The translations under genes and the position numbers were made by a program. Below, in pieces: positions 1-49,306 of a stretch of 49,306 nt of DNA; the stretch's first letter is position 1; every line of letters begins with the position of its first letter. The notes beneath the pieces were generated by a model. The model saw nothing but the letters and a program-made list of their open reading frames with translations, searched no databases and had not been told where the DNA came from. The stretch is from an uncultured Neglectibacter sp. Lineage in GTDB: Bacteria > Bacillota > Clostridia > Oscillospirales > Acutalibacteraceae. The stretch is from NCBI GenBank assembly GCA_904374805.1, contig CAJFEW010000024.1, positions 1 to 49,306 on the forward strand. Reading direction: 5' to 3'.

Positions 1-191
1 TCATCTGTCCAAAAAGCGTAAACGTGAGCTTTTGCTCGTTGCGTAACAATATTTGCTGATTTCGGGTCCTATTTTTTCATTTTTACTTTACAGTGCCGGC
101 TTTTTCTCTTTTTACAACAGAACGGGCCGTTTGTCAAGAGGGTCTCTTCACTTTTTCCCTCTGTCCTCCCCTCGCCTTTTCGAGAAGCAGC

Positions 192-216
192 AAAAAGGAG
201 GAGCCCAGGCTCCCCC
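192..216 (-). terminator. Intrinsic terminator after the hydrogenase operon
   Basis: Read on the minus strand, GGAGCC and GGCTCC pair around a two-base loop (plus positions 200-213). A short tail leads into five Ts (complement of the A-run at 192-196). It lies just past the stop of the last hydrogenase gene. The first 190 bases of the window hold no gene that I can support. Confidence 0.7.
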
Positions 217-228
217 TTTCACAAATGG

Positions 229-1674
229 TCAAGTTTTCAGCATACCGATCGCGTCGGAAATGGTCTTCTCCATGGCTTCTCTGCCATATTTGTCCACATC
301 CGCCTTGTTCTTCTCCCCGTGGGTCAGGCAGCCGGCGCCGCCGATGCAGCCGCCCACACAGGCCATACCCTCGATGAAGTTGCCAGGCAGCACATTTTTC
401 GAGGCCTTCAGCAGGGCCGCACGGCAGGCTTCGATGCCGTCGCAGGGAACTGCCTTCAGGTCGAAGTCCTCCAGCCCCTGCTCCTTGAGGGCCTGGGCCA
501 CGGCGTCGCTCAAGCCGCCGCTGCGGGCAAAGATACGGCCGTAGTAAGAGGCGTTATCCAGCACGCCCTCCTCCAAGGACTTCAGGTCAATGTCACGGCT
601 GTCGAACAGGGCCTGTAGCTCTTCGAAGGTGATGCAGCTGTCAATATAGGGCTTAACCCGCTCCTTCTGCACTTCCATCTTTTTGGCGGTGCAGGGCCCG
701 ATGAACACGACCTTGGCACCGGGAGTGGTCTCCTTGATGTACTTGGCAATGGTAGCTGCCGGAGACAGGTTGTGGGAAATGTGCTCCTTCAGCTGGGGGA
801 ACTGCTTTTCAATGTAGTCCACAAAAGCCGGGCAGCAAGAACTGGTGAGGAATTTCTTCTCCGCCAGCTCGGCAGCTTCTGCATAAGAGACCATGTCCGC
901 GCCCAGAGCAGCCTCCACCACGTGGAAGAAGCCCAGCTTCTGAATGCCGGTGATCACCTGGCCCAGCTTGGCATAGCTAAACTGGCTGGAGATTGAGGGA
1001 GCAACCACGGCGTAGAGCTTATACTCCTTGTTGTCGTTGCTCTTTTTGATCAGGTCCACCACGTCCAGGATAAAGGACTTATCCACAATGGCGCCGAAGG
1101 GGCACTGGTACACGCAGGCGCCGCAGGAGATGCAGGTCTCGTTGTCAATGTGGGCGGCGCCGCTGTCCGCCATGCTGATCGCTTTGATTTTGCAGGCGTT
1201 TTCACAGGGCCGTTTCTGATTGACAATGGCGCTGTAGGGGCAGACCTTGGCGCACTGGCCGCACTCCACACACTTGGATTTGTCAATGTGGGCATGCAGG
1301 TGCTCGTCGAAGGTGATGGCGCCCCGGCGGCAAGCGTCCTCACACCGGTGGGCAATGCAGCCACGGCAGGCGTCGCTCACATTGTAGCCGGACATGGGGC
1401 ACTCATCGCAGGCGATGTCGATGACCTCAATCACGTTGGGATTGTTTTTATCCCCGCCCAAAGCCAGTTTGATTCTCTCCTCCACAATGGCCCGCTCCTT
1501 ATAGATGCAGCAGCGCATGGTGGGCTTATCCTTGACGATGAGCTTGGGAATTTCCGTATAGGCATCCAGCAGCCTGTCTTCAAAGGCATAGCGGGCAACC
1601 TCCCGCAGCACCTTATACTTCAGGTACTGAACCTGGGTGTCGAATTTTCTATCCTTAATCGGAATGGAGGGCAT
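229..1674 (-). CDS. [FeFe]-hydrogenase, monomeric group B type
   Basis: This 481-residue protein should make or consume H2 using ferredoxin-type electron carriers in the cytoplasm. The three H-cluster signatures are visible: TSSCCPAF near residue 277, IGPCTAKK near 324 and EGMACVGGCIGGAG near 434. Ahead of them are cysteine-rich segments: an unusual C-x2-C set near residues 88-110, then ferredoxin-like CVECGQCAKVC (about 136), CENAC and CISCGACVYQC (about 182). The missing NuoG-like [2Fe-2S] N-terminus and the extra N-terminal cysteines fit the group B enzymes of anaerobic Firmicutes rather than the bifurcating group A enzymes. It is the last gene of a four-gene operon with the sensory hydrogenase and the phosphatase. 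The subgroup is inferred from architecture, so electron partner and direction are not known. Confidence 0.9.
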   Translation of the reverse strand: MPSIPIKDRKFDTQVQYLKYKVLREVARYAFEDRLLDAYTEIPKLIVKDKPTMRCCIYKERAIVEERIKLALGGDKNNPNVIEVIDIACDECPMSGYNVSDACRGCIAHRCEDACRRGAITFDEHLHAHIDKSKCVECGQCAKVCPYSAIVNQKRPCENACKIKAISMADSGAAHIDNETCISCGACVYQCPFGAIVDKSFILDVVDLIKKSNDNKEYKLYAVVAPSISSQFSYAKLGQVITGIQKLGFFHVVEAALGADMVSYAEAAELAEKKFLTSSCCPAFVDYIEKQFPQLKEHISHNLSPAATIAKYIKETTPGAKVVFIGPCTAKKMEVQKERVKPYIDSCITFEELQALFDSRDIDLKSLEEGVLDNASYYGRIFARSGGLSDAVAQALKEQGLEDFDLKAVPCDGIEACRAALLKASKNVLPGNFIEGMACVGGCIGGAGCLTHGEKNKADVDKYGREAMEKTISDAIGMLKT

Positions 1675-1706
1675 GTTTTTGTTCCGTCCTTTCTGGGAAG
1701 TTTTCT

Positions 1707-2879
1707 TTAGAAGTAGCTCACCTTGATCCGTTTGCCCATCTGCTTAAGGCACTCGCTCAGCTCTTCCACCAGGCGCATCTTGATGTTGAAGTTGATGGGC
1801 AGGTTGGGGTTCTGGTGGGCTGGGTTAATGGCCCTTCCCACAAAGAAATTGATGTCGGTGGCCTCTTCAAAGAGCATCCGGGAAATGAGAGAAGCGCCGT
1901 CTCGTTTATAGCCCCACTGGGTGTATGTTTCGTTGTCGGCCAAGAAGTCCTTGGCATAGTCCAACACTTTGCTGATGGTGATCACCCCTTCTGTCACCAG
2001 ATCCACGCCCTCTATCTTCGCAGTGGGCGGGATTTCCGGATCCAGATAGTCCAAATTGGCGATCATAGGCTTCTTGAGGAAATCGGAAGCCAAGGTGGAA
2101 GTGGTGCCGCCGCAGACAATGTGTTTCCCCTCTTTGGAGAAAAACAGGGACATGTACTTGTTGACGTCCCTCCGGTCGGAAGGGGGACCAATCATCAAGT
2201 TCACCTGCTGCCGGTCCCGCACCTTCACCACGCAGACGGTGGTGTCGTCGCCAGGGTGGCCCCCATACAAGTGGTTGCACTCTTCCAGCAGGAGAGAAGC
2301 GTAGGTTTTGGCCGTGTAGCTCTGGTCGTACATCATCTCCAAAAACTTGATGATGTCCTTCCGCTCCCAGCCAAAGTTCAGAGACTGCCCCACGCCTGCG
2401 TGGATGGTGCCGTCGCTCATGGTGAACAGGAAATCGTTTTCCTGCAGCTTGATTTTGGATTTGTAGATCATCTTCCCTTCGATCTCCGTGCCCACCTTGG
2501 GGATTTCCACAAACTTGCCGTCCCGGATCAAAATGAGCAAGGGGTTGTCGTATTGGATGATCTCCGCTTCTTCGTTTTCAATGATGTGAATGATGGTAAA
2601 GGTGGAATAGGCCACGCCTCGCACAGCGCAGACCGGCAGTGTGGAGGCAATGGTGGAAACGCAGTCTTCCAGGCGCATATTGGCCGCCATCATCGTGGAG
2701 ATGATTTTGGAGGTTAAGGAAGAGAGAATATTCGCCTTGACGCCGCTTCCCATTCCGTCAGCCAGAACAATCACGGTGGAGTTTTCCCCCTGCTCGACCA
2801 CTTCCACGCGGTCGCCGCAGAGCTGCTCTCCCCATTTGTTCAAGCTTAAATATCCAATGTCGGTGCAAAGGTTATTCAT
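1707..2879 (-). CDS. SpoIIE/PP2C-family serine phosphatase
   Basis: The N-terminal ~220 residues are a PP2C-type (SpoIIE) Mn-dependent phosphatase domain. LADGMGSG near residue 40, TMSDGTIHAG in the middle and HPGDDTTVCVVKV near 210 supply the metal-binding aspartates. The C-terminal ~170 residues, starting near KYMSLFFSKEGKHIVCGG, are not a domain I recognise. The start overlaps the stop of the sensory hydrogenase gene by 8 nt, implying translational coupling. In known hydS loci of fermentative anaerobes a PP2C phosphatase accompanies the PAS-hydrogenase, so it is a reasonable output module for H2 or redox sensing. The phosphoprotein target is unknown, and no anti-anti-sigma gene lies nearby. 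Confidence 0.88.
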   Translation of the reverse strand: MNNLCTDIGYLSLNKWGEQLCGDRVEVVEQGENSTVIVLADGMGSGVKANILSSLTSKIISTMMAANMRLEDCVSTIASTLPVCAVRGVAYSTFTIIHIIENEEAEIIQYDNPLLILIRDGKFVEIPKVGTEIEGKMIYKSKIKLQENDFLFTMSDGTIHAGVGQSLNFGWERKDIIKFLEMMYDQSYTAKTYASLLLEECNHLYGGHPGDDTTVCVVKVRDRQQVNLMIGPPSDRRDVNKYMSLFFSKEGKHIVCGGTTSTLASDFLKKPMIANLDYLDPEIPPTAKIEGVDLVTEGVITISKVLDYAKDFLADNETYTQWGYKRDGASLISRMLFEEATDINFFVGRAINPAHQNPNLPINFNIKMRLVEELSECLKQMGKRIKVSYF

Positions 2880-4545
2880 CGCCCAAAGAATCCTTCAAGT
2901 TGGTCAGCGCAATCTTGGTCTCGGCAGTGGTCTCGCCCAGCAGAGAGGCGATCTCCTGCGCCATGCGCATCTGCTTTTCGATGACCCGGTCCGTCATCTC
3001 AATGGTCTGCTGGCTGATCTTTTCCTTATTCATGCGCTCGCGCTCTTCCTCCGTCACGTCGCGCATAATGCAGATCACAATGCGGTAGCTCTTGTCGTAA
3101 ATGACCGTCTGCTCCACGTAGCGCTTGTACTCCGCCAGATACACCTTTTCGTCCCGCACGCTCTTTCCGGTGGCCATCACATCCAAGAACACCTTGGGGT
3201 CCAAAATGCGGATCACCTGGTCTCCCAGCACATCGGAGGCGTGGCGGATATTCATAATCCGGCAGGCGGCAGAGTTGATCTGCTGCACCTCCAAGTCCTC
3301 GTTGAGCACCATGATACCGTTGGGAGAGGTGCTGATGATGGTGTCGGAGAAGCTCTCCGCCTTCTGGGCCAGGAAAGGCAGGCACATGTTGATGTTTGCC
3401 TTACCCTGGTACACGGCGATGGCCTTCTCCCGGCAGGTGTTGTAGCCGCAGGCGCCGCAGTTGAGCTCCTGCTCGGGGCTGTTTTTGCCCATCTTCTGCA
3501 GGATCTCCTGGATCTCTTTTTCCCCGGGCATCTGCCGGTGCAGGCCGATGTAACGGTGGTCTTTTACCAGGTCTTTTTCGTTGGGCTGTTCCACTACAAA
3601 GTCCTTTTTGCCGGCATAGCGGTTGACCGCAATGGTGTCGGTCACAGGACGGCGGTGCTCCCGTTCCATGGCGGGGCCGCTGATACAGCTGCCCGCACAG
3701 ATGGACATTTCAATAAAGCACTTTTTCAAGCGGCCTTCTTTAATATCTTCAATGGCAGCCAGCACATTGTCCACACCGTCTACCACCATGTAGGTGTAGT
3801 CGGGGGAATCGCAGTTCATGGTGCGTAGAATGCCGCCTGTGGTGGGGAACAAACGGGCTCGGCTCTCCTCCAGGGTGTCCTCCCCTTCCTCGATGGTGAC
3901 GCCCTCTTGCTTGAGCCAGTCGGAAAGCTCTTCAAAGGTGAGCACGCAGTCCACCGTGCCGGGGTAGGCCTCTGCCTCGGCCTTTTTGGAGATGCAGGGC
4001 CCGATAAACACGGTTTTCACCCCCGGGTGCTCCTGCTTGATCTTCTGGCAATGGGCTTGCATGGGAGAGAGCACCGTGGCCAAATAGGGCAACACCTCCG
4101 GGTAGTACTTCTCCACCAGGGTGTTGACCGAATGGCAGCACGTGGAGATAATCACCTCTTGCTTGCCTTCCCGCACGATGTTTTCATACTGGGTCTTTAC
4201 AATGGAAGCGCCAATCGCCGTTTCCTCCGCCGCTTGGAACCCCAGCTGCTTGAGCGCCTTCTCCATGGTGGCGATAGTGGCGCCGGGATAGTTGGCCACA
4301 AAGGAAGGCGCCACGCTGGCGATGACCGGACCGCTCTTGATCAACTGAATAGCGCTGGGCACATCATTGCGGATCTCCTTGGCGTTTTGGGGGCATACCA
4401 CAAAACACTGACCGCAGAGAATACATTCGTCACTGACAATCTGTGCCTGGCCCGTGGAATATTTAATGGACTTCACGGGACAGTGGCGAATGCATTTGTA
4501 ACAGTTCACACAGTTGGATTTCTTCAACTTTAAAAATTCAGCCAT
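2872..4545 (-). CDS. hydS: Sensory [FeFe]-hydrogenase with PAS domain (HydS type)
   Basis: This 557-residue protein fuses a two-cluster ferredoxin N-terminus (CVNCYKCIRHC and CILCGQCFVVC), a divergent H-cluster domain, a four-Cys Fe-S motif (CGACGYNTC followed by NMC near residue 385) and a PAS domain (about 395-500) with a helical tail. The H-cluster loops are altered from catalytic enzymes: STCCHS replaces TSCCPxW, IGPCISKK is kept, and EMSICAGSCISGPA replaces ExMACxGGCxxGG. That pattern and the PAS domain place it with group C putative sensory hydrogenases, which are thought to report H2 or redox state rather than turn over quickly. The ATG at 4545 is chosen because GAGGTGG sits 8 nt upstream; an earlier GTG would overlap that site. 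It is coupled to the downstream phosphatase gene. Confidence 0.88.
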   Translation of the reverse strand: MAEFLKLKKSNCVNCYKCIRHCPVKSIKYSTGQAQIVSDECILCGQCFVVCPQNAKEIRNDVPSAIQLIKSGPVIASVAPSFVANYPGATIATMEKALKQLGFQAAEETAIGASIVKTQYENIVREGKQEVIISTCCHSVNTLVEKYYPEVLPYLATVLSPMQAHCQKIKQEHPGVKTVFIGPCISKKAEAEAYPGTVDCVLTFEELSDWLKQEGVTIEEGEDTLEESRARLFPTTGGILRTMNCDSPDYTYMVVDGVDNVLAAIEDIKEGRLKKCFIEMSICAGSCISGPAMEREHRRPVTDTIAVNRYAGKKDFVVEQPNEKDLVKDHRYIGLHRQMPGEKEIQEILQKMGKNSPEQELNCGACGYNTCREKAIAVYQGKANINMCLPFLAQKAESFSDTIISTSPNGIMVLNEDLEVQQINSAACRIMNIRHASDVLGDQVIRILDPKVFLDVMATGKSVRDEKVYLAEYKRYVEQTVIYDKSYRIVICIMRDVTEEERERMNKEKISQQTIEMTDRVIEKQMRMAQEIASLLGETTAETKIALTNLKDSLGDE

Positions 4546-4593
4546 GGGGGGAACCACCTCTCACTAACTTAATAAGGGTCCGGGCACGGCAAA

Positions 4594-4621
4594 CTCCATC
4601 AATGTATGGCCATTGATGGAG
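4594..4621 (-). other. Perfect 11-bp hairpin between operon genes 1 and 2
   Basis: CTCCATCAATG at 4594-4604 and its exact complement at 4611-4621 flank a 6-nt loop. There is no T-run on either strand. It lies about 49 nt ahead of the hydS start on the minus-strand transcript, so it may be a processing or stability element setting the ratio of the small [2Fe-2S] protein to the sensor. The function is inferred. Confidence 0.5.
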
Positions 4622-4639
4622 CTTCCTGCGATTCGAGTC

Positions 4640-4882
4640 TTATTTCACTTTGGCAAGGATTTCTTTCTCAAAGAAATCCTTCGTGGTCTCGGGAGAGAGG
4701 GAGTACAGCTTGTCGTCTACAGTGACGTTGACGCCGTTAACACAATTGCCCATGCAGAAGGTGCCGCCCAGTTCCACCTTATCTTCCAGGTGGTTTTCCT
4801 TGACCAGGTACTGGAGCTGCTCCACAATTTGACGGGAACCCTTCAGATGACAGGAACTTCCAATACAAATGGTTACTTTCAT
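4640..4882 (-). CDS. Small thioredoxin-like [2Fe-2S] protein (NuoE/HydC-like)
   Basis: This 80-residue protein resembles the C-terminal thioredoxin-fold [2Fe-2S] domain of NuoE/HndA subunits. The ligand pattern is C-x4-C near the N-terminus (CIGSSC, residues 6-11) and C-x3-C in FCMGNC (about 43-48). It should carry one electron at a time, presumably to or from the hydrogenases encoded downstream. GGAGGATGCAATC supplies a good ribosome binding site, and this is the first gene of the hydrogenase operon. The partner flavoprotein (NuoF-like) seen in bifurcating complexes is absent here, so it may serve the sensor or the monomeric enzyme instead. Confidence 0.85.
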   Translation of the reverse strand: MKVTICIGSSCHLKGSRQIVEQLQYLVKENHLEDKVELGGTFCMGNCVNGVNVTVDDKLYSLSPETTKDFFEKEILAKVK

Positions 4883-4909
4883 GATTGCATCCTCCTAAAA
4901 TACATTGAA

Positions 4910-4922
4910 AATACTCCGTATT
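4910..4922. promoter_or_regulatory. Short dyad upstream of the hydrogenase operon
   Basis: AATAC-TCC-GTATT is a 5-bp perfect dyad between the terminator of the rex operon and the first hydrogenase gene, where the operon promoter must lie. No Rex box and no convincing -35/-10 pair were found here. It is a weak candidate operator. Confidence 0.25.
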
Positions 4923-4935
4923 CAGTATTATTTAG

Positions 4936-4988
4936 AAAAAGAGGACGCGCCGCCCCTTGCAGGGCACCCCGTGCCATGGGGCGGCGCG
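4936..4988 (-). terminator. Intrinsic terminator of the rex-adhE-kinase operon
   Basis: CGCGCCGCCCC at 4946-4956 pairs with its exact complement at 4978-4988, and the inner GGCAC/GTGCC extends the stem. On the minus strand it runs into TCCTCTTTTTCT. It separates the two redox operons. Confidence 0.8.
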
Positions 4989-5044
4989 GTTTCTCTCTTT
5001 CTTAAGGCTGGGATAAACGGTCCGCTCTTTCGAAAATCTGGAGC

Positions 5045-5797
5045 TTATTCGTACTCCACCACATTGACCCAGTGCATGAGGAACTCACGCTCTTCGGGCT
5101 TGCCCTTGACGGACTGGGAAGCAGCCACAATGGGCAGCCACTTCTGCACATACTGCTTGGCGGTGTCGGTCTTCTTGCAGAAGAGTTCCATGTACTTCTC
5201 TGCGCTGTCAATGTCGCCGGACAGCCAGAACAGCAGGTAGGTGCGGGCAGCGTCTGCGCTGGCGTTGCCCTGGGTGGCGTGAGCCCAGTCCAGAATGGAG
5301 TAGCTCTCCCCATCGGGGCTGATGACCACGTTGGTGGGGTTGAAGTCCCCGTGGCACAGCTTGTTGTGGTTAGGCATGGAAGCCAGGCGGGAATCCAGCT
5401 CATAGCGGGTGGTGGCGTCCAGACCGGTCTGGGCGATTTTCCGCTTCATCTTCTCCTTCAAGCGGTTGAGCATGGGGCAAGTCTTGGACTGGACTTCAAT
5501 CTGAATGTCCACAAAGCGCTCCAAGTACTCTTCCTTCTTATCGGGATTTTCCGCAATCAGCTGCGCGATGGTTTTGCCCTCGGCATAGTCGGTGACAATG
5601 GCCCACTTGCCGTCGATCTTGGTGACCTCTTCCACACCGGGAATGGGAAGGCCGGTCTCTTCCACACGGGCGATATTCAAAGCCTCGTTGAGGATATCCG
5701 CCTTGGAATAGCCCTCGTCGAACACCTTGATCACATACTGCCCGTCCCGGTAGATGGTTTTGGAATTACGAACTGCGATAACCTTTTCCAGTTTCAT
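5045..5797 (-). CDS. Aminoglycoside phosphotransferase-fold small-molecule kinase
   Basis: This 250-residue protein has the APH/choline-kinase fold. The catalytic loop is CHGDFNPTNVV near residue 148 and the metal-binding segment is ILDWAHA near 168. The N-terminus begins with the short glycine-loop strands typical of the APH-like families of gut anaerobes. The substrate cannot be read from sequence, and nothing marks it as a true resistance enzyme. GGAGGAG precedes the ATG. Only 22 nt separate it from adhE, so it should be co-transcribed with rex and adhE and share Rex control, which suggests a role in fermentation-linked metabolism rather than drug resistance. Confidence 0.8.
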   Translation of the reverse strand: MKLEKVIAVRNSKTIYRDGQYVIKVFDEGYSKADILNEALNIARVEETGLPIPGVEEVTKIDGKWAIVTDYAEGKTIAQLIAENPDKKEEYLERFVDIQIEVQSKTCPMLNRLKEKMKRKIAQTGLDATTRYELDSRLASMPNHNKLCHGDFNPTNVVISPDGESYSILDWAHATQGNASADAARTYLLFWLSGDIDSAEKYMELFCKKTDTAKQYVQKWLPIVAASQSVKGKPEEREFLMHWVNVVEYE

Positions 5798-5819
5798 AGT
5801 GATAACTCCTCCGTTTATA

Positions 5820-8426
5820 TTACTTGCCGTAGTAGCACTTCAGGTAGATTTCTTTGATCTCGCTCATCAGCGGATATCTGGGGTTGGCGCCGGTGCACTG
5901 GTCGTTGAAGGCGTTCTCCACCATCTCGTCCAGAGTATCCAGGAAATACTTCTCGTCTACGCCGTAATCCTTGATGGTTTTCTTGATGCCGATCTTCTCC
6001 TTCAAATCTTCCAGAGCCTGGATGAAGTTCTCAAAGACCTCGTCGTCGTTCTTGCCCTGGATTCCGCAGAAGCGTGCAGCCTCTACATAACGCTGCTTGG
6101 CATGGGGGTACTGATACTGGGAGAAGGTACCCATCTTGGTGGGAACCTCAGCGGCATTGTAGCGGATCACGTCGGTGAGGATCACAGCATTGGCAATGCC
6201 GTGGGGCAGGTGATGATAAGCGCCCAGCTTATGAGCCATGGAGTGGTTCACACCCAGGAAAGCATTGGCGAATGCCATACCAGCCATGCAGGAAGCCTCA
6301 GCCATACGCTCACGGGCAAAGGGATCGTTGGCGCCGTTCTCATAGGCGGAGGGCAGGTAATCAAACACAGCCTTCATAGCCTTCAGAGCCAGGCCATCGG
6401 TGAAGGGAGTGGCCATGATGGACACATAGGCCTCGATGGCGTGGGTCATCACGTCGATACCGGAAGCAGAGGTCAGGCCCTTGGGCTGGGTCATCATGTT
6501 GTCGGCGTCCACAATCGCCATGTTGGGCAGCAACTCGTAGTCTGCCAGAGGCCACTTGGTGCCGGTCTTCTCGTCGGTGATGATGGCGAAGGGAGTCACC
6601 TCGGAACCGGTACCGGAGGAGGTGGGGATGGCAACCATCATAGCCTTCTCGCCCATCTTGGGGAACTTGTAGATACGCTTGCGGATATCCATAAAGTCCA
6701 TGCTCATGGACTGGAAGTCAGCATCGGGATGCTCGTACATCACCCACATAATCTTAGCAGCGTCCATGGGGGAACCGCCGCCCAGGGCGATGATCACGTC
6801 GGGCTCAAAGTCGCGGATCTGCTTCACACCTTCCATGGCGCAGCCCAGGGTGGGATCGGGAGCCACATCGTAGAAGCAGGCGTACTGAATGCCCAGCTCG
6901 TCCAGCTTATCGGTGATGTTCTTGGTGAAGCCGCTCTTAAACAGGAAGGAGTCCGTGACGATAAACGCCTTCTTGCGGTTGTACTCGGTCTTGAGCTCAT
7001 TCAGAGCAACGGGCATGCAGCCCTTCTTGAAATACACCTTCTCAGGCGTTCTGAACCACAGCATGTTTTCTCTCCTCTCGGCAACGGTCTTGATATTGAT
7101 CAGGTGCTTGACGCCCACGTTCTCGGAGACGGAGTTGCCGCCCCAGGAACCGCAGCCCAACGTGAGGGAGGGAGCCAGCTTGAAGTTGTACAGGTCGCCG
7201 ATGCCGCCCTGAGAGGAGGGGGTGTTGACCAGAATACGGCAGGTCTTCATAGCAGCCTGGTGCTTGGCCAGCTTTTCCTTCTCGGCAACGTTGATGTACA
7301 GAGAGGAGGTGTGGCCGTAGCCGCCGTCGGCGATCAGGTGCTCTGCCTTCTCGATGGCCTCGTCAAAGGTCTTGGCCTTGTACATAGCCAGCACGGGAGA
7401 CAGCTTCTCATGGGCAAACTCCTCGGAGATGTCCACGCTCTCCACTTCGCCGATGATGATCTTGGTGCTCTCGGGCACGTCTACACCAGCCATGGCGGCA
7501 ATGGTGTGGGCACGCTGGCCTACGATCTTAGCGTTCAGGGCGCCGTTGATGATAATGGTCTTGCGGACCTTCTCGGTCTCTTCCTTGCTGAGGAAATAGC
7601 AGCCGCGCTTTTTGAACTCATCCTTCACAGCCTTGTACACTTTGTCCAGCACGATAACGGACTGCTCGGATGCGCAGATCATGCCGTTGTCGAAGGTCTT
7701 GGAATGGATGATGGAGTTGACAGCCAGCACCACATCGGCGGTGTCGTCGATAATGGCGGGAGTGTTGCCAGCGCCCACGCCCAGAGCGGGGGTACCGGAG
7801 GAGTAGGCAGCCTTCACCATGGCGGGGCCACCGGTGGCCAGGATGATGTCAGCCTCGGCCATCAGGGTGTTGGTCAGTTCCAGGTTGGGGATGTCGATCC
7901 AGCCGATGAGGCCTTCCGGAGCGCCGGCTTTCACAGCGGCCTCCAACACCACTTTGGCAGCCTCGATGGTGCACTTCTTTGCACGGGGATGGGGGCTGAT
8001 GATGATGCCGTTGCGGGTCTTCAGGGAGATCAGGCACTTAAAGATGGCAGTAGAAGTGGGGTTGGTGGTGGGGATTACCGCGCCGACCACGCCGATGGGC
8101 TCCGCGATCTTCTTGGTGCCAAAGGCCTTGTCTTCCTCAATCACGCCGCAGGTCTTGGTATCCTTATAGGCGTTGTAGATGTACTCGGCCGCGTAGTGGT
8201 TTTTGATGACCTTGTCTTCCACGCAGCCCATGCCGGTCTCTTCCACAGCCATTTTAGCCAGCGGAATACGCTGCAGGTTGGCAGCCATGGCGGCGGCACG
8301 GAAAATCTTGTCTACCTGCTCCTGGGTGTAGCTGGCGTAGATTTTCTGCGCCTCGCGAACCCGGGCAAGCATTCTTTCGAATGTTTCCGCGTTTTCCACA
8401 ATTTCATACGTCGTTTTCGTGTTCAT
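5820..8426 (-). CDS. adhE: Bifunctional acetaldehyde-CoA/alcohol dehydrogenase AdhE
   Basis: The N-terminal ~440 residues are a CoA-acylating aldehyde dehydrogenase (FDNGMICASEQS holds the catalytic Cys). The C-terminal half is an iron-dependent alcohol dehydrogenase, with the NAD-binding GGGSPMDAAK, PTSSGTGSEVTPFA and histidines in HSMAHKLGAYHHLPHG. It reduces acetyl-CoA to ethanol with two NADH and assembles as spirosomes in other bacteria. At 868 residues it is full length. The ATG at 8426 is preferred because AAGGA lies 11 nt upstream; the ATG at 8438 overlaps that site. The gene follows rex by 22 nt, so the NADH-consuming enzyme is co-transcribed with the NADH-sensing repressor. Confidence 0.97.
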   Translation of the reverse strand: MNTKTTYEIVENAETFERMLARVREAQKIYASYTQEQVDKIFRAAAMAANLQRIPLAKMAVEETGMGCVEDKVIKNHYAAEYIYNAYKDTKTCGVIEEDKAFGTKKIAEPIGVVGAVIPTTNPTSTAIFKCLISLKTRNGIIISPHPRAKKCTIEAAKVVLEAAVKAGAPEGLIGWIDIPNLELTNTLMAEADIILATGGPAMVKAAYSSGTPALGVGAGNTPAIIDDTADVVLAVNSIIHSKTFDNGMICASEQSVIVLDKVYKAVKDEFKKRGCYFLSKEETEKVRKTIIINGALNAKIVGQRAHTIAAMAGVDVPESTKIIIGEVESVDISEEFAHEKLSPVLAMYKAKTFDEAIEKAEHLIADGGYGHTSSLYINVAEKEKLAKHQAAMKTCRILVNTPSSQGGIGDLYNFKLAPSLTLGCGSWGGNSVSENVGVKHLINIKTVAERRENMLWFRTPEKVYFKKGCMPVALNELKTEYNRKKAFIVTDSFLFKSGFTKNITDKLDELGIQYACFYDVAPDPTLGCAMEGVKQIRDFEPDVIIALGGGSPMDAAKIMWVMYEHPDADFQSMSMDFMDIRKRIYKFPKMGEKAMMVAIPTSSGTGSEVTPFAIITDEKTGTKWPLADYELLPNMAIVDADNMMTQPKGLTSASGIDVMTHAIEAYVSIMATPFTDGLALKAMKAVFDYLPSAYENGANDPFARERMAEASCMAGMAFANAFLGVNHSMAHKLGAYHHLPHGIANAVILTDVIRYNAAEVPTKMGTFSQYQYPHAKQRYVEAARFCGIQGKNDDEVFENFIQALEDLKEKIGIKKTIKDYGVDEKYFLDTLDEMVENAFNDQCTGANPRYPLMSEIKEIYLKCYYGK

Positions 8427-8448
8427 GAAATGATCCATCCTTTTTTAT

Positions 8449-9084
8449 TTATTTTGTGCTGAATCTTTCCTTTAAGTGATTGGACAAGATGGCGAGGGAA
8501 ACAGCCATGTTTTCATTTTGTACCAGAATTCCCTCGGGAACGTCCAGATGGACATTCGTGAAATTCCACACAGCCAGGATCCCACTTTTGATGAGCAGGT
8601 TGCACACCGCCTGGGCATGCTCCCCTGGCACCGTCAAAATACCAATGCGGACCTTCATCCGGCGGCACAGGTCTTCCAGCCGGTCCATAGGGAGGATTTT
8701 CTTTCCCTCCACCTCTGTGTTGACCGTGAGCGGGTCTGTGTCGAACCCAGCCAAGATGTTCAAACCGTACTGCACAAAGCCATCATAGGCCAAAAGCGCC
8801 TTGCCCAGCTGCCCGGCGCCAACCAGCACCGCGTCCTGTGCGTTGTCATATCCCAAAAAGCGCTCCAGTTCTCCTATGAGATCTTCCCGTACATATCCCA
8901 CCTTGGGCCTGCCCGAACTGCTGATGGAGGCAAGATCCTTTCTCACCACCACGTGATTCATGTTCAGCGCGTCTGCAATTGCCGTAGCCGAGATGTATTT
9001 GGTAGCCTCCTGCAGCGACTTCAAGTAGCTGAGATATGTGGGCAGCCGCTGCAGCGTCTGCTTCGAAACGCTTCGGCTCGGCAC
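8449..9084 (-). CDS. rex: Redox-sensing transcriptional repressor Rex
   Basis: Rex binds DNA when NAD+ is high and releases it when NADH rises, controlling fermentation genes. The winged helix covers about residues 1-80 (KQTLQRLPTYLSYL, then NHVVVRKDLASI). A Rossmann domain follows with GAGQLGKAL near residue 85, and the C-terminal swapped helix ends in VSLAILSNHLKERF. The GTG at 9084 (211 residues) is chosen because GAGGTG lies just upstream and the resulting N-terminus aligns with known Rex proteins. The earlier ATG at 9126 would have its purine-rich site abutting the codon and would place a Rex box inside the gene. It heads the operon with adhE. Confidence 0.95.
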   Translation of the reverse strand: MPSRSVSKQTLQRLPTYLSYLKSLQEATKYISATAIADALNMNHVVVRKDLASISSSGRPKVGYVREDLIGELERFLGYDNAQDAVLVGAGQLGKALLAYDGFVQYGLNILAGFDTDPLTVNTEVEGKKILPMDRLEDLCRRMKVRIGILTVPGEHAQAVCNLLIKSGILAVWNFTNVHLDVPEGILVQNENMAVSLAILSNHLKERFSTK

Positions 9085-9108
9085 TTTCCTCACCTCTTTC
9101 CCCTGACT

Positions 9109-9126
9109 TTGACAATATTTTAACAT
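9109..9126. promoter_or_regulatory. Rex box (ROP site) upstream of rex
   Basis: TTGACAA-TATT-TTAACAT fits the Rex consensus TTGTTAA-N4-TTAACAA at 11 of the 14 arm positions. It lies 24 nt ahead of the chosen rex start, inside the transcribed leader, so Rex would act as a roadblock on its own operon. This follows known autoregulation of Rex in Firmicutes. Confidence 0.7.
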
Positions 9127-9156
9127 CTCCCCCCGGGCTTGTAAATTGGTAGGAAT

Positions 9157-9185
9157 ACTATATCGATATTCAATTAGCGATTTAA
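9157..9185 (-). promoter_or_regulatory. Possible promoter of rex-adhE
   Basis: On the minus strand TTAAAT is followed after 17 nt by TATAGT. The -35 is weak and the -10 reasonable. The rest of the 300-base gap between rex and the birA operon holds the Rex box and a terminator; no gene is seen in it. Confidence 0.4.
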
Positions 9186-9336
9186 TTTGTACACTTTGCC
9201 GCCTTGGTTAAACCCGGGGAAAATCGTGGTAAAGTCTTCTGAAATTTACAGGCAAAGCACACAAATTTTAAACAGAATCCCAGATTTGCTCACCCCTATT
9301 TTAGTATATTCTCCTTCCGAAAGCAAGAGCATTTTC

Positions 9337-9380
9337 AAAAAAGCCGAGGGCGGCCCTGTTTTTTTCCAGGAACCGCCCTC
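9337..9380 (-). terminator. Intrinsic terminator of the birA operon
   Basis: GAGGGCGG (9346-9353) pairs with CCGCCCTC (9373-9380), with an inner CCTG/CAGG pairing. On the minus strand the stem is followed by GGCTTTTTT. It lies 12 nt past the DUF1284 stop. Confidence 0.8.
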
Positions 9381-9391
9381 TATAGGGAATT

Positions 9392-9799
9392 TTACACAAA
9401 GCGCTGGGAACGAAGCTGCACAAAAAGCTCCCAGGAGCACAGCCCCTCCTCTTTCCAGCGGCAGCAGGCGCAGGCAGTCTCCCACTGTTCCCGGGAAACG
9501 GCCCGCAGTTTTTGCCCCGCCTCCCCAGGGAAAAATTCCTCTCCCAGAGAGACGCCAGTTGCCTGCCGGGCAGCTGCATCCCGGCGGGCCACATTTTCCG
9601 TTCCCAGGGCACAGCCGGCCTCTCCCCGCCGGTTGGGGCAGGCGGCGCACACGTCGTCGCACCCCTCCACCAGGCAGATCTCCTCCCCTGCCTGGAGCCG
9701 CTCCAGGACCTGCGCCATGCGGGACGCAAACGTCCCGTCGTACCCGCTTCCCTGAAACAGGGTGCAGCAAAACAGGTGGTGTCCCCGCAGCCGAATCAT
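9392..9799 (-). CDS. DUF1284 cysteine-rich protein
   Basis: This 135-residue protein begins MIRLRGHHLFCC and carries IVEGCDDVC-like and CAACPNRRGEAGC segments, matching DUF1284 proteins. Nine or more cysteines in clustered pairs suggest a metal or Fe-S site; no catalytic function is known to me. The ATG at 9799 is chosen because it overlaps the bioY stop as ATGA and gives the family's usual N-terminus; the open frame extends further upstream but only inside bioY. Co-transcription with birA and bioY links it to biotin supply, though DUF1284 genes also occur elsewhere, so the link is an inference from context. Confidence 0.75.
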   Translation of the reverse strand: MIRLRGHHLFCCTLFQGSGYDGTFASRMAQVLERLQAGEEICLVEGCDDVCAACPNRRGEAGCALGTENVARRDAAARQATGVSLGEEFFPGEAGQKLRAVSREQWETACACCRWKEEGLCSWELFVQLRSQRFV

Positions 9800-10350
9800 A
9801 GAGCGTTCCCCAGCTTGGCCTTTTTCAGGCTGAAGAGAATGGCCCGAGCTGCCCCGTAAGCCGCAACAACAGACACCACGTCCTTGAGCAGGTAGGGCAG
9901 GGAGGCGATGAGAAAGGCCTGCAGCGGAGAAACCGACTGCACCAAGGCGAACTGAACCGCCCCACACACATGGCAAACCACCAACCCGGCTACGCCCAAA
10001 GCCAAGGCCACCAGTTTTTTCCCCTGGGCTGCGCCCAAGCCGCAGAGATAGGCCATGGGCAAAAAGGCCCACAGGTAACCGCCGGTCATGCCCACAAAAG
10101 CGCCAACCCCGCCGGAGAACCCTGCAAATACCGGAAGCCCCACCGCCCCCAGGGCCAGATACACCCCCACGGACAGGGCGCCCATACCCGGCCCCAGCAC
10201 ATACCCACACAGGGCCACCGCAAACGTCTGCAAGGTGATGGGCACCCCTGTGGGCAGGGGAATGGCAATTTGAGACAAAACCGCCAACAAAGCGGCAAAC
10301 ACGCCGGTCAGCACCGTGCGTTGCATTTTACTCTTTCCTACAGGTTTCAC
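9796..10350 (-). CDS. bioY: Biotin transporter BioY (ECF S component)
   Basis: This 184-residue membrane protein has about six hydrophobic segments and the BioY pattern PLPTGVPITLQTFAVALCGYVLGP near residue 31, plus GGVGAFVGMTGGYLWAF. It captures biotin at the membrane, normally with the shared EcfAT module encoded elsewhere. AGGAGG lies 9 nt before the GTG at 10350. An ATG at 10326 is also possible. It overlaps the end of birA by 23 nt and the DUF1284 gene by 4 nt. No biotin biosynthesis genes are nearby, consistent with a biotin scavenger. Confidence 0.95.
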   Translation of the reverse strand: MKPVGKSKMQRTVLTGVFAALLAVLSQIAIPLPTGVPITLQTFAVALCGYVLGPGMGALSVGVYLALGAVGLPVFAGFSGGVGAFVGMTGGYLWAFLPMAYLCGLGAAQGKKLVALALGVAGLVVCHVCGAVQFALVQSVSPLQAFLIASLPYLLKDVVSVVAAYGAARAILFSLKKAKLGNAL

Positions 10351-11362
10351 TGCTGTTTTCCTCCTCTTCCCGGCGCAGCCAGTCTAAAAAATCTTTTTTG
10401 ATTTGCACCTCTCCTGCGGAGAAGGCCTGCTCTCTCCCATCGGGAAGACGCAGCAGCAGCCGGGCCTCTTCGTCCACCCCCAGAACCAGCCCTTCCCCGG
10501 CCCTGTCCCCTTGGGTGTAGGTGACCTCCATACCGGTGAGCAAGGACCGCTTTGCGTACGCTTTCATAAAGGTCCGGTCCGGCAAGGCCTGGTAATAGGA
10601 GAAGAATCTATTTAGGATAGCAGCAGCCAGCCGGGTACGGGCTCCGGCGGGAACCTCCCCCGGAAACAGGGCTCCGGCCACCTGGGCCAGCTCCGGGGAA
10701 AAGCCTCCCTCCGGCTCTCGGATGTTGATGCCCATTCCCAACACCGCGTACTGCAGGCCTCCTGATTCAAAGTCCACGGCAGCCTCCGTGAGAATGCCGC
10801 AGACCTTTCTGCCCCGAAGATACACATCGTTGACCCACTTGATGCGGGCGTGCTGTCCTGTGACTTGATCGACAGCCTCCGCCACCGCCACCGCCGCAGC
10901 CGTAGTGATGGAAAGGGCCTCCTCTGCGGAAAAGCGAGGCCGCAGCAGCACGCTCATGTACAGCCCTGTCCCCTTGGGGGAAAAGAAGGTGCGCCCCAGC
11001 CGGCCCTTACCTTGGGTCTGTTCCTGGGCGAGCAGTACCATGCCTTCAGCTCCGCCCTGCTCTGCCAGCCCCTTGAGCACCGTGTTGGTAGAGGTGACCG
11101 ACTCCTGCACCTGGATGGCACAGCGCTCAGCTGGCCCGGCAAGAAGACGGCGCACCCCTTGGGGCGTCAGGGCGTTTCGCTCGGACACCAGACGGTAGCC
11201 CCGGTTGGTGGCGGCCTCTATTTCGTATCCAGCCTCTTTGAGCCTGTTTACCGCCTTCCAAACCGTGTTCCGGGTAACGCCCAGTTTTGCCGCCATCTCC
11301 TCTCCGGAAAGAGGCGCATCCGCCCCTTCCAGCAGATCCAATATTTGATCGGAAACAGACAT
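10328..11362 (-). CDS. birA: Biotin-protein ligase / biotin operon repressor BirA
   Basis: The N-terminal ~60 residues are a winged helix (SGEEMAAKLGVTRNTVWKAV). The catalytic domain follows with the biotinyl-AMP loop GKGRLGRTFFSPKGTGLYMS near residue 118 and KWVNDVYL near 172. It activates biotin and transfers it to acyl carriers, and with the winged helix can repress when carriers are full. The ATG at 11362 is chosen because GGAGGG lies 6 nt upstream; an upstream start adds eight residues with no site. A BirA operator precedes the gene, so it should repress its own operon with bioY. Confidence 0.95.
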   Translation of the reverse strand: MSVSDQILDLLEGADAPLSGEEMAAKLGVTRNTVWKAVNRLKEAGYEIEAATNRGYRLVSERNALTPQGVRRLLAGPAERCAIQVQESVTSTNTVLKGLAEQGGAEGMVLLAQEQTQGKGRLGRTFFSPKGTGLYMSVLLRPRFSAEEALSITTAAAVAVAEAVDQVTGQHARIKWVNDVYLRGRKVCGILTEAAVDFESGGLQYAVLGMGINIREPEGGFSPELAQVAGALFPGEVPAGARTRLAAAILNRFFSYYQALPDRTFMKAYAKRSLLTGMEVTYTQGDRAGEGLVLGVDEEARLLLRLPDGREQAFSAGEVQIKKDFLDWLRREEEENSSETCRKE

Positions 11363-11426
11363 GGAGAACCCTCCTGCACAACGCAAAATAATCGATAGAA
11401 ACGATGGACGGAGGAAGCCGCATCCT

Positions 11427-11490
11427 CCCAGGAGCGAGAAACCACGCCACTCCTGGGGGCGGGAACCTCTCCCCTACCTCTCTAGTAGGG
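11427..11490 (-). other. Two hairpins in the birA leader
   Basis: CCCAGGAG (11427-11434) pairs with CTCCTGGG (11450-11457), and CCCTAC (11472-11477) pairs with GTAGGG (11485-11490). Both fall in the ~115-nt leader between the predicted start point and birA. Neither is followed by a T-run. They may affect leader stability or translation; the second overlaps the -10 region. Confidence 0.4.
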
Positions 11491-11515
11491 TAGCACGTCC
11501 GATTCCTATTGTCAA
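11487..11515 (-). promoter_or_regulatory. Promoter of birA-bioY-DUF1284
   Basis: On the minus strand a perfect TTGACA (complement at 11510-11515) is followed after 17 nt by TACCCT (11487-11492). The -35 box sits inside one arm of the BirA operator, so bound BirA would block RNA polymerase. Confidence 0.6.
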
Positions 11516-11542
11516 CCTCAATCCCTTGCAACGGGTGACAAT
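11508..11542. promoter_or_regulatory. BirA operator
   Basis: ATTGTCAACC and GGGTGACAAT are near-perfect inverted arms (9 of 10 positions) separated by 15 nt, matching the known BirA box form (TTGTnAACC, ~15-nt spacer, GGTTnACAA). It overlaps the -35 box of the birA operon. Confidence 0.85.
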
Positions 11543-11548
11543 TGTTTC

Positions 11549-11582
11549 AAAAAATAGAGCTGCCGCACGTGCGCGGCAGCTC
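11549..11582 (-). terminator. Intrinsic terminator after the MBL hydrolase gene
   Basis: GAGCTGCCGC (11557-11566) and its exact complement (11573-11582) flank a 6-nt loop. On the minus strand TATTTTTT follows. It ends the upstream unit just before the BirA operator. Confidence 0.85.
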
Positions 11583-11630
11583 GCAGGAAACTCTATGTAT
11601 ACAGAAACAGGCACAACCTGCCGCAGGTCT

Positions 11631-12464
11631 TTAGAACTCCACGGTCATCCCGTCGTAGCTGGCCAGCATGCCCTGTTCCTGGGCGCGGCGGGACAGCTCT
11701 TCGTAGCTGCCGCCTCCGTTGTGGGAAAAGTGGTTGCACACAAACACAGTCTGCTCGTCTGCCAAACCCATCTCCTTCAGCCGGTCCCGCACCAAGGCGT
11801 CCGCTTGGAAAGACATGTGATTGCGCATATTGTCCTCAAAGCCGTGGTTGCAGTCCAAGCTGACCAAGCCCAGCCGCAGGTCGGTGCGTCCCGCCAAATA
11901 CTCCCACACACTGTCCAGGAAATATCCGGTGTCGTGGGCGTACAACAACGCTTTGCCCTGCCGCTCCACCAAGTAAAACAGGGACTCTTCCGTGTAACAG
12001 TGATCCGCCGGGAGGGCCGTCACCTGATAGTCCCCAGCCGAGAACGTCTCAAAGGCGTGCACTGTCTGGGCGTGCACCGTTTCCAGCACCTTGGGCTCTC
12101 GGGCAGCCAGGCCGTCCAGATAGTCGCGGCACACGGTCTCGTTCCCGTGGAGCGTCAAGGTGTACGCCGGCGCATGGTGGCCAAAGGGCTCCACCGTGGT
12201 CTGCAAATCCCCCGGATACCAGTGGTCCGAGTGGGAATGAGTCACCAGCAAATCCGTCACCTGCAAAAAATCAATGCCGTGGAGCAACCCGTGAAAATAG
12301 GTGTCCGGCGGGAAGTCCAAAAGCAGGCGGTCATCCACCAGCGCCTGAGAACGGGTGCGCATGCTTTTCCCACCCAGTTCCCGGGCCTTTTGGCACACAG
12401 GACAGAAACAGAAAGGCGCGGGCAGCCCCTCGGAGGCGGCAGTGCCCAAATAGGTGATTTTCAT
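11631..12464 (-). CDS. MBL-fold metallohydrolase, PhnP-like
   Basis: This 277-residue protein has the metallo-beta-lactamase metal motif THSHSDHWYPGD near residue 75, further ligands in ADHCY and HDTGY, and a late NHFSHNGGG. An early CFCPVCQKA loop resembles the structural zinc loop of PhnP-type phosphodiesterases. A cyclic nucleotide or cyclic sugar phosphate is therefore a likely substrate class, but no phosphonate genes are present. AAAGGA lies 9 nt before the ATG. It follows glnS by 105 nt and has its own terminator; whether it shares the gltX-glnS transcript is unclear. Confidence 0.85.
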   Translation of the reverse strand: MKITYLGTAASEGLPAPFCFCPVCQKARELGGKSMRTRSQALVDDRLLLDFPPDTYFHGLLHGIDFLQVTDLLVTHSHSDHWYPGDLQTTVEPFGHHAPAYTLTLHGNETVCRDYLDGLAAREPKVLETVHAQTVHAFETFSAGDYQVTALPADHCYTEESLFYLVERQGKALLYAHDTGYFLDSVWEYLAGRTDLRLGLVSLDCNHGFEDNMRNHMSFQADALVRDRLKEMGLADEQTVFVCNHFSHNGGGSYEELSRRAQEQGMLASYDGMTVEF

Positions 12465-12569
12465 AGATACAAGTCCTTTCCAAAGGATGATTTGTTCCTC
12501 CTATTACCCTTTCCCAACGGGGAAAAACAGGAGCCTGCCAAGGCGCGCTGTCGCGGCTTGGGTCCAGCG

Positions 12570-14264
<1,695 letters not shown>

Positions 14265-14311
14265 GGTTCCTTTCTAAGGGATTACGTTGCTGTATATTCC
14301 AAACCAGGGAA

Positions 14312-15763
14312 TCAGCCCTGGAGTTTGGCAAGACCCAGCTGCAGCCGGCGCAGGGCCTCCTCCCGGCCCAGCAAAGTCAAAATCTCCATGGCCCCGCCGG
14401 GGGTGACCAAGGTGCCTGCTGCAGCAATGCGCACCGGCCACAGCAAAGTGCCGTTCTTCACGCCCAGCTCTCCCGCCAGGGCGATGAGGCTGTCGTGCAG
14501 GGAAGTCACGTCCCACTGGGGCAAAGCCTCCAGCACGGGGATGGCTGCCTGGAGCATCTGGGGGGCATTCTCCAGCGTGGCTTTGCTCTTTTTGTTCACA
14601 AAGAAGTCCACCGGATAGTCCGGCAGCTTCTGGAAAAAGTGGAGCAATCCGGGAATCTCTTGGAACTTGGTGATACGGGCCGGCAAAATGGAGTAAAGCA
14701 CCTCCCAGGGTTTCTCCCCTTCCCCAAAGACCTCTTTGTAATAGGGCATGGCGTGGGCGGTAAACTCCTCCTGCCCCATGGCCTTGATGTACTCGGCGTT
14801 GAACCAGTTGAGCTTGTCGTAGTCGAACACGGCCGGAGACTTGCTGATGCCGTCCACAGAGAAGGCCTGCACCAGCTCTTCCAGAGAGAAGATCTCCTGG
14901 TTGTCCTTGGGCGCCCAGCCCAGCAGGGCAATGTAATTGGTGATCACCTGGGGCAGATACCCCTCCTGCACCAGCCCCTCAAAACTGGTGGAACCGTGGC
15001 GCTTGGAAAGCTTGGACACGGTGCCGTCCTCGTTCTTGCCCATAATCAGGGGCAGGTGCACGTAGGTGGGGATCTCCCAGCCGAAGGCTTCGTACAGCAG
15101 GTTGTACTTGGGGGTGGAGGTCAGATACTCGCTGCCCCGCACCACATGGGTGATGTGCATCAGATGGTCGTCGATCACGTTGGCGAAGTTGTAGGTGGGA
15201 TAGCCGTCGGCTTTCAACAGCACCTGGTCCTCGATCTCCTTATTTTCAATGGTGATAGAGCCAAACACCGCGTCCTCAAAGGTGGTGGAACCGGTGAGAG
15301 GCACCTTTTGGCGAATGACGTAGGGAGTGCCCGCCTCCAGCAGCCGCTGGACTTCCTCTTCGGGCAAATCCCGGCAGTGACGGTCATAGCCGCCGATGCC
15401 CTCTTCATTGTGCAGGGACTCCAGCCGCTCCTTGGTGCAGAAGCAGTAGTAGGCCTTGCCTTCCCGCACCAGCTGCTCCGCGTATGGCTTGTACAGATCC
15501 TTGCGCTGGCTCTGGATGTAAGGGCCGTAGGGACCGCCCACATCCGGGCCCTCATCGTGCCGCAGGCCCACTTGCTCTAAGGTCTTATAAATCACCGCTT
15601 CCGCGCCCTCTACCAGGCGATCCCGGTCGGTGTCCTCCAGACGGAGCACAAAGCTGCCGCCTTGGGATTTTGCCACCAAATATTCGTACAGCGCCGTGCG
15701 CAGATTTCCCACATGCATAAAGCCCGTGGGGCTGGGAGCAAACCGCGTTCTGACTGTCGCCAT
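14312..15763 (-). CDS. gltX: Glutamyl-tRNA synthetase
   Basis: Full-length 483-residue class I synthetase. RFAPSPTGFMHVGNLRTAL near the N-terminus is the HIGH-equivalent motif and VSKLSKRHGS near residue 247 the KMSKS-equivalent. The C-terminal helical anticodon domain is present. With glnS immediately downstream, this pair handles both Glu and Gln charging from one transcript. It is unclear whether this GltX still mischarges tRNA-Gln. No T-box leader was seen in the short upstream region. Confidence 0.97.
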   Translation of the reverse strand: MATVRTRFAPSPTGFMHVGNLRTALYEYLVAKSQGGSFVLRLEDTDRDRLVEGAEAVIYKTLEQVGLRHDEGPDVGGPYGPYIQSQRKDLYKPYAEQLVREGKAYYCFCTKERLESLHNEEGIGGYDRHCRDLPEEEVQRLLEAGTPYVIRQKVPLTGSTTFEDAVFGSITIENKEIEDQVLLKADGYPTYNFANVIDDHLMHITHVVRGSEYLTSTPKYNLLYEAFGWEIPTYVHLPLIMGKNEDGTVSKLSKRHGSTSFEGLVQEGYLPQVITNYIALLGWAPKDNQEIFSLEELVQAFSVDGISKSPAVFDYDKLNWFNAEYIKAMGQEEFTAHAMPYYKEVFGEGEKPWEVLYSILPARITKFQEIPGLLHFFQKLPDYPVDFFVNKKSKATLENAPQMLQAAIPVLEALPQWDVTSLHDSLIALAGELGVKNGTLLWPVRIAAAGTLVTPGGAMEILTLLGREEALRRLQLGLAKLQG

Positions 15764-15807
15764 AATCCGACTCTCCTCTTTTTCCTAGGGATTTCTCAAT
15801 ATCCTCT

Positions 15808-15835
15808 ATTATAGCAAAAAATGGCGCTTTGGCAA
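15808..15835 (-). promoter_or_regulatory. Promoter of gltX-glnS
   Basis: On the minus strand TTGCCA is followed after 16 nt by a perfect TATAAT, about 45 nt before the gltX ATG. Confidence 0.65.
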
Positions 15836-15854
15836 CAAAAATCTTCGCACATTC

Positions 15855-16595
15855 TCAGCCGGTTTTCCCCGCCTCTTCCGAGAGGACATACTCCTCCAGA
15901 CAAAGGCCCAGCCGCTGCATGTTGGAGGCGTGCCGGCGGCCCACATAGCGGTAGTGCCAGCTCTCCTCTGCCACACCGGTCCAGCTCTCCTTTCCCGCCG
16001 GATACCGCTGGACAAAGCCATATGCCGCTCCATGTTCCTGCAGCCACCCATATGCCTCCGTCTGGGCAAAGGCGGGGCTGACCGGGCTAAAGTCCACCGC
16101 CAAACCGGTTTGATGCTCGCTGTGGCCGGGCAGGGCCACCGTCTGCAGGGCCTTTTCCCTGGCCTCCTCCAGGGAGCAGCCAGTCTCCTGCCACCGCTCC
16201 ACCTGCTGCTGAAACAACACTTTCTGGCGCTGGGAGCTCCGATAGCCGGAGGCAACCCACAGCCACACGTTTTCCTCTGCGGCGTCTTCCAGCATGCGGG
16301 ACAGGTCCTCCCCCATGCGCCGGTTTACCGCCTGGTCGTCCACAAAAAAGGGAAGCATTTCCCAATCTTGGGGAAGGGCCACCCTGCCGTTGACCAAGAC
16401 CAACAGAGGGTCGGAAAGCTGCTGGTAGCCTACAAAGGGGGAAAGATCCGGAACCGCCGCGGCCTGGGCCGCCTGCTCTTGCTCCGCCACAAGCTGCCGG
16501 GTATGGCTGCTGTCCACAGCATTGAGCGCCACCACCGCGGTCACACAGAGGGCCACGATCCCTAAAGCCACAGAACGAGCCGATGGTTTTTCCAT
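15855..16595 (-). CDS. VanY-type D-alanyl-D-alanine carboxypeptidase (M15)
   Basis: This 246-residue protein has one N-terminal hydrophobic segment (about residues 9-25, an uncleaved anchor or signal) and an M15B zinc peptidase domain. Visible motifs are SGYRSSQRQ near 117, SEHQTGLAVDF near 158 (zinc His and Asp) and ESWHYRYVG near 212 (catalytic Glu and zinc His). It should trim the terminal D-Ala of peptidoglycan stem peptides outside the membrane. GAGGAGG precedes the ATG. No vancomycin-resistance genes are near, so housekeeping wall maturation is more likely than resistance. Confidence 0.9.
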   Translation of the reverse strand: MEKPSARSVALGIVALCVTAVVALNAVDSSHTRQLVAEQEQAAQAAAVPDLSPFVGYQQLSDPLLVLVNGRVALPQDWEMLPFFVDDQAVNRRMGEDLSRMLEDAAEENVWLWVASGYRSSQRQKVLFQQQVERWQETGCSLEEAREKALQTVALPGHSEHQTGLAVDFSPVSPAFAQTEAYGWLQEHGAAYGFVQRYPAGKESWTGVAEESWHYRYVGRRHASNMQRLGLCLEEYVLSEEAGKTG

Positions 16596-16859
16596 AAAAC
16601 TGCGCCTCCTCGAAAAAAGACTTGCTTATTTTCTCCAAAAGGCGCATAGTTAATACAGCGGTTTATTCTCCCTTGCCGCCCCACCCCGTGAAGCTATGGA
16701 CTGGTGCTATAGAGCAAGAGATACAATGTTCCGCTTTCTAGCCTTTTTAAAAGAAACGCACGTACTCCTTTTGTGGGCGCACACGGTGAAAAAACGAGCC
16801 AAACGCACCTGCAGCTCCTGACCACCTATTTTTAGATGTAAGAAAACGAGGCGATCCAT

Positions 16860-17513
16860 ATGGCAAAGATTTTTGTATACGGCGAGCGGGAAACCATGGT
16901 AAACTACGCGAACGCGCTGGAAGGGGTGGGGTTGGAAGCTCTGTTTTCCCAAGACCTCTCTTTGGCAAAGAGCTGCGACGGGCTGCTGCTCCCCGGCGGC
17001 GGAGACATCGACCCTGCCCGCTATGGGCAGTCCCCTGCAGGAAGTGAAACGCCGGATCCCCAAAGGGATGAGGCGGAGCTGTCCTTGGTGGCGGACTTTC
17101 TCTCCTGGGGCAAGCCGTTGCTGGGCATCTGCCGGGGCGTCCAAATGCTCAACGTGGCGTTGGGCGGCACTCTGATCCAGGACATTCCCACGGCTTTGGA
17201 CCACAAACGGGATCCGGACCAGGGGGACCGGGTGCACCTGGTCACCGTGCCGGAGAGCAGTTTCCTCTATCCCCTGTACGGCGGGGAGTTGGCGGTCAAC
17301 AGCGCTCATCACCAAGCCCTGGACGTTCTCGGTTCCGGCCTGCGCCTGGCAGCCCGGTCCCAAAAGGACGGGGTGATCGAGGCGGTGGAGGCCCCGGACA
17401 AGAGAGCCTATGGCGTGCAATGGCATCCAGAGCGAATGTCCTTTGCCCTGCGCCGGCCGGACACAGTGGACGGCCGCCCCATTTTTGAATTCTTCCGGAA
17501 CCTGTTCCTGTAA
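16860..17513 (+). CDS. Class I glutamine amidotransferase-fold hydrolase (peptidase C26)
   Basis: This 217-residue protein belongs to the gamma-glutamyl-GABA hydrolase (PuuD-like) group. The nucleophile elbow is LLGICRGVQMLNV near residue 88, and the His-Glu pair is in GVQWHPE near 185. The family removes gamma-glutamyl groups from small amines. No synthetase or amine oxidase partner is present, so the substrate is open. CGAGG lies shortly before the ATG at 16860. It is monocistronic and followed by the tRNA-Leu unit. Confidence 0.88.
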   Translation: MAKIFVYGERETMVNYANALEGVGLEALFSQDLSLAKSCDGLLLPGGGDIDPARYGQSPAGSETPDPQRDEAELSLVADFLSWGKPLLGICRGVQMLNVALGGTLIQDIPTALDHKRDPDQGDRVHLVTVPESSFLYPLYGGELAVNSAHHQALDVLGSGLRLAARSQKDGVIEAVEAPDKRAYGVQWHPERMSFALRRPDTVDGRPIFEFFRNLFL

Positions 17514-17541
17514 AAATGTTTCCAGCGCCGTGATTTCCATC

Positions 17542-17570
17542 TTGACAACCCAACGCTTGGATGGTATAAT
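17542..17570 (+). promoter_or_regulatory. Consensus promoter of tRNA-Leu
   Basis: TTGACA, a 17-nt spacer and TATAAT match the sigma-A consensus exactly. The -10 ends 16 nt before the tRNA, as expected for a strong stable-RNA promoter. Confidence 0.85.
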
Positions 17571-17586
17571 TTGCAGCGTTGGTTAT

Positions 17587-17670
17587 GCGCGAGTGCTGGA
17601 ACTGGCAGACAGGCACGTTTGAGGTGCGTGTGTCTACGACGTACGGGTTCAAGTCCCGTCTCGCGCACCA
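17587..17670 (+). tRNA. tRNA-Leu (GAG), CCA encoded
   Basis: The acceptor arms GCGCGAG (17587-17593) and CTCGCGC (17660-17666) pair perfectly, followed by discriminator A and an encoded CCA. The anticodon stem CACGT/GCGTG frames the loop TTGAGGT, giving anticodon GAG (reads CUC/CUU). A long variable arm and the T-loop GGTTCAAGTCC confirm a class II leucine tRNA of 84 nt. It has its own consensus promoter and terminator. Confidence 0.97.
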
Positions 17671-17674
17671 GATC

Positions 17675-17702
17675 GAGTACCCATAAGGGTACTCTTTTTT
17701 TT
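17675..17702 (+). terminator. Intrinsic terminator of tRNA-Leu
   Basis: GAGTACCC and GGGTACTC form a perfect 8-bp stem with an ATAA loop, followed by eight Ts. A competing dyad also exists: ACCCATAAGGG here can pair with CCCTTATGGGT about 25 nt downstream. Confidence 0.9.
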
Positions 17703-17730
17703 GCCCCTTATGGGTATTCGCACCATTCAG

Positions 17731-17770
17731 AAATGGCTTGATTCCTAGATCTCTAGGTTTCTAGCCATTT
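17731..17770. other. Nested dyad downstream of tRNA-Leu
   Basis: AAATGGCT and AGCCATTT are perfect outer arms, and CCTAGA/TCTAGG are perfect inner arms, with symmetric 5-nt internal spacers and a 2-nt loop. Ts follow on the plus strand. It could be a second terminator or a recombination-site structure. Confidence 0.4.
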
Positions 17771-18021
17771 TTTGATTTTTGATCATCGTTATTGCGGCAT
17801 AAGAGCCGCATAGACTTAGCTTTTCCCGCCGTAAAATCACAAAATATTACACGAAATATCACACGAAAAAGAAGCGGAAGCTTCTAGAATTCCCCGTATT
17901 TTTCAGTGAGCAAACTCCCCTCTTAGAGATGGATTGGACAGGGGTTTTACTCGAAAGCGGCATCGGGTGGAACGCTCCGAAAGGCATTCGATCTTTTATG
18001 GTCCTTATGGAAGTTCACGCC

Positions 18022-18070
18022 AAAAAAAGTGGTGTATTCCCCACGATTTGGGAGGTACACCACTTTTTTT
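18022..18070. terminator. Bidirectional terminator-like hairpin
   Basis: AAAAAAAGTGGTGTA (18022-18036) and its exact complement (18056-18070) form a 15-bp stem around a 19-nt loop, with A- and T-runs at the base suiting either strand. It could stop the minus-strand acetyltransferase transcript, whose stop codon lies about 65 nt away. Confidence 0.55.
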
Positions 18071-18134
18071 GAAACGTTCTTTTCACAAACCACCAGCTTG
18101 TGTGGTATAAGGAACCGTTTTCCGCCAGGCGCTC

Positions 18135-18608
18135 TCACAAGAGCATCTCAAACTCAATCTCGTGGCGCAGAGGGATCTGGTTCTCTCCCACTGCGGGAAT
18201 GCCCGGTTTGAGCTTCCGGGCCAAATCCATGGCGTTTCGGTAAAAGTTGGACATATCAAATCCGCGCCGCTGATAGAAGCGCAGAGCCCGGATATTGTCG
18301 TTGGTGGTGATGAGCACTACCCGGCGGCACTTCTGGTCCCGGGCCTCTTGCACTGCCAGATCTACCAGCGCCGAACCAATCCCCTGGTTTTCCCGCAGGC
18401 TGTCCAGGGACAAAATCTCTAAAGTATCCCCCTGTACGGCGTAGGTGAGCAGCCCCACCAGCACGCCCTCATCCATGCAGAGAAAGCCTTCTGCGTCCCT
18501 CATATCCACCTCCCGGTCCCGGATCACCATGGTGGTCCCATGCCAGTGCTCCAGAAGGAATTTTAAAACTGTCCCTCGATCCTGCTCTTCCAACCTTGTG
18601 TAGTGCAA
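18135..18608 (-). CDS. GNAT-family N-acetyltransferase
   Basis: This 157-residue protein has the GNAT fold. The acetyl-CoA pyrophosphate loop is SLRENQGIGSALVDLAV near residue 70, and a late RALRFYQRRGFDMSNFY motif marks the last strand and helix. It transfers an acetyl group from acetyl-CoA to an amine; the acceptor cannot be told from sequence. It has its own promoter and appears monocistronic. Confidence 0.88.
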   Translation of the reverse strand: MHYTRLEEQDRGTVLKFLLEHWHGTTMVIRDREVDMRDAEGFLCMDEGVLVGLLTYAVQGDTLEILSLDSLRENQGIGSALVDLAVQEARDQKCRRVVLITTNDNIRALRFYQRRGFDMSNFYRNAMDLARKLKPGIPAVGENQIPLRHEIEFEMLL

Positions 18609-18655
18609 ACTCCTCGCCTCCGTCTCTCGCGGCGCTCCCGCCTTTCTTGTAGAGT

Positions 18656-18684
18656 ATTCTACCCCCCGGGAAAAAGGTTGTCAA
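18656..18684 (-). promoter_or_regulatory. Promoter of the GNAT gene
   Basis: On the minus strand TTGACA is followed after 17 nt by TAGAAT, about 45 nt before the start codon. Confidence 0.65.
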
Positions 18685-18731
18685 GAAAGGGGCTTTTTTC
18701 AAAAGCAGCTTCCCCTGCCTAAAAAACAGAC

Positions 18732-18762
18732 AAAAGGCCAGGATTGCTCCCGGCCTTTTTTG
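18732..18762. terminator. Intrinsic terminator after the sugar acetyltransferase gene
   Basis: AAAAGGCC and GGCCTTTTTT flank a 12-nt loop. It is symmetrical enough to act on both strands, and lies 20 nt beyond the minus-strand stop at 18782. Confidence 0.7.
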
Positions 18763-18781
18763 TCCCAGCTATGACAGGCTG

Positions 18782-19447
18782 TTACGGGAGATTCTCCCCT
18801 TCCGGGTCAAAATCCAGCGGCTTATCCTTGTAGTAATACTCCCGGTCGCGCTGGCCGATCTCCCGGAGCACCCGGCAGGGATTTCCCACTGCTACCACGT
18901 TGGCGGGGATATCCTTGGTCACCACCGAGCCCGCGCCGATGACGCAGTTGTCCCCGATGGTGACCCCGGGGCACACCGTGACAGAGACCCCAAACCAGCA
19001 GTCCTTGCCAATGTGCACGGGCTTGGCATAGCACAGCAGCTTTTCCTCCCCCTGGGCCGTGCGGATAGCCCGGCGCTCCGAGGCCACCATGGGATGCACC
19101 GGGGTCACAATGGTCACATTGGGACCAAAATTGCAGTTGGCCCCAATGGTGACCTCCGCGTCGTCCTGGACGGTGAAGTTAAAATTGGCAAAGGTGTTGG
19201 CGCCGATCTTGGTGTGCTTGCCGTAATGAAAGGCGATGGGACCTTGGATCCGCACGCCCTCCCCCATCTCCCCTAGGATTTCGCGGAGGATGGCGTCCCG
19301 CTTTTCAAACTCGTCCTCGTGGGTCATATTGTAATCCACATCCAGATTGTGGGTTTTCCGCTTGATGGCCACCAGTTCCGGGTCAGCCGGGCAAAACAGG
19401 ATTCCCGCTTGGATTTTTTCCTCTTCCGGCACACAATGTTCAAACAT
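18782..19447 (-). CDS. Sugar O-acetyltransferase (LacA/NodL/maltose acetyltransferase family)
   Basis: This 221-residue protein has the MAT N-terminal helices (about residues 1-60). A left-handed beta-helix of hexapeptide repeats follows, for example FNFTVQDDAEVTIGANCNFGPNVTI and IGKDCWFGVSVTVCPGVTIGDNCVIGAGSVVTKDI. TPVHP carries the catalytic His region. It acetylates a hydroxyl of a sugar or galactoside with acetyl-CoA. The acceptor is unknown and no sugar operon adjoins it on the same strand. Confidence 0.9.
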   Translation of the reverse strand: MFEHCVPEEEKIQAGILFCPADPELVAIKRKTHNLDVDYNMTHEDEFEKRDAILREILGEMGEGVRIQGPIAFHYGKHTKIGANTFANFNFTVQDDAEVTIGANCNFGPNVTIVTPVHPMVASERRAIRTAQGEEKLLCYAKPVHIGKDCWFGVSVTVCPGVTIGDNCVIGAGSVVTKDIPANVVAVGNPCRVLREIGQRDREYYYKDKPLDFDPEGENLP

Positions 19448-19669
19448 AATTCTCGCTCCTTTTGCAAAAGGCCAGTGTGCGGCCCCACATCGGTCCTTGC
19501 CTTTCAGTTTTGTCTATGGTATGATTTTGCCATCAAAACCACGAAACCGGTAGGAAGGGCTCTTCGGGTTTCTATGGAAAATCCACCCTATTGCTAAGGG
19601 GCGCTTCCCTTAAAATCCCCGGAGTTTTCCACCCACTCTCCTATAAATAATCCGTCAAAGGTGATCCGT

Positions 19670-20560
19670 ATGCTAGAAAAAAACCAGCCGTTTTCCCCCA
19701 CTGGGAGCCAACGAGAGCAGCCTCCTCACGGCACGCCTTCTTTCCCTGTGGAGATCTTCGAGCTTTCCATCCCTGCATCGACCGTTCCCTGGCACTGGCA
19801 CGAGGATTGGGAGTACGTTTTGTGCACCAGGAACCGGGTGAAATGCAGCACCGCCCAAGGGGAGATCGTTCTGGACCCGGGCTATGGGGCGTTTCTGGGC
19901 CCCCGGGTGATCCATGAAATCACGGCGGAGGACGGCAGCTGCGGAATCCGCTCCCTGGTGTTCCACCCCCATTTTCTGGGAAGTGAGGAGAGCTTGATCT
20001 GGCAGAAATATGTGGCCCCGGTCCAGGAATGCGGCGCCATCAAGCTGAGCCCGGACATCCCCTGGCAGTGGGACTGCATGCACTTTTTCTGCGTGGCCTG
20101 GCACGCCATGAACCAACAGGGAGCCGGCTATGAAATCGAAACCCGCCAGGCTCTGGAAAACGCCGTCTACCGTCTGTCCCTGCAAACGGAGTTTCGGAAA
20201 AACAGCCTTTCGGAAAAAGCCCGGCGAAACACCCAACGTCTGGAGCAAATGCTCCAATTTATCCAGCAGAATTACGGGGAGGAGCTGACCGTCTCCCAAA
20301 TCGCGGACAGCGCTGCCATCAGCGAAAGCGAGTGCCTGCGCTGTTTTCGGAACAGCCTGCACACTGTACCCAGCCGCTATCTGCGAGACTTCCGCCTGCA
20401 AAAAGCGGAGACTCTGCTGCTCTCCACCCAGGAGACCAGCGCCAACATTGGGGCAGCCTGCGGTTTTTCTGACCCGGCCTATTTCACCAAGCTCTTCCGG
20501 GAAGTGAAGGGCTGCACCCCGCTGGAATATCGGAAGCGCCACAATGCCACGAGGATGTAG
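19670..20560 (+). CDS. AraC-family transcriptional regulator
   Basis: An N-terminal cupin sensor (WHWHEDWEYVLCTRNRVKCS near residue 40) is followed by a C-terminal double helix-turn-helix (about residues 190-290) with ISESECLRCFRNS and ACGFSDPAYFTKLFREVKG. The ATG at 19670 is chosen because AAAGGTG lies 6 nt upstream; the GTG nine bases earlier would overlap that site. It lies tail-to-tail with fucI across a terminator and head-to-head with the acetyltransferase gene. Its target may be that acetyltransferase or a distant sugar system. Confidence 0.88.
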   Translation: MLEKNQPFSPTGSQREQPPHGTPSFPVEIFELSIPASTVPWHWHEDWEYVLCTRNRVKCSTAQGEIVLDPGYGAFLGPRVIHEITAEDGSCGIRSLVFHPHFLGSEESLIWQKYVAPVQECGAIKLSPDIPWQWDCMHFFCVAWHAMNQQGAGYEIETRQALENAVYRLSLQTEFRKNSLSEKARRNTQRLEQMLQFIQQNYGEELTVSQIADSAAISESECLRCFRNSLHTVPSRYLRDFRLQKAETLLLSTQETSANIGAACGFSDPAYFTKLFREVKGCTPLEYRKRHNATRM

Positions 20561-20623
20561 CCGGAAAACAGTTTTATCACACCTAGATCGAGGCCATCCC
20601 CACCGGGCAGGCTTCGAGCGCGC

Positions 20624-20658
20624 AAAAGCGGCTGCCGCAGGAGAGCGGCAGCCGCTTT
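20624..20658. terminator. Shared bidirectional terminator between AraC gene and fucI
   Basis: AAAGCGGCTGCCGC (20625-20638) and its exact complement (20645-20658) make a 14-bp stem with a 6-nt loop, between two converging genes. The T-runs are short (3-4 nt) on both sides. Confidence 0.7.
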
Positions 20659-20678
20659 GTGGAGAAGGGGCAATATAT

Positions 20679-22451
20679 TTATCGATACAGGGGACCGTAG
20701 TGCTTGCAGGCGGCGAAGTCTGCGGCCTCGGTGTCCTTGGTGCCAAAAGCGGCCCAGGCGTGAGGACGGTACACCTTCTCCTCCGGCACGTTGTGCAGGG
20801 CCACGGGGATACGCAGCATGGAGGCCAAGGTGATCAAATCGGCGCCCACATGGCCGTAGACCGTTACGCCGTGGTTGGCGCCCCAGTTGGCCATAACGCT
20901 GTACACGTCCCGGAAGGCGCCCTCGCCGGTGGTGCGGGGCACAAACCAGGTAGTGGGCCAGGTGGGATCGGTGCGCTGGTCAATGGGGGTGTGGATGTCG
21001 TCGGGCAGGTTGGCGGTCCAGCCCTCGGCGATTTGCAGCACAGGGCCTACGCCCTCCACCACGTTCACCCGCAGCATGGTCACAGGCATCTCAGCGGTGC
21101 AGCGGAAGTGGCTGGAGAAGCCGCCGCCCCGGAAGTACTCGTAGTTGGCCCGGCGCCAGTCGGTGGCCTCCAGGCAGGCGTGCATGTCCTGCAGGCAGGC
21201 GTGCATGTCCTGCTCCGTCATCTCCCAGAAGGGCTTCATCACGTGCTCGCCCTTTTCATTGGTGGCGGCGCCGTTGCCGTCCAGAGCGGTGGCGCCGGAG
21301 TTGATCAGGTGGATAAAGCCGTGGGCGGCCACGCCTTCGGGCTTATAGCCGGTGACCCGCTCGCAGGCCTCGGGGCTCCAGTAGGTGCGCACGTCGTGGA
21401 AGCAGGGAGCCGTGCCGGAAACCAAGGTGCCCAGCAGCATGGAGACGCCGTTGAGGGTGTCGTTCTCCGTGGCGAAGGGGGTGGGCTGCTTGGGGCCGTT
21501 CCAGTCGAAGGTAGAGGCCCAGTCGGTCCAGTTGCGCTGTCCCTGGAAGCCGCCGGCCACGGCATTTTTGCCCAGGGCCTCCTCGTGCCAGCCCATCTCA
21601 TCCAGCTTGGGGTTGCCGTAGAGAATGTCCCGGATGACCAAAGTCATCTTGGTGAGGAACTCCCAATCCTTGTCCGGAGGGACCACCTTGGACTTGCGGA
21701 TCATCTCCGGCAGGTCTTTGCTGGCGTTGATATCCAAGCCCTCGTGGCAGTTGGCCTTGACCCAGGCGATGGCCTTCTCGTACTCCTCGTGGTCGTAGAT
21801 CTCCAGGGTGATGCGGCGGGCAACCTCGGTCATGTCCACCCACTCGGGGCGGATGCCCAGGTACTTCTGGAACATACTGGCGTTGCAATAGCTGCCTGCA
21901 ATGCCCATGGCCACACCGCCCACGTTGACGTAGGACTTGTTCTTCATCCAGCCCACAGCTACGGCGCACTTGGCAAAGCGAAGAATTTTCTCCGCAGCGT
22001 CGGGGGGCACAGAGGTATCCGTGGCCTCTTGTACATCGTGGCCGTAAATGGAGAAGGCGGGCAGACCCTTCTGGGCGTGGGCGGCCATGACGGCAGCCAG
22101 GTATACAGCGCCGGGACGCTCGGTGCCGTTAAAGCCCCACACGGCCTTGATGGTCCGGGGATCCATGTCGAAGGTCTCGCTGCCGTAGCACCAGCAGCGG
22201 GTGACGGTGAGAGTTGCCACCACATTCTGGGTGGAGAACTTGTCGGCGCAGGCAGCGGCCTCCGCGCCGCCGCCAATGGTGGAGTCCGCGATGACGCACT
22301 GCACAGGGGTACCGTCGGGATAGCGCAGATTCTCCTCGATGAGCGCCTTGGCGCTGTGGGCCATAGCCATGGTTTGCTCTTCCAGGCTCTCCCGGATACC
22401 GCCCCAGCGGCCGTCAATGGTGGGGCGAATGCCAATCTTTGGATACAACAT
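20679..22451 (-). CDS. fucI: L-fucose isomerase
   Basis: Converts L-fucose to L-fuculose (Mn-dependent). The 590-residue length matches the family. It has the typical N-terminal [15 protein letters not shown], mid-region [26 protein letters not shown] and C-terminal [17 protein letters not shown]. The ATG at 22451 has AGGAGG 8 nt upstream; a longer frame would start at a TTG inside that region. A 7-residue segment (QDMHACL) is tandemly duplicated near residue 415 by an exact 21-bp repeat. It is the last gene of the fucose operon, 23 nt after the kinase. Confidence 0.96.
21171..21212. repeat. Exact 21-bp tandem duplication inside fucI
   Basis: Two identical 21-bp copies (21171-21191 and 21192-21212) lie in frame, duplicating seven residues. 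Their identity at every position suggests a recent slippage event. Confidence 0.95.
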
Positions 22452-22474
22452 GAGAAATTCCTCCTTCAAAAGTT

Positions 22475-23911
22475 TTAGGCAGTTGCATGACGCAACATAG
22501 TTTCATAGGCTTGATAGCTTGCTTCCCAACTTGCAGAATCCTGGGGCTCATAGCGGGTGACCTTCTCCGTGCGGGCGATGAGCTCCCGGCCTTGGGCAAT
22601 GTTCTCCAGCTGGCCCAGGGCCTTTAGCTGGAGGAGGATGTTCCCCAGGGCGGTGGCCTCCACAGGTCCGGCTATCACGGGGATACCGGTGCAGGCGGCG
22701 GTCATGCGGCAGAGCAGGCCATCCTTGGCGCCGCCTCCCAACACGTGGAGGGCGGAGAAGCTCTTGCCGGTAGCCTGGGTCAGCTGGCCCAGGGCAAAGC
22801 GGTATTTCAAAGCCAGGCTCTCATAGATGCAGCGCATCACCTGGCCGACGGTTTCGGGAACCGGCTGGCCTGTGCGGCGGCAGAAGTCCCGCACCCGGCC
22901 GGGAATGTCCCCAGGAGGGGCAAACTCCGGCGCGTCCGGATCGATGAAGCTGCGCAGGGGCTGGGCCTCCAAAGCCAGACGCTCCAAGTCGGCGTAGGAG
23001 TACGCCTGCCCCTCCCGGCGCCACTGGCGGCGGCTCTCCTGAATCAGCCACAGGCCGATGATATTCTTTAAGTAATTGATCTTTCCGTTAGCGCCGATCT
23101 CGTTGGAAAGCCCCAGCTCCCGGCTCTGGTCCGTGAGAATGGGCGCCTCCAGTTCGCAGCCCAGCAGACTCCAGGTGCCGCAGGAGAGAAACGCCGCGTC
23201 CTTGTCCGGGGCGGGCAAAGCTGCCACGGCGCACTGGGTGTCGTGGCCTGCGGCGGCGATGACCTTGGCCCCCTGGTACTCCCCCACCACCGTGCCGCTT
23301 TTCACCAGGGGCGCAAACAGCTCCTGGGGGATGTGAAAGGCAGAGAGCACCTGCGGGCTCCAGCTGTGGGAACAGGGGTCCAGCAGCTGGCTGGTGGAGG
23401 CAATGGTGGTCTCGCAGGCCTGGGCGCCGCACAGGGCCCAGGCAAACAAATCGGGCATAAACAGCAGGCGGCGGGCCTTTTCCCACAGCGGGGGCTCCTG
23501 CTGCTGCAGGGCCAGCAGCTGGTACAGGCTGTTGATGGGTAAAATCTGGGTGCCGGTGGCCCGGTAGAGCTCACCGGCGGGCAGGGACCGGAAGGCCTGT
23601 TCCACCAGGCCAGCGGTGCGCTGGTCCCGATAGTGAACAGGGTCCTCCAGCAGGCGGCCCTCTGCGTCCAACAGGCCAAAGTCCACACCCCAGGTGTCAA
23701 AGGCCAAGCTGTCCACCGGGCCGGCCTTCTGAGCGCCCAGGCGGACGTTTGCCAGCAGGTCCTCAAAGTCCCAGCGGAGGTGGCCCTCCTTTTCCCGCGG
23801 GTTGTTCTCAAAGCGGTGCACCTCTTGGTAAGAGAGCGCCCCTTTTTCGTAGGCGCCCAAAATGGCCCGGCCGCTGGAAGCGCCAAAGTCAAAGGCAAGA
23901 ACCCGGCTCAT
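22475..23911 (-). CDS. FGGY kinase, RhaB-like, probably L-fuculokinase
   Basis: This 478-residue FGGY carbohydrate kinase begins with the ATP-site [12 protein letters not shown], and has [11 protein letters not shown] near residue 70, a central [14 protein letters not shown] (catalytic Asp) and [15 protein letters not shown] near 395. The sequence style is that of rhamnulokinases rather than E. coli FucK. Sitting between fucU and fucI, it should phosphorylate L-fuculose to L-fuculose-1-phosphate; the assignment rests on context. It overlaps fucU by 4 nt. Confidence 0.85.
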
Positions 23912-24342
23912 TGGACCACTCCCTTTTTCAGCAAAATGTTGGCATAGATGGCCGTTTCGCCGGTGGCCACAATGGCGTAGGCCCTTTTCGCCCTCTCGTA
24001 GAAGGCAAAGCGCTCCATTTTCTCCACGGCCTGGGGATCCTCCCCGTGCTTGGCCAGCAGCGCCCGGTACTCCTCCCAGATGGTGGGCTGCACGTCGTCC
24101 CCAGGGACCACCTCCATCAAGGCGGCGGGCTGAGACACGTACTGGTCCAGGGGGATGAGCTGCAGCACCGCGTCCAAGAGCTCCGGCACCGTGTGGCCGT
24201 CGGCGCGAAGGACCACCCCGTCTTTGCCCATGCTCTCCGCAGGAAAGTTCCCATCGGCCAGCACAATTTCATCGCCATGGCCCATCTCCGCCAGCACTTT
24301 CAAAAGTTCTGGGGAGAGGACGGCGGGGATACCTTTCAGCAT
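23908..24342 (-). CDS. fucU: L-fucose mutarotase
   Basis: RbsD/FucU-fold protein that interconverts the alpha and beta anomers of L-fucose. MLKGIPAVLSPELLKVLAEMGHGDEIVLADGNFPAES is the family N-terminus with the catalytic His. AYAIVATGETAIYANILLKKGV is the C-terminal signature. The ATG at 24342 (144 residues) has GGTGAG just upstream and matches the family length; the longer frame opens with a TTG. It starts just after the fucA stop and overlaps the kinase start as ATGA. Confidence 0.93.
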   Translation of the reverse strand: MLKGIPAVLSPELLKVLAEMGHGDEIVLADGNFPAESMGKDGVVLRADGHTVPELLDAVLQLIPLDQYVSQPAALMEVVPGDDVQPTIWEEYRALLAKHGEDPQAVEKMERFAFYERAKRAYAIVATGETAIYANILLKKGVVQ

Positions 24343-24346
24343 GGTC

Positions 24347-25045
24347 TCACCCCAATCCGTTGTCAAATTTTTTGTAGCCGGGGTGACGGCCAGTCACCCG
24401 ATAAAAGCCCCGCAGGTCGATGAGCTTTTGGATGTTCTCCCGGCTGATGTCGTGGCTGCCCCCCAGAATCACCGCGTTGATGGTGATTTTCGCCCACAGC
24501 TCTAAGCTCTCCATGCGGTAAAAGGCGGTGATCACATCGCTGCCCACTGCCAAGGCGCCGTGGTTTTCCAGCAGCATCACGTCGTGCTCCTCCAGATAGG
24601 GCTCGATGGCGTCGGGCACTTCGGTGGTGCTGGGGGTGCCGTAGGGAGTCAAGGGCACGCTGCCGATGACGGTGACATCCTCGATCATGTTGTACATATC
24701 CATAGCCTTGTGGGCCACGGCAAAGCCTGTGGCGCCAGGGGGATGGGCGTGAACCACACACATCACATCCGGGCGTTTCTCGTAGCAGCGCAGGTGCATT
24801 TTCATCTCGCTGGAGGGACGCAGGCCCTCTTGGCCCTCCAGGACCTTCAGGTCCTTGTCCACCCGCAGCAGCTTCTCCGGGGTGATAAAACTCTTGCTCA
24901 TGCCCGTGGGGGTGCACAGGAAGTTGCCGTCGTCCAGCCGGGCGGAAACGTTGCCGTCATTGGCGGCCACCCAACCCAGCTGCCACATCTTGTGGCACAC
25001 GTCGCAAATCTGCTCTTTCAACTCGTTGATACGCGCAGTATCCAT
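24347..25045 (-). CDS. fucA: L-fuculose-phosphate aldolase (class II)
   Basis: Zinc aldolase that splits L-fuculose-1-phosphate into DHAP and L-lactaldehyde. Motifs: AANDGNVSARL near residue 27, TPTGMSK near 45, the metal ligand pair VVHAHPPGATGFA near 97 and ENHGALAVGSD near 160. It is the first gene of the fucose operon, with AAAGGAG 9 nt upstream. No fucose permease or lactaldehyde reductase lies in the operon; a distant alcohol dehydrogenase would have to handle L-lactaldehyde. Confidence 0.94.
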   Translation of the reverse strand: MDTARINELKEQICDVCHKMWQLGWVAANDGNVSARLDDGNFLCTPTGMSKSFITPEKLLRVDKDLKVLEGQEGLRPSSEMKMHLRCYEKRPDVMCVVHAHPPGATGFAVAHKAMDMYNMIEDVTVIGSVPLTPYGTPSTTEVPDAIEPYLEEHDVMLLENHGALAVGSDVITAFYRMESLELWAKITINAVILGGSHDISRENIQKLIDLRGFYRVTGRHPGYKKFDNGLG

Positions 25046-25082
25046 GGAGGGACACTCCTTTCCTCAGTTGCCATATAGTTGC

Positions 25083-25122
25083 ATTATATCGGATTGAAAG
25101 AATCCCTGTCTTGGGGTATAAT
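25083..25122. promoter_or_regulatory. Divergent promoters of the fucose operon and its AraC regulator
   Basis: Plus strand: TTGAAA (25094-25099), 17 nt, TATAAT (25117-25122), serving the regulator. Minus strand: a perfect TATAAT (complement at 25083-25088) without a good -35, serving fucA, as expected if an activator is required. The two overlap, so expression is probably mutually tuned. Confidence 0.6.
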
Positions 25123-25164
25123 CAAAAAAACTAGGAGAATATTCACTTTTTTGGAGGCTTTTCC

Positions 25165-26025
25165 ATGCGCTACTTGGCCACCCACGAACACGCCCCGCGA
25201 GGCACCTTTGACTTTCCCATTGCACTGTATTATGTGGACCCCTCCCACCCCCGGTATGAGATGCCCTTCCACTGGCACATGGAGCACGAGCTGATTCTGG
25301 TGCTCCAGGGAGTCCTGCACCTCTCGGTAGAGGGGAAGGCCTGCGATTTGACCCAGGGGGACTGCATGCTCATTGGAGACGGCTCCATTCACGGAGGTAC
25401 GCCGGAGGGCTGCATCTACGAATGTTTGGTCTTCGACCTGGAGCGCTTTCTGGCGGGGACCACCACCTGCGGCCAGCGGGTGGCTTTGCTCACCGAGGGA
25501 GACGCCCGGCTGGAGGGGAAATTCCCTGCGGGCGCCCAGGCTGCGGCCATTGTGAACCAGCTGTTCCAAGCCATGGAGACAGAGCGCCCCGGCTATGAGC
25601 TGACCACTATGGGCCTGCTGTGGCAGCTGTGGGGGGAACTGCTTGGAAAGCGGCTGCTGGGAACGGCGGAGCCTGGTCTACCTCGGGATATGCACCGGGC
25701 CCAAGCGGTGAAAAACGTGCTGCGGCGCATCCGTTCCAGCTACAGCCAGCCCCTCACGCTGGAGGATCTGGCCGCCGAGGCCGCCTTAGAGCCCAAGTAT
25801 TTCTGCCGGGTGTTCCGGCAAATCACCGGGCGCACACCCATCAATTACTTAAACTATTACCGGGTGGAATGCGCCGCCGAGCTGCTGTGCACCACCCAGG
25901 GGAGCATCACGGACATTGCCCTGGAGTGCGGGTTTGGGGACGTGAGCTACTTTAGCCGGATGTTCCGCCGGTACAAGGGCCAGACCCCCGGCCAGTACCG
26001 CCGGGCCCATCCGGTGGCGGGCTGA
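25165..26025 (+). CDS. AraC-family regulator, probable activator of the fucose operon
   Basis: The N-terminal cupin (PFHWHMEHELILVLQGVLHLSVEG near residue 35) should bind the inducer. The C-terminal ~100 residues hold two helix-turn-helix units with LEPKYFCRVFRQITGRTP and ECGFGDVSYFSRMFRRYKGQTPGQYR. The gene is transcribed away from fucA through an overlapping promoter region. L-fucose or a related deoxysugar is therefore the likely signal, inferred from position only. Confidence 0.9.
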   Translation: MRYLATHEHAPRGTFDFPIALYYVDPSHPRYEMPFHWHMEHELILVLQGVLHLSVEGKACDLTQGDCMLIGDGSIHGGTPEGCIYECLVFDLERFLAGTTTCGQRVALLTEGDARLEGKFPAGAQAAAIVNQLFQAMETERPGYELTTMGLLWQLWGELLGKRLLGTAEPGLPRDMHRAQAVKNVLRRIRSSYSQPLTLEDLAAEAALEPKYFCRVFRQITGRTPINYLNYYRVECAAELLCTTQGSITDIALECGFGDVSYFSRMFRRYKGQTPGQYRRAHPVAG

Positions 26026-26085
26026 AGCAGAAGCCGGCCCCTTCGGAATCCGCTAAACAATACCCCCCCCTTCGACGGCCTTTCC

Positions 26086-26114
26086 TTGCTTTTTTTCCTG
26101 GTTTCCCCTACAAT
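26086..26114 (+). promoter_or_regulatory. Promoter of the DUF4317 gene
   Basis: TTGCTT, a 17-nt spacer and TACAAT, 35 nt upstream of the start codon. Confidence 0.55.
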
Positions 26115-26148
26115 AGTGTGGAAACTTACACAAGCGAGGTACCGCTCT

Positions 26149-27285
26149 ATGCATACAAAAGAAGTGTCCGAGCTGCGCCGCCGGTGGCAGGTGGAGAAAA
26201 ACGCCGTGAAGCGGATTTACGGCTGCTACGTGAACGCCAGCGGGGAGATCGTCACCGATCTGGACGAGCCCCTGTCCCTCATGCCCCAGGAGGAGGCGGA
26301 GCAGTATTTTTCCCTGCTGAAAAAGGCCCTCTCCGGCAAGCTGGGGAAAAATTTGATCGACTTGGTGTTCTCCACCCAGCAGGTGGCGGACAGCGACGAG
26401 CACCGGCTGCTCATGGCCCTGCGGGACTCTGGCCTGCAGGACGGGAAAGCCCGGCAGGCCTTCTACCAAAAGGCTGTGGAGAGCCTGCACCTGGAGGGCA
26501 ACTACCTGCTGCTCCTGGCCCACGACACCTACGATGTGCCCACCAAAGCCAAGGACGGCGCCGCCCTGGAGGACGGGGAGAACGTCTTTTCCTACCTCCT
26601 CTGCGCGGTGTGCCCCGTGAAGGAGGGCAAGCCTGGCTTAGGCTACTACGCCGGGGACAACGAGTTCCACTGCTTCGTGCCCCAAACCGTGGCGTCCCCA
26701 GAGTGCGGGTTTCTGTTCCCCGCCTTTGACGACCGGGCCGCCAATCTCTACAACACCCTGTTCTACTGCCGGAAACCCGACGCCCTGCCCCAGGAGTTTA
26801 TTGAAAACGTATTCCACACAGACGTGCCCATGGCCGCGGAACAGCAGAAGGAGACCTTCCGGGAATCCTTGGCGGAAGCCTTAGGCCAAGCTTGCAGCAT
26901 GGACGTGGTCCAGGTGGTGTACAGCCAGCTGGACGGGATGCTCACGGAGCACAAGGAATCCGGCAGCAGCGAGCCCCTCACCGTCACCGCCAAGGACTTG
27001 GCCCACATCCTCCAGGGCTGTGAGGTGCCGGAGGAGAGCGTCCAGGCCTTCCAGGCCCTGTGCGATGAGAAGTTTGGGGAGGGCGTGGCCCTGAACCCCG
27101 CCAATCTCATCGACCCGGGGAAGGTGGAGATCAAAACGCCCCAGGTGTCCCTCACCGTGGAGGCGGACTACTCCCCCCTGGTGCAGACCCGAGTCATCGA
27201 CGGGCAAAAGTACTTGCTCATCCCCGCCGGGGAGGGCGTGGAGTTTAACGGCCTGGCGGTGCACATTCCCCAGGAGGAAGCGTAA
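26149..27285 (+). CDS. DUF4317 family protein, function unknown
   Basis: This 378-residue cytoplasmic protein starts MHTKEVSELRRRW and carries RIYGCYVNASGEIV near residue 24, both typical of DUF4317 proteins of gut Clostridia. It has no signal peptide or transmembrane segment and no recognised catalytic motif. The acidic mid-region and the C-terminal segment ending in TRVIDGQKYLLIPAGEGVEFNG suggest a two-domain protein. GAGGT lies 8 nt before the ATG at 26149; the open frame upstream of it has no ribosome binding site. It is monocistronic with its own promoter and terminator. Confidence 0.82.
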   Translation: MHTKEVSELRRRWQVEKNAVKRIYGCYVNASGEIVTDLDEPLSLMPQEEAEQYFSLLKKALSGKLGKNLIDLVFSTQQVADSDEHRLLMALRDSGLQDGKARQAFYQKAVESLHLEGNYLLLLAHDTYDVPTKAKDGAALEDGENVFSYLLCAVCPVKEGKPGLGYYAGDNEFHCFVPQTVASPECGFLFPAFDDRAANLYNTLFYCRKPDALPQEFIENVFHTDVPMAAEQQKETFRESLAEALGQACSMDVVQVVYSQLDGMLTEHKESGSSEPLTVTAKDLAHILQGCEVPEESVQAFQALCDEKFGEGVALNPANLIDPGKVEIKTPQVSLTVEADYSPLVQTRVIDGQKYLLIPAGEGVEFNGLAVHIPQEEA

Positions 27286-27340
27286 GAGTCTCCCCCACCT
27301 GAGAGCGCCGCTTCGAAAATACACAACCCCTTGGGGTGCG

Positions 27341-27381
27341 GAACACATCCATGGCCTGCAGCTGTGGATGTGTTCTTTTTT
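27341..27381 (+). terminator. Intrinsic terminator of the DUF4317 gene
   Basis: GAACACATCCA and TGGATGTGTTC form an 11-bp perfect stem followed by six Ts. Confidence 0.88.
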
Positions 27382-27441
27382 GGGTGTGAACTGCCCTCTG
27401 TGTTCTTTGCAGGAGGGGCGTCAGAAAACTTTTCTCTGGAA

Positions 27442-27470
27442 TTGACACAGCGTCAGAAAGGTGCTATAGT
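27442..27470 (+). promoter_or_regulatory. Promoter of the DUF362-flavodoxin-TetR operon
   Basis: TTGACA (27442-27447), 17 nt, TATAGT (27465-27470). The -35 box lies within an imperfect copy of the downstream operator. Confidence 0.8.
27443..27455. promoter_or_regulatory. Imperfect TetR-type operator over the -35 box
   Basis: TGACAC-A-GCGTCA is an imperfect dyad with the same half-site as the perfect operator 40 nt downstream. One mismatch separates its two arms. Binding here would block the -35 box. Confidence 0.6.
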
Positions 27471-27482
27471 GATCTTATCCAG

Positions 27483-27503
27483 AAACTGACACCGTGTCAG
27501 TTT
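27483..27503. promoter_or_regulatory. Perfect 21-bp TetR-type operator
   Basis: AAACTGACAC and GTGTCAGTTT are exact inverted arms around a single C, just downstream of the -10 box. TetR regulators often use such odd-length dyads. The TetR gene in the same operon is the obvious candidate, implying autorepression. Confidence 0.8.
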
Positions 27504-27539
27504 CCACATTCCCGTAGGGATAGGAGGAAAACTGTACCC

Positions 27540-28430
27540 ATGAAATCCAAAGTTTACTTCACAAGAGAGATCACCCCGGAAAAGGTGGTGGAACTGTACC
27601 GTGCCCTGGGCGTGGAGCTGCCTGGCAAGGTGGCGGTGAAGGTCCACTCCGGCGAGAAGGGCAACCAGAACTTTCTGCGGCCGGAATTTTGGCGGCCCAT
27701 GGTGGAAGCCGTGCAGGGCACTATTGTAGAGTGCAACACGGCCTACGGCGACGCCTCCGGCGGCGTGCGGGACAACACCGAGTCCCATTTAAAGCTGCTG
27801 GAAGAGCACGGCTGGAACCAGTACTTCCCGGTGGACCTTATGGACGCAGAGGGTCCCGACCTGGTGTGGCCCATTCCCAAGGGGAAAATTCTCAAGGAGA
27901 ACCTGGTGGGCAAACACATTGCAAACTACGACTCCATGCTGGTGCTGGCTCACTTTAAGGGCCATCCCATGGGCGGCTACGGCGGCGCCCTGAAGCAGCT
28001 CTCCATTGGCTGCGCTTCCCGAGCCGGCAAGGCGCTGATTCACTCCGCCGGCAAGACCGACGACCGCTTTGCAACCTGGCAGCAGCACGCCAGCGCCGTG
28101 GAATTCCCCGAGGCTATGGCAGACGCCGCTTCCAGCGTGACCGAGCACTTCCAGGGCAAGATCGCTTTTGTCAACGTGATGAAGAACTTGTCGGTGGACT
28201 GCGACTGCTGCGCGGTGGCCGAAGACCCCTGCATGGAGGACATCGGCATGCTGGCCTCTCTGGATCCGGTGGCCATCGACCAAGCTTGCATCGATTTGGT
28301 TGTCAGCTCCGACGACCCGGGCAAGGAACACTTTATGGAGCGTGTCAACAGCCGCAACGGCATCCATACCATTGAGGCCGCTGCAGACCTAGGCATGGGC
28401 TCCCGGGAGTATGAGCTGATTACGCTGTAA
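27540..28430 (+). CDS. DUF362 domain protein
   Basis: This 296-residue protein matches DUF362. Recognisable stretches are KVAVKVHSGEKGNQNFLRPE near residue 31, AHFKGHPMGGYGGALKQLSIGCASRAGK near 136 and DCDCCAVAEDPC near 221, followed by the conserved SLDPVAIDQACIDLV. The cysteine cluster could hold an Fe-S centre, but the ferredoxin domain sometimes fused to DUF362 is missing. No reaction is established for the family. It is first in an operon with a flavodoxin-like protein and a TetR repressor, pointing to a small inducible redox module. Confidence 0.85.
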   Translation: MKSKVYFTREITPEKVVELYRALGVELPGKVAVKVHSGEKGNQNFLRPEFWRPMVEAVQGTIVECNTAYGDASGGVRDNTESHLKLLEEHGWNQYFPVDLMDAEGPDLVWPIPKGKILKENLVGKHIANYDSMLVLAHFKGHPMGGYGGALKQLSIGCASRAGKALIHSAGKTDDRFATWQQHASAVEFPEAMADAASSVTEHFQGKIAFVNVMKNLSVDCDCCAVAEDPCMEDIGMLASLDPVAIDQACIDLVVSSDDPGKEHFMERVNSRNGIHTIEAAADLGMGSREYELITL

Positions 28431-28441
28431 GGAGGCTGTGT

Positions 28442-28912
28442 ATGCGTAAGATTTTAGTGGCGTACTTTTCCGCCAGCGGCGTCACGGCGAAAGCTGCCCA
28501 AGCCATTGGGGAAGCCGTGGGCGGCGACCTGTACGAAATCGCCCCGGCCCAGCCCTACACCGCCGCGGATCTGAACTGGAACAACCAGCAAAGCCGCAGC
28601 TCTCTGGAGATGAACGACCCCGCCTGCCGTCCCGCCCTTGCCACCCAGGTGGAGCACATGGACCAGTACGACACAGTGTTTGTGGGCTTCCCCATCTGGT
28701 GGGGCGTGGAACCTCGGGCGGTGGACACCTTTTTAGAGAGCTATGACTTCGCCGGAAAAACCCTGGTGCCCTTTGCCACCTCCGGGGGCAGCGCCATGCC
28801 CTATGCGGAAAACCATCTGCGTACCCAGTACCCGGCGCTCTCTTGGAACGAGGGCAAGCTGGTGACCAGCCGCACCGCCGGGGCATGGGCCTCCACTGTC
28901 CTGGGAGAGTGA
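28442..28912 (+). CDS. Flavodoxin-like FMN protein
   Basis: This 156-residue protein starts KILVAYFSASGVTAKAAQAI, where SASGVTAKAA matches the FMN phosphate-binding loop. It has FVGFPIWWGVEPRAVDTFLE near residue 80, with aromatics beside the flavin, and FATSGGSAMP near 118. This is the short flavodoxin/NAD(P)H-quinone oxidoreductase-like form common in Clostridia. It starts 11 nt after the DUF362 stop and should exchange electrons with the DUF362 protein or with a compound sensed by the TetR regulator. Confidence 0.9.
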   Translation: MRKILVAYFSASGVTAKAAQAIGEAVGGDLYEIAPAQPYTAADLNWNNQQSRSSLEMNDPACRPALATQVEHMDQYDTVFVGFPIWWGVEPRAVDTFLESYDFAGKTLVPFATSGGSAMPYAENHLRTQYPALSWNEGKLVTSRTAGAWASTVLGE

Positions 28913-28915
28913 CCT

Positions 28916-29533
28916 GTGGACAACCGTTTGGAAAGGCGCACCGCCTCCCGGCGGGAAGAGATTCTAGACGCCTGCGCCGCGCTGTATGAAACCAAAAGCT
29001 TCCGGGACATCACCATCCAGGAAATTGGGCAAAAAACCAGCTTTTCCCGCACCTCTATCTACAACTACTTTCAGACAAAGGAAGAGATCTTCCTGGGACT
29101 GCTGCAGCGGGAATACGAAGCCTGGAGCCAGGACTTGGAACAACTCTGCCAAGGTGATGCCCTCTCTCCCCCTTCCTTTCCCACCTTGGTGGCCCACACC
29201 TTAGAGCCCCGCCAAACCTTGCTGAAGCTGCTGTGCATGAATCTGTACGACATGGAGCAGGGCAGCCGGCTGGAAAACCTGGCGGCTTTCAAAAGGGCTT
29301 ACGGCCGTTCTAGAGAGGCGTTGACCCACTGCCTGCAAAAGGCCTTTCCCCACTGGACCAAGCAGGAGGAAGACGCCTTTCTGCTGGGCTTTTATCCCTT
29401 TCTCTTTGGAGTGTATCCCTACACCACCGTCACGGAGAAACAGCGGGCCGCCATGGAGCAGGCAAACCTGCAGCCGCCCCGCACCACAATTTTTCAGCTG
29501 TGCCGCCAGATTCTGACCAAACTGGTGGGATAG
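28916..29533 (+). CDS. TetR-family repressor, autoregulatory
   Basis: The N-terminal helix-turn-helix (about residues 12-60) reads RREEILDACAALYETKSFRDITIQEIG then FSRTSIYNYFQTKEEIF. The C-terminal ligand-binding region is all helical and rich in Leu and Phe. Translation starts at GTG, 4 nt after the flavodoxin stop, so it is coupled. It probably binds the two dyads at the operon promoter. The ligand is unknown; a quinone, nitro or other redox-active compound would suit the neighbours. Confidence 0.9.
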   Translation: MDNRLERRTASRREEILDACAALYETKSFRDITIQEIGQKTSFSRTSIYNYFQTKEEIFLGLLQREYEAWSQDLEQLCQGDALSPPSFPTLVAHTLEPRQTLLKLLCMNLYDMEQGSRLENLAAFKRAYGRSREALTHCLQKAFPHWTKQEEDAFLLGFYPFLFGVYPYTTVTEKQRAAMEQANLQPPRTTIFQLCRQILTKLVG

Positions 29534-29544
29534 GTCCCCACAGC

Positions 29545-29596
29545 AAAAAATCCACCTTGTGTACCCCAGGGCACACAAGGTGGATTTTTCTTTTTT
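29545..29596. terminator. Strong bidirectional terminator
   Basis: AAAAATCCACCTTGTGT (29546-29562) and its exact complement (29573-29589) form a 17-bp stem with a 10-nt loop and flanking A/T runs. It serves the TetR operon on the plus strand and the aldolase operon, ending 40 nt away, on the minus strand. Confidence 0.88.
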
Positions 29597-29635
29597 GAAA
29601 AAACACTGCTTGCCACCAAGTATTTCACCGGCCGT

Positions 29636-31267
29636 TTACGGGGCCGTTCCCTGCAGAAAAGCCTCCGGCAGGAAGGGCAAGTCCGGCGTGGGCGCGGCGT
29701 GCACATGGCGAGGCTTTGTCAGAAAGTGCAAAGGCACCTGCTGGGCATAGACCGCCAGCACCTGGTTCATCCCTCGGTTCATGGCCTCCAAGGCTTCCCG
29801 GCTGTGGGGAAGTTCCAGCTCCTCTTGGGCGTAGTTATCCCGAGCGTCCGGGGAATAGCCGTCCATGCCCGCCAGCCAAATCTCTTTCACATCCAGCTGC
29901 AGCAGCAGCCGGAGCAGCATGAGACCGGCGTTGTCCCGGACAGGCTCCTGATCGTTGAGCAGGCTGCCGTAGTCCACGCGGTAGGCCTCCTCCCCCGCCG
30001 GGATGTTGGAGGTGACAATCAACTGGCTTTTGGGAGATTTGTGCATCTCCCACCGGCGGCGCAGATTGCTGAGAAAAATGTACCCCGTGGCCAGATAGGG
30101 ATATTTAAAGTTGACGCTGACCGTCACCACCCCTTCCCTGCGGGCAAAGGGCAAAATGGCTTCCCGCTCCTCCCCGGCGCTTCTGCCAGGGGCGATCACC
30201 AGCACGGTCTTACCTGCGAACGCCCGGCGCAGCTCCTCCAGGGAGTCCCCGCTTGAATCCCGCTGCATATAGCGCAGGTACAGCTGCTCCCCGTAGGCGC
30301 GGTCGAAGCTCTCCCGTTTTTCCGGATCCATGGCCTGGAAAATACAGTCCATATCCTCCACGGTCAGGGTGTTTTTCTCCGCCAGAAACAAGGCGTAGTT
30401 GGGATGGACGCCATAGCGGGCGGAAAGATAGTTGGGCAGCGAATAGCCCCAGGGCTTTTTTTGATAAAAAGGCTGGAGCACCCGATCCATGGCCCGGAGC
30501 AAGGGCCTCACCCTGTAGGCGCCGCCTGCGTTTTCATTGAGATACTCCAAAAACAGCTCCGTATTTACGTTTCCGGCGCCCCGGCCCATGCCCCACAGGC
30601 TGCAGTCCACCAGCAGGGAGCGCTGGGTGGGAAGATCCACCAGCGTTTGGGCGTTGGCAAAGGCCAGCTGCAAATTGTTGTGGCAGTGGAACCCAATGTG
30701 GATGTGGTCCTCCAGATTGTGTTCCATCAGAAAAAACAGCCGCAGCATCTCCTTGCGCTTCATGGTGCCGAAGCTATCCACCAGATAAAAGGCATAGGGA
30801 GAAAGCCGGTTGGCCTGTTGGATCAAGTCCAGAAACTCCCCGTCGGTGTAGCTCAGGGCCACCATCGGCTGCAAGAACACCCGGTACCCCTTCTCCTGTA
30901 TCTGCCGGGCCGTCTCCAAAGCGGGAACCCGGTCTTTTTTGTGAAAGGTCAGCCGTATGCCGTCCAGGGTGGTTCCATCCCAGGGGGGCAGCTCCTCCAC
31001 AGGGAAAGAACCGTAATCCAACAGGGCCACAAAGAGCTTGCCCCGCCTGTTTTCCGGCAGAATCCGGGCCGCCTGCTGGGGGGTGTTAAACCGTGTGTAG
31101 TCCTCTTGGTAGGGGGAACGCCGGGTGAGAAAACCGCACTCCACAATGTCCACCCCAGCCTCCAGCAGGCTGTTTACCAGATATTGCTGGTTGTGAAACC
31201 CGAAGTGACAGTCGTTGCAGTACCCTCCGTCCCGCAGGGTACAATCCAGCACGCGGATGTTTTTCAC
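29636..31267 (-). CDS. DRE-TIM aldolase fused to an unrecognised C-terminal domain
   Basis: Residues 1-~300 are an HMG-CoA lyase/4-hydroxy-2-oxovalerate aldolase-type barrel. LDCTLRDGGYCND near residue 7 supplies the catalytic Arg and metal Asp, FYLVDSFGTM lies near 160, and GFHCHNNLQLAFAN near 193 gives the metal histidines. The C-terminal ~200 residues, from GKTVLVIAPGRSAGEE, look like a separate Rossmann-like domain that I cannot name. The GTG start overlaps the cytidylyltransferase stop as GTGA, and the third gene is a sialyltransferase-like protein. The aldolase probably makes or breaks a C-C bond in a keto-sugar acid that is then CMP-activated. The substrate is inferred only from context. 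Confidence 0.82.
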   Translation of the reverse strand: MKNIRVLDCTLRDGGYCNDCHFGFHNQQYLVNSLLEAGVDIVECGFLTRRSPYQEDYTRFNTPQQAARILPENRRGKLFVALLDYGSFPVEELPPWDGTTLDGIRLTFHKKDRVPALETARQIQEKGYRVFLQPMVALSYTDGEFLDLIQQANRLSPYAFYLVDSFGTMKRKEMLRLFFLMEHNLEDHIHIGFHCHNNLQLAFANAQTLVDLPTQRSLLVDCSLWGMGRGAGNVNTELFLEYLNENAGGAYRVRPLLRAMDRVLQPFYQKKPWGYSLPNYLSARYGVHPNYALFLAEKNTLTVEDMDCIFQAMDPEKRESFDRAYGEQLYLRYMQRDSSGDSLEELRRAFAGKTVLVIAPGRSAGEEREAILPFARREGVVTVSVNFKYPYLATGYIFLSNLRRRWEMHKSPKSQLIVTSNIPAGEEAYRVDYGSLLNDQEPVRDNAGLMLLRLLLQLDVKEIWLAGMDGYSPDARDNYAQEELELPHSREALEAMNRGMNQVLAVYAQQVPLHFLTKPRHVHAAPTPDLPFLPEAFLQGTAP

Positions 31268-31935
31268 ACCTCTGCCCCCTTTCCGTACTGTAAGCGGTAC
31301 GTAAAAATTGCATCTGCTAGGAGAAAATCTTCCGCTTCGTCAATGTCGCAGCTCTCTATCTCCCCCACGGAAACCAGGCAGGGCCTCTCCCCGATGCGGC
31401 GGTTCCACTGGGTGATCACCTGGGAACGGTACACGTAAAAACCGCTGGTCTCCTGGTACAGAGGCGGCAAGTCCTGGGTGCGGGGGATGTTGTCCAGCTG
31501 ATAGTTCCAGGGCTTTCCATCCTTCCACAGGAAGTCCTGCAGCTCCTTCACCGCCAGGGCGGAGTCGTAGGCGCCGGACAGCACCGCGTCCAATCCCTTT
31601 TGAATGGATTCCGGGCGGATAAAGGGAGCCGTGGCGTGGGTCATCACATAGATGTCCGCAGGCACGTCTGCGGCAAAACGGCGCAGCACCTGGTTCATTT
31701 TGGTGGAATCCTGGTCCAGGTCCTTCCCCCGGGGCAGATAGCGGACTCCCTCCGGTATATAGGCCTGAATCTCCGGGCTGCTGCAATAGACATAGACCTC
31801 CTGGATGCCCTTAACCTGCAGCAGGGTGGAAAGTATGTACCAACAAAGGGGCTTCCCGTTGGTGAAGGCTTTGATATTTTTTCCAGGCAGCCGCTGGCTG
31901 TTTAATTTCATGGGCACTACGGCCACAGTTCGCAT
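31264..31935 (-). CDS. Acylneuraminate cytidylyltransferase-like CMP-sugar synthetase
   Basis: This 223-residue NeuA/KdsB-type nucleotidyltransferase has the CTP-binding VVPMKLNSQRLPGKNIKAF near the N-terminus, MTHATAPFIRPESIQKGLDAV near residue 98 and a late ESCDIDEAEDFLLAD that matches the metal-binding end of CMP-Neu5Ac synthetases. It should load a 2-keto sugar acid onto CMP. It lies between the aldolase (4-nt overlap) and the glycosyltransferase (12-nt gap). NeuB and NeuC are not in the window, so the acid may be made by a different route or imported. Confidence 0.85.
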   Translation of the reverse strand: MRTVAVVPMKLNSQRLPGKNIKAFTNGKPLCWYILSTLLQVKGIQEVYVYCSSPEIQAYIPEGVRYLPRGKDLDQDSTKMNQVLRRFAADVPADIYVMTHATAPFIRPESIQKGLDAVLSGAYDSALAVKELQDFLWKDGKPWNYQLDNIPRTQDLPPLYQETSGFYVYRSQVITQWNRRIGERPCLVSVGEIESCDIDEAEDFLLADAIFTYRLQYGKGAEV

Positions 31936-31947
31936 GGATATTCCTCC

Positions 31948-33036
31948 TTAGGCAGACAGCTCTTTTCTCTGTTGGGCAAGAAAGGCCGCACACTCCTCCC
32001 AGGTTTGGGGGAAGAAAAACAGGTCCGGCCGGGCCGCGCACAGCTTGCGGGTCTGCACCAGCACCTTGTGGCGCAGCCTTTCCGGGTGCTCCACCAGATC
32101 GCACAAAAATAGGGCCCGGACAGGCTTGCCGAACACCCAATAGGGATTGGTGGCCGCCGAGGAGCCCACCGTGATAAACAGGGTGTGAGAGAAAGAGTGG
32201 TTTAAAACAATCAGCTCCCAGGGCACGGCCGTGCTGGCATTTGTAGCGTAGCCCGCCTGCTGAAAGCGGTTCTCCGGGTTGCGGGGATGGGTTTTGACAA
32301 AAATGTTTTCCTTGCCCACCAAGCCGGCAATCCGGTCTACCAGGGCCACATCGCCGATGTCCACCTGGTCGCAGGGGTAGGACTCCTCGAAAAACAGGAA
32401 GGGCTGGTCGTACCTATCCGGCAGGCGGTCGTAGGAGAAGATGGCATTGAGCAGCGCCAGGGTTTCCGGGGCGTAGGTGGGAGACAGTTTGTACACCGGG
32501 CAGGCAGGCGTCCAATCCAGCGTTTCCGGATGAAACAAATAGAGGGCCTGCACCTTCTGCACCTGGTAAAGCTGCAGCTTCACTTTCCAGCTGGAGCTCT
32601 GCACCAAGTTTCCCACCAGGGGGGAATAGGTCTCCGCCCCATCCTCAAAAAGCTGCCAAACCAGCTGGGGGTTGCGGCGCCGCAAGCCCAAAATCAAGTA
32701 CTGGTTCAGCAGAGAAATATTGGAAAAAAGAAACACGTCGTAGCGCCCCTGTACCGGGACAAACCGCTGCAGCAGCTTTTCCGGGGCCAGCAGGCCTTGG
32801 CAAATGTTTCCCACGGTCTTTCCCCAGGCCAAGCGGTTGAGCCTTTTTTCCTCCACAAAGAGAACATCCCCGTAGGGCCACGCCTTTTGGGCGCTTTCCC
32901 ACAGAGAGCGGGCGCCGTTCATTTGATCGCTGATCAGCAGGTCCGCCTGGGCGTCCGGATAGTACGTCGCCAGCACCTGCACAGCCACCAGCAGCTGGTA
33001 GGGGGTACAGCAAATCACAAGCACACGCTTTCTCAT
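31948..33036 (-). CDS. Sialyltransferase-like glycosyltransferase (GT52/polysialyltransferase type)
   Basis: The N-terminus KRVLVICCTPYQLLVAVQVL resembles family 52 glycosyltransferases, which use CMP-sugars. FVKTHPRNPENRF near residue 250 and TVGSSAATNPYWVFGKPV near 290 fit the donor-binding half of this GT-B group. At ~362 residues with no transmembrane segment, it should act at the cytoplasmic face of the membrane on a surface glycan. Two ATGs (33045 and 33036) lie near AGGAGG; the second is preferred because the first is only 2 nt from it. It is first in the three-gene operon. Confidence 0.78.
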   Translation of the reverse strand: MRKRVLVICCTPYQLLVAVQVLATYYPDAQADLLISDQMNGARSLWESAQKAWPYGDVLFVEEKRLNRLAWGKTVGNICQGLLAPEKLLQRFVPVQGRYDVFLFSNISLLNQYLILGLRRRNPQLVWQLFEDGAETYSPLVGNLVQSSSWKVKLQLYQVQKVQALYLFHPETLDWTPACPVYKLSPTYAPETLALLNAIFSYDRLPDRYDQPFLFFEESYPCDQVDIGDVALVDRIAGLVGKENIFVKTHPRNPENRFQQAGYATNASTAVPWELIVLNHSFSHTLFITVGSSAATNPYWVFGKPVRALFLCDLVEHPERLRHKVLVQTRKLCAARPDLFFFPQTWEECAAFLAQQRKELSA

Positions 33037-33244
33037 AGAACCCATTTCCTCCTAAACCGGTCCCAGCCCCCTTACAAAGGCAAAACAAACGGGGCCTTGG
33101 TTTCGTTTTGCCTAGTATACAGGGGGAAACGTACGCTTTTCGACGGATTTTCGTTAAATGTTGGAAAAGTCACAGCGGGGACAGGCAGCGTCTTTCTCCC
33201 CTTTTTTAGCGGAAAAATAGGCTGCATCGTTCACAATTGCTGCG

Positions 33245-33273
33245 TTGAATCAGGGGAAGTTTTGTGGTACAAT
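33245..33273 (+). promoter_or_regulatory. Promoter of the TetR gene at 33.3 kb
   Basis: TTGAAT, a 17-nt spacer and TACAAT, 33 nt before the TTG start codon. The same 270-nt gap must also carry the minus-strand promoter of the sialyltransferase-like operon; a TATACT is visible there but no good -35. Confidence 0.65.
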
Positions 33274-33306
33274 GTCGTAATAAAAAAAGGAAGAGGAGGT
33301 GGGCTT

Positions 33307-33873
33307 TTGCCGGACTCCAACATCACCAAACGGGCATTGGCCGCCGCGCTGAAAGAGCTGATGGAGACAAAGCCTTTTTCCAAAATCAGCGTCAGCGATA
33401 TCTGCCAGGCCTGCGACATGAGCCGGAAAAGTTTTTACTACCATTTTCAAGATAAATTCGACCTGGTGAATTGGATTTATTACACCGAGTGCGTCGCTGT
33501 GTTGAAAGAGAAGAACTTTGACACCGGCTGGGACCTGTTAGAAGACCTTTGCCTCTATTTTTACAACAACCAAAGCTTCTACCGGCGCACCTTGAGCGTG
33601 GATGGGCAAAACTCCTTTTCCGAATACTTCCGGGATATTGTGGCCACCATTCTGGCGGTAGATATGGAAGAGATCTTCGGGAAGGACAAATACCTGCACT
33701 TTTACGTGGACTTTTATACGGACGCCTTTCTCTGCGCTATCAAGCGCTGGCTTCTGGATAAAAACTGCATGCCCGCCAAGCAGTTCACCGGCCTGTTGAA
33801 GAATTGCCTGCTGCGCACCTCCGGCTCGATCCTGCAAAAACTCACAACCTCCCCTGAATCCGCCGGAGAATAA
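33307..33873 (+). CDS. TetR-family regulator (DhaS-like C-terminal domain)
   Basis: The N-terminal domain reads NITKRALAAALKELMETKPFSKISVSDICQACDMSRKSFYYHFQDKFDLVNWIYY, a TetR helix-turn-helix with the FYYHFQDK recognition end (described here in pieces: helices 1-3 about residues 5-50). The ~130-residue C-terminal half resembles the TetR_C_8 type of DhaS-like regulators. TTG at 33307 is the likely start, since AGGAGG lies 7 nt upstream and the first residues then match the family. The same frame is open far upstream only by chance, antisense to the glycosyltransferase. It lies 75 nt ahead of uppP and is divergent from the sugar-acid cassette. Confidence 0.85.
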   Translation: MPDSNITKRALAAALKELMETKPFSKISVSDICQACDMSRKSFYYHFQDKFDLVNWIYYTECVAVLKEKNFDTGWDLLEDLCLYFYNNQSFYRRTLSVDGQNSFSEYFRDIVATILAVDMEEIFGKDKYLHFYVDFYTDAFLCAIKRWLLDKNCMPAKQFTGLLKNCLLRTSGSILQKLTTSPESAGE

Positions 33874-33948
33874 AGTGCCGACACTGGAAAAAGCCGCCCT
33901 CTTGTGGTATGCTAGGGAGGCAGTTTCTATAGATATAAAGAAAAAGGA

Positions 33949-34842
33949 GTGGTCGCTACGGAAAGCCTGCTGTTCTGTCTGAAATCTTTTCTCTTGGGTA
34001 TTGTAGAGGGAATTACAGAATTTCTTCCCATCTCCTCTACGGGTCATCTGATTGTGTTTGAAGACCTTCTGCGGTTTGAGGCCTCGGACCAGTACATCAA
34101 CACTTATTCCTATGTGATTCAGCTGGGCGCTATTTTAGCGGTCATTGTGCTGTATCGAAAAAAGATTTTCGCCACCTTGCAAAACCTGTTCCCCAAAAAG
34201 GAGGGAGGCGTTTGGGTACGGCCTTATTCCCAAACAGGCCTTCGGTTTTGGATCACCTTGGCCATTGCCTGCATTCCCGGCTTTCTCGTGGTCATGCTGC
34301 TGGGGGATGTGGTGGACACCTATCTGTTCAACGCCGTCAGCGTTTCCATCGTCCTCATTTTAGGGGGCGTGGCCATGATTTTGGCGGAGCGGTTCCACCC
34401 CAAGAACACCGCTCGTCCCCAAAAGGGAAAGTGGCTGCACGTTTCCACCAAGCAAGCTTTGATTGTGGGAGGGTTTCAGTGCCTGTCGGTGATTCCCGGC
34501 ATGAGCCGCAGCGCCTCCACCATCATTGGCGGCTGGTTTGCCGGACTCTCCACCACGGCCAGCGCGGAATTCTCCTTCTTCCTGGCCATTCCGGTCATGG
34601 TGGGCATGAGCGGCTTAAAGCTGATTCAGCTGGGTGGGTTTGGCTCCATGAACGCCACAGAGCTCCTAAGCCTGGCCATTGGGTTTGTGGTCAGCTTTTT
34701 CGTGGCGCTGATTGTGGTGAAGAAATTCATCGCCTTCCTCCAGAAAAAGCCCATGACCGTTTTTGCTGCCTATCGGATTCTGTTCGGCGTGGTGGTGCTG
34801 GTGCTCAGCGCTGCTGGTGTGGTCAGCGTTACGGCTGGCTGA
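33949..34842 (+). CDS. uppP: Undecaprenyl-diphosphatase UppP/BacA
   Basis: Membrane phosphatase that recycles the C55 lipid carrier for wall and surface glycans. It has about eight hydrophobic segments, GIVEGITEFLPISSTGH near residue 17 and IPGMSRSAST near 180, the two active-site signatures. The start is uncertain: AAGGAG directly abuts the GTG at 33949, leaving no spacing, and the next codon at a normal distance is ACG. A terminator follows. It may supply carrier lipid for the nearby glycan cassette, but it is a housekeeping enzyme in any case. Confidence 0.93.
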   Translation: MVATESLLFCLKSFLLGIVEGITEFLPISSTGHLIVFEDLLRFEASDQYINTYSYVIQLGAILAVIVLYRKKIFATLQNLFPKKEGGVWVRPYSQTGLRFWITLAIACIPGFLVVMLLGDVVDTYLFNAVSVSIVLILGGVAMILAERFHPKNTARPQKGKWLHVSTKQALIVGGFQCLSVIPGMSRSASTIIGGWFAGLSTTASAEFSFFLAIPVMVGMSGLKLIQLGGFGSMNATELLSLAIGFVVSFFVALIVVKKFIAFLQKKPMTVFAAYRILFGVVVLVLSAAGVVSVTAG

Positions 34843-34862
34843 GTCTCTTCTCTGCCCTCTTG

Positions 34863-34892
34863 GGCCGCGGGTTTTCCGCGGCCTTTTCTTTT
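34863..34892 (+). terminator. Intrinsic terminator of uppP
   Basis: GGCCGCGG and CCGCGGCC flank a GTTTT loop and are followed by TTTTCTTTT. Confidence 0.88.
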
Positions 34893-34956
34893 GCCCTGTT
34901 TCAGGTCTGCCGAAGATGGGGCTCTTTGCTGATTTGAAAAAATTTGAAAAATAATG

Positions 34957-34985
34957 TTGCAATTTGATAGAATATGTGCTATTGT
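34957..34985 (+). promoter_or_regulatory. Promoter A of the sugar regulon
   Basis: TTGCAA, 17 nt, TATTGT with an extended TG at the -10 (ATGTGC before TATT). ATTTGA occurs three times between 34930 and 34970, overlapping the -35. The layout matches the promoters before nanE and before the binding-protein gene. Confidence 0.65.
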
Positions 34986-35035
34986 TAGGACAGCGAGGAG
35001 ACGCTCCCGCAGATTCTAGAAGGATGTGAGTTGTT

Positions 35036-35896
35036 ATGGCATTAAAGATTGGTTTACAGCTATATTCCGTTCGGGAACCAATGGCTGTGCAGCCGGTGGA
35101 AACACTGCAAAAAATTCTGGAAGCCGGTTACCGCTATTTGGAGCCTGCCAACGCCAGAGCCGGCCAGGATCCAGGCATTGGCTGGGGCCTTTCCGCAGAA
35201 AAACTCTTGGAAATTCTCCAACCTTATGGAGCGCGGGTTTCCAGCGCCCATGTGGGGCCCCTAGACGAAAGCACCCTGCCCTCCATTGTGGAATACCACA
35301 GCACCATCGGCAACCGCAACATTGTGCAGGCCATTGAGTTTTACACAGGGTACGACCACCTGATGCGCCGCTGCGAGGATTACAACCGCATCGGCAAATA
35401 TTTGGTGGAACACGGGATGAACCCCCTGCTCTATCACAACCATTACCACGAGTATCAGATGTTCCGGGATAAGCCGGCGCTGTATCACATGCTGGAGAAC
35501 ACAGACCCCCGTTATGTGAATTTCGAGGTGGACACCGGATGGGTCAAACGGGCCGGGCGGGACCCCTTGGAGGAAATGCGCCATGTAGGCAACCGCCTGC
35601 GCATTATCCACATCAAGGACTTTGCCCACACGCCGCCCAACCTGCTGCTGGGAAAAGAAGAGCCCATCAGCTGGGAAACCTTCGGCGCCAACTCCCAGCC
35701 GGGAGATGTGATGCATCCCGAAGATTTTACAGAGCTTGGAGCGGGCATTATGAATATCCAGGAGATTCTAGACACAGCCGATGCCCTGGGGGCAGAATAC
35801 GCTGTGCTGGAGCAGGACGAGTCTGCAAAGGATATTTTGGAAAGCATCGCCATCAGCTATCAGAACCTTCGCACCTATAAAAATATCGAACTATAA
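35036..35896 (+). CDS. Sugar-phosphate isomerase/epimerase (xylose isomerase-like TIM barrel)
   Basis: This 286-residue AP-endonuclease-2-type barrel starts KIGLQLYSVREPM. Metal-site residues are suggested by LLYHNHYHEYQM near residue 130, NFEVDTGWVKRAG near 161, IIHIKDF near 185 and the C-terminal YAVLEQDES. The family isomerises or epimerises sugars, keto-sugars and inosose derivatives. It is monocistronic between two terminators but shares promoter design with the glycyl-radical operon, so it probably acts in the same pathway. The substrate is unknown. Confidence 0.88.
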   Translation: MALKIGLQLYSVREPMAVQPVETLQKILEAGYRYLEPANARAGQDPGIGWGLSAEKLLEILQPYGARVSSAHVGPLDESTLPSIVEYHSTIGNRNIVQAIEFYTGYDHLMRRCEDYNRIGKYLVEHGMNPLLYHNHYHEYQMFRDKPALYHMLENTDPRYVNFEVDTGWVKRAGRDPLEEMRHVGNRLRIIHIKDFAHTPPNLLLGKEEPISWETFGANSQPGDVMHPEDFTELGAGIMNIQEILDTADALGAEYAVLEQDESAKDILESIAISYQNLRTYKNIEL

Positions 35897-35920
35897 CTCG
35901 GGTTTCGTATACAGTTGGAA

Positions 35921-35970
35921 AAGGAGGATTTTCGCATTTCGGCAAACGGAAAGCGGGGATCCTCTTTTTT
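35921..35970 (+). terminator. Intrinsic terminator of the first isomerase gene
   Basis: GAGGAT (35924-35929) pairs with ATCCTC (35959-35964), with further CGC/GCG and TTTCGG/CGGAAA-like pairing inside, followed by six Ts. Confidence 0.7.
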
Positions 35971-35984
35971 ATGGGCGAAGCATC

Positions 35985-36020
35985 TTTAAAAAATGGTAAA
36001 ATATGGTATAATTTGAGAAA
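35985..36020 (+). promoter_or_regulatory. Promoter B and shared ATTTGA element of the ROK-DeoR unit
   Basis: TTTAAA (35985-35990), 16 nt, TATAAT (36007-36012). The 30 nt at 35991-36020 match those at 37773-37802 at 26 positions and include two AATGRT-like repeats and AATTTGAGAAA. Here the element covers the -10, so binding would repress. Confidence 0.6.
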
Positions 36021-36029
36021 GGAACAGCT

Positions 36030-36989
36030 ATGAAAAAATACATTGGCATTGACTTGGGCGGCACAAATATTGCCGTGGGAATTGTGGATGAGGAATGCCG
36101 CATTCTCTTCAAACACAGCCGCCGGACCCAGGCCGATCTTCCCTTTGAGGCCATTGTAGCGGATATTGCCGATACGGTTCGGGAAACGCTGGACCTTGCA
36201 GGTCTCACGTTCGCCCAGATGGAAGCGGTGGGCTTGGGAACGCCCAGCTGCATCAATCCCCACACAGGTTTGCTGGTGCACGCCAACAACCTGCACTGGC
36301 GCAATGTGCCGCTGCGGGAGGAGCTGGAAAAGCACCTTCCCCTCCCCCTCTTCATTCGCAACGACGCCGACTGCGCCGCCTTGGGAGAGGCTTTGGCAGG
36401 GGCTGCAAAAGAGTACGAGCACGTTTTGATGGTCACCCTGGGAACCGGTGTTGGGGGAGGCATGATCATGGGGAAGCAGATTTTCAACGGCTGCGACCAC
36501 ATGGGAATGGAGATCGGCCACACCAAACTGGTCTTCCAAGGGGTGCAGTGCACGTGCGGCCAGTACGGCTGTTTTGAATCCTACGCCTCTGCTACGGCGC
36601 TGATCCGGCAGACCCGGGAGGCCATGGAGCAGCATAAAGACTCCCTTTTATGGAAACTGTGCGGCGGAGACGAAGCTGCTGTGACCGCCCGCACCGCCTT
36701 TGACGCCGCTCGCCAGGGAGACCCTGTGGGACAGGCCTTGGTGGACCGGTACATCGCCTATTTGGCAGCGGGACTTTCCACGCTCATTGTGCTGTTCCGT
36801 CCCCAGGTGATCCTGATCGGCGGCGGCATCGGCAACGAAGGAGAGGCGCTGCTTCAACCTCTGCGCCTGCAGATGGCCCAATCCACCTATGCGGCAGAGG
36901 AAATCGGCGTCCCGCCGGTACGTTCGGCCGCCTTGGGAAACGATGCGGGAATCATCGGCGCTGCCATGCTGGGCCGGGGACAAACATAA
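36030..36989 (+). CDS. ROK-family sugar kinase
   Basis: This 319-residue ROK kinase begins with the phosphate-binding YIGIDLGGTNIAVGIVD. It has the sugar-binding IRNDADCAALGE near residue 108 and GTGVGGGMI near 137, the conserved EIGH, and the zinc motif CTCGQYGCFE with Cys174, Cys176 and Cys181. It phosphorylates a hexose or an N-acylhexosamine. With nanE just downstream, an N-acetylmannosamine-like sugar is one possibility. It shares a transcript with the DeoR gene 24 nt downstream. Confidence 0.92.
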   Translation: MKKYIGIDLGGTNIAVGIVDEECRILFKHSRRTQADLPFEAIVADIADTVRETLDLAGLTFAQMEAVGLGTPSCINPHTGLLVHANNLHWRNVPLREELEKHLPLPLFIRNDADCAALGEALAGAAKEYEHVLMVTLGTGVGGGMIMGKQIFNGCDHMGMEIGHTKLVFQGVQCTCGQYGCFESYASATALIRQTREAMEQHKDSLLWKLCGGDEAAVTARTAFDAARQGDPVGQALVDRYIAYLAAGLSTLIVLFRPQVILIGGGIGNEGEALLQPLRLQMAQSTYAAEEIGVPPVRSAALGNDAGIIGAAMLGRGQT

Positions 36990-37013
36990 ATTAAGGAAAG
37001 GAATGGCTATTTC

Positions 37014-37778
37014 ATGATTGCATCCGAAAGGAGAAGGTACATTTTGAACGCTCTGAACCTGCGGGGCGTTATCAGTCTGAAGGACACCGCCCGGGAGTTG
37101 GGTGTGGCGGAGATCACGGTGCGCCGGGATTTTGAAAAGTTGGAAAGCGAAGGAAAGCTCAAGCGTGTGCAGGGAGGCGCCACCTCCTTAGAAGAGCTGG
37201 ACGGGGCCGAGCTGACTATGACCTCGAAACTCCCCATGCACATGCATGGAAAAGAAGCCGTCGCCCAGTATGCCGCCGACCTTGTGCGGGACGGGGAATG
37301 TGTGTTCATTGACGGCGGAACAACCATGGTTCCTTTTGCGTCTGCCATCATGCGGAAAAATGTGCGCATTATTACCTACAACACCATGGTTTTGAAAAAG
37401 CTTTCCAACCCCACTGCACAAATTATCCTGATCGGCGGAGAGTACCGCCCTCATTACGAGATGAATGTGGGCACCATCGCTCAGGATATGCTTCAGATGT
37501 TCTACTTTGACAAGGCCTTCTTTGGATGCTCCGGCGTGGATCTTTCCCAGCGGGTTGCCTATACCACAGAGACGGAGAGCTTAAAGATGAAACGGATTGC
37601 CATGAGCAATTCCAGCCACAACTTCCTCTTGGTGGATCAATCCAAGTTCTCCTCTCGGGGCTTTCTAAAGTTCTGCCCTACCGACCAATTCGAAGCCATT
37701 CTCAGCGACTCCCTTCCGGACACGGAAGAAGAACTGCCGGAAAACCTGCGCTCGGTTGCACAGGATTCGCCAAAATGA
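37014..37778 (+). CDS. DeoR/GlpR-family regulator of the sugar regulon
   Basis: The N-terminal winged helix (about residues 1-57) reads SERRRYILNALNLRGVISLKDTA then AEITVRRDFEKLE. The C-terminal sugar-phosphate sensor has FIDGGTTMVPFA near 98, IITYNTMVLKKL near 118 and LIGGEYRPHYEMNVG near 140. Such regulators release DNA on binding a phosphorylated sugar. It is co-transcribed with the ROK kinase, and its stop codon overlaps the start of the shared element ahead of nanE, so it is the best candidate to bind those elements. Confidence 0.9.
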   Translation: MIASERRRYILNALNLRGVISLKDTARELGVAEITVRRDFEKLESEGKLKRVQGGATSLEELDGAELTMTSKLPMHMHGKEAVAQYAADLVRDGECVFIDGGTTMVPFASAIMRKNVRIITYNTMVLKKLSNPTAQIILIGGEYRPHYEMNVGTIAQDMLQMFYFDKAFFGCSGVDLSQRVAYTTETESLKMKRIAMSNSSHNFLLVDQSKFSSRGFLKFCPTDQFEAILSDSLPDTEEELPENLRSVAQDSPK

Positions 37779-37837
37779 TAAAAAATGATAAAATTTGAGA
37801 AAAACAGATTGAATTCTTTCTGAACATGTGCTATTAT
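37773..37837 (+). promoter_or_regulatory. Shared element and promoter C of the nanE-glycyl radical operon
   Basis: The 30-nt element at 37773-37802 (26 of 30 identical to that at 35991) lies just upstream of TTGAAT (37809-37814), 17 nt, TATTAT (37832-37837), with an extended TGC at the -10. ATGTGCTATT is shared with promoter A. Confidence 0.7.
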
Positions 37838-37842
37838 ACCCT

Positions 37843-37856
37843 TGTAAGCGATTCAA
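37843..37856 (+). promoter_or_regulatory. Possible CcpA cre-like site
   Basis: TGTAAGCGATTCAA matches the cre consensus TGWAARCGYTWNCW at 12 of 14 positions and lies just downstream of promoter C. Catabolite repression of a sugar operon would be expected, but a match of this quality can occur by chance. Confidence 0.3.
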
Positions 37857-37895
37857 AGAATATCAAAATGGATCCTACAAGGGAGTGGTTTTGTA

Positions 37896-38648
37896 ATGAA
37901 AACAACGGACAGCAGAAAGCGCAAGCTTTTGGAATCCTTTCGAAACGGGCTGATTGTCTCCTGCCAAGTGCAGCCGGACGACCCCATCTATTCCGAAGAG
38001 ATGCCGGTAAAAATGGCCCAGGCAGCCCAGTGGGGCGGCGCCGTAGGCATTCGGGCCAACACGCCGGAGCAAATCCGCGCCATCAAGTCTCAGGTTGATC
38101 TTCCAGTGATTGGCCTCTACAAAATTTGGACCCCCGGAACCGATGTGTTCATCACCCCTACGTTGGAAGCAGCCCGAGAGGTGTTTGCAGCCGGGGCGGA
38201 AATTGTCGCCCTGGACTGCACCGATCAGCTGATTGACGGGCGGCCCGCCTGGGAGCTCCTGCCCCAGGTGAAGGAAGCGCTTCCGGAGGCCATTTTGTTC
38301 GCCGACGTGTCCAACTATGAAGAGGCCCGCCGGGCCGTGGATCTGGGCGCGGACATTGTGGGACCCACCCTGTACGGCTATACGGAGCAGACCAAGCACA
38401 TTGAAGAACCCAATCTTCGGGAATTCGCCCGGATGTGCCGCGACCTGAGGGACGAGGCTTACTTGATTATGGAAGGCCATATTTACACCCCGGAAGACGC
38501 CGTGAAATGTTTGTATTTAGGCGCTCATGCGGTTGTGGTAGGCAGCGCGATCACACGGCCCCACTACACCACCAAGCGTTTTACGGACTTGATCTCCGGC
38601 TATCGGAAGAACTGGCGGGAGGATGAGTTGGCCCGCCACGGAGAGTGA
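37896..38648 (+). CDS. nanE: N-acylglucosamine-6-phosphate 2-epimerase-like (NanE family)
   Basis: This 250-residue (beta/alpha)8 protein has GLIVSCQVQPDDP near residue 18, GGAVGIRAN near 46, LPVIGLYKIW near 69 and a late VVVGSAITRP phosphate site. NanE converts ManNAc-6-phosphate to GlcNAc-6-phosphate. Neither the sialic acid lyase nor nagA/nagB is in the window, so it may act on a related 2-amino or 2-acylamino sugar phosphate. AAGGGAG lies 10 nt before the ATG. It is the first gene of the operon, with the glycyl radical enzyme gene 19 nt later. Confidence 0.88.
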   Translation: MKTTDSRKRKLLESFRNGLIVSCQVQPDDPIYSEEMPVKMAQAAQWGGAVGIRANTPEQIRAIKSQVDLPVIGLYKIWTPGTDVFITPTLEAAREVFAAGAEIVALDCTDQLIDGRPAWELLPQVKEALPEAILFADVSNYEEARRAVDLGADIVGPTLYGYTEQTKHIEEPNLREFARMCRDLRDEAYLIMEGHIYTPEDAVKCLYLGAHAVVVGSAITRPHYTTKRFTDLISGYRKNWREDELARHGE

Positions 38649-38667
38649 GAAGGGGGCGCAAGCTTTT

Positions 38668-40944
38668 ATGGCAAAATTTGACGTAAACGGCGCGCAAAAC
38701 GTGGAAGTCAGTCAGAAATTCCCCTGTGAAAAAACCCCCGAAGAACAGCTGCGCATTATGAAGGAATACACCCGGGTCCACCGGGAACACCTGCAAAGCG
38801 GCCGGGAGGAACGGGAAATCGCCTGCCTGCAGGTGCTGTATCCCCGGCTGTTTCGAAGCATTGAGGACTGCGATTGGATAGCCGGGCGCATTGATTTTCT
38901 TCCCATCGGGTTTGGCTGTGTCACTTCCCTGGGCGGCGTGGGGCACTACTGCGTGTTTAACAAGCTGCTTCAGTTCCGGGAGACGCTTCCCGCCGAGGAC
39001 CGGCCTCGTGTGGACGCCCTATACAACTACTGGCTGGACCACGACTTGAAAACAAAGTACTGCCGGGAGGTGTTGACCGACGACACTGTGGGCCGTTTCA
39101 TTGACTGCGAGTATCCGCTCATTGCAACGGCCAGGCTTTCCGGCATGATGCTGGACTATCCCAAACTGTTGGATTTGGGCATTGGGGGATTGCGCAAGCT
39201 TCTCCAAGAAAAAGCCAGCGCCCAGCCGGAAAACGCCTTTTACCCAGCGGAGCTCTCCTGCCTGGAGCTGTTCGCCACCTGCGCAGACCACCTGCGGACC
39301 CTGGCACTGGAACAGCGGGAGCGCGCCTCGGAAGCGCGCCGGCATCAGCTGACGCGGATTGCAGAGGGCCTGCTTTGGATTCGGGAGGGAAAACCCAGAA
39401 CCTTCCACGAAGCGCTGCAGCTGTTCTGGCTGTTTGCCCTGCTGGCCGGGGTTATCAACTACGGCAGGCTGGACGACTATTTGGGGCCCTACCTGGCAAA
39501 GGACTTGGAAGAAGGGCGCCTCACCCAGGAAGAGGCGTACCAGTACGTGAAATCCCTGTGGACCATGATCGAAAACCGTCGGACCACTGTAAACGGCCGT
39601 GTGATTGTGGGAGGCCGGGGACGCAAGCATCCCAAAGAGGCGGACATCTTCCTGCACATCGCCCTGCAGGTGGCCAAAGAGTGCCGGTATGTGGAACCGC
39701 AGTTCACTTTGCGGGTGGACAGCGAAACCCCAGAGGACGTGTGGGACGAAGCCATGGACGCTTTGGGCGCCGGGGCCACCTATCCCACCATCTACAACGA
39801 CGATGTAAACGTGCCGGCGGTCCAGTTTGGCATGCGTGTGGATGAGAAAACCGCCGAGCAGTACGTGCCGTTTGGCTGCACAGAATTTGTCATTCAGGGG
39901 CAGAGCACAGGAACACCCAACATCTGTATGAACCTGTTGAAACTCTTGACCATCCTGCTCAACCAAGGGGTGGATCCCATGGACGGCATTCGAAAAAACG
40001 GCCCCGTTCCCCTGCGAAAGCTGGAGGACTACCGCACCTTTGAGGAGCTGTATGGGGACTACAAGAAGCTGTTGGACCATTACATGGATTTGTCCATCCA
40101 CGCCCAGCTGTACTCCTACGAAGCCATGAACCGGGACGTGTCTTTTCTGTTCACCAGCCTGCTGATGGACGACTGCCTGGAAAGAGGCAAAGCGCTGCTG
40201 GACGGCGGGGTGCGGTACCTGGGGGGCACCAATGAGATTTACGGCATTTTCAACGCTTCCGACAGCCTGTGGGCGCTGAAGGACCTGGTGTTTACCCGGA
40301 AGAAGTACACCCTGCCTCAGGTGGGAGAAGCCCTGCTGGCCAACTTTGCAGGGTACGAACAGATGCGCAAAGACCTGTGGAACTGCGACAAGTACGGCAA
40401 CGACCTGGACACCGCAGACGGCATGGCGGTGGACCTTTACCGGTTTGTAGCCCAGGGGGTGCGCAACCGGGGCATTGCGGCAGGCATGCAGTATTTCCTT
40501 GTGGTGATCAGCAACAACCAGCTGAACACCGAATGGGGCCGCCGCACGGGAGCCTCTCCGGACGGGCGTCTGGCGGGCATGTATATGAATCCTGCCAACA
40601 ACCCGCAGGGAGGCGCCAACGTAAACGGTCCCACAGCCATGCTCAACTCCCTGGCTAAAATTGAAGCCAAATATCACGCGGGCGCCGTCCAAAACATCAA
40701 GTTCTCTCCCACCTTCTTCGCGGAGAACCGAGATGCGATCAAGGACCTGTTCAAAACCTATTTTCAAAAGGGCGGGCCCCACATTATGGTGACCGTGGTG
40801 GGCCGGGGCGTTCTGGAAGACGCGGTGAAACATCCGGAAAACTACAAGGACTTGATTGTCCGTGTCAGCGGCTTTTCTGCGGTATTCGTCAATTTGGAGC
40901 CGGATATCCAGCAGGAACTTATGAGCCGCGTGCTCTATGACTGA
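38668..40944 (+). CDS. Glycyl radical enzyme of unassigned subclass
   Basis: This 758-residue PFL-like enzyme carries the radical loop IVRVSGFSAVFV with Gly735 and the thiyl site PFGCTEF with Cys404 and Glu406. A single Cys followed by x-Glu excludes pyruvate formate-lyase (two Cys) and resembles eliminase-type enzymes. However, the residue after Glu is Phe, not the Pro of diol dehydratase and choline lyase (GCVEP). GRVIVGGRGRKHPKEAD near residue 309 and YNDDVNVPAVQFGM near 376 look like an uncharacterised gut subclass. The ATG at 38668 has a GAAGGGGG site upstream. Its activase gene overlaps by 8 nt. NanE, a dehydrogenase and an isomerase beside it suggest a sugar or sugar-phosphate substrate with C-O or C-N cleavage (inference). 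Confidence 0.92.
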   Translation: MAKFDVNGAQNVEVSQKFPCEKTPEEQLRIMKEYTRVHREHLQSGREEREIACLQVLYPRLFRSIEDCDWIAGRIDFLPIGFGCVTSLGGVGHYCVFNKLLQFRETLPAEDRPRVDALYNYWLDHDLKTKYCREVLTDDTVGRFIDCEYPLIATARLSGMMLDYPKLLDLGIGGLRKLLQEKASAQPENAFYPAELSCLELFATCADHLRTLALEQRERASEARRHQLTRIAEGLLWIREGKPRTFHEALQLFWLFALLAGVINYGRLDDYLGPYLAKDLEEGRLTQEEAYQYVKSLWTMIENRRTTVNGRVIVGGRGRKHPKEADIFLHIALQVAKECRYVEPQFTLRVDSETPEDVWDEAMDALGAGATYPTIYNDDVNVPAVQFGMRVDEKTAEQYVPFGCTEFVIQGQSTGTPNICMNLLKLLTILLNQGVDPMDGIRKNGPVPLRKLEDYRTFEELYGDYKKLLDHYMDLSIHAQLYSYEAMNRDVSFLFTSLLMDDCLERGKALLDGGVRYLGGTNEIYGIFNASDSLWALKDLVFTRKKYTLPQVGEALLANFAGYEQMRKDLWNCDKYGNDLDTADGMAVDLYRFVAQGVRNRGIAAGMQYFLVVISNNQLNTEWGRRTGASPDGRLAGMYMNPANNPQGGANVNGPTAMLNSLAKIEAKYHAGAVQNIKFSPTFFAENRDAIKDLFKTYFQKGGPHIMVTVVGRGVLEDAVKHPENYKDLIVRVSGFSAVFVNLEPDIQQELMSRVLYD

Positions 40945-41872
40945 CCGGCAGCTTCTGCATCTCTTTGACATACAGCGCTTTTCCCTGCACGACGGGCCAG
41001 GTATTCGCACAACCGTCTTTTTCAAAGGCTGTAATTTGCGGTGTCCCTGGTGCTCCAACCCGGAATCCCAGCGAAGGGAAAAGGACCTGCTGTACATGGA
41101 AAATTCCTGCTTGGGCTGCGGCGCCTGCGCCGCCCAGTGCCCTCAGGGAGCGATCCGCTTTCACCCAGGTGAGCTGCCGGTTTTCCACCGGGACCGCTGC
41201 CAGAGATGCGGCAGATGCGTGCAGGTTTGCCCCGGAAGCGCCCTGCGCCTTGCAGGCATGGACCGGACCGTGGAGGACGTTCTAAACCTGGTGGAGCGGG
41301 ACAGGGCCTATTACGAAAGAAGCGGCGGAGGGCTGACGCTCTCCGGCGGAGAGCCCTTGCTGCAGCTGGAAGCAGCGGAAGCCCTGGCCTTCGGGGCCCA
41401 AAACAGAGGCCTTTCCGTAGCCCTGGAAACCGCCGGCGACGTGGACCCAGAGCATTTTTCCCGGGTGGTTCGGTGGGTTGACCTGCTTTTGCTGGACGTA
41501 AAACACAGGGATCCCCAGCGGCTGCAAGCGGTGACCGGCGCCCACTTAGACCGGATTCTATCCAACTTGTCCCAAGCACGCTCTCTGACGAAGGAAATTG
41601 TCCTTCGTGTTCCCGTCATTCCCGGCTTTAACAATGAGCCGGAGGACCTTCGGGGAATCCTCCGCTTGGCCGCCCAAACCGGCGTTTCCCAAGTGGACCT
41701 GCTTCCCTACCATCTTTTGGGAAAATCTAAATATACACAGCTGGGGCGGGCCTACCCCTACGAGGACAAATACCCCGCCTTGGAAAAAGAGAGCCTCATC
41801 CCCTGCCAAACCTGGGGGGACGAGCTGCACCTACAGGTGACCATCGGCGGCAAACGGCTGCCGTTGTCATAA
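40937..41872 (+). CDS. Glycyl radical enzyme activase (radical SAM)
   Basis: Installs the glycyl radical on the partner enzyme using S-adenosylmethionine. The SAM [4Fe-4S] motif is GCNLRCPWC (Cys32, Cys36, Cys39). A ferredoxin-like insert adds two clusters, CLGCGACAAQC (58-68) and CQRCGRCVQVC (88-98), as in eliminase-type activases. LTLSGGEPLLQ near residue 134 is the GGE motif. Overlap with the enzyme gene (ATGACTGA) makes the pairing firm. The 311-residue length is usual for the two-cluster activases. Confidence 0.95.
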   Translation: MTDRQLLHLFDIQRFSLHDGPGIRTTVFFKGCNLRCPWCSNPESQRREKDLLYMENSCLGCGACAAQCPQGAIRFHPGELPVFHRDRCQRCGRCVQVCPGSALRLAGMDRTVEDVLNLVERDRAYYERSGGGLTLSGGEPLLQLEAAEALAFGAQNRGLSVALETAGDVDPEHFSRVVRWVDLLLLDVKHRDPQRLQAVTGAHLDRILSNLSQARSLTKEIVLRVPVIPGFNNEPEDLRGILRLAAQTGVSQVDLLPYHLLGKSKYTQLGRAYPYEDKYPALEKESLIPCQTWGDELHLQVTIGGKRLPLS

Positions 41873-41902
41873 CCTTACATTTCTTTTAGGAGAAGACCAT
41901 CT

Positions 41903-42997
41903 ATGAAAACCTGGAAAGTTGCCTTAATTGGCTGCGGATCCATCGCAGAAAGCATTTACATTCCGCAAATGGCCCACATTCCCCAAACAGAACTGGTGGC
42001 TGTGTGCGACATCATTCCTGAGCGGGCTCAGAAATACGCAGAGCGGTTTCACGTGCCCCAGTGGTATCCCAACATTGACGAGCTGCTGGCCCACTGCGAT
42101 TTTGACATTCTCATGGACACCGCCTCCATTCCCGCCCACCACGAAATCAACATGAAAGCTCTGCAGGCCGGAAAACACCTGTATTCCCAAAAGCCTGTGG
42201 GCCTGACGGTGGAGCAGGTGACGGAACAGATGGAGGCAGCCCAGAAAGCTGGAGTCAAATTTGCCGCTTCCCCCATCCATCCCCTGCGGCCGGACATTCT
42301 GTTCATTCGGGACATGATTCAAAATGGGGCCATCGGCAAGGTCACCATGGTGCGGGCCCACACAGCCCACGGCGGGCCGGAGCATTTCCAGTACCGGGAT
42401 GCGGATCCCAGCTGGTTCTTCGAACCTGGCGCCGGGGCCATTTACGACATGGGTGTGCACGGCCTGACCATGGCTGTGGCCGTGCTGGGACCTGCCAAAG
42501 AGGTGTCCTGCACCGCTGTGATCTCCCAGCCGGAGCGGGTGGTGCGCACCGGCGCCTTCGACGGCAAGAAAATTAAGGCGGACTATTTGCCGGACAACTA
42601 CCTGATCACCCTGAACTGGGGCGACGGATGCATTGGCGTGGTAGACGCCGGCTTCTGCCAAGTGGCCTCCACGGTGAACATGCTGGAGGTTTACGGAACC
42701 AAGGGCACCCTCACCATTCTGGGACAGATTAAAATTGGCGAGGGCGATGGAGTCCGCATGTACCTGGACAGCCCGGAACTGAAGGTCCGGGGCTGGCTGG
42801 ATCCCCTGTCCCAAGACCGGCCTCCCAGAGGAGAATTTGAGCAGTGCGAGTGCCTCTCCGATCTGATCCACGCCATTGAGACGGACACCACGCCTACGCT
42901 GGATCCCAAGATCGCCCGCCATGTAGTGGACATTATGTGCACCATTCCCCAGGCGATTGAGGAGAAGCGCACCCTGCCCTTGCACACCACCTTTTAA
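41903..42997 (+). CDS. Gfo/Idh/MocA-family oxidoreductase
   Basis: This 364-residue NAD(P)-dependent sugar dehydrogenase has the Rossmann motif ALIGCGSIAE near residue 7, the catalytic SQKPVGLT near 94 (the usual EKP lysine is Lys) and a C-terminal sheet domain with EPGAGAIYDMGVHGLTMAV, giving the catalytic Asp-x3-His pair. Members oxidise or epimerise sugars through keto intermediates; one branch opens 2,7-anhydro-sialic acid. It lies 30 nt after the activase gene in the operon. The substrate is open, but a keto-sugar or anhydro-sugar fits the neighbours. Confidence 0.9.
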   Translation: MKTWKVALIGCGSIAESIYIPQMAHIPQTELVAVCDIIPERAQKYAERFHVPQWYPNIDELLAHCDFDILMDTASIPAHHEINMKALQAGKHLYSQKPVGLTVEQVTEQMEAAQKAGVKFAASPIHPLRPDILFIRDMIQNGAIGKVTMVRAHTAHGGPEHFQYRDADPSWFFEPGAGAIYDMGVHGLTMAVAVLGPAKEVSCTAVISQPERVVRTGAFDGKKIKADYLPDNYLITLNWGDGCIGVVDAGFCQVASTVNMLEVYGTKGTLTILGQIKIGEGDGVRMYLDSPELKVRGWLDPLSQDRPPRGEFEQCECLSDLIHAIETDTTPTLDPKIARHVVDIMCTIPQAIEEKRTLPLHTTF

Positions 42998-43036
42998 CAA
43001 ACCCCTATTTCCGTTTTGGAGAGGATGTGAATCCCT

Positions 43037-43939
43037 TTGATCGCCACAGGAATTTTTACCGGGTATTATCCAGACACAGTGGACGGCGTCATCCGCCAGA
43101 TTAAACGGGACGGTTTCTCCTGCGTGCAGCTGGACGTCTCCTTTAAGGATTGCGACGCCGCCAAGGAACATCTCACCAAGGAGCGCGCCCAGGAGATCCG
43201 CGACAAATTCCGGGACGCCAATCTGCCTGTTGTGGCTGTTTCTGCCTACACCAATATTGTGCACCACGACCTCGAGCAGAGAAAGCGGAATATCGCCTAT
43301 ATCAAAGGCATGATGGAACGGGCCCTGGACTTGGGCTGCCCCTATGTGGCCAGCGAGACAGGCACCTACCACCCAGACAGCGATTGGGTTTGGCACGAGC
43401 GCAACGGCACTGAGGAAGCCTACGAGGAAACGGCGGAGATTCTGTACGACCTGGTTAAATTTGGCAGAGAGGTGGGTGCCACCTTCTTGGTGGAAAACTA
43501 CGTGAACAACGTGATCGGCTCCATCCAGCGGGTGCAGCAGCTTTTTGACGAGATCAACATGCCCAACCTGAAGCTGATCTGCGATCCCACCAACTTCTTC
43601 ACCACAGAGAACATCCACGATGTGGACGGCACCCTGCGGTCTATCTTCCACGCGTTGTCCGACAAAATGGTCATTGCCCATGCGAAAGACATCAAACCGA
43701 CACAGGACACCCGTGTAAAGCGGGCGGATATTGACGCGGATGAATCCCATGTGTTCCGCGGCGCCGGCGGTGTGGAGCTTCCCGCTGCTGGACTGGGCCT
43801 GTTAAATTACAACCTGTATGTATCTCTTTTGGCAAAACATCATCCCAACATTCCACTGATTGTGGAACACGTGGACGCCGGGGATATTCCCCGGGCGAAA
43901 CGGTTTGTGGATGGCGTCCTGAAGCACCAGGGCGTTTAA
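43037..43939 (+). CDS. Second TIM-barrel sugar isomerase/epimerase
   Basis: This 300-residue xylose isomerase-like barrel has SAYTNIVHHDLEQR near residue 72, VENYVNNVIGS near 149 (metal Glu), LICDPTNFFTTEN near 176 (metal Asp), VIAHAKDIKP near 213 and a C-terminal LIVEHVDAGD (metal Glu), so all expected metal ligands are present. The TTG at 43037 is used because an in-frame stop lies just upstream and GAGAGG precedes it. It is the last gene of the operon; the tandem hairpin array starts 30 nt after its stop. The substrate is unknown. Confidence 0.85.
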   Translation: MIATGIFTGYYPDTVDGVIRQIKRDGFSCVQLDVSFKDCDAAKEHLTKERAQEIRDKFRDANLPVVAVSAYTNIVHHDLEQRKRNIAYIKGMMERALDLGCPYVASETGTYHPDSDWVWHERNGTEEAYEETAEILYDLVKFGREVGATFLVENYVNNVIGSIQRVQQLFDEINMPNLKLICDPTNFFTTENIHDVDGTLRSIFHALSDKMVIAHAKDIKPTQDTRVKRADIDADESHVFRGAGGVELPAAGLGLLNYNLYVSLLAKHHPNIPLIVEHVDAGDIPRAKRFVDGVLKHQGV

Positions 43940-43968
43940 AGAAGATTCCCAAAGGCCCAGAGATGCAG

Positions 43969-44638
43969 GGGGCTGCTGCGTCGTGCAGCAGCACCCTTTC
44001 CTTTTGGTGCGGCTGAACTGGAAGACGGGCAATATTCTTCTTTGCTAAAAGAGCGGGTGCTGCTGTGTCATACAGCGGCCGCTTTCCTTTTGGTGCGGTT
44101 GGGCCTGGAAACGGGCAATGTTCTTCTTTGCTAAAAGAGCGGAGGGCTGCTGCGCCATGCAGCAGCTCCCTTTCCTTTTGGTGCGGCTGAACTGGAAGAC
44201 GGACCATGTTCTTCTTTGCTAAAAGAGCGGAGGGCTGCTGCGTCATGCAGCAGCTCCCTTTCCTTTTGGTGCGGCTGAACTGGAAGACGGACCATGTTCT
44301 TCTTTGCTAAAAGAGCGGGGGGCTGCTGCGTCATGCAGCAGCTCCCTTTCCTTTTGGTGCGGCTGAACTGGAAAACGGGCAATATTCTTCTTTGCTAAAA
44401 GAGCGGGGGCTGCTGCGTCATGCAGCAGCTCCCTTTCCTTTTGGTGCGGCTGAACTGGAAGACGGGCAATGTTCTTCTTTGCTAAAAGAGCGGAGGGCTG
44501 CTGCGCCATGCAGCGGCCCCCTTTCCTTTTCTTCTTTGCTAAAAGAGCGGAGGGCTGCTGCGCCATGCAGCGGCCCCCTTTCCTTTTGGTGCGGCTGAAC
44601 TGGAAGACGGGCAATGTTCTTCTTTGATAAAAAAGGAA
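43969..44638. repeat. Array of eight ~88-bp tandem repeats with hairpins
   Basis: Counting from the repeated GCTAAAAGAGCGG block, spacings are 86, 88, 88, 88, 87, 57 and 88 nt, so there are eight units, one with a 31-nt deletion. Each unit begins with a stem such as GCTGCTGC-GTCAT-GCAGCAGC, followed by TTTCCTTTT, TTGGTGCGG, TGAACTGGAA and TTCTTCTTTG. Unit 2 keeps the stem with GCTGT/ACAGC in place of GCTGC/GCAGC, a compensatory change. Open frames on the minus strand here are by-products. The array fills most of the 846-nt gap between the glycyl radical operon and the binding-protein gene and could terminate, pause or stabilise that transcript. Confidence 0.9.
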
Positions 44639-44678
44639 AAAGTTTTGCAATAAAATGAAAATATTTTGCTGAAAAAGC

Positions 44679-44707
44679 TTGAATTTGATCAAATGTTGTG
44701 GTATTAT
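44679..44707 (+). promoter_or_regulatory. Promoter D of the binding-protein gene
   Basis: TTGAAT, 17 nt, TATTAT with TGG before the -10. The perfect dyad ATTTGATCAAAT (44683-44694) overlaps the -35 and contains the ATTTGA motif shared with promoters A-C. Confidence 0.65.
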
Positions 44708-44785
44708 CTGAACAATAATAAACCAAAAACGCTCAAAAGGAGTTGTTTTGAAAATTCTGGTTTATCGCACAAGGGAGGATGTACC

Positions 44786-46708
44786 ATGAAAAAAAGCAGA
44801 AAACTTCTTGCCATCCTGCTGACAGTTGCCCTTGCCCTCTCCTCAGCCGCATGCTCCGGAGGGGGAGGCTCCCAGGCCTCTGGGGAATCCTCGGGAACAC
44901 CGGAGAGCTCTCAGGCTCAGACGGAAAGCTCCCAGGCTCAGACGGAAAGCTCCCAGGCTTCTGAAAGCAGCACAGCAGAAAGCAGCGCCGAAGAGGCGCC
45001 CGCCGCGGACATGACTTCCTATCCGCGGGAAGAGTCCCTGTACTACGCCCCAGGACAGTGGGGCGCGCCGGTTTCCAACAACCCGCTGGCTTCCAACCCC
45101 AACTACGCGGCTATGTCCCAGTCGGATATGGCCCGGGAACTGGTTTGGGAAACCCTGTACATGTGGAACCCTTCGGACGAAACAGCCTATCCCCTGCTGG
45201 CAGACGGGGAATACCAGTGGAATGAGGACCAGACGGCGATCACCGTGAAGCTGAAAGAGGCTGCCCATTGGAGCGACGGCACCCCGCTGACCGCAGCCGA
45301 TGTGGAGGCCACCTGGGACGCCCACGTGAACTACCAGAGCAACACAGGCATTGCCTACAGCCCCTACATTGCCGACGTGGTGGCCATTGACGACCACACC
45401 GTGGAATTCCAGGCCAACACGGACAACCTCAACCGCATGAAAATGCTGGAGTATCTCCCCAAGGTCTACGTGATGCAGAAGGCCTATCTGGAGGAGCTGG
45501 ACGCTCAGCACGGCGGCGACGCCACGGCGGTGAAGAACGAGCTGATGTGGGACGCCCCCACCACGGCCCCCTACCATCCCTTAGAGCAGAACGACCAAAA
45601 ATGGGTCATTCAGCGGGATGAAAACTACTGGGGGCAGGACGCGTCCATGTGGGGCGAGCTGCCGGCACCGAAGTACATCATCTGCAACATTTACGCCAAC
45701 AACGACGCCTACAACCAGGCGTTCCAGGCGGGCGACATTGATGTAAACCAGGCGTACATCGCCAACGTGGAAACCCTGTGGGAAGACATGGGACTGCCCA
45801 TCTCCACCTACATTGAGGAACCGCCCTACAACGCCCCTGGCACACTGCCCACGGTGGTGTTCAACACCCAGCGCCCTGGTTTGGACCAGCCTGCTCTGCG
45901 GAAGGCCATTGCCATGGCCACGGACTATGACCAGATCATCGCCTCCGCCATGTCGGGGCAATCCCCTACCTTTAAGGAATATCCCCGCACGCTGTTCAAC
46001 TGGTCGGAAGAGCAGCAGAGCCTGATTTTGGATCCCGAAGCACTGGCTCCCCTGCAGTGGGAAGGGCAGGATGTGGAAGGCGCCATTGCCCTGCTGGATG
46101 AGGCAGGCATTGTGGACACCAACGGCGACGGCAACCGGGAATACAACGGCGAAGAGCTCTCCTTCCAGGTGGAGTGCCCCACCGGTTGGTCCGACTACGA
46201 AGCAGCCCTGCAGATTGTGCAGGAAGCAGGCAAGGCCATTGGCATTCAGATTGAGACCTATTTTCCTGAATCCGCCCAGTACACCGACGACCTGCAGGCT
46301 GGCAATTTCGACATCACGTTGACCTCCTTCAGCGGCGGCATCTCCGGCGCCTACACCGTGTTCTATTCCTACATGTACGGGTTTGGCGGGGAGTTTGCCG
46401 AAGGGATGACCACCAACTACGGCCGGTATTACAATGAAGAAGCGGACCAGCTGCTGATGGAGCTCTCCAACGAACTGGACGAGACCCGTCAAAAAGAAAT
46501 CTACCAGCGGCTCAATGAGATCTACCTCACCGACGTTCCCAGCTTTGCGGTGATGTACCGCCCCTATGTATTCCACAGTGTCTACGAAGGGGTGTGGACA
46601 AACTTCCCCAGCGAGAACGATTCCACAGATCCCAAGATTCCTCCCATGATCTGCACAGACGGCTACGGCATTGCAGCCCTGTACAATCTGGAGCTGGTGA
46701 ACGGCTGA
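44786..46708 (+). CDS. ABC transporter solute-binding lipoprotein, family 5
   Basis: This 640-residue secreted protein has a lipoprotein signal (KKSRKLLAILL..., Cys23 in SSAAC), then a Ser/Gln/Glu-rich linker built of three 7-residue repeats. A family 5 (OppA/MppA-type) binding domain from about residue 70 follows, with LKEAAHWSDGTPLTAADVEATWDA near 155 and a late YQRLNEIYLTDVPSFAVMYRP. GGAGG lies 7 nt before the ATG. Family 5 proteins bind peptides, nickel or oligosaccharides. No permease or ATPase gene follows, so it is an orphan component, possibly tied to the sugar regulon through its promoter. Confidence 0.92.
   Translation: MKKSRKLLAILLTVALALSSAACSGGGGSQASGESSGTPESSQAQTESSQAQTESSQASESSTAESSAEEAPAADMTSYPREESLYYAPGQWGAPVSNNPLASNPNYAAMSQSDMARELVWETLYMWNPSDETAYPLLADGEYQWNEDQTAITVKLKEAAHWSDGTPLTAADVEATWDAHVNYQSNTGIAYSPYIADVVAIDDHTVEFQANTDNLNRMKMLEYLPKVYVMQKAYLEELDAQHGGDATAVKNELMWDAPTTAPYHPLEQNDQKWVIQRDENYWGQDASMWGELPAPKYIICNIYANNDAYNQAFQAGDIDVNQAYIANVETLWEDMGLPISTYIEEPPYNAPGTLPTVVFNTQRPGLDQPALRKAIAMATDYDQIIASAMSGQSPTFKEYPRTLFNWSEEQQSLILDPEALAPLQWEGQDVEGAIALLDEAGIVDTNGDGNREYNGEELSFQVECPTGWSDYEAALQIVQEAGKAIGIQIETYFPESAQYTDDLQAGNFDITLTSFSGGISGAYTVFYSYMYGFGGEFAEGMTTNYGRYYNEEADQLLMELSNELDETRQKEIYQRLNEIYLTDVPSFAVMYRPYVFHSVYEGVWTNFPSENDSTDPKIPPMICTDGYGIAALYNLELVNG
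44906..44968 (+). repeat. Three 21-bp tandem repeats in the lipoprotein linker
   Basis: Copies at 44906, 44927 and 44948 differ by one base between the first two and in the last third of the third. They encode the flexible linker after the lipid-modified Cys, where length changes are tolerated. Confidence 0.85.
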
Positions 46709-46735
46709 GCCCACTCCTTGCGCAAACAGAACGAA

Positions 46736-46779
46736 AGCAGGAGGCCTCTCCCCCACGGGAGCAGGCCTCCTGCTTTTTG
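46736..46779 (+). terminator. Intrinsic terminator of the binding-protein gene
   Basis: AGCAGGAGGCCT (46736-46747) and its exact complement (46763-46774) form a 12-bp stem followed by TTTTT. Confidence 0.9.
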
Positions 46780-47010
46780 TGTGCTGGATATTGGCAGAGC
46801 CAAGGAGCAAGGCAAAACCACCTCTAGGAGGGGTCATTCACCATTATAGCAGCTTTGACGTTGCTTTTGCCTAAGCTCTAAACTCCCACCGGCATAGCCG
46901 ACGGTTTTTGAAGCCCCCCGCGCCAAGGCGCGGGGGGCTTCGCTAAAGCACCAAACCAAAAGAAAAGGAAGTGATCCCTCACTTCCTTTTCCAAAAGCTG
47001 CACCGTGTAT
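46780..47010. other. Hairpin-rich intergenic stretch, possible IS200/IS605-type remnant
   Basis: No gene is seen. It contains a small CCGGC/GCCG hairpin near 46889-46905 next to a T-rich tract, then a 15-bp perfect GC hairpin (46910-46924 with 46927-46941, 2-nt loop), then a 13-bp hairpin (46962-46974 with 46979-46991). Subterminal hairpins of this kind occur at IS200/IS605 ends, but no transposase fragment is present. Confidence 0.3.
46962..46991 (-). terminator. Terminator-like hairpin after the small ORF and blaR1
   Basis: GAAAAGGAAGTGA and its exact complement flank a 4-nt loop (13-bp stem). On the minus strand TTTTC lies at the 3' base followed by TTTTGG. It is placed to end the blaI-blaR1-small ORF transcript. 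Confidence 0.65.
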
Positions 47011-47139
47011 TTAGGTCACATCCATCCAGTACGGGTCTACCCAGTATCCCCAGGTCTCGTTCCACCGGCGATACTGCAGCTTTCCATTATAAAGACGATA
47101 CTTCATTACAATTACATCTTTACGCGGTTCAATGGCCAT
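47011..47139 (-). CDS. Small 42-residue Trp/Tyr-rich protein
   Basis: An ATG at 47139 opens a 42-residue frame reading MAIEPRKDVIVMKYRLYNGK, then LQYRRWNETWGYWVDPYWMD and VT. AAGGTG lies 6 nt upstream, inside the end of the blaR1 gene, whose stop is one base before this ATG, so translation is probably coupled. Nine aromatic residues in 42 and a strongly basic first half with an acidic end suggest a folded or membrane-surface peptide. I do not recognise it. It is followed by a 13-bp hairpin. Confidence 0.6.
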   Translation of the reverse strand: MAIEPRKDVIVMKYRLYNGKLQYRRWNETWGYWVDPYWMDVT

Positions 47140-47140
47140 T

Positions 47141-48307
47141 CTATTCACCTTCTTCTTTAATTATATAATCTTGTGAAAGCATCAATTCCAAGACATATTC
47201 ATCATTAACAGGGATAAACTGGCCATCCGACAGCACTGCAGCATATGACCCATCTTCATACTTAAACAGATAAGAAACATCTGTTATCTCTATCTCCGCC
47301 GAATCCCGTGAATAATAGTCGGCAACCGGCGGATCATACTTTGGCTGAATCACAAAGAGATAGCTGGCAAAGAGCAGGGCCACCGAAACGGTGAGCAGCG
47401 CTAGGCGATGCCAGGAAGCCCTTTTGGCGTTCTCCCCGCGGGTGATCATGTGAAACCGCTCCAGCAGGGCGTTGTCCATACGCCGGGGCAAGAGGTGGGT
47501 TCCCGCCGAAAAAGCGGGGTTCTTTTCCTCGCCCCCATCCCGCAGGGCGCTGAGAATGGCCGTTAAATAGGCGATTCTCTCCGACTTGGAGCGGCCGTCC
47601 GTCACGGCCAGGTCGCACTTGATCTCCAGCATCTGTTCCACGTCCCGGTTCAGCAGATAGACCGCCGGATTCCACCAGAAGACGCACACAAACACGCAGG
47701 TCAAAAACCGCACTGTCAAATCTCGATGCACAAAGTGGGTGTACTCGTGCTGAAGCACGTAGTACAGCTCCTCCTCTGTGTAGTCCCGATGGGGAAGCAA
47801 AATACCCTTCTTCCGGATGCCGATGCCCATAGGGCCGGGAATATCCGGACAGACAAATACGCGAACTTGCAGGTGCTTGGAGCTTTCCTCCTGCACCCGG
47901 GCGAAAACCTGTTCCGCCAGAGGGCTGCGGTTGTGCTGAAAGCGCTCCAGCTTTCTCTTTTCCCACAGATAGCGTCCCACAAAATAGAGGAACCGGCACA
48001 CGGCCACGCCAACCCACAGGATAAACAGGAGTTCCAACAGGTTCAACTGGAAACCCTGCAGGGCAACTTCTCCAGCACGGGCCAGCTCAAACAGAGCGGC
48101 ATACCCTTTTTCCAAGCCAATGACCTGCACAAAGGGAAGTTCCAGCGGAACCGCCATGCGAAAAAAGCAGAGAAAATACAAGAACAGCAGCGTGGACACG
48201 CCAAAGCTTCGGATAAAACCAGGCTTCTTACGCAGCAAGTGCACCAGAAGAATCAGGACCGTGCTGCACAACATGGCCATCCAGAAGCTAAAAACGGAAA
48301 CGGACAC
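47141..48307 (-). CDS. BlaR1-type M56 membrane metalloprotease (antirepressor)
   Basis: This 388-residue protein has N-terminal membrane segments (about residues 8-25, 35-55 and 88-110), a cytoplasmic zinc protease loop with LQHEYTHFVHRD (HExxH) near 190 and ECD-like EIKCDLAVTD near 232, another membrane segment near 305-325, and a short external C-terminus of about 65 residues. The penicillin-binding domain of true BlaR1 is absent; the small tail must sense something else. By analogy it would cleave the BlaI-type repressor encoded 6 nt upstream. Confidence 0.88.
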   Translation of the reverse strand: MSVSVFSFWMAMLCSTVLILLVHLLRKKPGFIRSFGVSTLLFLYFLCFFRMAVPLELPFVQVIGLEKGYAALFELARAGEVALQGFQLNLLELLFILWVGVAVCRFLYFVGRYLWEKRKLERFQHNRSPLAEQVFARVQEESSKHLQVRVFVCPDIPGPMGIGIRKKGILLPHRDYTEEELYYVLQHEYTHFVHRDLTVRFLTCVFVCVFWWNPAVYLLNRDVEQMLEIKCDLAVTDGRSKSERIAYLTAILSALRDGGEEKNPAFSAGTHLLPRRMDNALLERFHMITRGENAKRASWHRLALLTVSVALLFASYLFVIQPKYDPPVADYYSRDSAEIEITDVSYLFKYEDGSYAAVLSDGQFIPVNDEYVLELMLSQDYIIKEEGE

Positions 48308-48313
48308 CTTCCA

Positions 48314-48703
48314 TCAGTCCTCGTTTTTGTAGGTCTCCAAAATCTGCTCCAATTCCTGCAGCAGGTCCTTGGGATCTTCCACCGGACAACGGGCTGCCAG
48401 CGTCACTGCCGCCTTGGCGAACAGGGACGTGTTCACGCCGTGATTTTCCGCCAGCTGAATGTAATACTCCTCTTTGGTCAGGAGACAGTGGAACTTTCTG
48501 GCGTAGTGGTTTCCCACCCGCAGCATGCCGCAGGGTTCAATGGCGCCCTTCTTCTCCAGGGAACGAATCATAACCTGCAGGTACTGATCGCTCCAGGTGC
48601 GTTCGGTGCACTTGGCCAGGATTTCACTGGCAGCCAAGGGCTCGCCGTAGTCCCAGAGAAAGGACATCAACTCTTCTTCTCGTCGTGTTAAAACAATTCC
48701 CAT
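48314..48703 (-). CDS. BlaI/MecI/CopY-family repressor
   Basis: This 129-residue winged-helix repressor begins LTRREEELMSFLWDYGEPLAASEILAKC, with SDQYLQVMIRSLEKKGAIE as the recognition region, and ends in a dimerisation helix. GAGG lies 8 nt before the ATG. It is first in the operon with the M56 protease and should repress that operon until the protease cuts it. No beta-lactamase gene is in the window, so other targets lie elsewhere. Confidence 0.9.
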   Translation of the reverse strand: MGIVLTRREEELMSFLWDYGEPLAASEILAKCTERTWSDQYLQVMIRSLEKKGAIEPCGMLRVGNHYARKFHCLLTKEEYYIQLAENHGVNTSLFAKAAVTLAARCPVEDPKDLLQELEQILETYKNED

Positions 48704-48758
48704 TTTTAAAACCTCATGAACATGTTCCCGTATATGTTTACAGAAACTCTGAAATCAC

Positions 48759-48769
48759 AGTAGATTACT
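48759..48769. promoter_or_regulatory. Candidate BlaI operator
   Basis: AGTA-GAT-TACT is a perfect short dyad about 18 nt downstream of the -10 box of the blaI promoter. Its TACT/AGTA half-sites resemble, but are not identical to, known BlaI boxes (TACA/TGTA). Confidence 0.4.
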
Positions 48770-48786
48770 TTTTTGTCTTGCTCATA

Positions 48787-48815
48787 ATAATACCGCATTC
48801 GCCAATTTTTGTCAA
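48787..48815 (-). promoter_or_regulatory. Promoter of the blaI-blaR1 operon
   Basis: On the minus strand TTGACA, a 17-nt spacer and TATTAT form a near-consensus promoter. The resulting leader is about 75 nt. Confidence 0.8.
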
Positions 48816-48835
48816 TAGCTTGCGACAAATTTTAT

Positions 48836-49111
48836 TTACATTTCGTTGGAGCAAGAAGGAGAAAAGTCCCCTTCCCCTTTCTGCACCCGAAAATAGAGCC
48901 GGTCTTCCGAAAAGGTCACCCGCTCTCCTTTGGCTTGGTAGTGGGCCCGGATGCAGTTCAGAGCATCCTCCTCCATCTCCCCCGTCCAGCAACACTCCCC
49001 CGGCGGAAGCAGACAAGCGACGTCCTCCCCTTTGTATCCCACACGGTAGCGGTTGCCCCTTTCTTTTAGCTCTCCATTGAGCAGCACAAGGTCTGCATAC
49101 TGTATTTCCAT
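48836..49111 (-). CDS. Small protein of unknown function
   Basis: This 91-residue protein (MEIQYADLVLLNGELKERG...) has alternating charged and hydrophobic residues suggesting a small beta-rich cytoplasmic domain; it has no signal or membrane segment. Three Cys lie in the middle and one at the C-terminus. GGGGG lies 10 nt before the ATG, and TTGCAA/GATACT with a 17-nt spacer precedes it. I do not recognise the family. It is likely its own unit, ending 21 nt before the blaI promoter. Confidence 0.6.
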   Translation of the reverse strand: MEIQYADLVLLNGELKERGNRYRVGYKGEDVACLLPPGECCWTGEMEEDALNCIRAHYQAKGERVTFSEDRLYFRVQKGEGDFSPSCSNEM

Positions 49112-49211
49112 GGCAGAATGTCCCCCTTTCCCGTGGATTTTCCTCCTTTAGTATCTCGTATCCGGAGCCGTTTTGCAAGCCCCTGGAGAGGTAAAGCTCT
49201 CCCGATCATAC

Positions 49212-49243
49212 AAAAAGACCGCGGAAAACCCGCGGCCTTTTTG
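49212..49243. terminator. Terminator-like hairpin near the right edge
   Basis: CCGCGG arms around an AAAAC loop, flanked by AAAAAG and CCTTTTT, can act on either strand. The arms resemble those of the uppP terminator. It probably ends a gene lying beyond the window. Confidence 0.65.
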
Positions 49244-49306
49244 CTTTAAATGAGGATGTATTTTAGAAGACGTATACTCTAAAGAAACACCGACCCGGCG
49301 CCAGGG

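Follow-up and report, generated by a model that had tools for sequence, protein, structure and literature searches.

We found a glycyl radical enzyme (GRE) and its activase encoded beside a NanE-type epimerase in an uncultured Neglectibacter sp., and this GRE-epimerase pair points to an undescribed anaerobic breakdown of glucose-like or mannose-like sugars. GREs are oxygen-sensitive and are responsible for several of the gut's most consequential anaerobic reactions. What we established directly is the gene content with its intact active-site motifs, the standing of the GRE as a clade of its own and of the NanE as a subclade, and the recurrent association of the two. A pair that is conserved and yet patchily distributed would mark a new step in carbohydrate fermentation. 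Should its substrate be mannose-6-phosphate, the step would lead out of central sugar metabolism by a radical reaction; should it be another sugar, an overlooked substrate would come to light.

Organization of the gene cluster

The window, meaning the whole 49,306-nucleotide stretch analyzed, carries the complete gene set of the original prediction (NanE, ROK, DeoR, Gfo/Idh and two TIM-barrel genes around the GRE), located as follows.

35036..35896, + strand: TIM-barrel protein A (AP_endonuc_2, with a weak IolE-like match), which by sequence probably serves a 3-keto-glycoside pathway as beta-eliminase or hydratase
36030..36989, + strand: ROK hexokinase, glucokinase-like (family profile and PDB sequence matches)
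37014..37778, + strand: DeoR-family regulator (family profile)
37896..38648, + strand: NanE-family sugar-6-phosphate 2-epimerase of the GRE-linked subclade (profile and residue comparison)
38668..40944, + strand: GRE, 758 aa, with Cys404, Glu406 and Gly735
40937..41872, + strand: GRE activase, radical SAM with ferredoxin-type clusters (TIGR02494, 339 bits; cut-off 174)
41903..42997, + strand: Gfo/Idh dehydrogenase, whose nearest solved relatives include DgpA-type C-glycoside dehydrogenases
43037..43939, + strand: TIM-barrel protein B (AP_endonuc_2; TTG start), whose sole PDB match, to IolI, is weak
43970..44587, no strand assigned: repeat array in which 6.4 copies of an 88-bp unit are followed by a 57-bp repeat, with terminator-like hairpins
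44786..46708, + strand: solute-binding lipoprotein (SBP_bac_5), with a 73% identical paralogue elsewhere in the genome

The GRE frame is open from 38623, and the conserved start is the ATG at 38668, with which the predicted complete GRE (Cys404-Thr405-Glu406, Gly735) and overlapping activase were confirmed. The NanE gene stops 19 bases short of the GRE gene, the activase gene overlaps the GRE gene by 8 bases, and gaps of 30 and 39 bases precede Gfo/Idh and TIM-barrel gene B, respectively. The cluster runs beyond 43939 up to the lipoprotein gene of a transporter, with the 88-bp array lying between this gene and TIM-barrel gene B. The lipoprotein paralogue is accompanied by transporter genes at its own locus, where the neighbour genes gave no sugar clue. 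The look-alike promoters described earlier are present upstream of TIM-barrel gene A (34944), ROK (35985) and NanE (37767 and 37809), each being a consensus match only (9-10 of 12 bases); the scanned region held 14 such sites against 4.8 expected, some of the others inside genes. An Rfam scan of 34500-47500 gave no match reaching the gathering score. The absence of an Fsa-type aldolase and GldA was also borne out, since no FsaB- or GldA-like gene was found in the window.

A separate GRE clade and its recurrent partners

The window protein matched the GRE family profiles PF02901 (393 bits) and PF01228 (92 bits), and it has the features of the superfamily: PFL-like and Gly_radical domains, an active-site Cys, a C-terminal Gly radical motif and an adjoining dedicated radical SAM activase. 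Its AlphaFold model superposes on known GREs over about 700 residues. We sought relatives with six peptide patterns of this GRE, a search that favours close relatives, and confirmed 93, of which the best 80 (48-78% identity, four phyla) were kept. Among these 80, Cys404 and Glu406 are conserved throughout and Gly735 in 78, the remaining two lacking coverage there; residue 405 is Thr in 63 of them and Gly in the other 17, and the activase is present at 75 loci. Gly159 occupies the position of the GRE His in the alignment of the window GRE. On viral contigs, four pattern matches were obtained, none of which was confirmed as a GRE relative.

In a quick reference tree, all 18 sampled rows (from 42 aligned family rows) grouped together with an SH-aLRT of 100, while YbiW, PflD, CutC and HypD shared a different branch (support 99); five tree rows have long end branches and their placement is unsure. 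The original prediction had named clustering with a characterised GRE such as YbiW or PflD as refuting it, and no such clustering was found in the tree. Identity of the window GRE is 24.6% and 27.4% to YbiW/PflD, and 24% to CutC and HypD, which with the B12-independent glycerol/propanediol dehydratases were the other GREs compared. Incidentally, the neighbour proteins scanned included no microcompartment or hydroxyproline partners. Microcompartment look-alike genes after the PTS genes of Listeria locus L080 were rejected, as one of the two scanned proved to be a tRNA synthetase and the other a SpoU methylase.

Compared with E. coli PflD/YbiW, the new GREs share the activase, the overall fold, the sugar-6-phosphate setting and, near basal relatives, PTS genes. 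They differ in the active-site motif, GC(T/G)E here versus GCVE/GCIE there, and in having NanE as a partner. The FSA aldolase and GldA partners of YbiW/PflD are scarcely represented: no FSA aldolase lies at the 80 loci, and tblastn at 1e-8 with E. coli queries hit 0 of 81 targets for FsaB and 1 of 81 for GldA. By clade, identity and partners, the GRE is thus distinct from YbiW/PflD, as had been proposed.

A NanE-type gene is present at 68 of the 80 best loci, directly upstream of the GRE gene (<300 bases, same strand) at 54, and three further loci have a GRE-type NanE elsewhere in the same genome; many of these neighbour genes come from metagenome-assembled genomes. Gfo/Idh, DUF1080 or TIM-barrel genes occur at 33 of the 80 loci, and mannose-6-phosphate isomerase genes at nine, three of which were scored against the NCBIfam cut-off (L110 well above, L082 barely above, L102 below). 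Because such overlapping sets recur at related loci, the conserved synteny that had been sought, the gene set is not a chance association, and the GRE travels with sugar-phosphate genes as originally claimed. The GRE and NanE have a scattered occurrence among anaerobic bacteria of the gut and elsewhere, for example in the human commensal Parabacteroides distasonis. At sister GRE loci (31-42% identity) no NanE was found, only scattered ROK, Gfo/Idh, AraC, FGGY, ManA and NagA matches, and a scan of ten neighbour proteins from these loci pointed to no substrate. A GH94-like family is found at 17 of the 80 loci; one such protein had no relative in PDB by sequence.

The GRE-linked epimerase and the genes probably acting before the GRE

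The window NanE scored 237.7 bits against PRK01130 (cut-off 189), and the catalytic residues Q11, R40, K63, D124, E180 and R208 are conserved in 59 of 59 GRE-linked NanEs. Residues beside them are changed: M122F, T144P and A179M occur in all 59 but in 0 of 15 other NanEs (the E. coli protein, two PDB chains and a further 12 sampled within the same order), which were classed as canonical by distance, not by assay. In genome searches, F135, P157, Y160, M192 and H195 were present in 9/9 GRE-type NanEs, at least one of which repeats an already counted locus, versus 0/8 canonical-type ones. Thus, the GRE-linked subclade shares the family and the Lys63/Glu180 catalytic set with NanE of S. aureus (6vva) and F. 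nucleatum (5zkn), but differs in these fixed changes and in a C-terminal extension. The changes beside the catalytic residues suggest a substrate other than ManNAc-6-P. In P. distasonis the two proteins are annotated as N-acetylmannosamine-6-phosphate 2-epimerase and pyruvate formate lyase family protein, names that the subclade signature suggests should be treated with caution.

The basal GREs L104, L106 and G740 have no GRE-type NanE and adjoin fructose/mannoside-type PTS genes, and the same is true of two Epulopiscium GREs. A fructose/mannosylglycerate-type PTS gene was found at 5/5 loci of genomes lacking the GRE-type NanE versus 1/71 with it, and a GH38 alpha-mannosidase at 2/5 versus 1/71. 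The PTS contrast (Fisher) omitted L037, L061, L063 and L083; it became 5/6 versus 1/71 (p 1.8e-6) when L037 was included and 5/8 versus 1/71 (p 1.4e-5) with L037, L063 and L083, these p values being descriptive only since the loci are non-independent. The GREs that have PTS genes beside them in place of a GRE-type NanE suggest that NanE works before the GRE.

The ROK kinase matched glucokinase 3vgk (190 bits) above human GNE ManNAc kinase 3eo3 (126) and bacterial NanK 5nck (105). Among the solved chains nearest to the Gfo/Idh protein are 6jw6 and DgpA chains. Protein A matched TIM-barrel chains at E 4e-15, the nearest (8tct, 8tcs, 8tcd, 3l23, 8bvk) being named sugar phosphate isomerase or xylose isomerase(-like). 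According to PMC10628242, an oxidation-elimination-hydration-reduction module on 3-keto-glycosides releases glucose, the end point of deglycosylation of the GlycDH-OGE-HYD and DgpA type. The Agrobacterium GlycDH-OGE-HYD operon and the gut DgpA module likewise pair their oxidoreductase genes with two TIM barrels that resemble sugar phosphate isomerases; here these genes are joined to the kinase, NanE, GRE and activase, and the likeness is one of homology. Given this resemblance, the likely place of the Gfo/Idh and TIM-barrel proteins is ahead of the GRE. The earlier proposal that the GRE product is passed on through NanE and the isomerases is therefore probably wrong.

A tentative hexose route and the alternatives

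We infer the substrate, bond and product of the GRE from this context, and tentatively read the cluster as an anaerobic hexose branch leading from glycoside to glucose, glucose-6-phosphate, mannose-6-phosphate (or a manno analogue) and radical C-O elimination. Judged by homology, the Gfo/Idh and TIM-barrel proteins would take a glycoside through oxidation at C3, eliminative cleavage, hydration and reduction, with glucose or a close analogue as the sugar set free. The ROK kinase would form the sugar 6-phosphate, and the NanE-like enzyme would epimerise C2 to give a manno-configured hexose-6-phosphate, most simply mannose-6-phosphate. Once switched on by the activase, the GRE would take a hydrogen from the carbon adjoining the leaving group and eliminate a C-O bond; as leaving group we favour the axial C2 oxygen placed by the epimerase. 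The product would be a deoxy-keto sugar phosphate, degraded by aldolases or housekeeping enzymes. This reading is supported by the separate GRE clade with its one active-site Cys, the AlphaFold superposition on known GREs, the recurrence of NanE with its kept catalytic residues and its changes beside them, the glucokinase-like ROK, the mannose-6-phosphate isomerase genes and the PTS and GH38 partners. Its boldest form appears doubtful: the GRE would be the first with an ordinary hexose phosphate as substrate, removing the axial C2 oxygen from mannose-6-phosphate that a repurposed NanE forms from glucose-6-phosphate in a single step. In the open-access literature, with subscription journals mostly outside, we found no described pathway with this gene set, as the original prediction had stated.

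An amino or anhydro sugar was the substrate first envisaged; the amino option is weakened, and the anhydro option stays a rival. For an amino sugar, NanE would genuinely interconvert ManNAc-6-P and GlcNAc-6-P, and the GRE would remove or rearrange the C2 acetamide by C-N elimination, for which CutC, forming trimethylamine, is the precedent. The profile score and catalytic residues of NanE fit this, Tyr149, which packs on the acetamide methyl, is also kept, L082 and L105 each have an adjacent, divergent NagA gene, L060 has a NagB-like gene that scores under the cut-off, and a family-20 glycosyl hydrolase lies near the Persicobacter sister GRE. However, the pocket changes are fixed, the ROK is closest to glucokinase, and standard NagA/NagB chemistry needs no radical. 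The partners of a sialic or amino-sugar operon are also rare: E. coli queries (tblastn, 1e-8) hit NanA in 1, NagA in 2 and NagB in 1 of the 81 targets, with no hit inside the window, and NanK in 0 of 81, a query that gauges close NanK only because it also missed the 42 ROK genes. We consider this route unlikely.

It is similarly improbable that the GRE is a diverged PflD-like lyase opening 1,5-anhydromannitol-6-phosphate or the like, with NanE in a side route. AM6P/AG6P are the substrates of PflD/YbiW, according to PDB titles and PMC12441222; L104, L106 and G740 adjoin PTS genes as pflD adjoins frw genes; and GldA and DeoC lie 3' of the GRE in L089. Against this stand the separate clade at 25-27% identity, the near-absence of FsaB and GldA, and NanE itself, which would be without a role because an anhydro sugar has no C1 carbonyl.

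A modified glucose from glycosides (a methyl ether, 3-amino or 3-keto sugar), with NanE acting on its phosphate, seems quite unlikely as the GRE substrate. The Gfo/Idh, DUF1080 or TIM-barrel genes at 33 of the 80 loci agree with it, and a kinase and epimerase in one operon suggest a dedicated non-glycolytic sugar; however, none of the genes scanned in the loci indicates a specific modification, and plain hexoses suit the PTS and mannosidase partners.

PFL-type C-C cleavage was set aside because the GRE carries one active-site Cys, in GCTE, versus the two of pyruvate formate-lyase seen in ACCVS of TdcE. What had brought it up was the formula balance, hexose-6-phosphate = formate + deoxyribose-5-phosphate, and the position of DeoC as first operon gene in L082, L086 and L105.

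Gene cluster and active site of the glycyl radical enzyme

The window spans an entire contig (G000:C24) and carries the following features.

35036-46708, + strand: genes for TIM-barrel protein A, ROK kinase, DeoR regulator, NanE-family protein, glycyl radical enzyme (GRE), activase, Gfo/Idh dehydrogenase, TIM-barrel protein B and solute-binding lipoprotein, in this order
43970-44587: array of 88-bp tandem units (6.4 copies) and one 57-bp repeat, bearing terminator-like hairpins and separating the genes for TIM-barrel protein B and the solute-binding protein
44786-46708: solute-binding protein gene, with no permease gene seen beside it in the window
29636-33045, - strand: look-alikes, by eye from translations, of a fusion between an aldolase-type protein and a further domain, of a CMP-sugar-type cytidylyltransferase and of a glycosyltransferase-like protein

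The GRE (P0001, 758 aa) starts at 38668. It contains Cys404-Thr-Glu406 and Gly735, as the original prediction stated. The activase and NanE passed NCBIfam subfamily models, and the ROK kinase fell narrowly under one model cut-off (254.7 vs 260.35). An NCBIfam equivalog cut-off was reached by none of the GRE, the activase, the Gfo/Idh protein and TIM-barrel proteins A and B.

One scan of a species-level genome collection confirmed 93 GRE relatives; the best 80 were kept, sharing 48-78% identity with the window GRE. By named organism, these 80 comprise 52 Bacillota, 25 Bacteroidota, 2 Spirochaetota and 1 Actinomycetota. The GH-motif His of other GREs aligns with Gly159, found in 80/80, and the diol-dehydratase Asp position corresponds to Asn418 (pairwise) or Pro417 (MAFFT), both invariant; this His and Asp have functional roles in those other enzymes. 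Arg305, Asn309, Arg311 and Arg319 are each present in all 80 GREs, and our guess is that they are candidate phosphate ligands.

The repeat array may adjust read-through into the transporter gene. A paralogue of the solute-binding protein (73% identical) lies on another contig of the genome (G000:C15; L187, 6496-12734). After it come genes homologous (57-77%) to those for permease and ATPase in the operon of L034, a relative's locus.

Synteny and distribution

The GRE and NanE pair is rare. Among 397 phylum-wide genomes, excluding the window's own, none had a GRE match at 1e-200 or a NanE match at 1e-80. Within the window's family, GREs of >50% identity occurred in 2/397 other genomes, G563 (78%; the genome of locus L100 or its copy) and G740 (51%).

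The tblastn counts over the 80 loci are lower bounds, with many loci cut by contig edges: activase 75, NanE 68, ROK 42, DeoR 24, GH94-like protein 17, ManA 9 and mannose-type PTS 7; at least one of the Gfo/Idh, DUF1080 and TIM-barrel genes searched for appears in 33. In 54 loci NanE precedes the GRE on the same strand by less than 300 bases. It is more distant on the upstream side in 2, downstream in 10 and on the opposite strand in 2; none was seen in 12. The complete window gene order recurs in L100 (G563), and L034 and L035 have the window gene set but with TIM-barrel gene B in first place. P. distasonis keeps ROK-NanE-GRE-activase together, with DUF1080, two Gfo/Idh and one TIM-barrel gene beyond an O-acetyltransferase and an AraC gene.

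NanE and its order relative to the GRE

The window genome has a single full-length NanE, the GRE-linked one, besides one weak partial match (9.6e-5). We aligned 59 GRE-linked NanEs with 15 others (S. aureus numbering). Q11, R40, K63, D124, Y149, E180 and R208 are kept in 59/59, and L13Q, M122F, T144P and A179M occur in 59/59 GRE-linked NanEs vs 0/15 others. In a published S. aureus NanE structure, the acetamide sits against Tyr149 and Lys63, with Phe72 (Tyr75 in C. perfringens) close by (PMC8482478). Residue 72 is Phe in 58/59 GRE-linked NanEs; the other 15 have Tyr (10), Arg (4) or Phe (1). The altered residues adjoining Asp124 and Glu180 suggest that the GRE-linked pocket is reshaped, though Tyr149 is kept.

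The original prediction fed the GRE product on through NanE and the isomerases; we consider that NanE probably acts ahead of the GRE. For 11 of the 12 loci without a nearby NanE (L061 left out), the genomes were searched. GRE-type NanE was found elsewhere for L043, L076 and L088, and only canonical-type NanE for L037, L085 and L106, the L106 copy having a stop codon. No NanE was detected at 1e-15 for L063, L083, L089, L092 and L104, some of these assemblies being incomplete. With L037, L061, L063 and L083 set aside as uncertain, a fructose/mannosylglycerate-type PTS gene was present in 5/5 remaining loci whose genomes lack GRE-type NanE vs 1/71 others. Four of the five carry it on the same strand as the GRE, at 0.1-3.4 kb measured to its near end; L085 has it 8.9 kb away on the opposite strand. 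In L092, a GH38 alpha-mannosidase gene sits between PTS and GRE. In the single-contig genome G740, a fructose-type PTS gene adjoins the basal GRE and both NanEs are canonical-type. Because these five loci and G740 hold PTS genes, a GRE seems able to function without GRE-type NanE when a PTS imports the sugar. L037 is a counterexample, with ROK present and GRE-type NanE absent, and 26/80 loci showed neither a ROK nor a PTS gene among the kinds searched for.

Putative hexose supply and radical step

Among the closest solved chains to the Gfo/Idh protein are 6jw6 and those of DgpA. For TIM-barrel protein A, the matches are the TIM-barrel chains 8tct, 8tcs and 8tcd, reported in work on a 3-keto glycan pathway. 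As described in PMC10628242, a glycoside dehydrogenase operon of Agrobacterium also encodes a second oxidoreductase and two isomerase-like proteins, one of which is a 3-keto-glycoside beta-eliminase; preliminary data led to the proposal that the other hydrates the eliminase product to 3-keto-glucose, which a Gfo oxidoreductase reduces to glucose. The window Gfo/Idh and TIM-barrel set fits this outline, and therefore these genes probably supply hexose. In Bacteroidota, genes for 3-keto-disaccharide hydrolase (12/80 loci) suggest this same role.

Released glucose would be phosphorylated by the glucokinase-like ROK, and C2 epimerisation would give mannose-6-P. In L044 and L110 a ManA gene separates the GRE from its activase; ManA beside the GRE, together with GH38, is compatible with mannose-6-P as a shared point. 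Radical elimination requires a leaving group lined up with the radical orbital, and on chemical reasoning an axial C2 would give such alignment for a C1 or C3 radical.

The GH94-like family (weak Pfam match) adjoins the GRE in 17/80 loci (e.g., L052, 13281-15533), accompanied in five by a HAD phosphatase-like gene. One copy has a signal-like stretch at its start, and for one member searched by sequence no PDB relative was found. A DeoC deoxyribose-phosphate aldolase gene opens the long GRE operon in L082, L086 and L105. In Epulopiscium (L089, 6330-13262), a second, divergent GRE with ADH, FGGY kinase, GldA and DeoC lies downstream of the studied one, and an order-level relative (L029, 2885-15479) has three distinct GRE genes and two activases within 13 kb.
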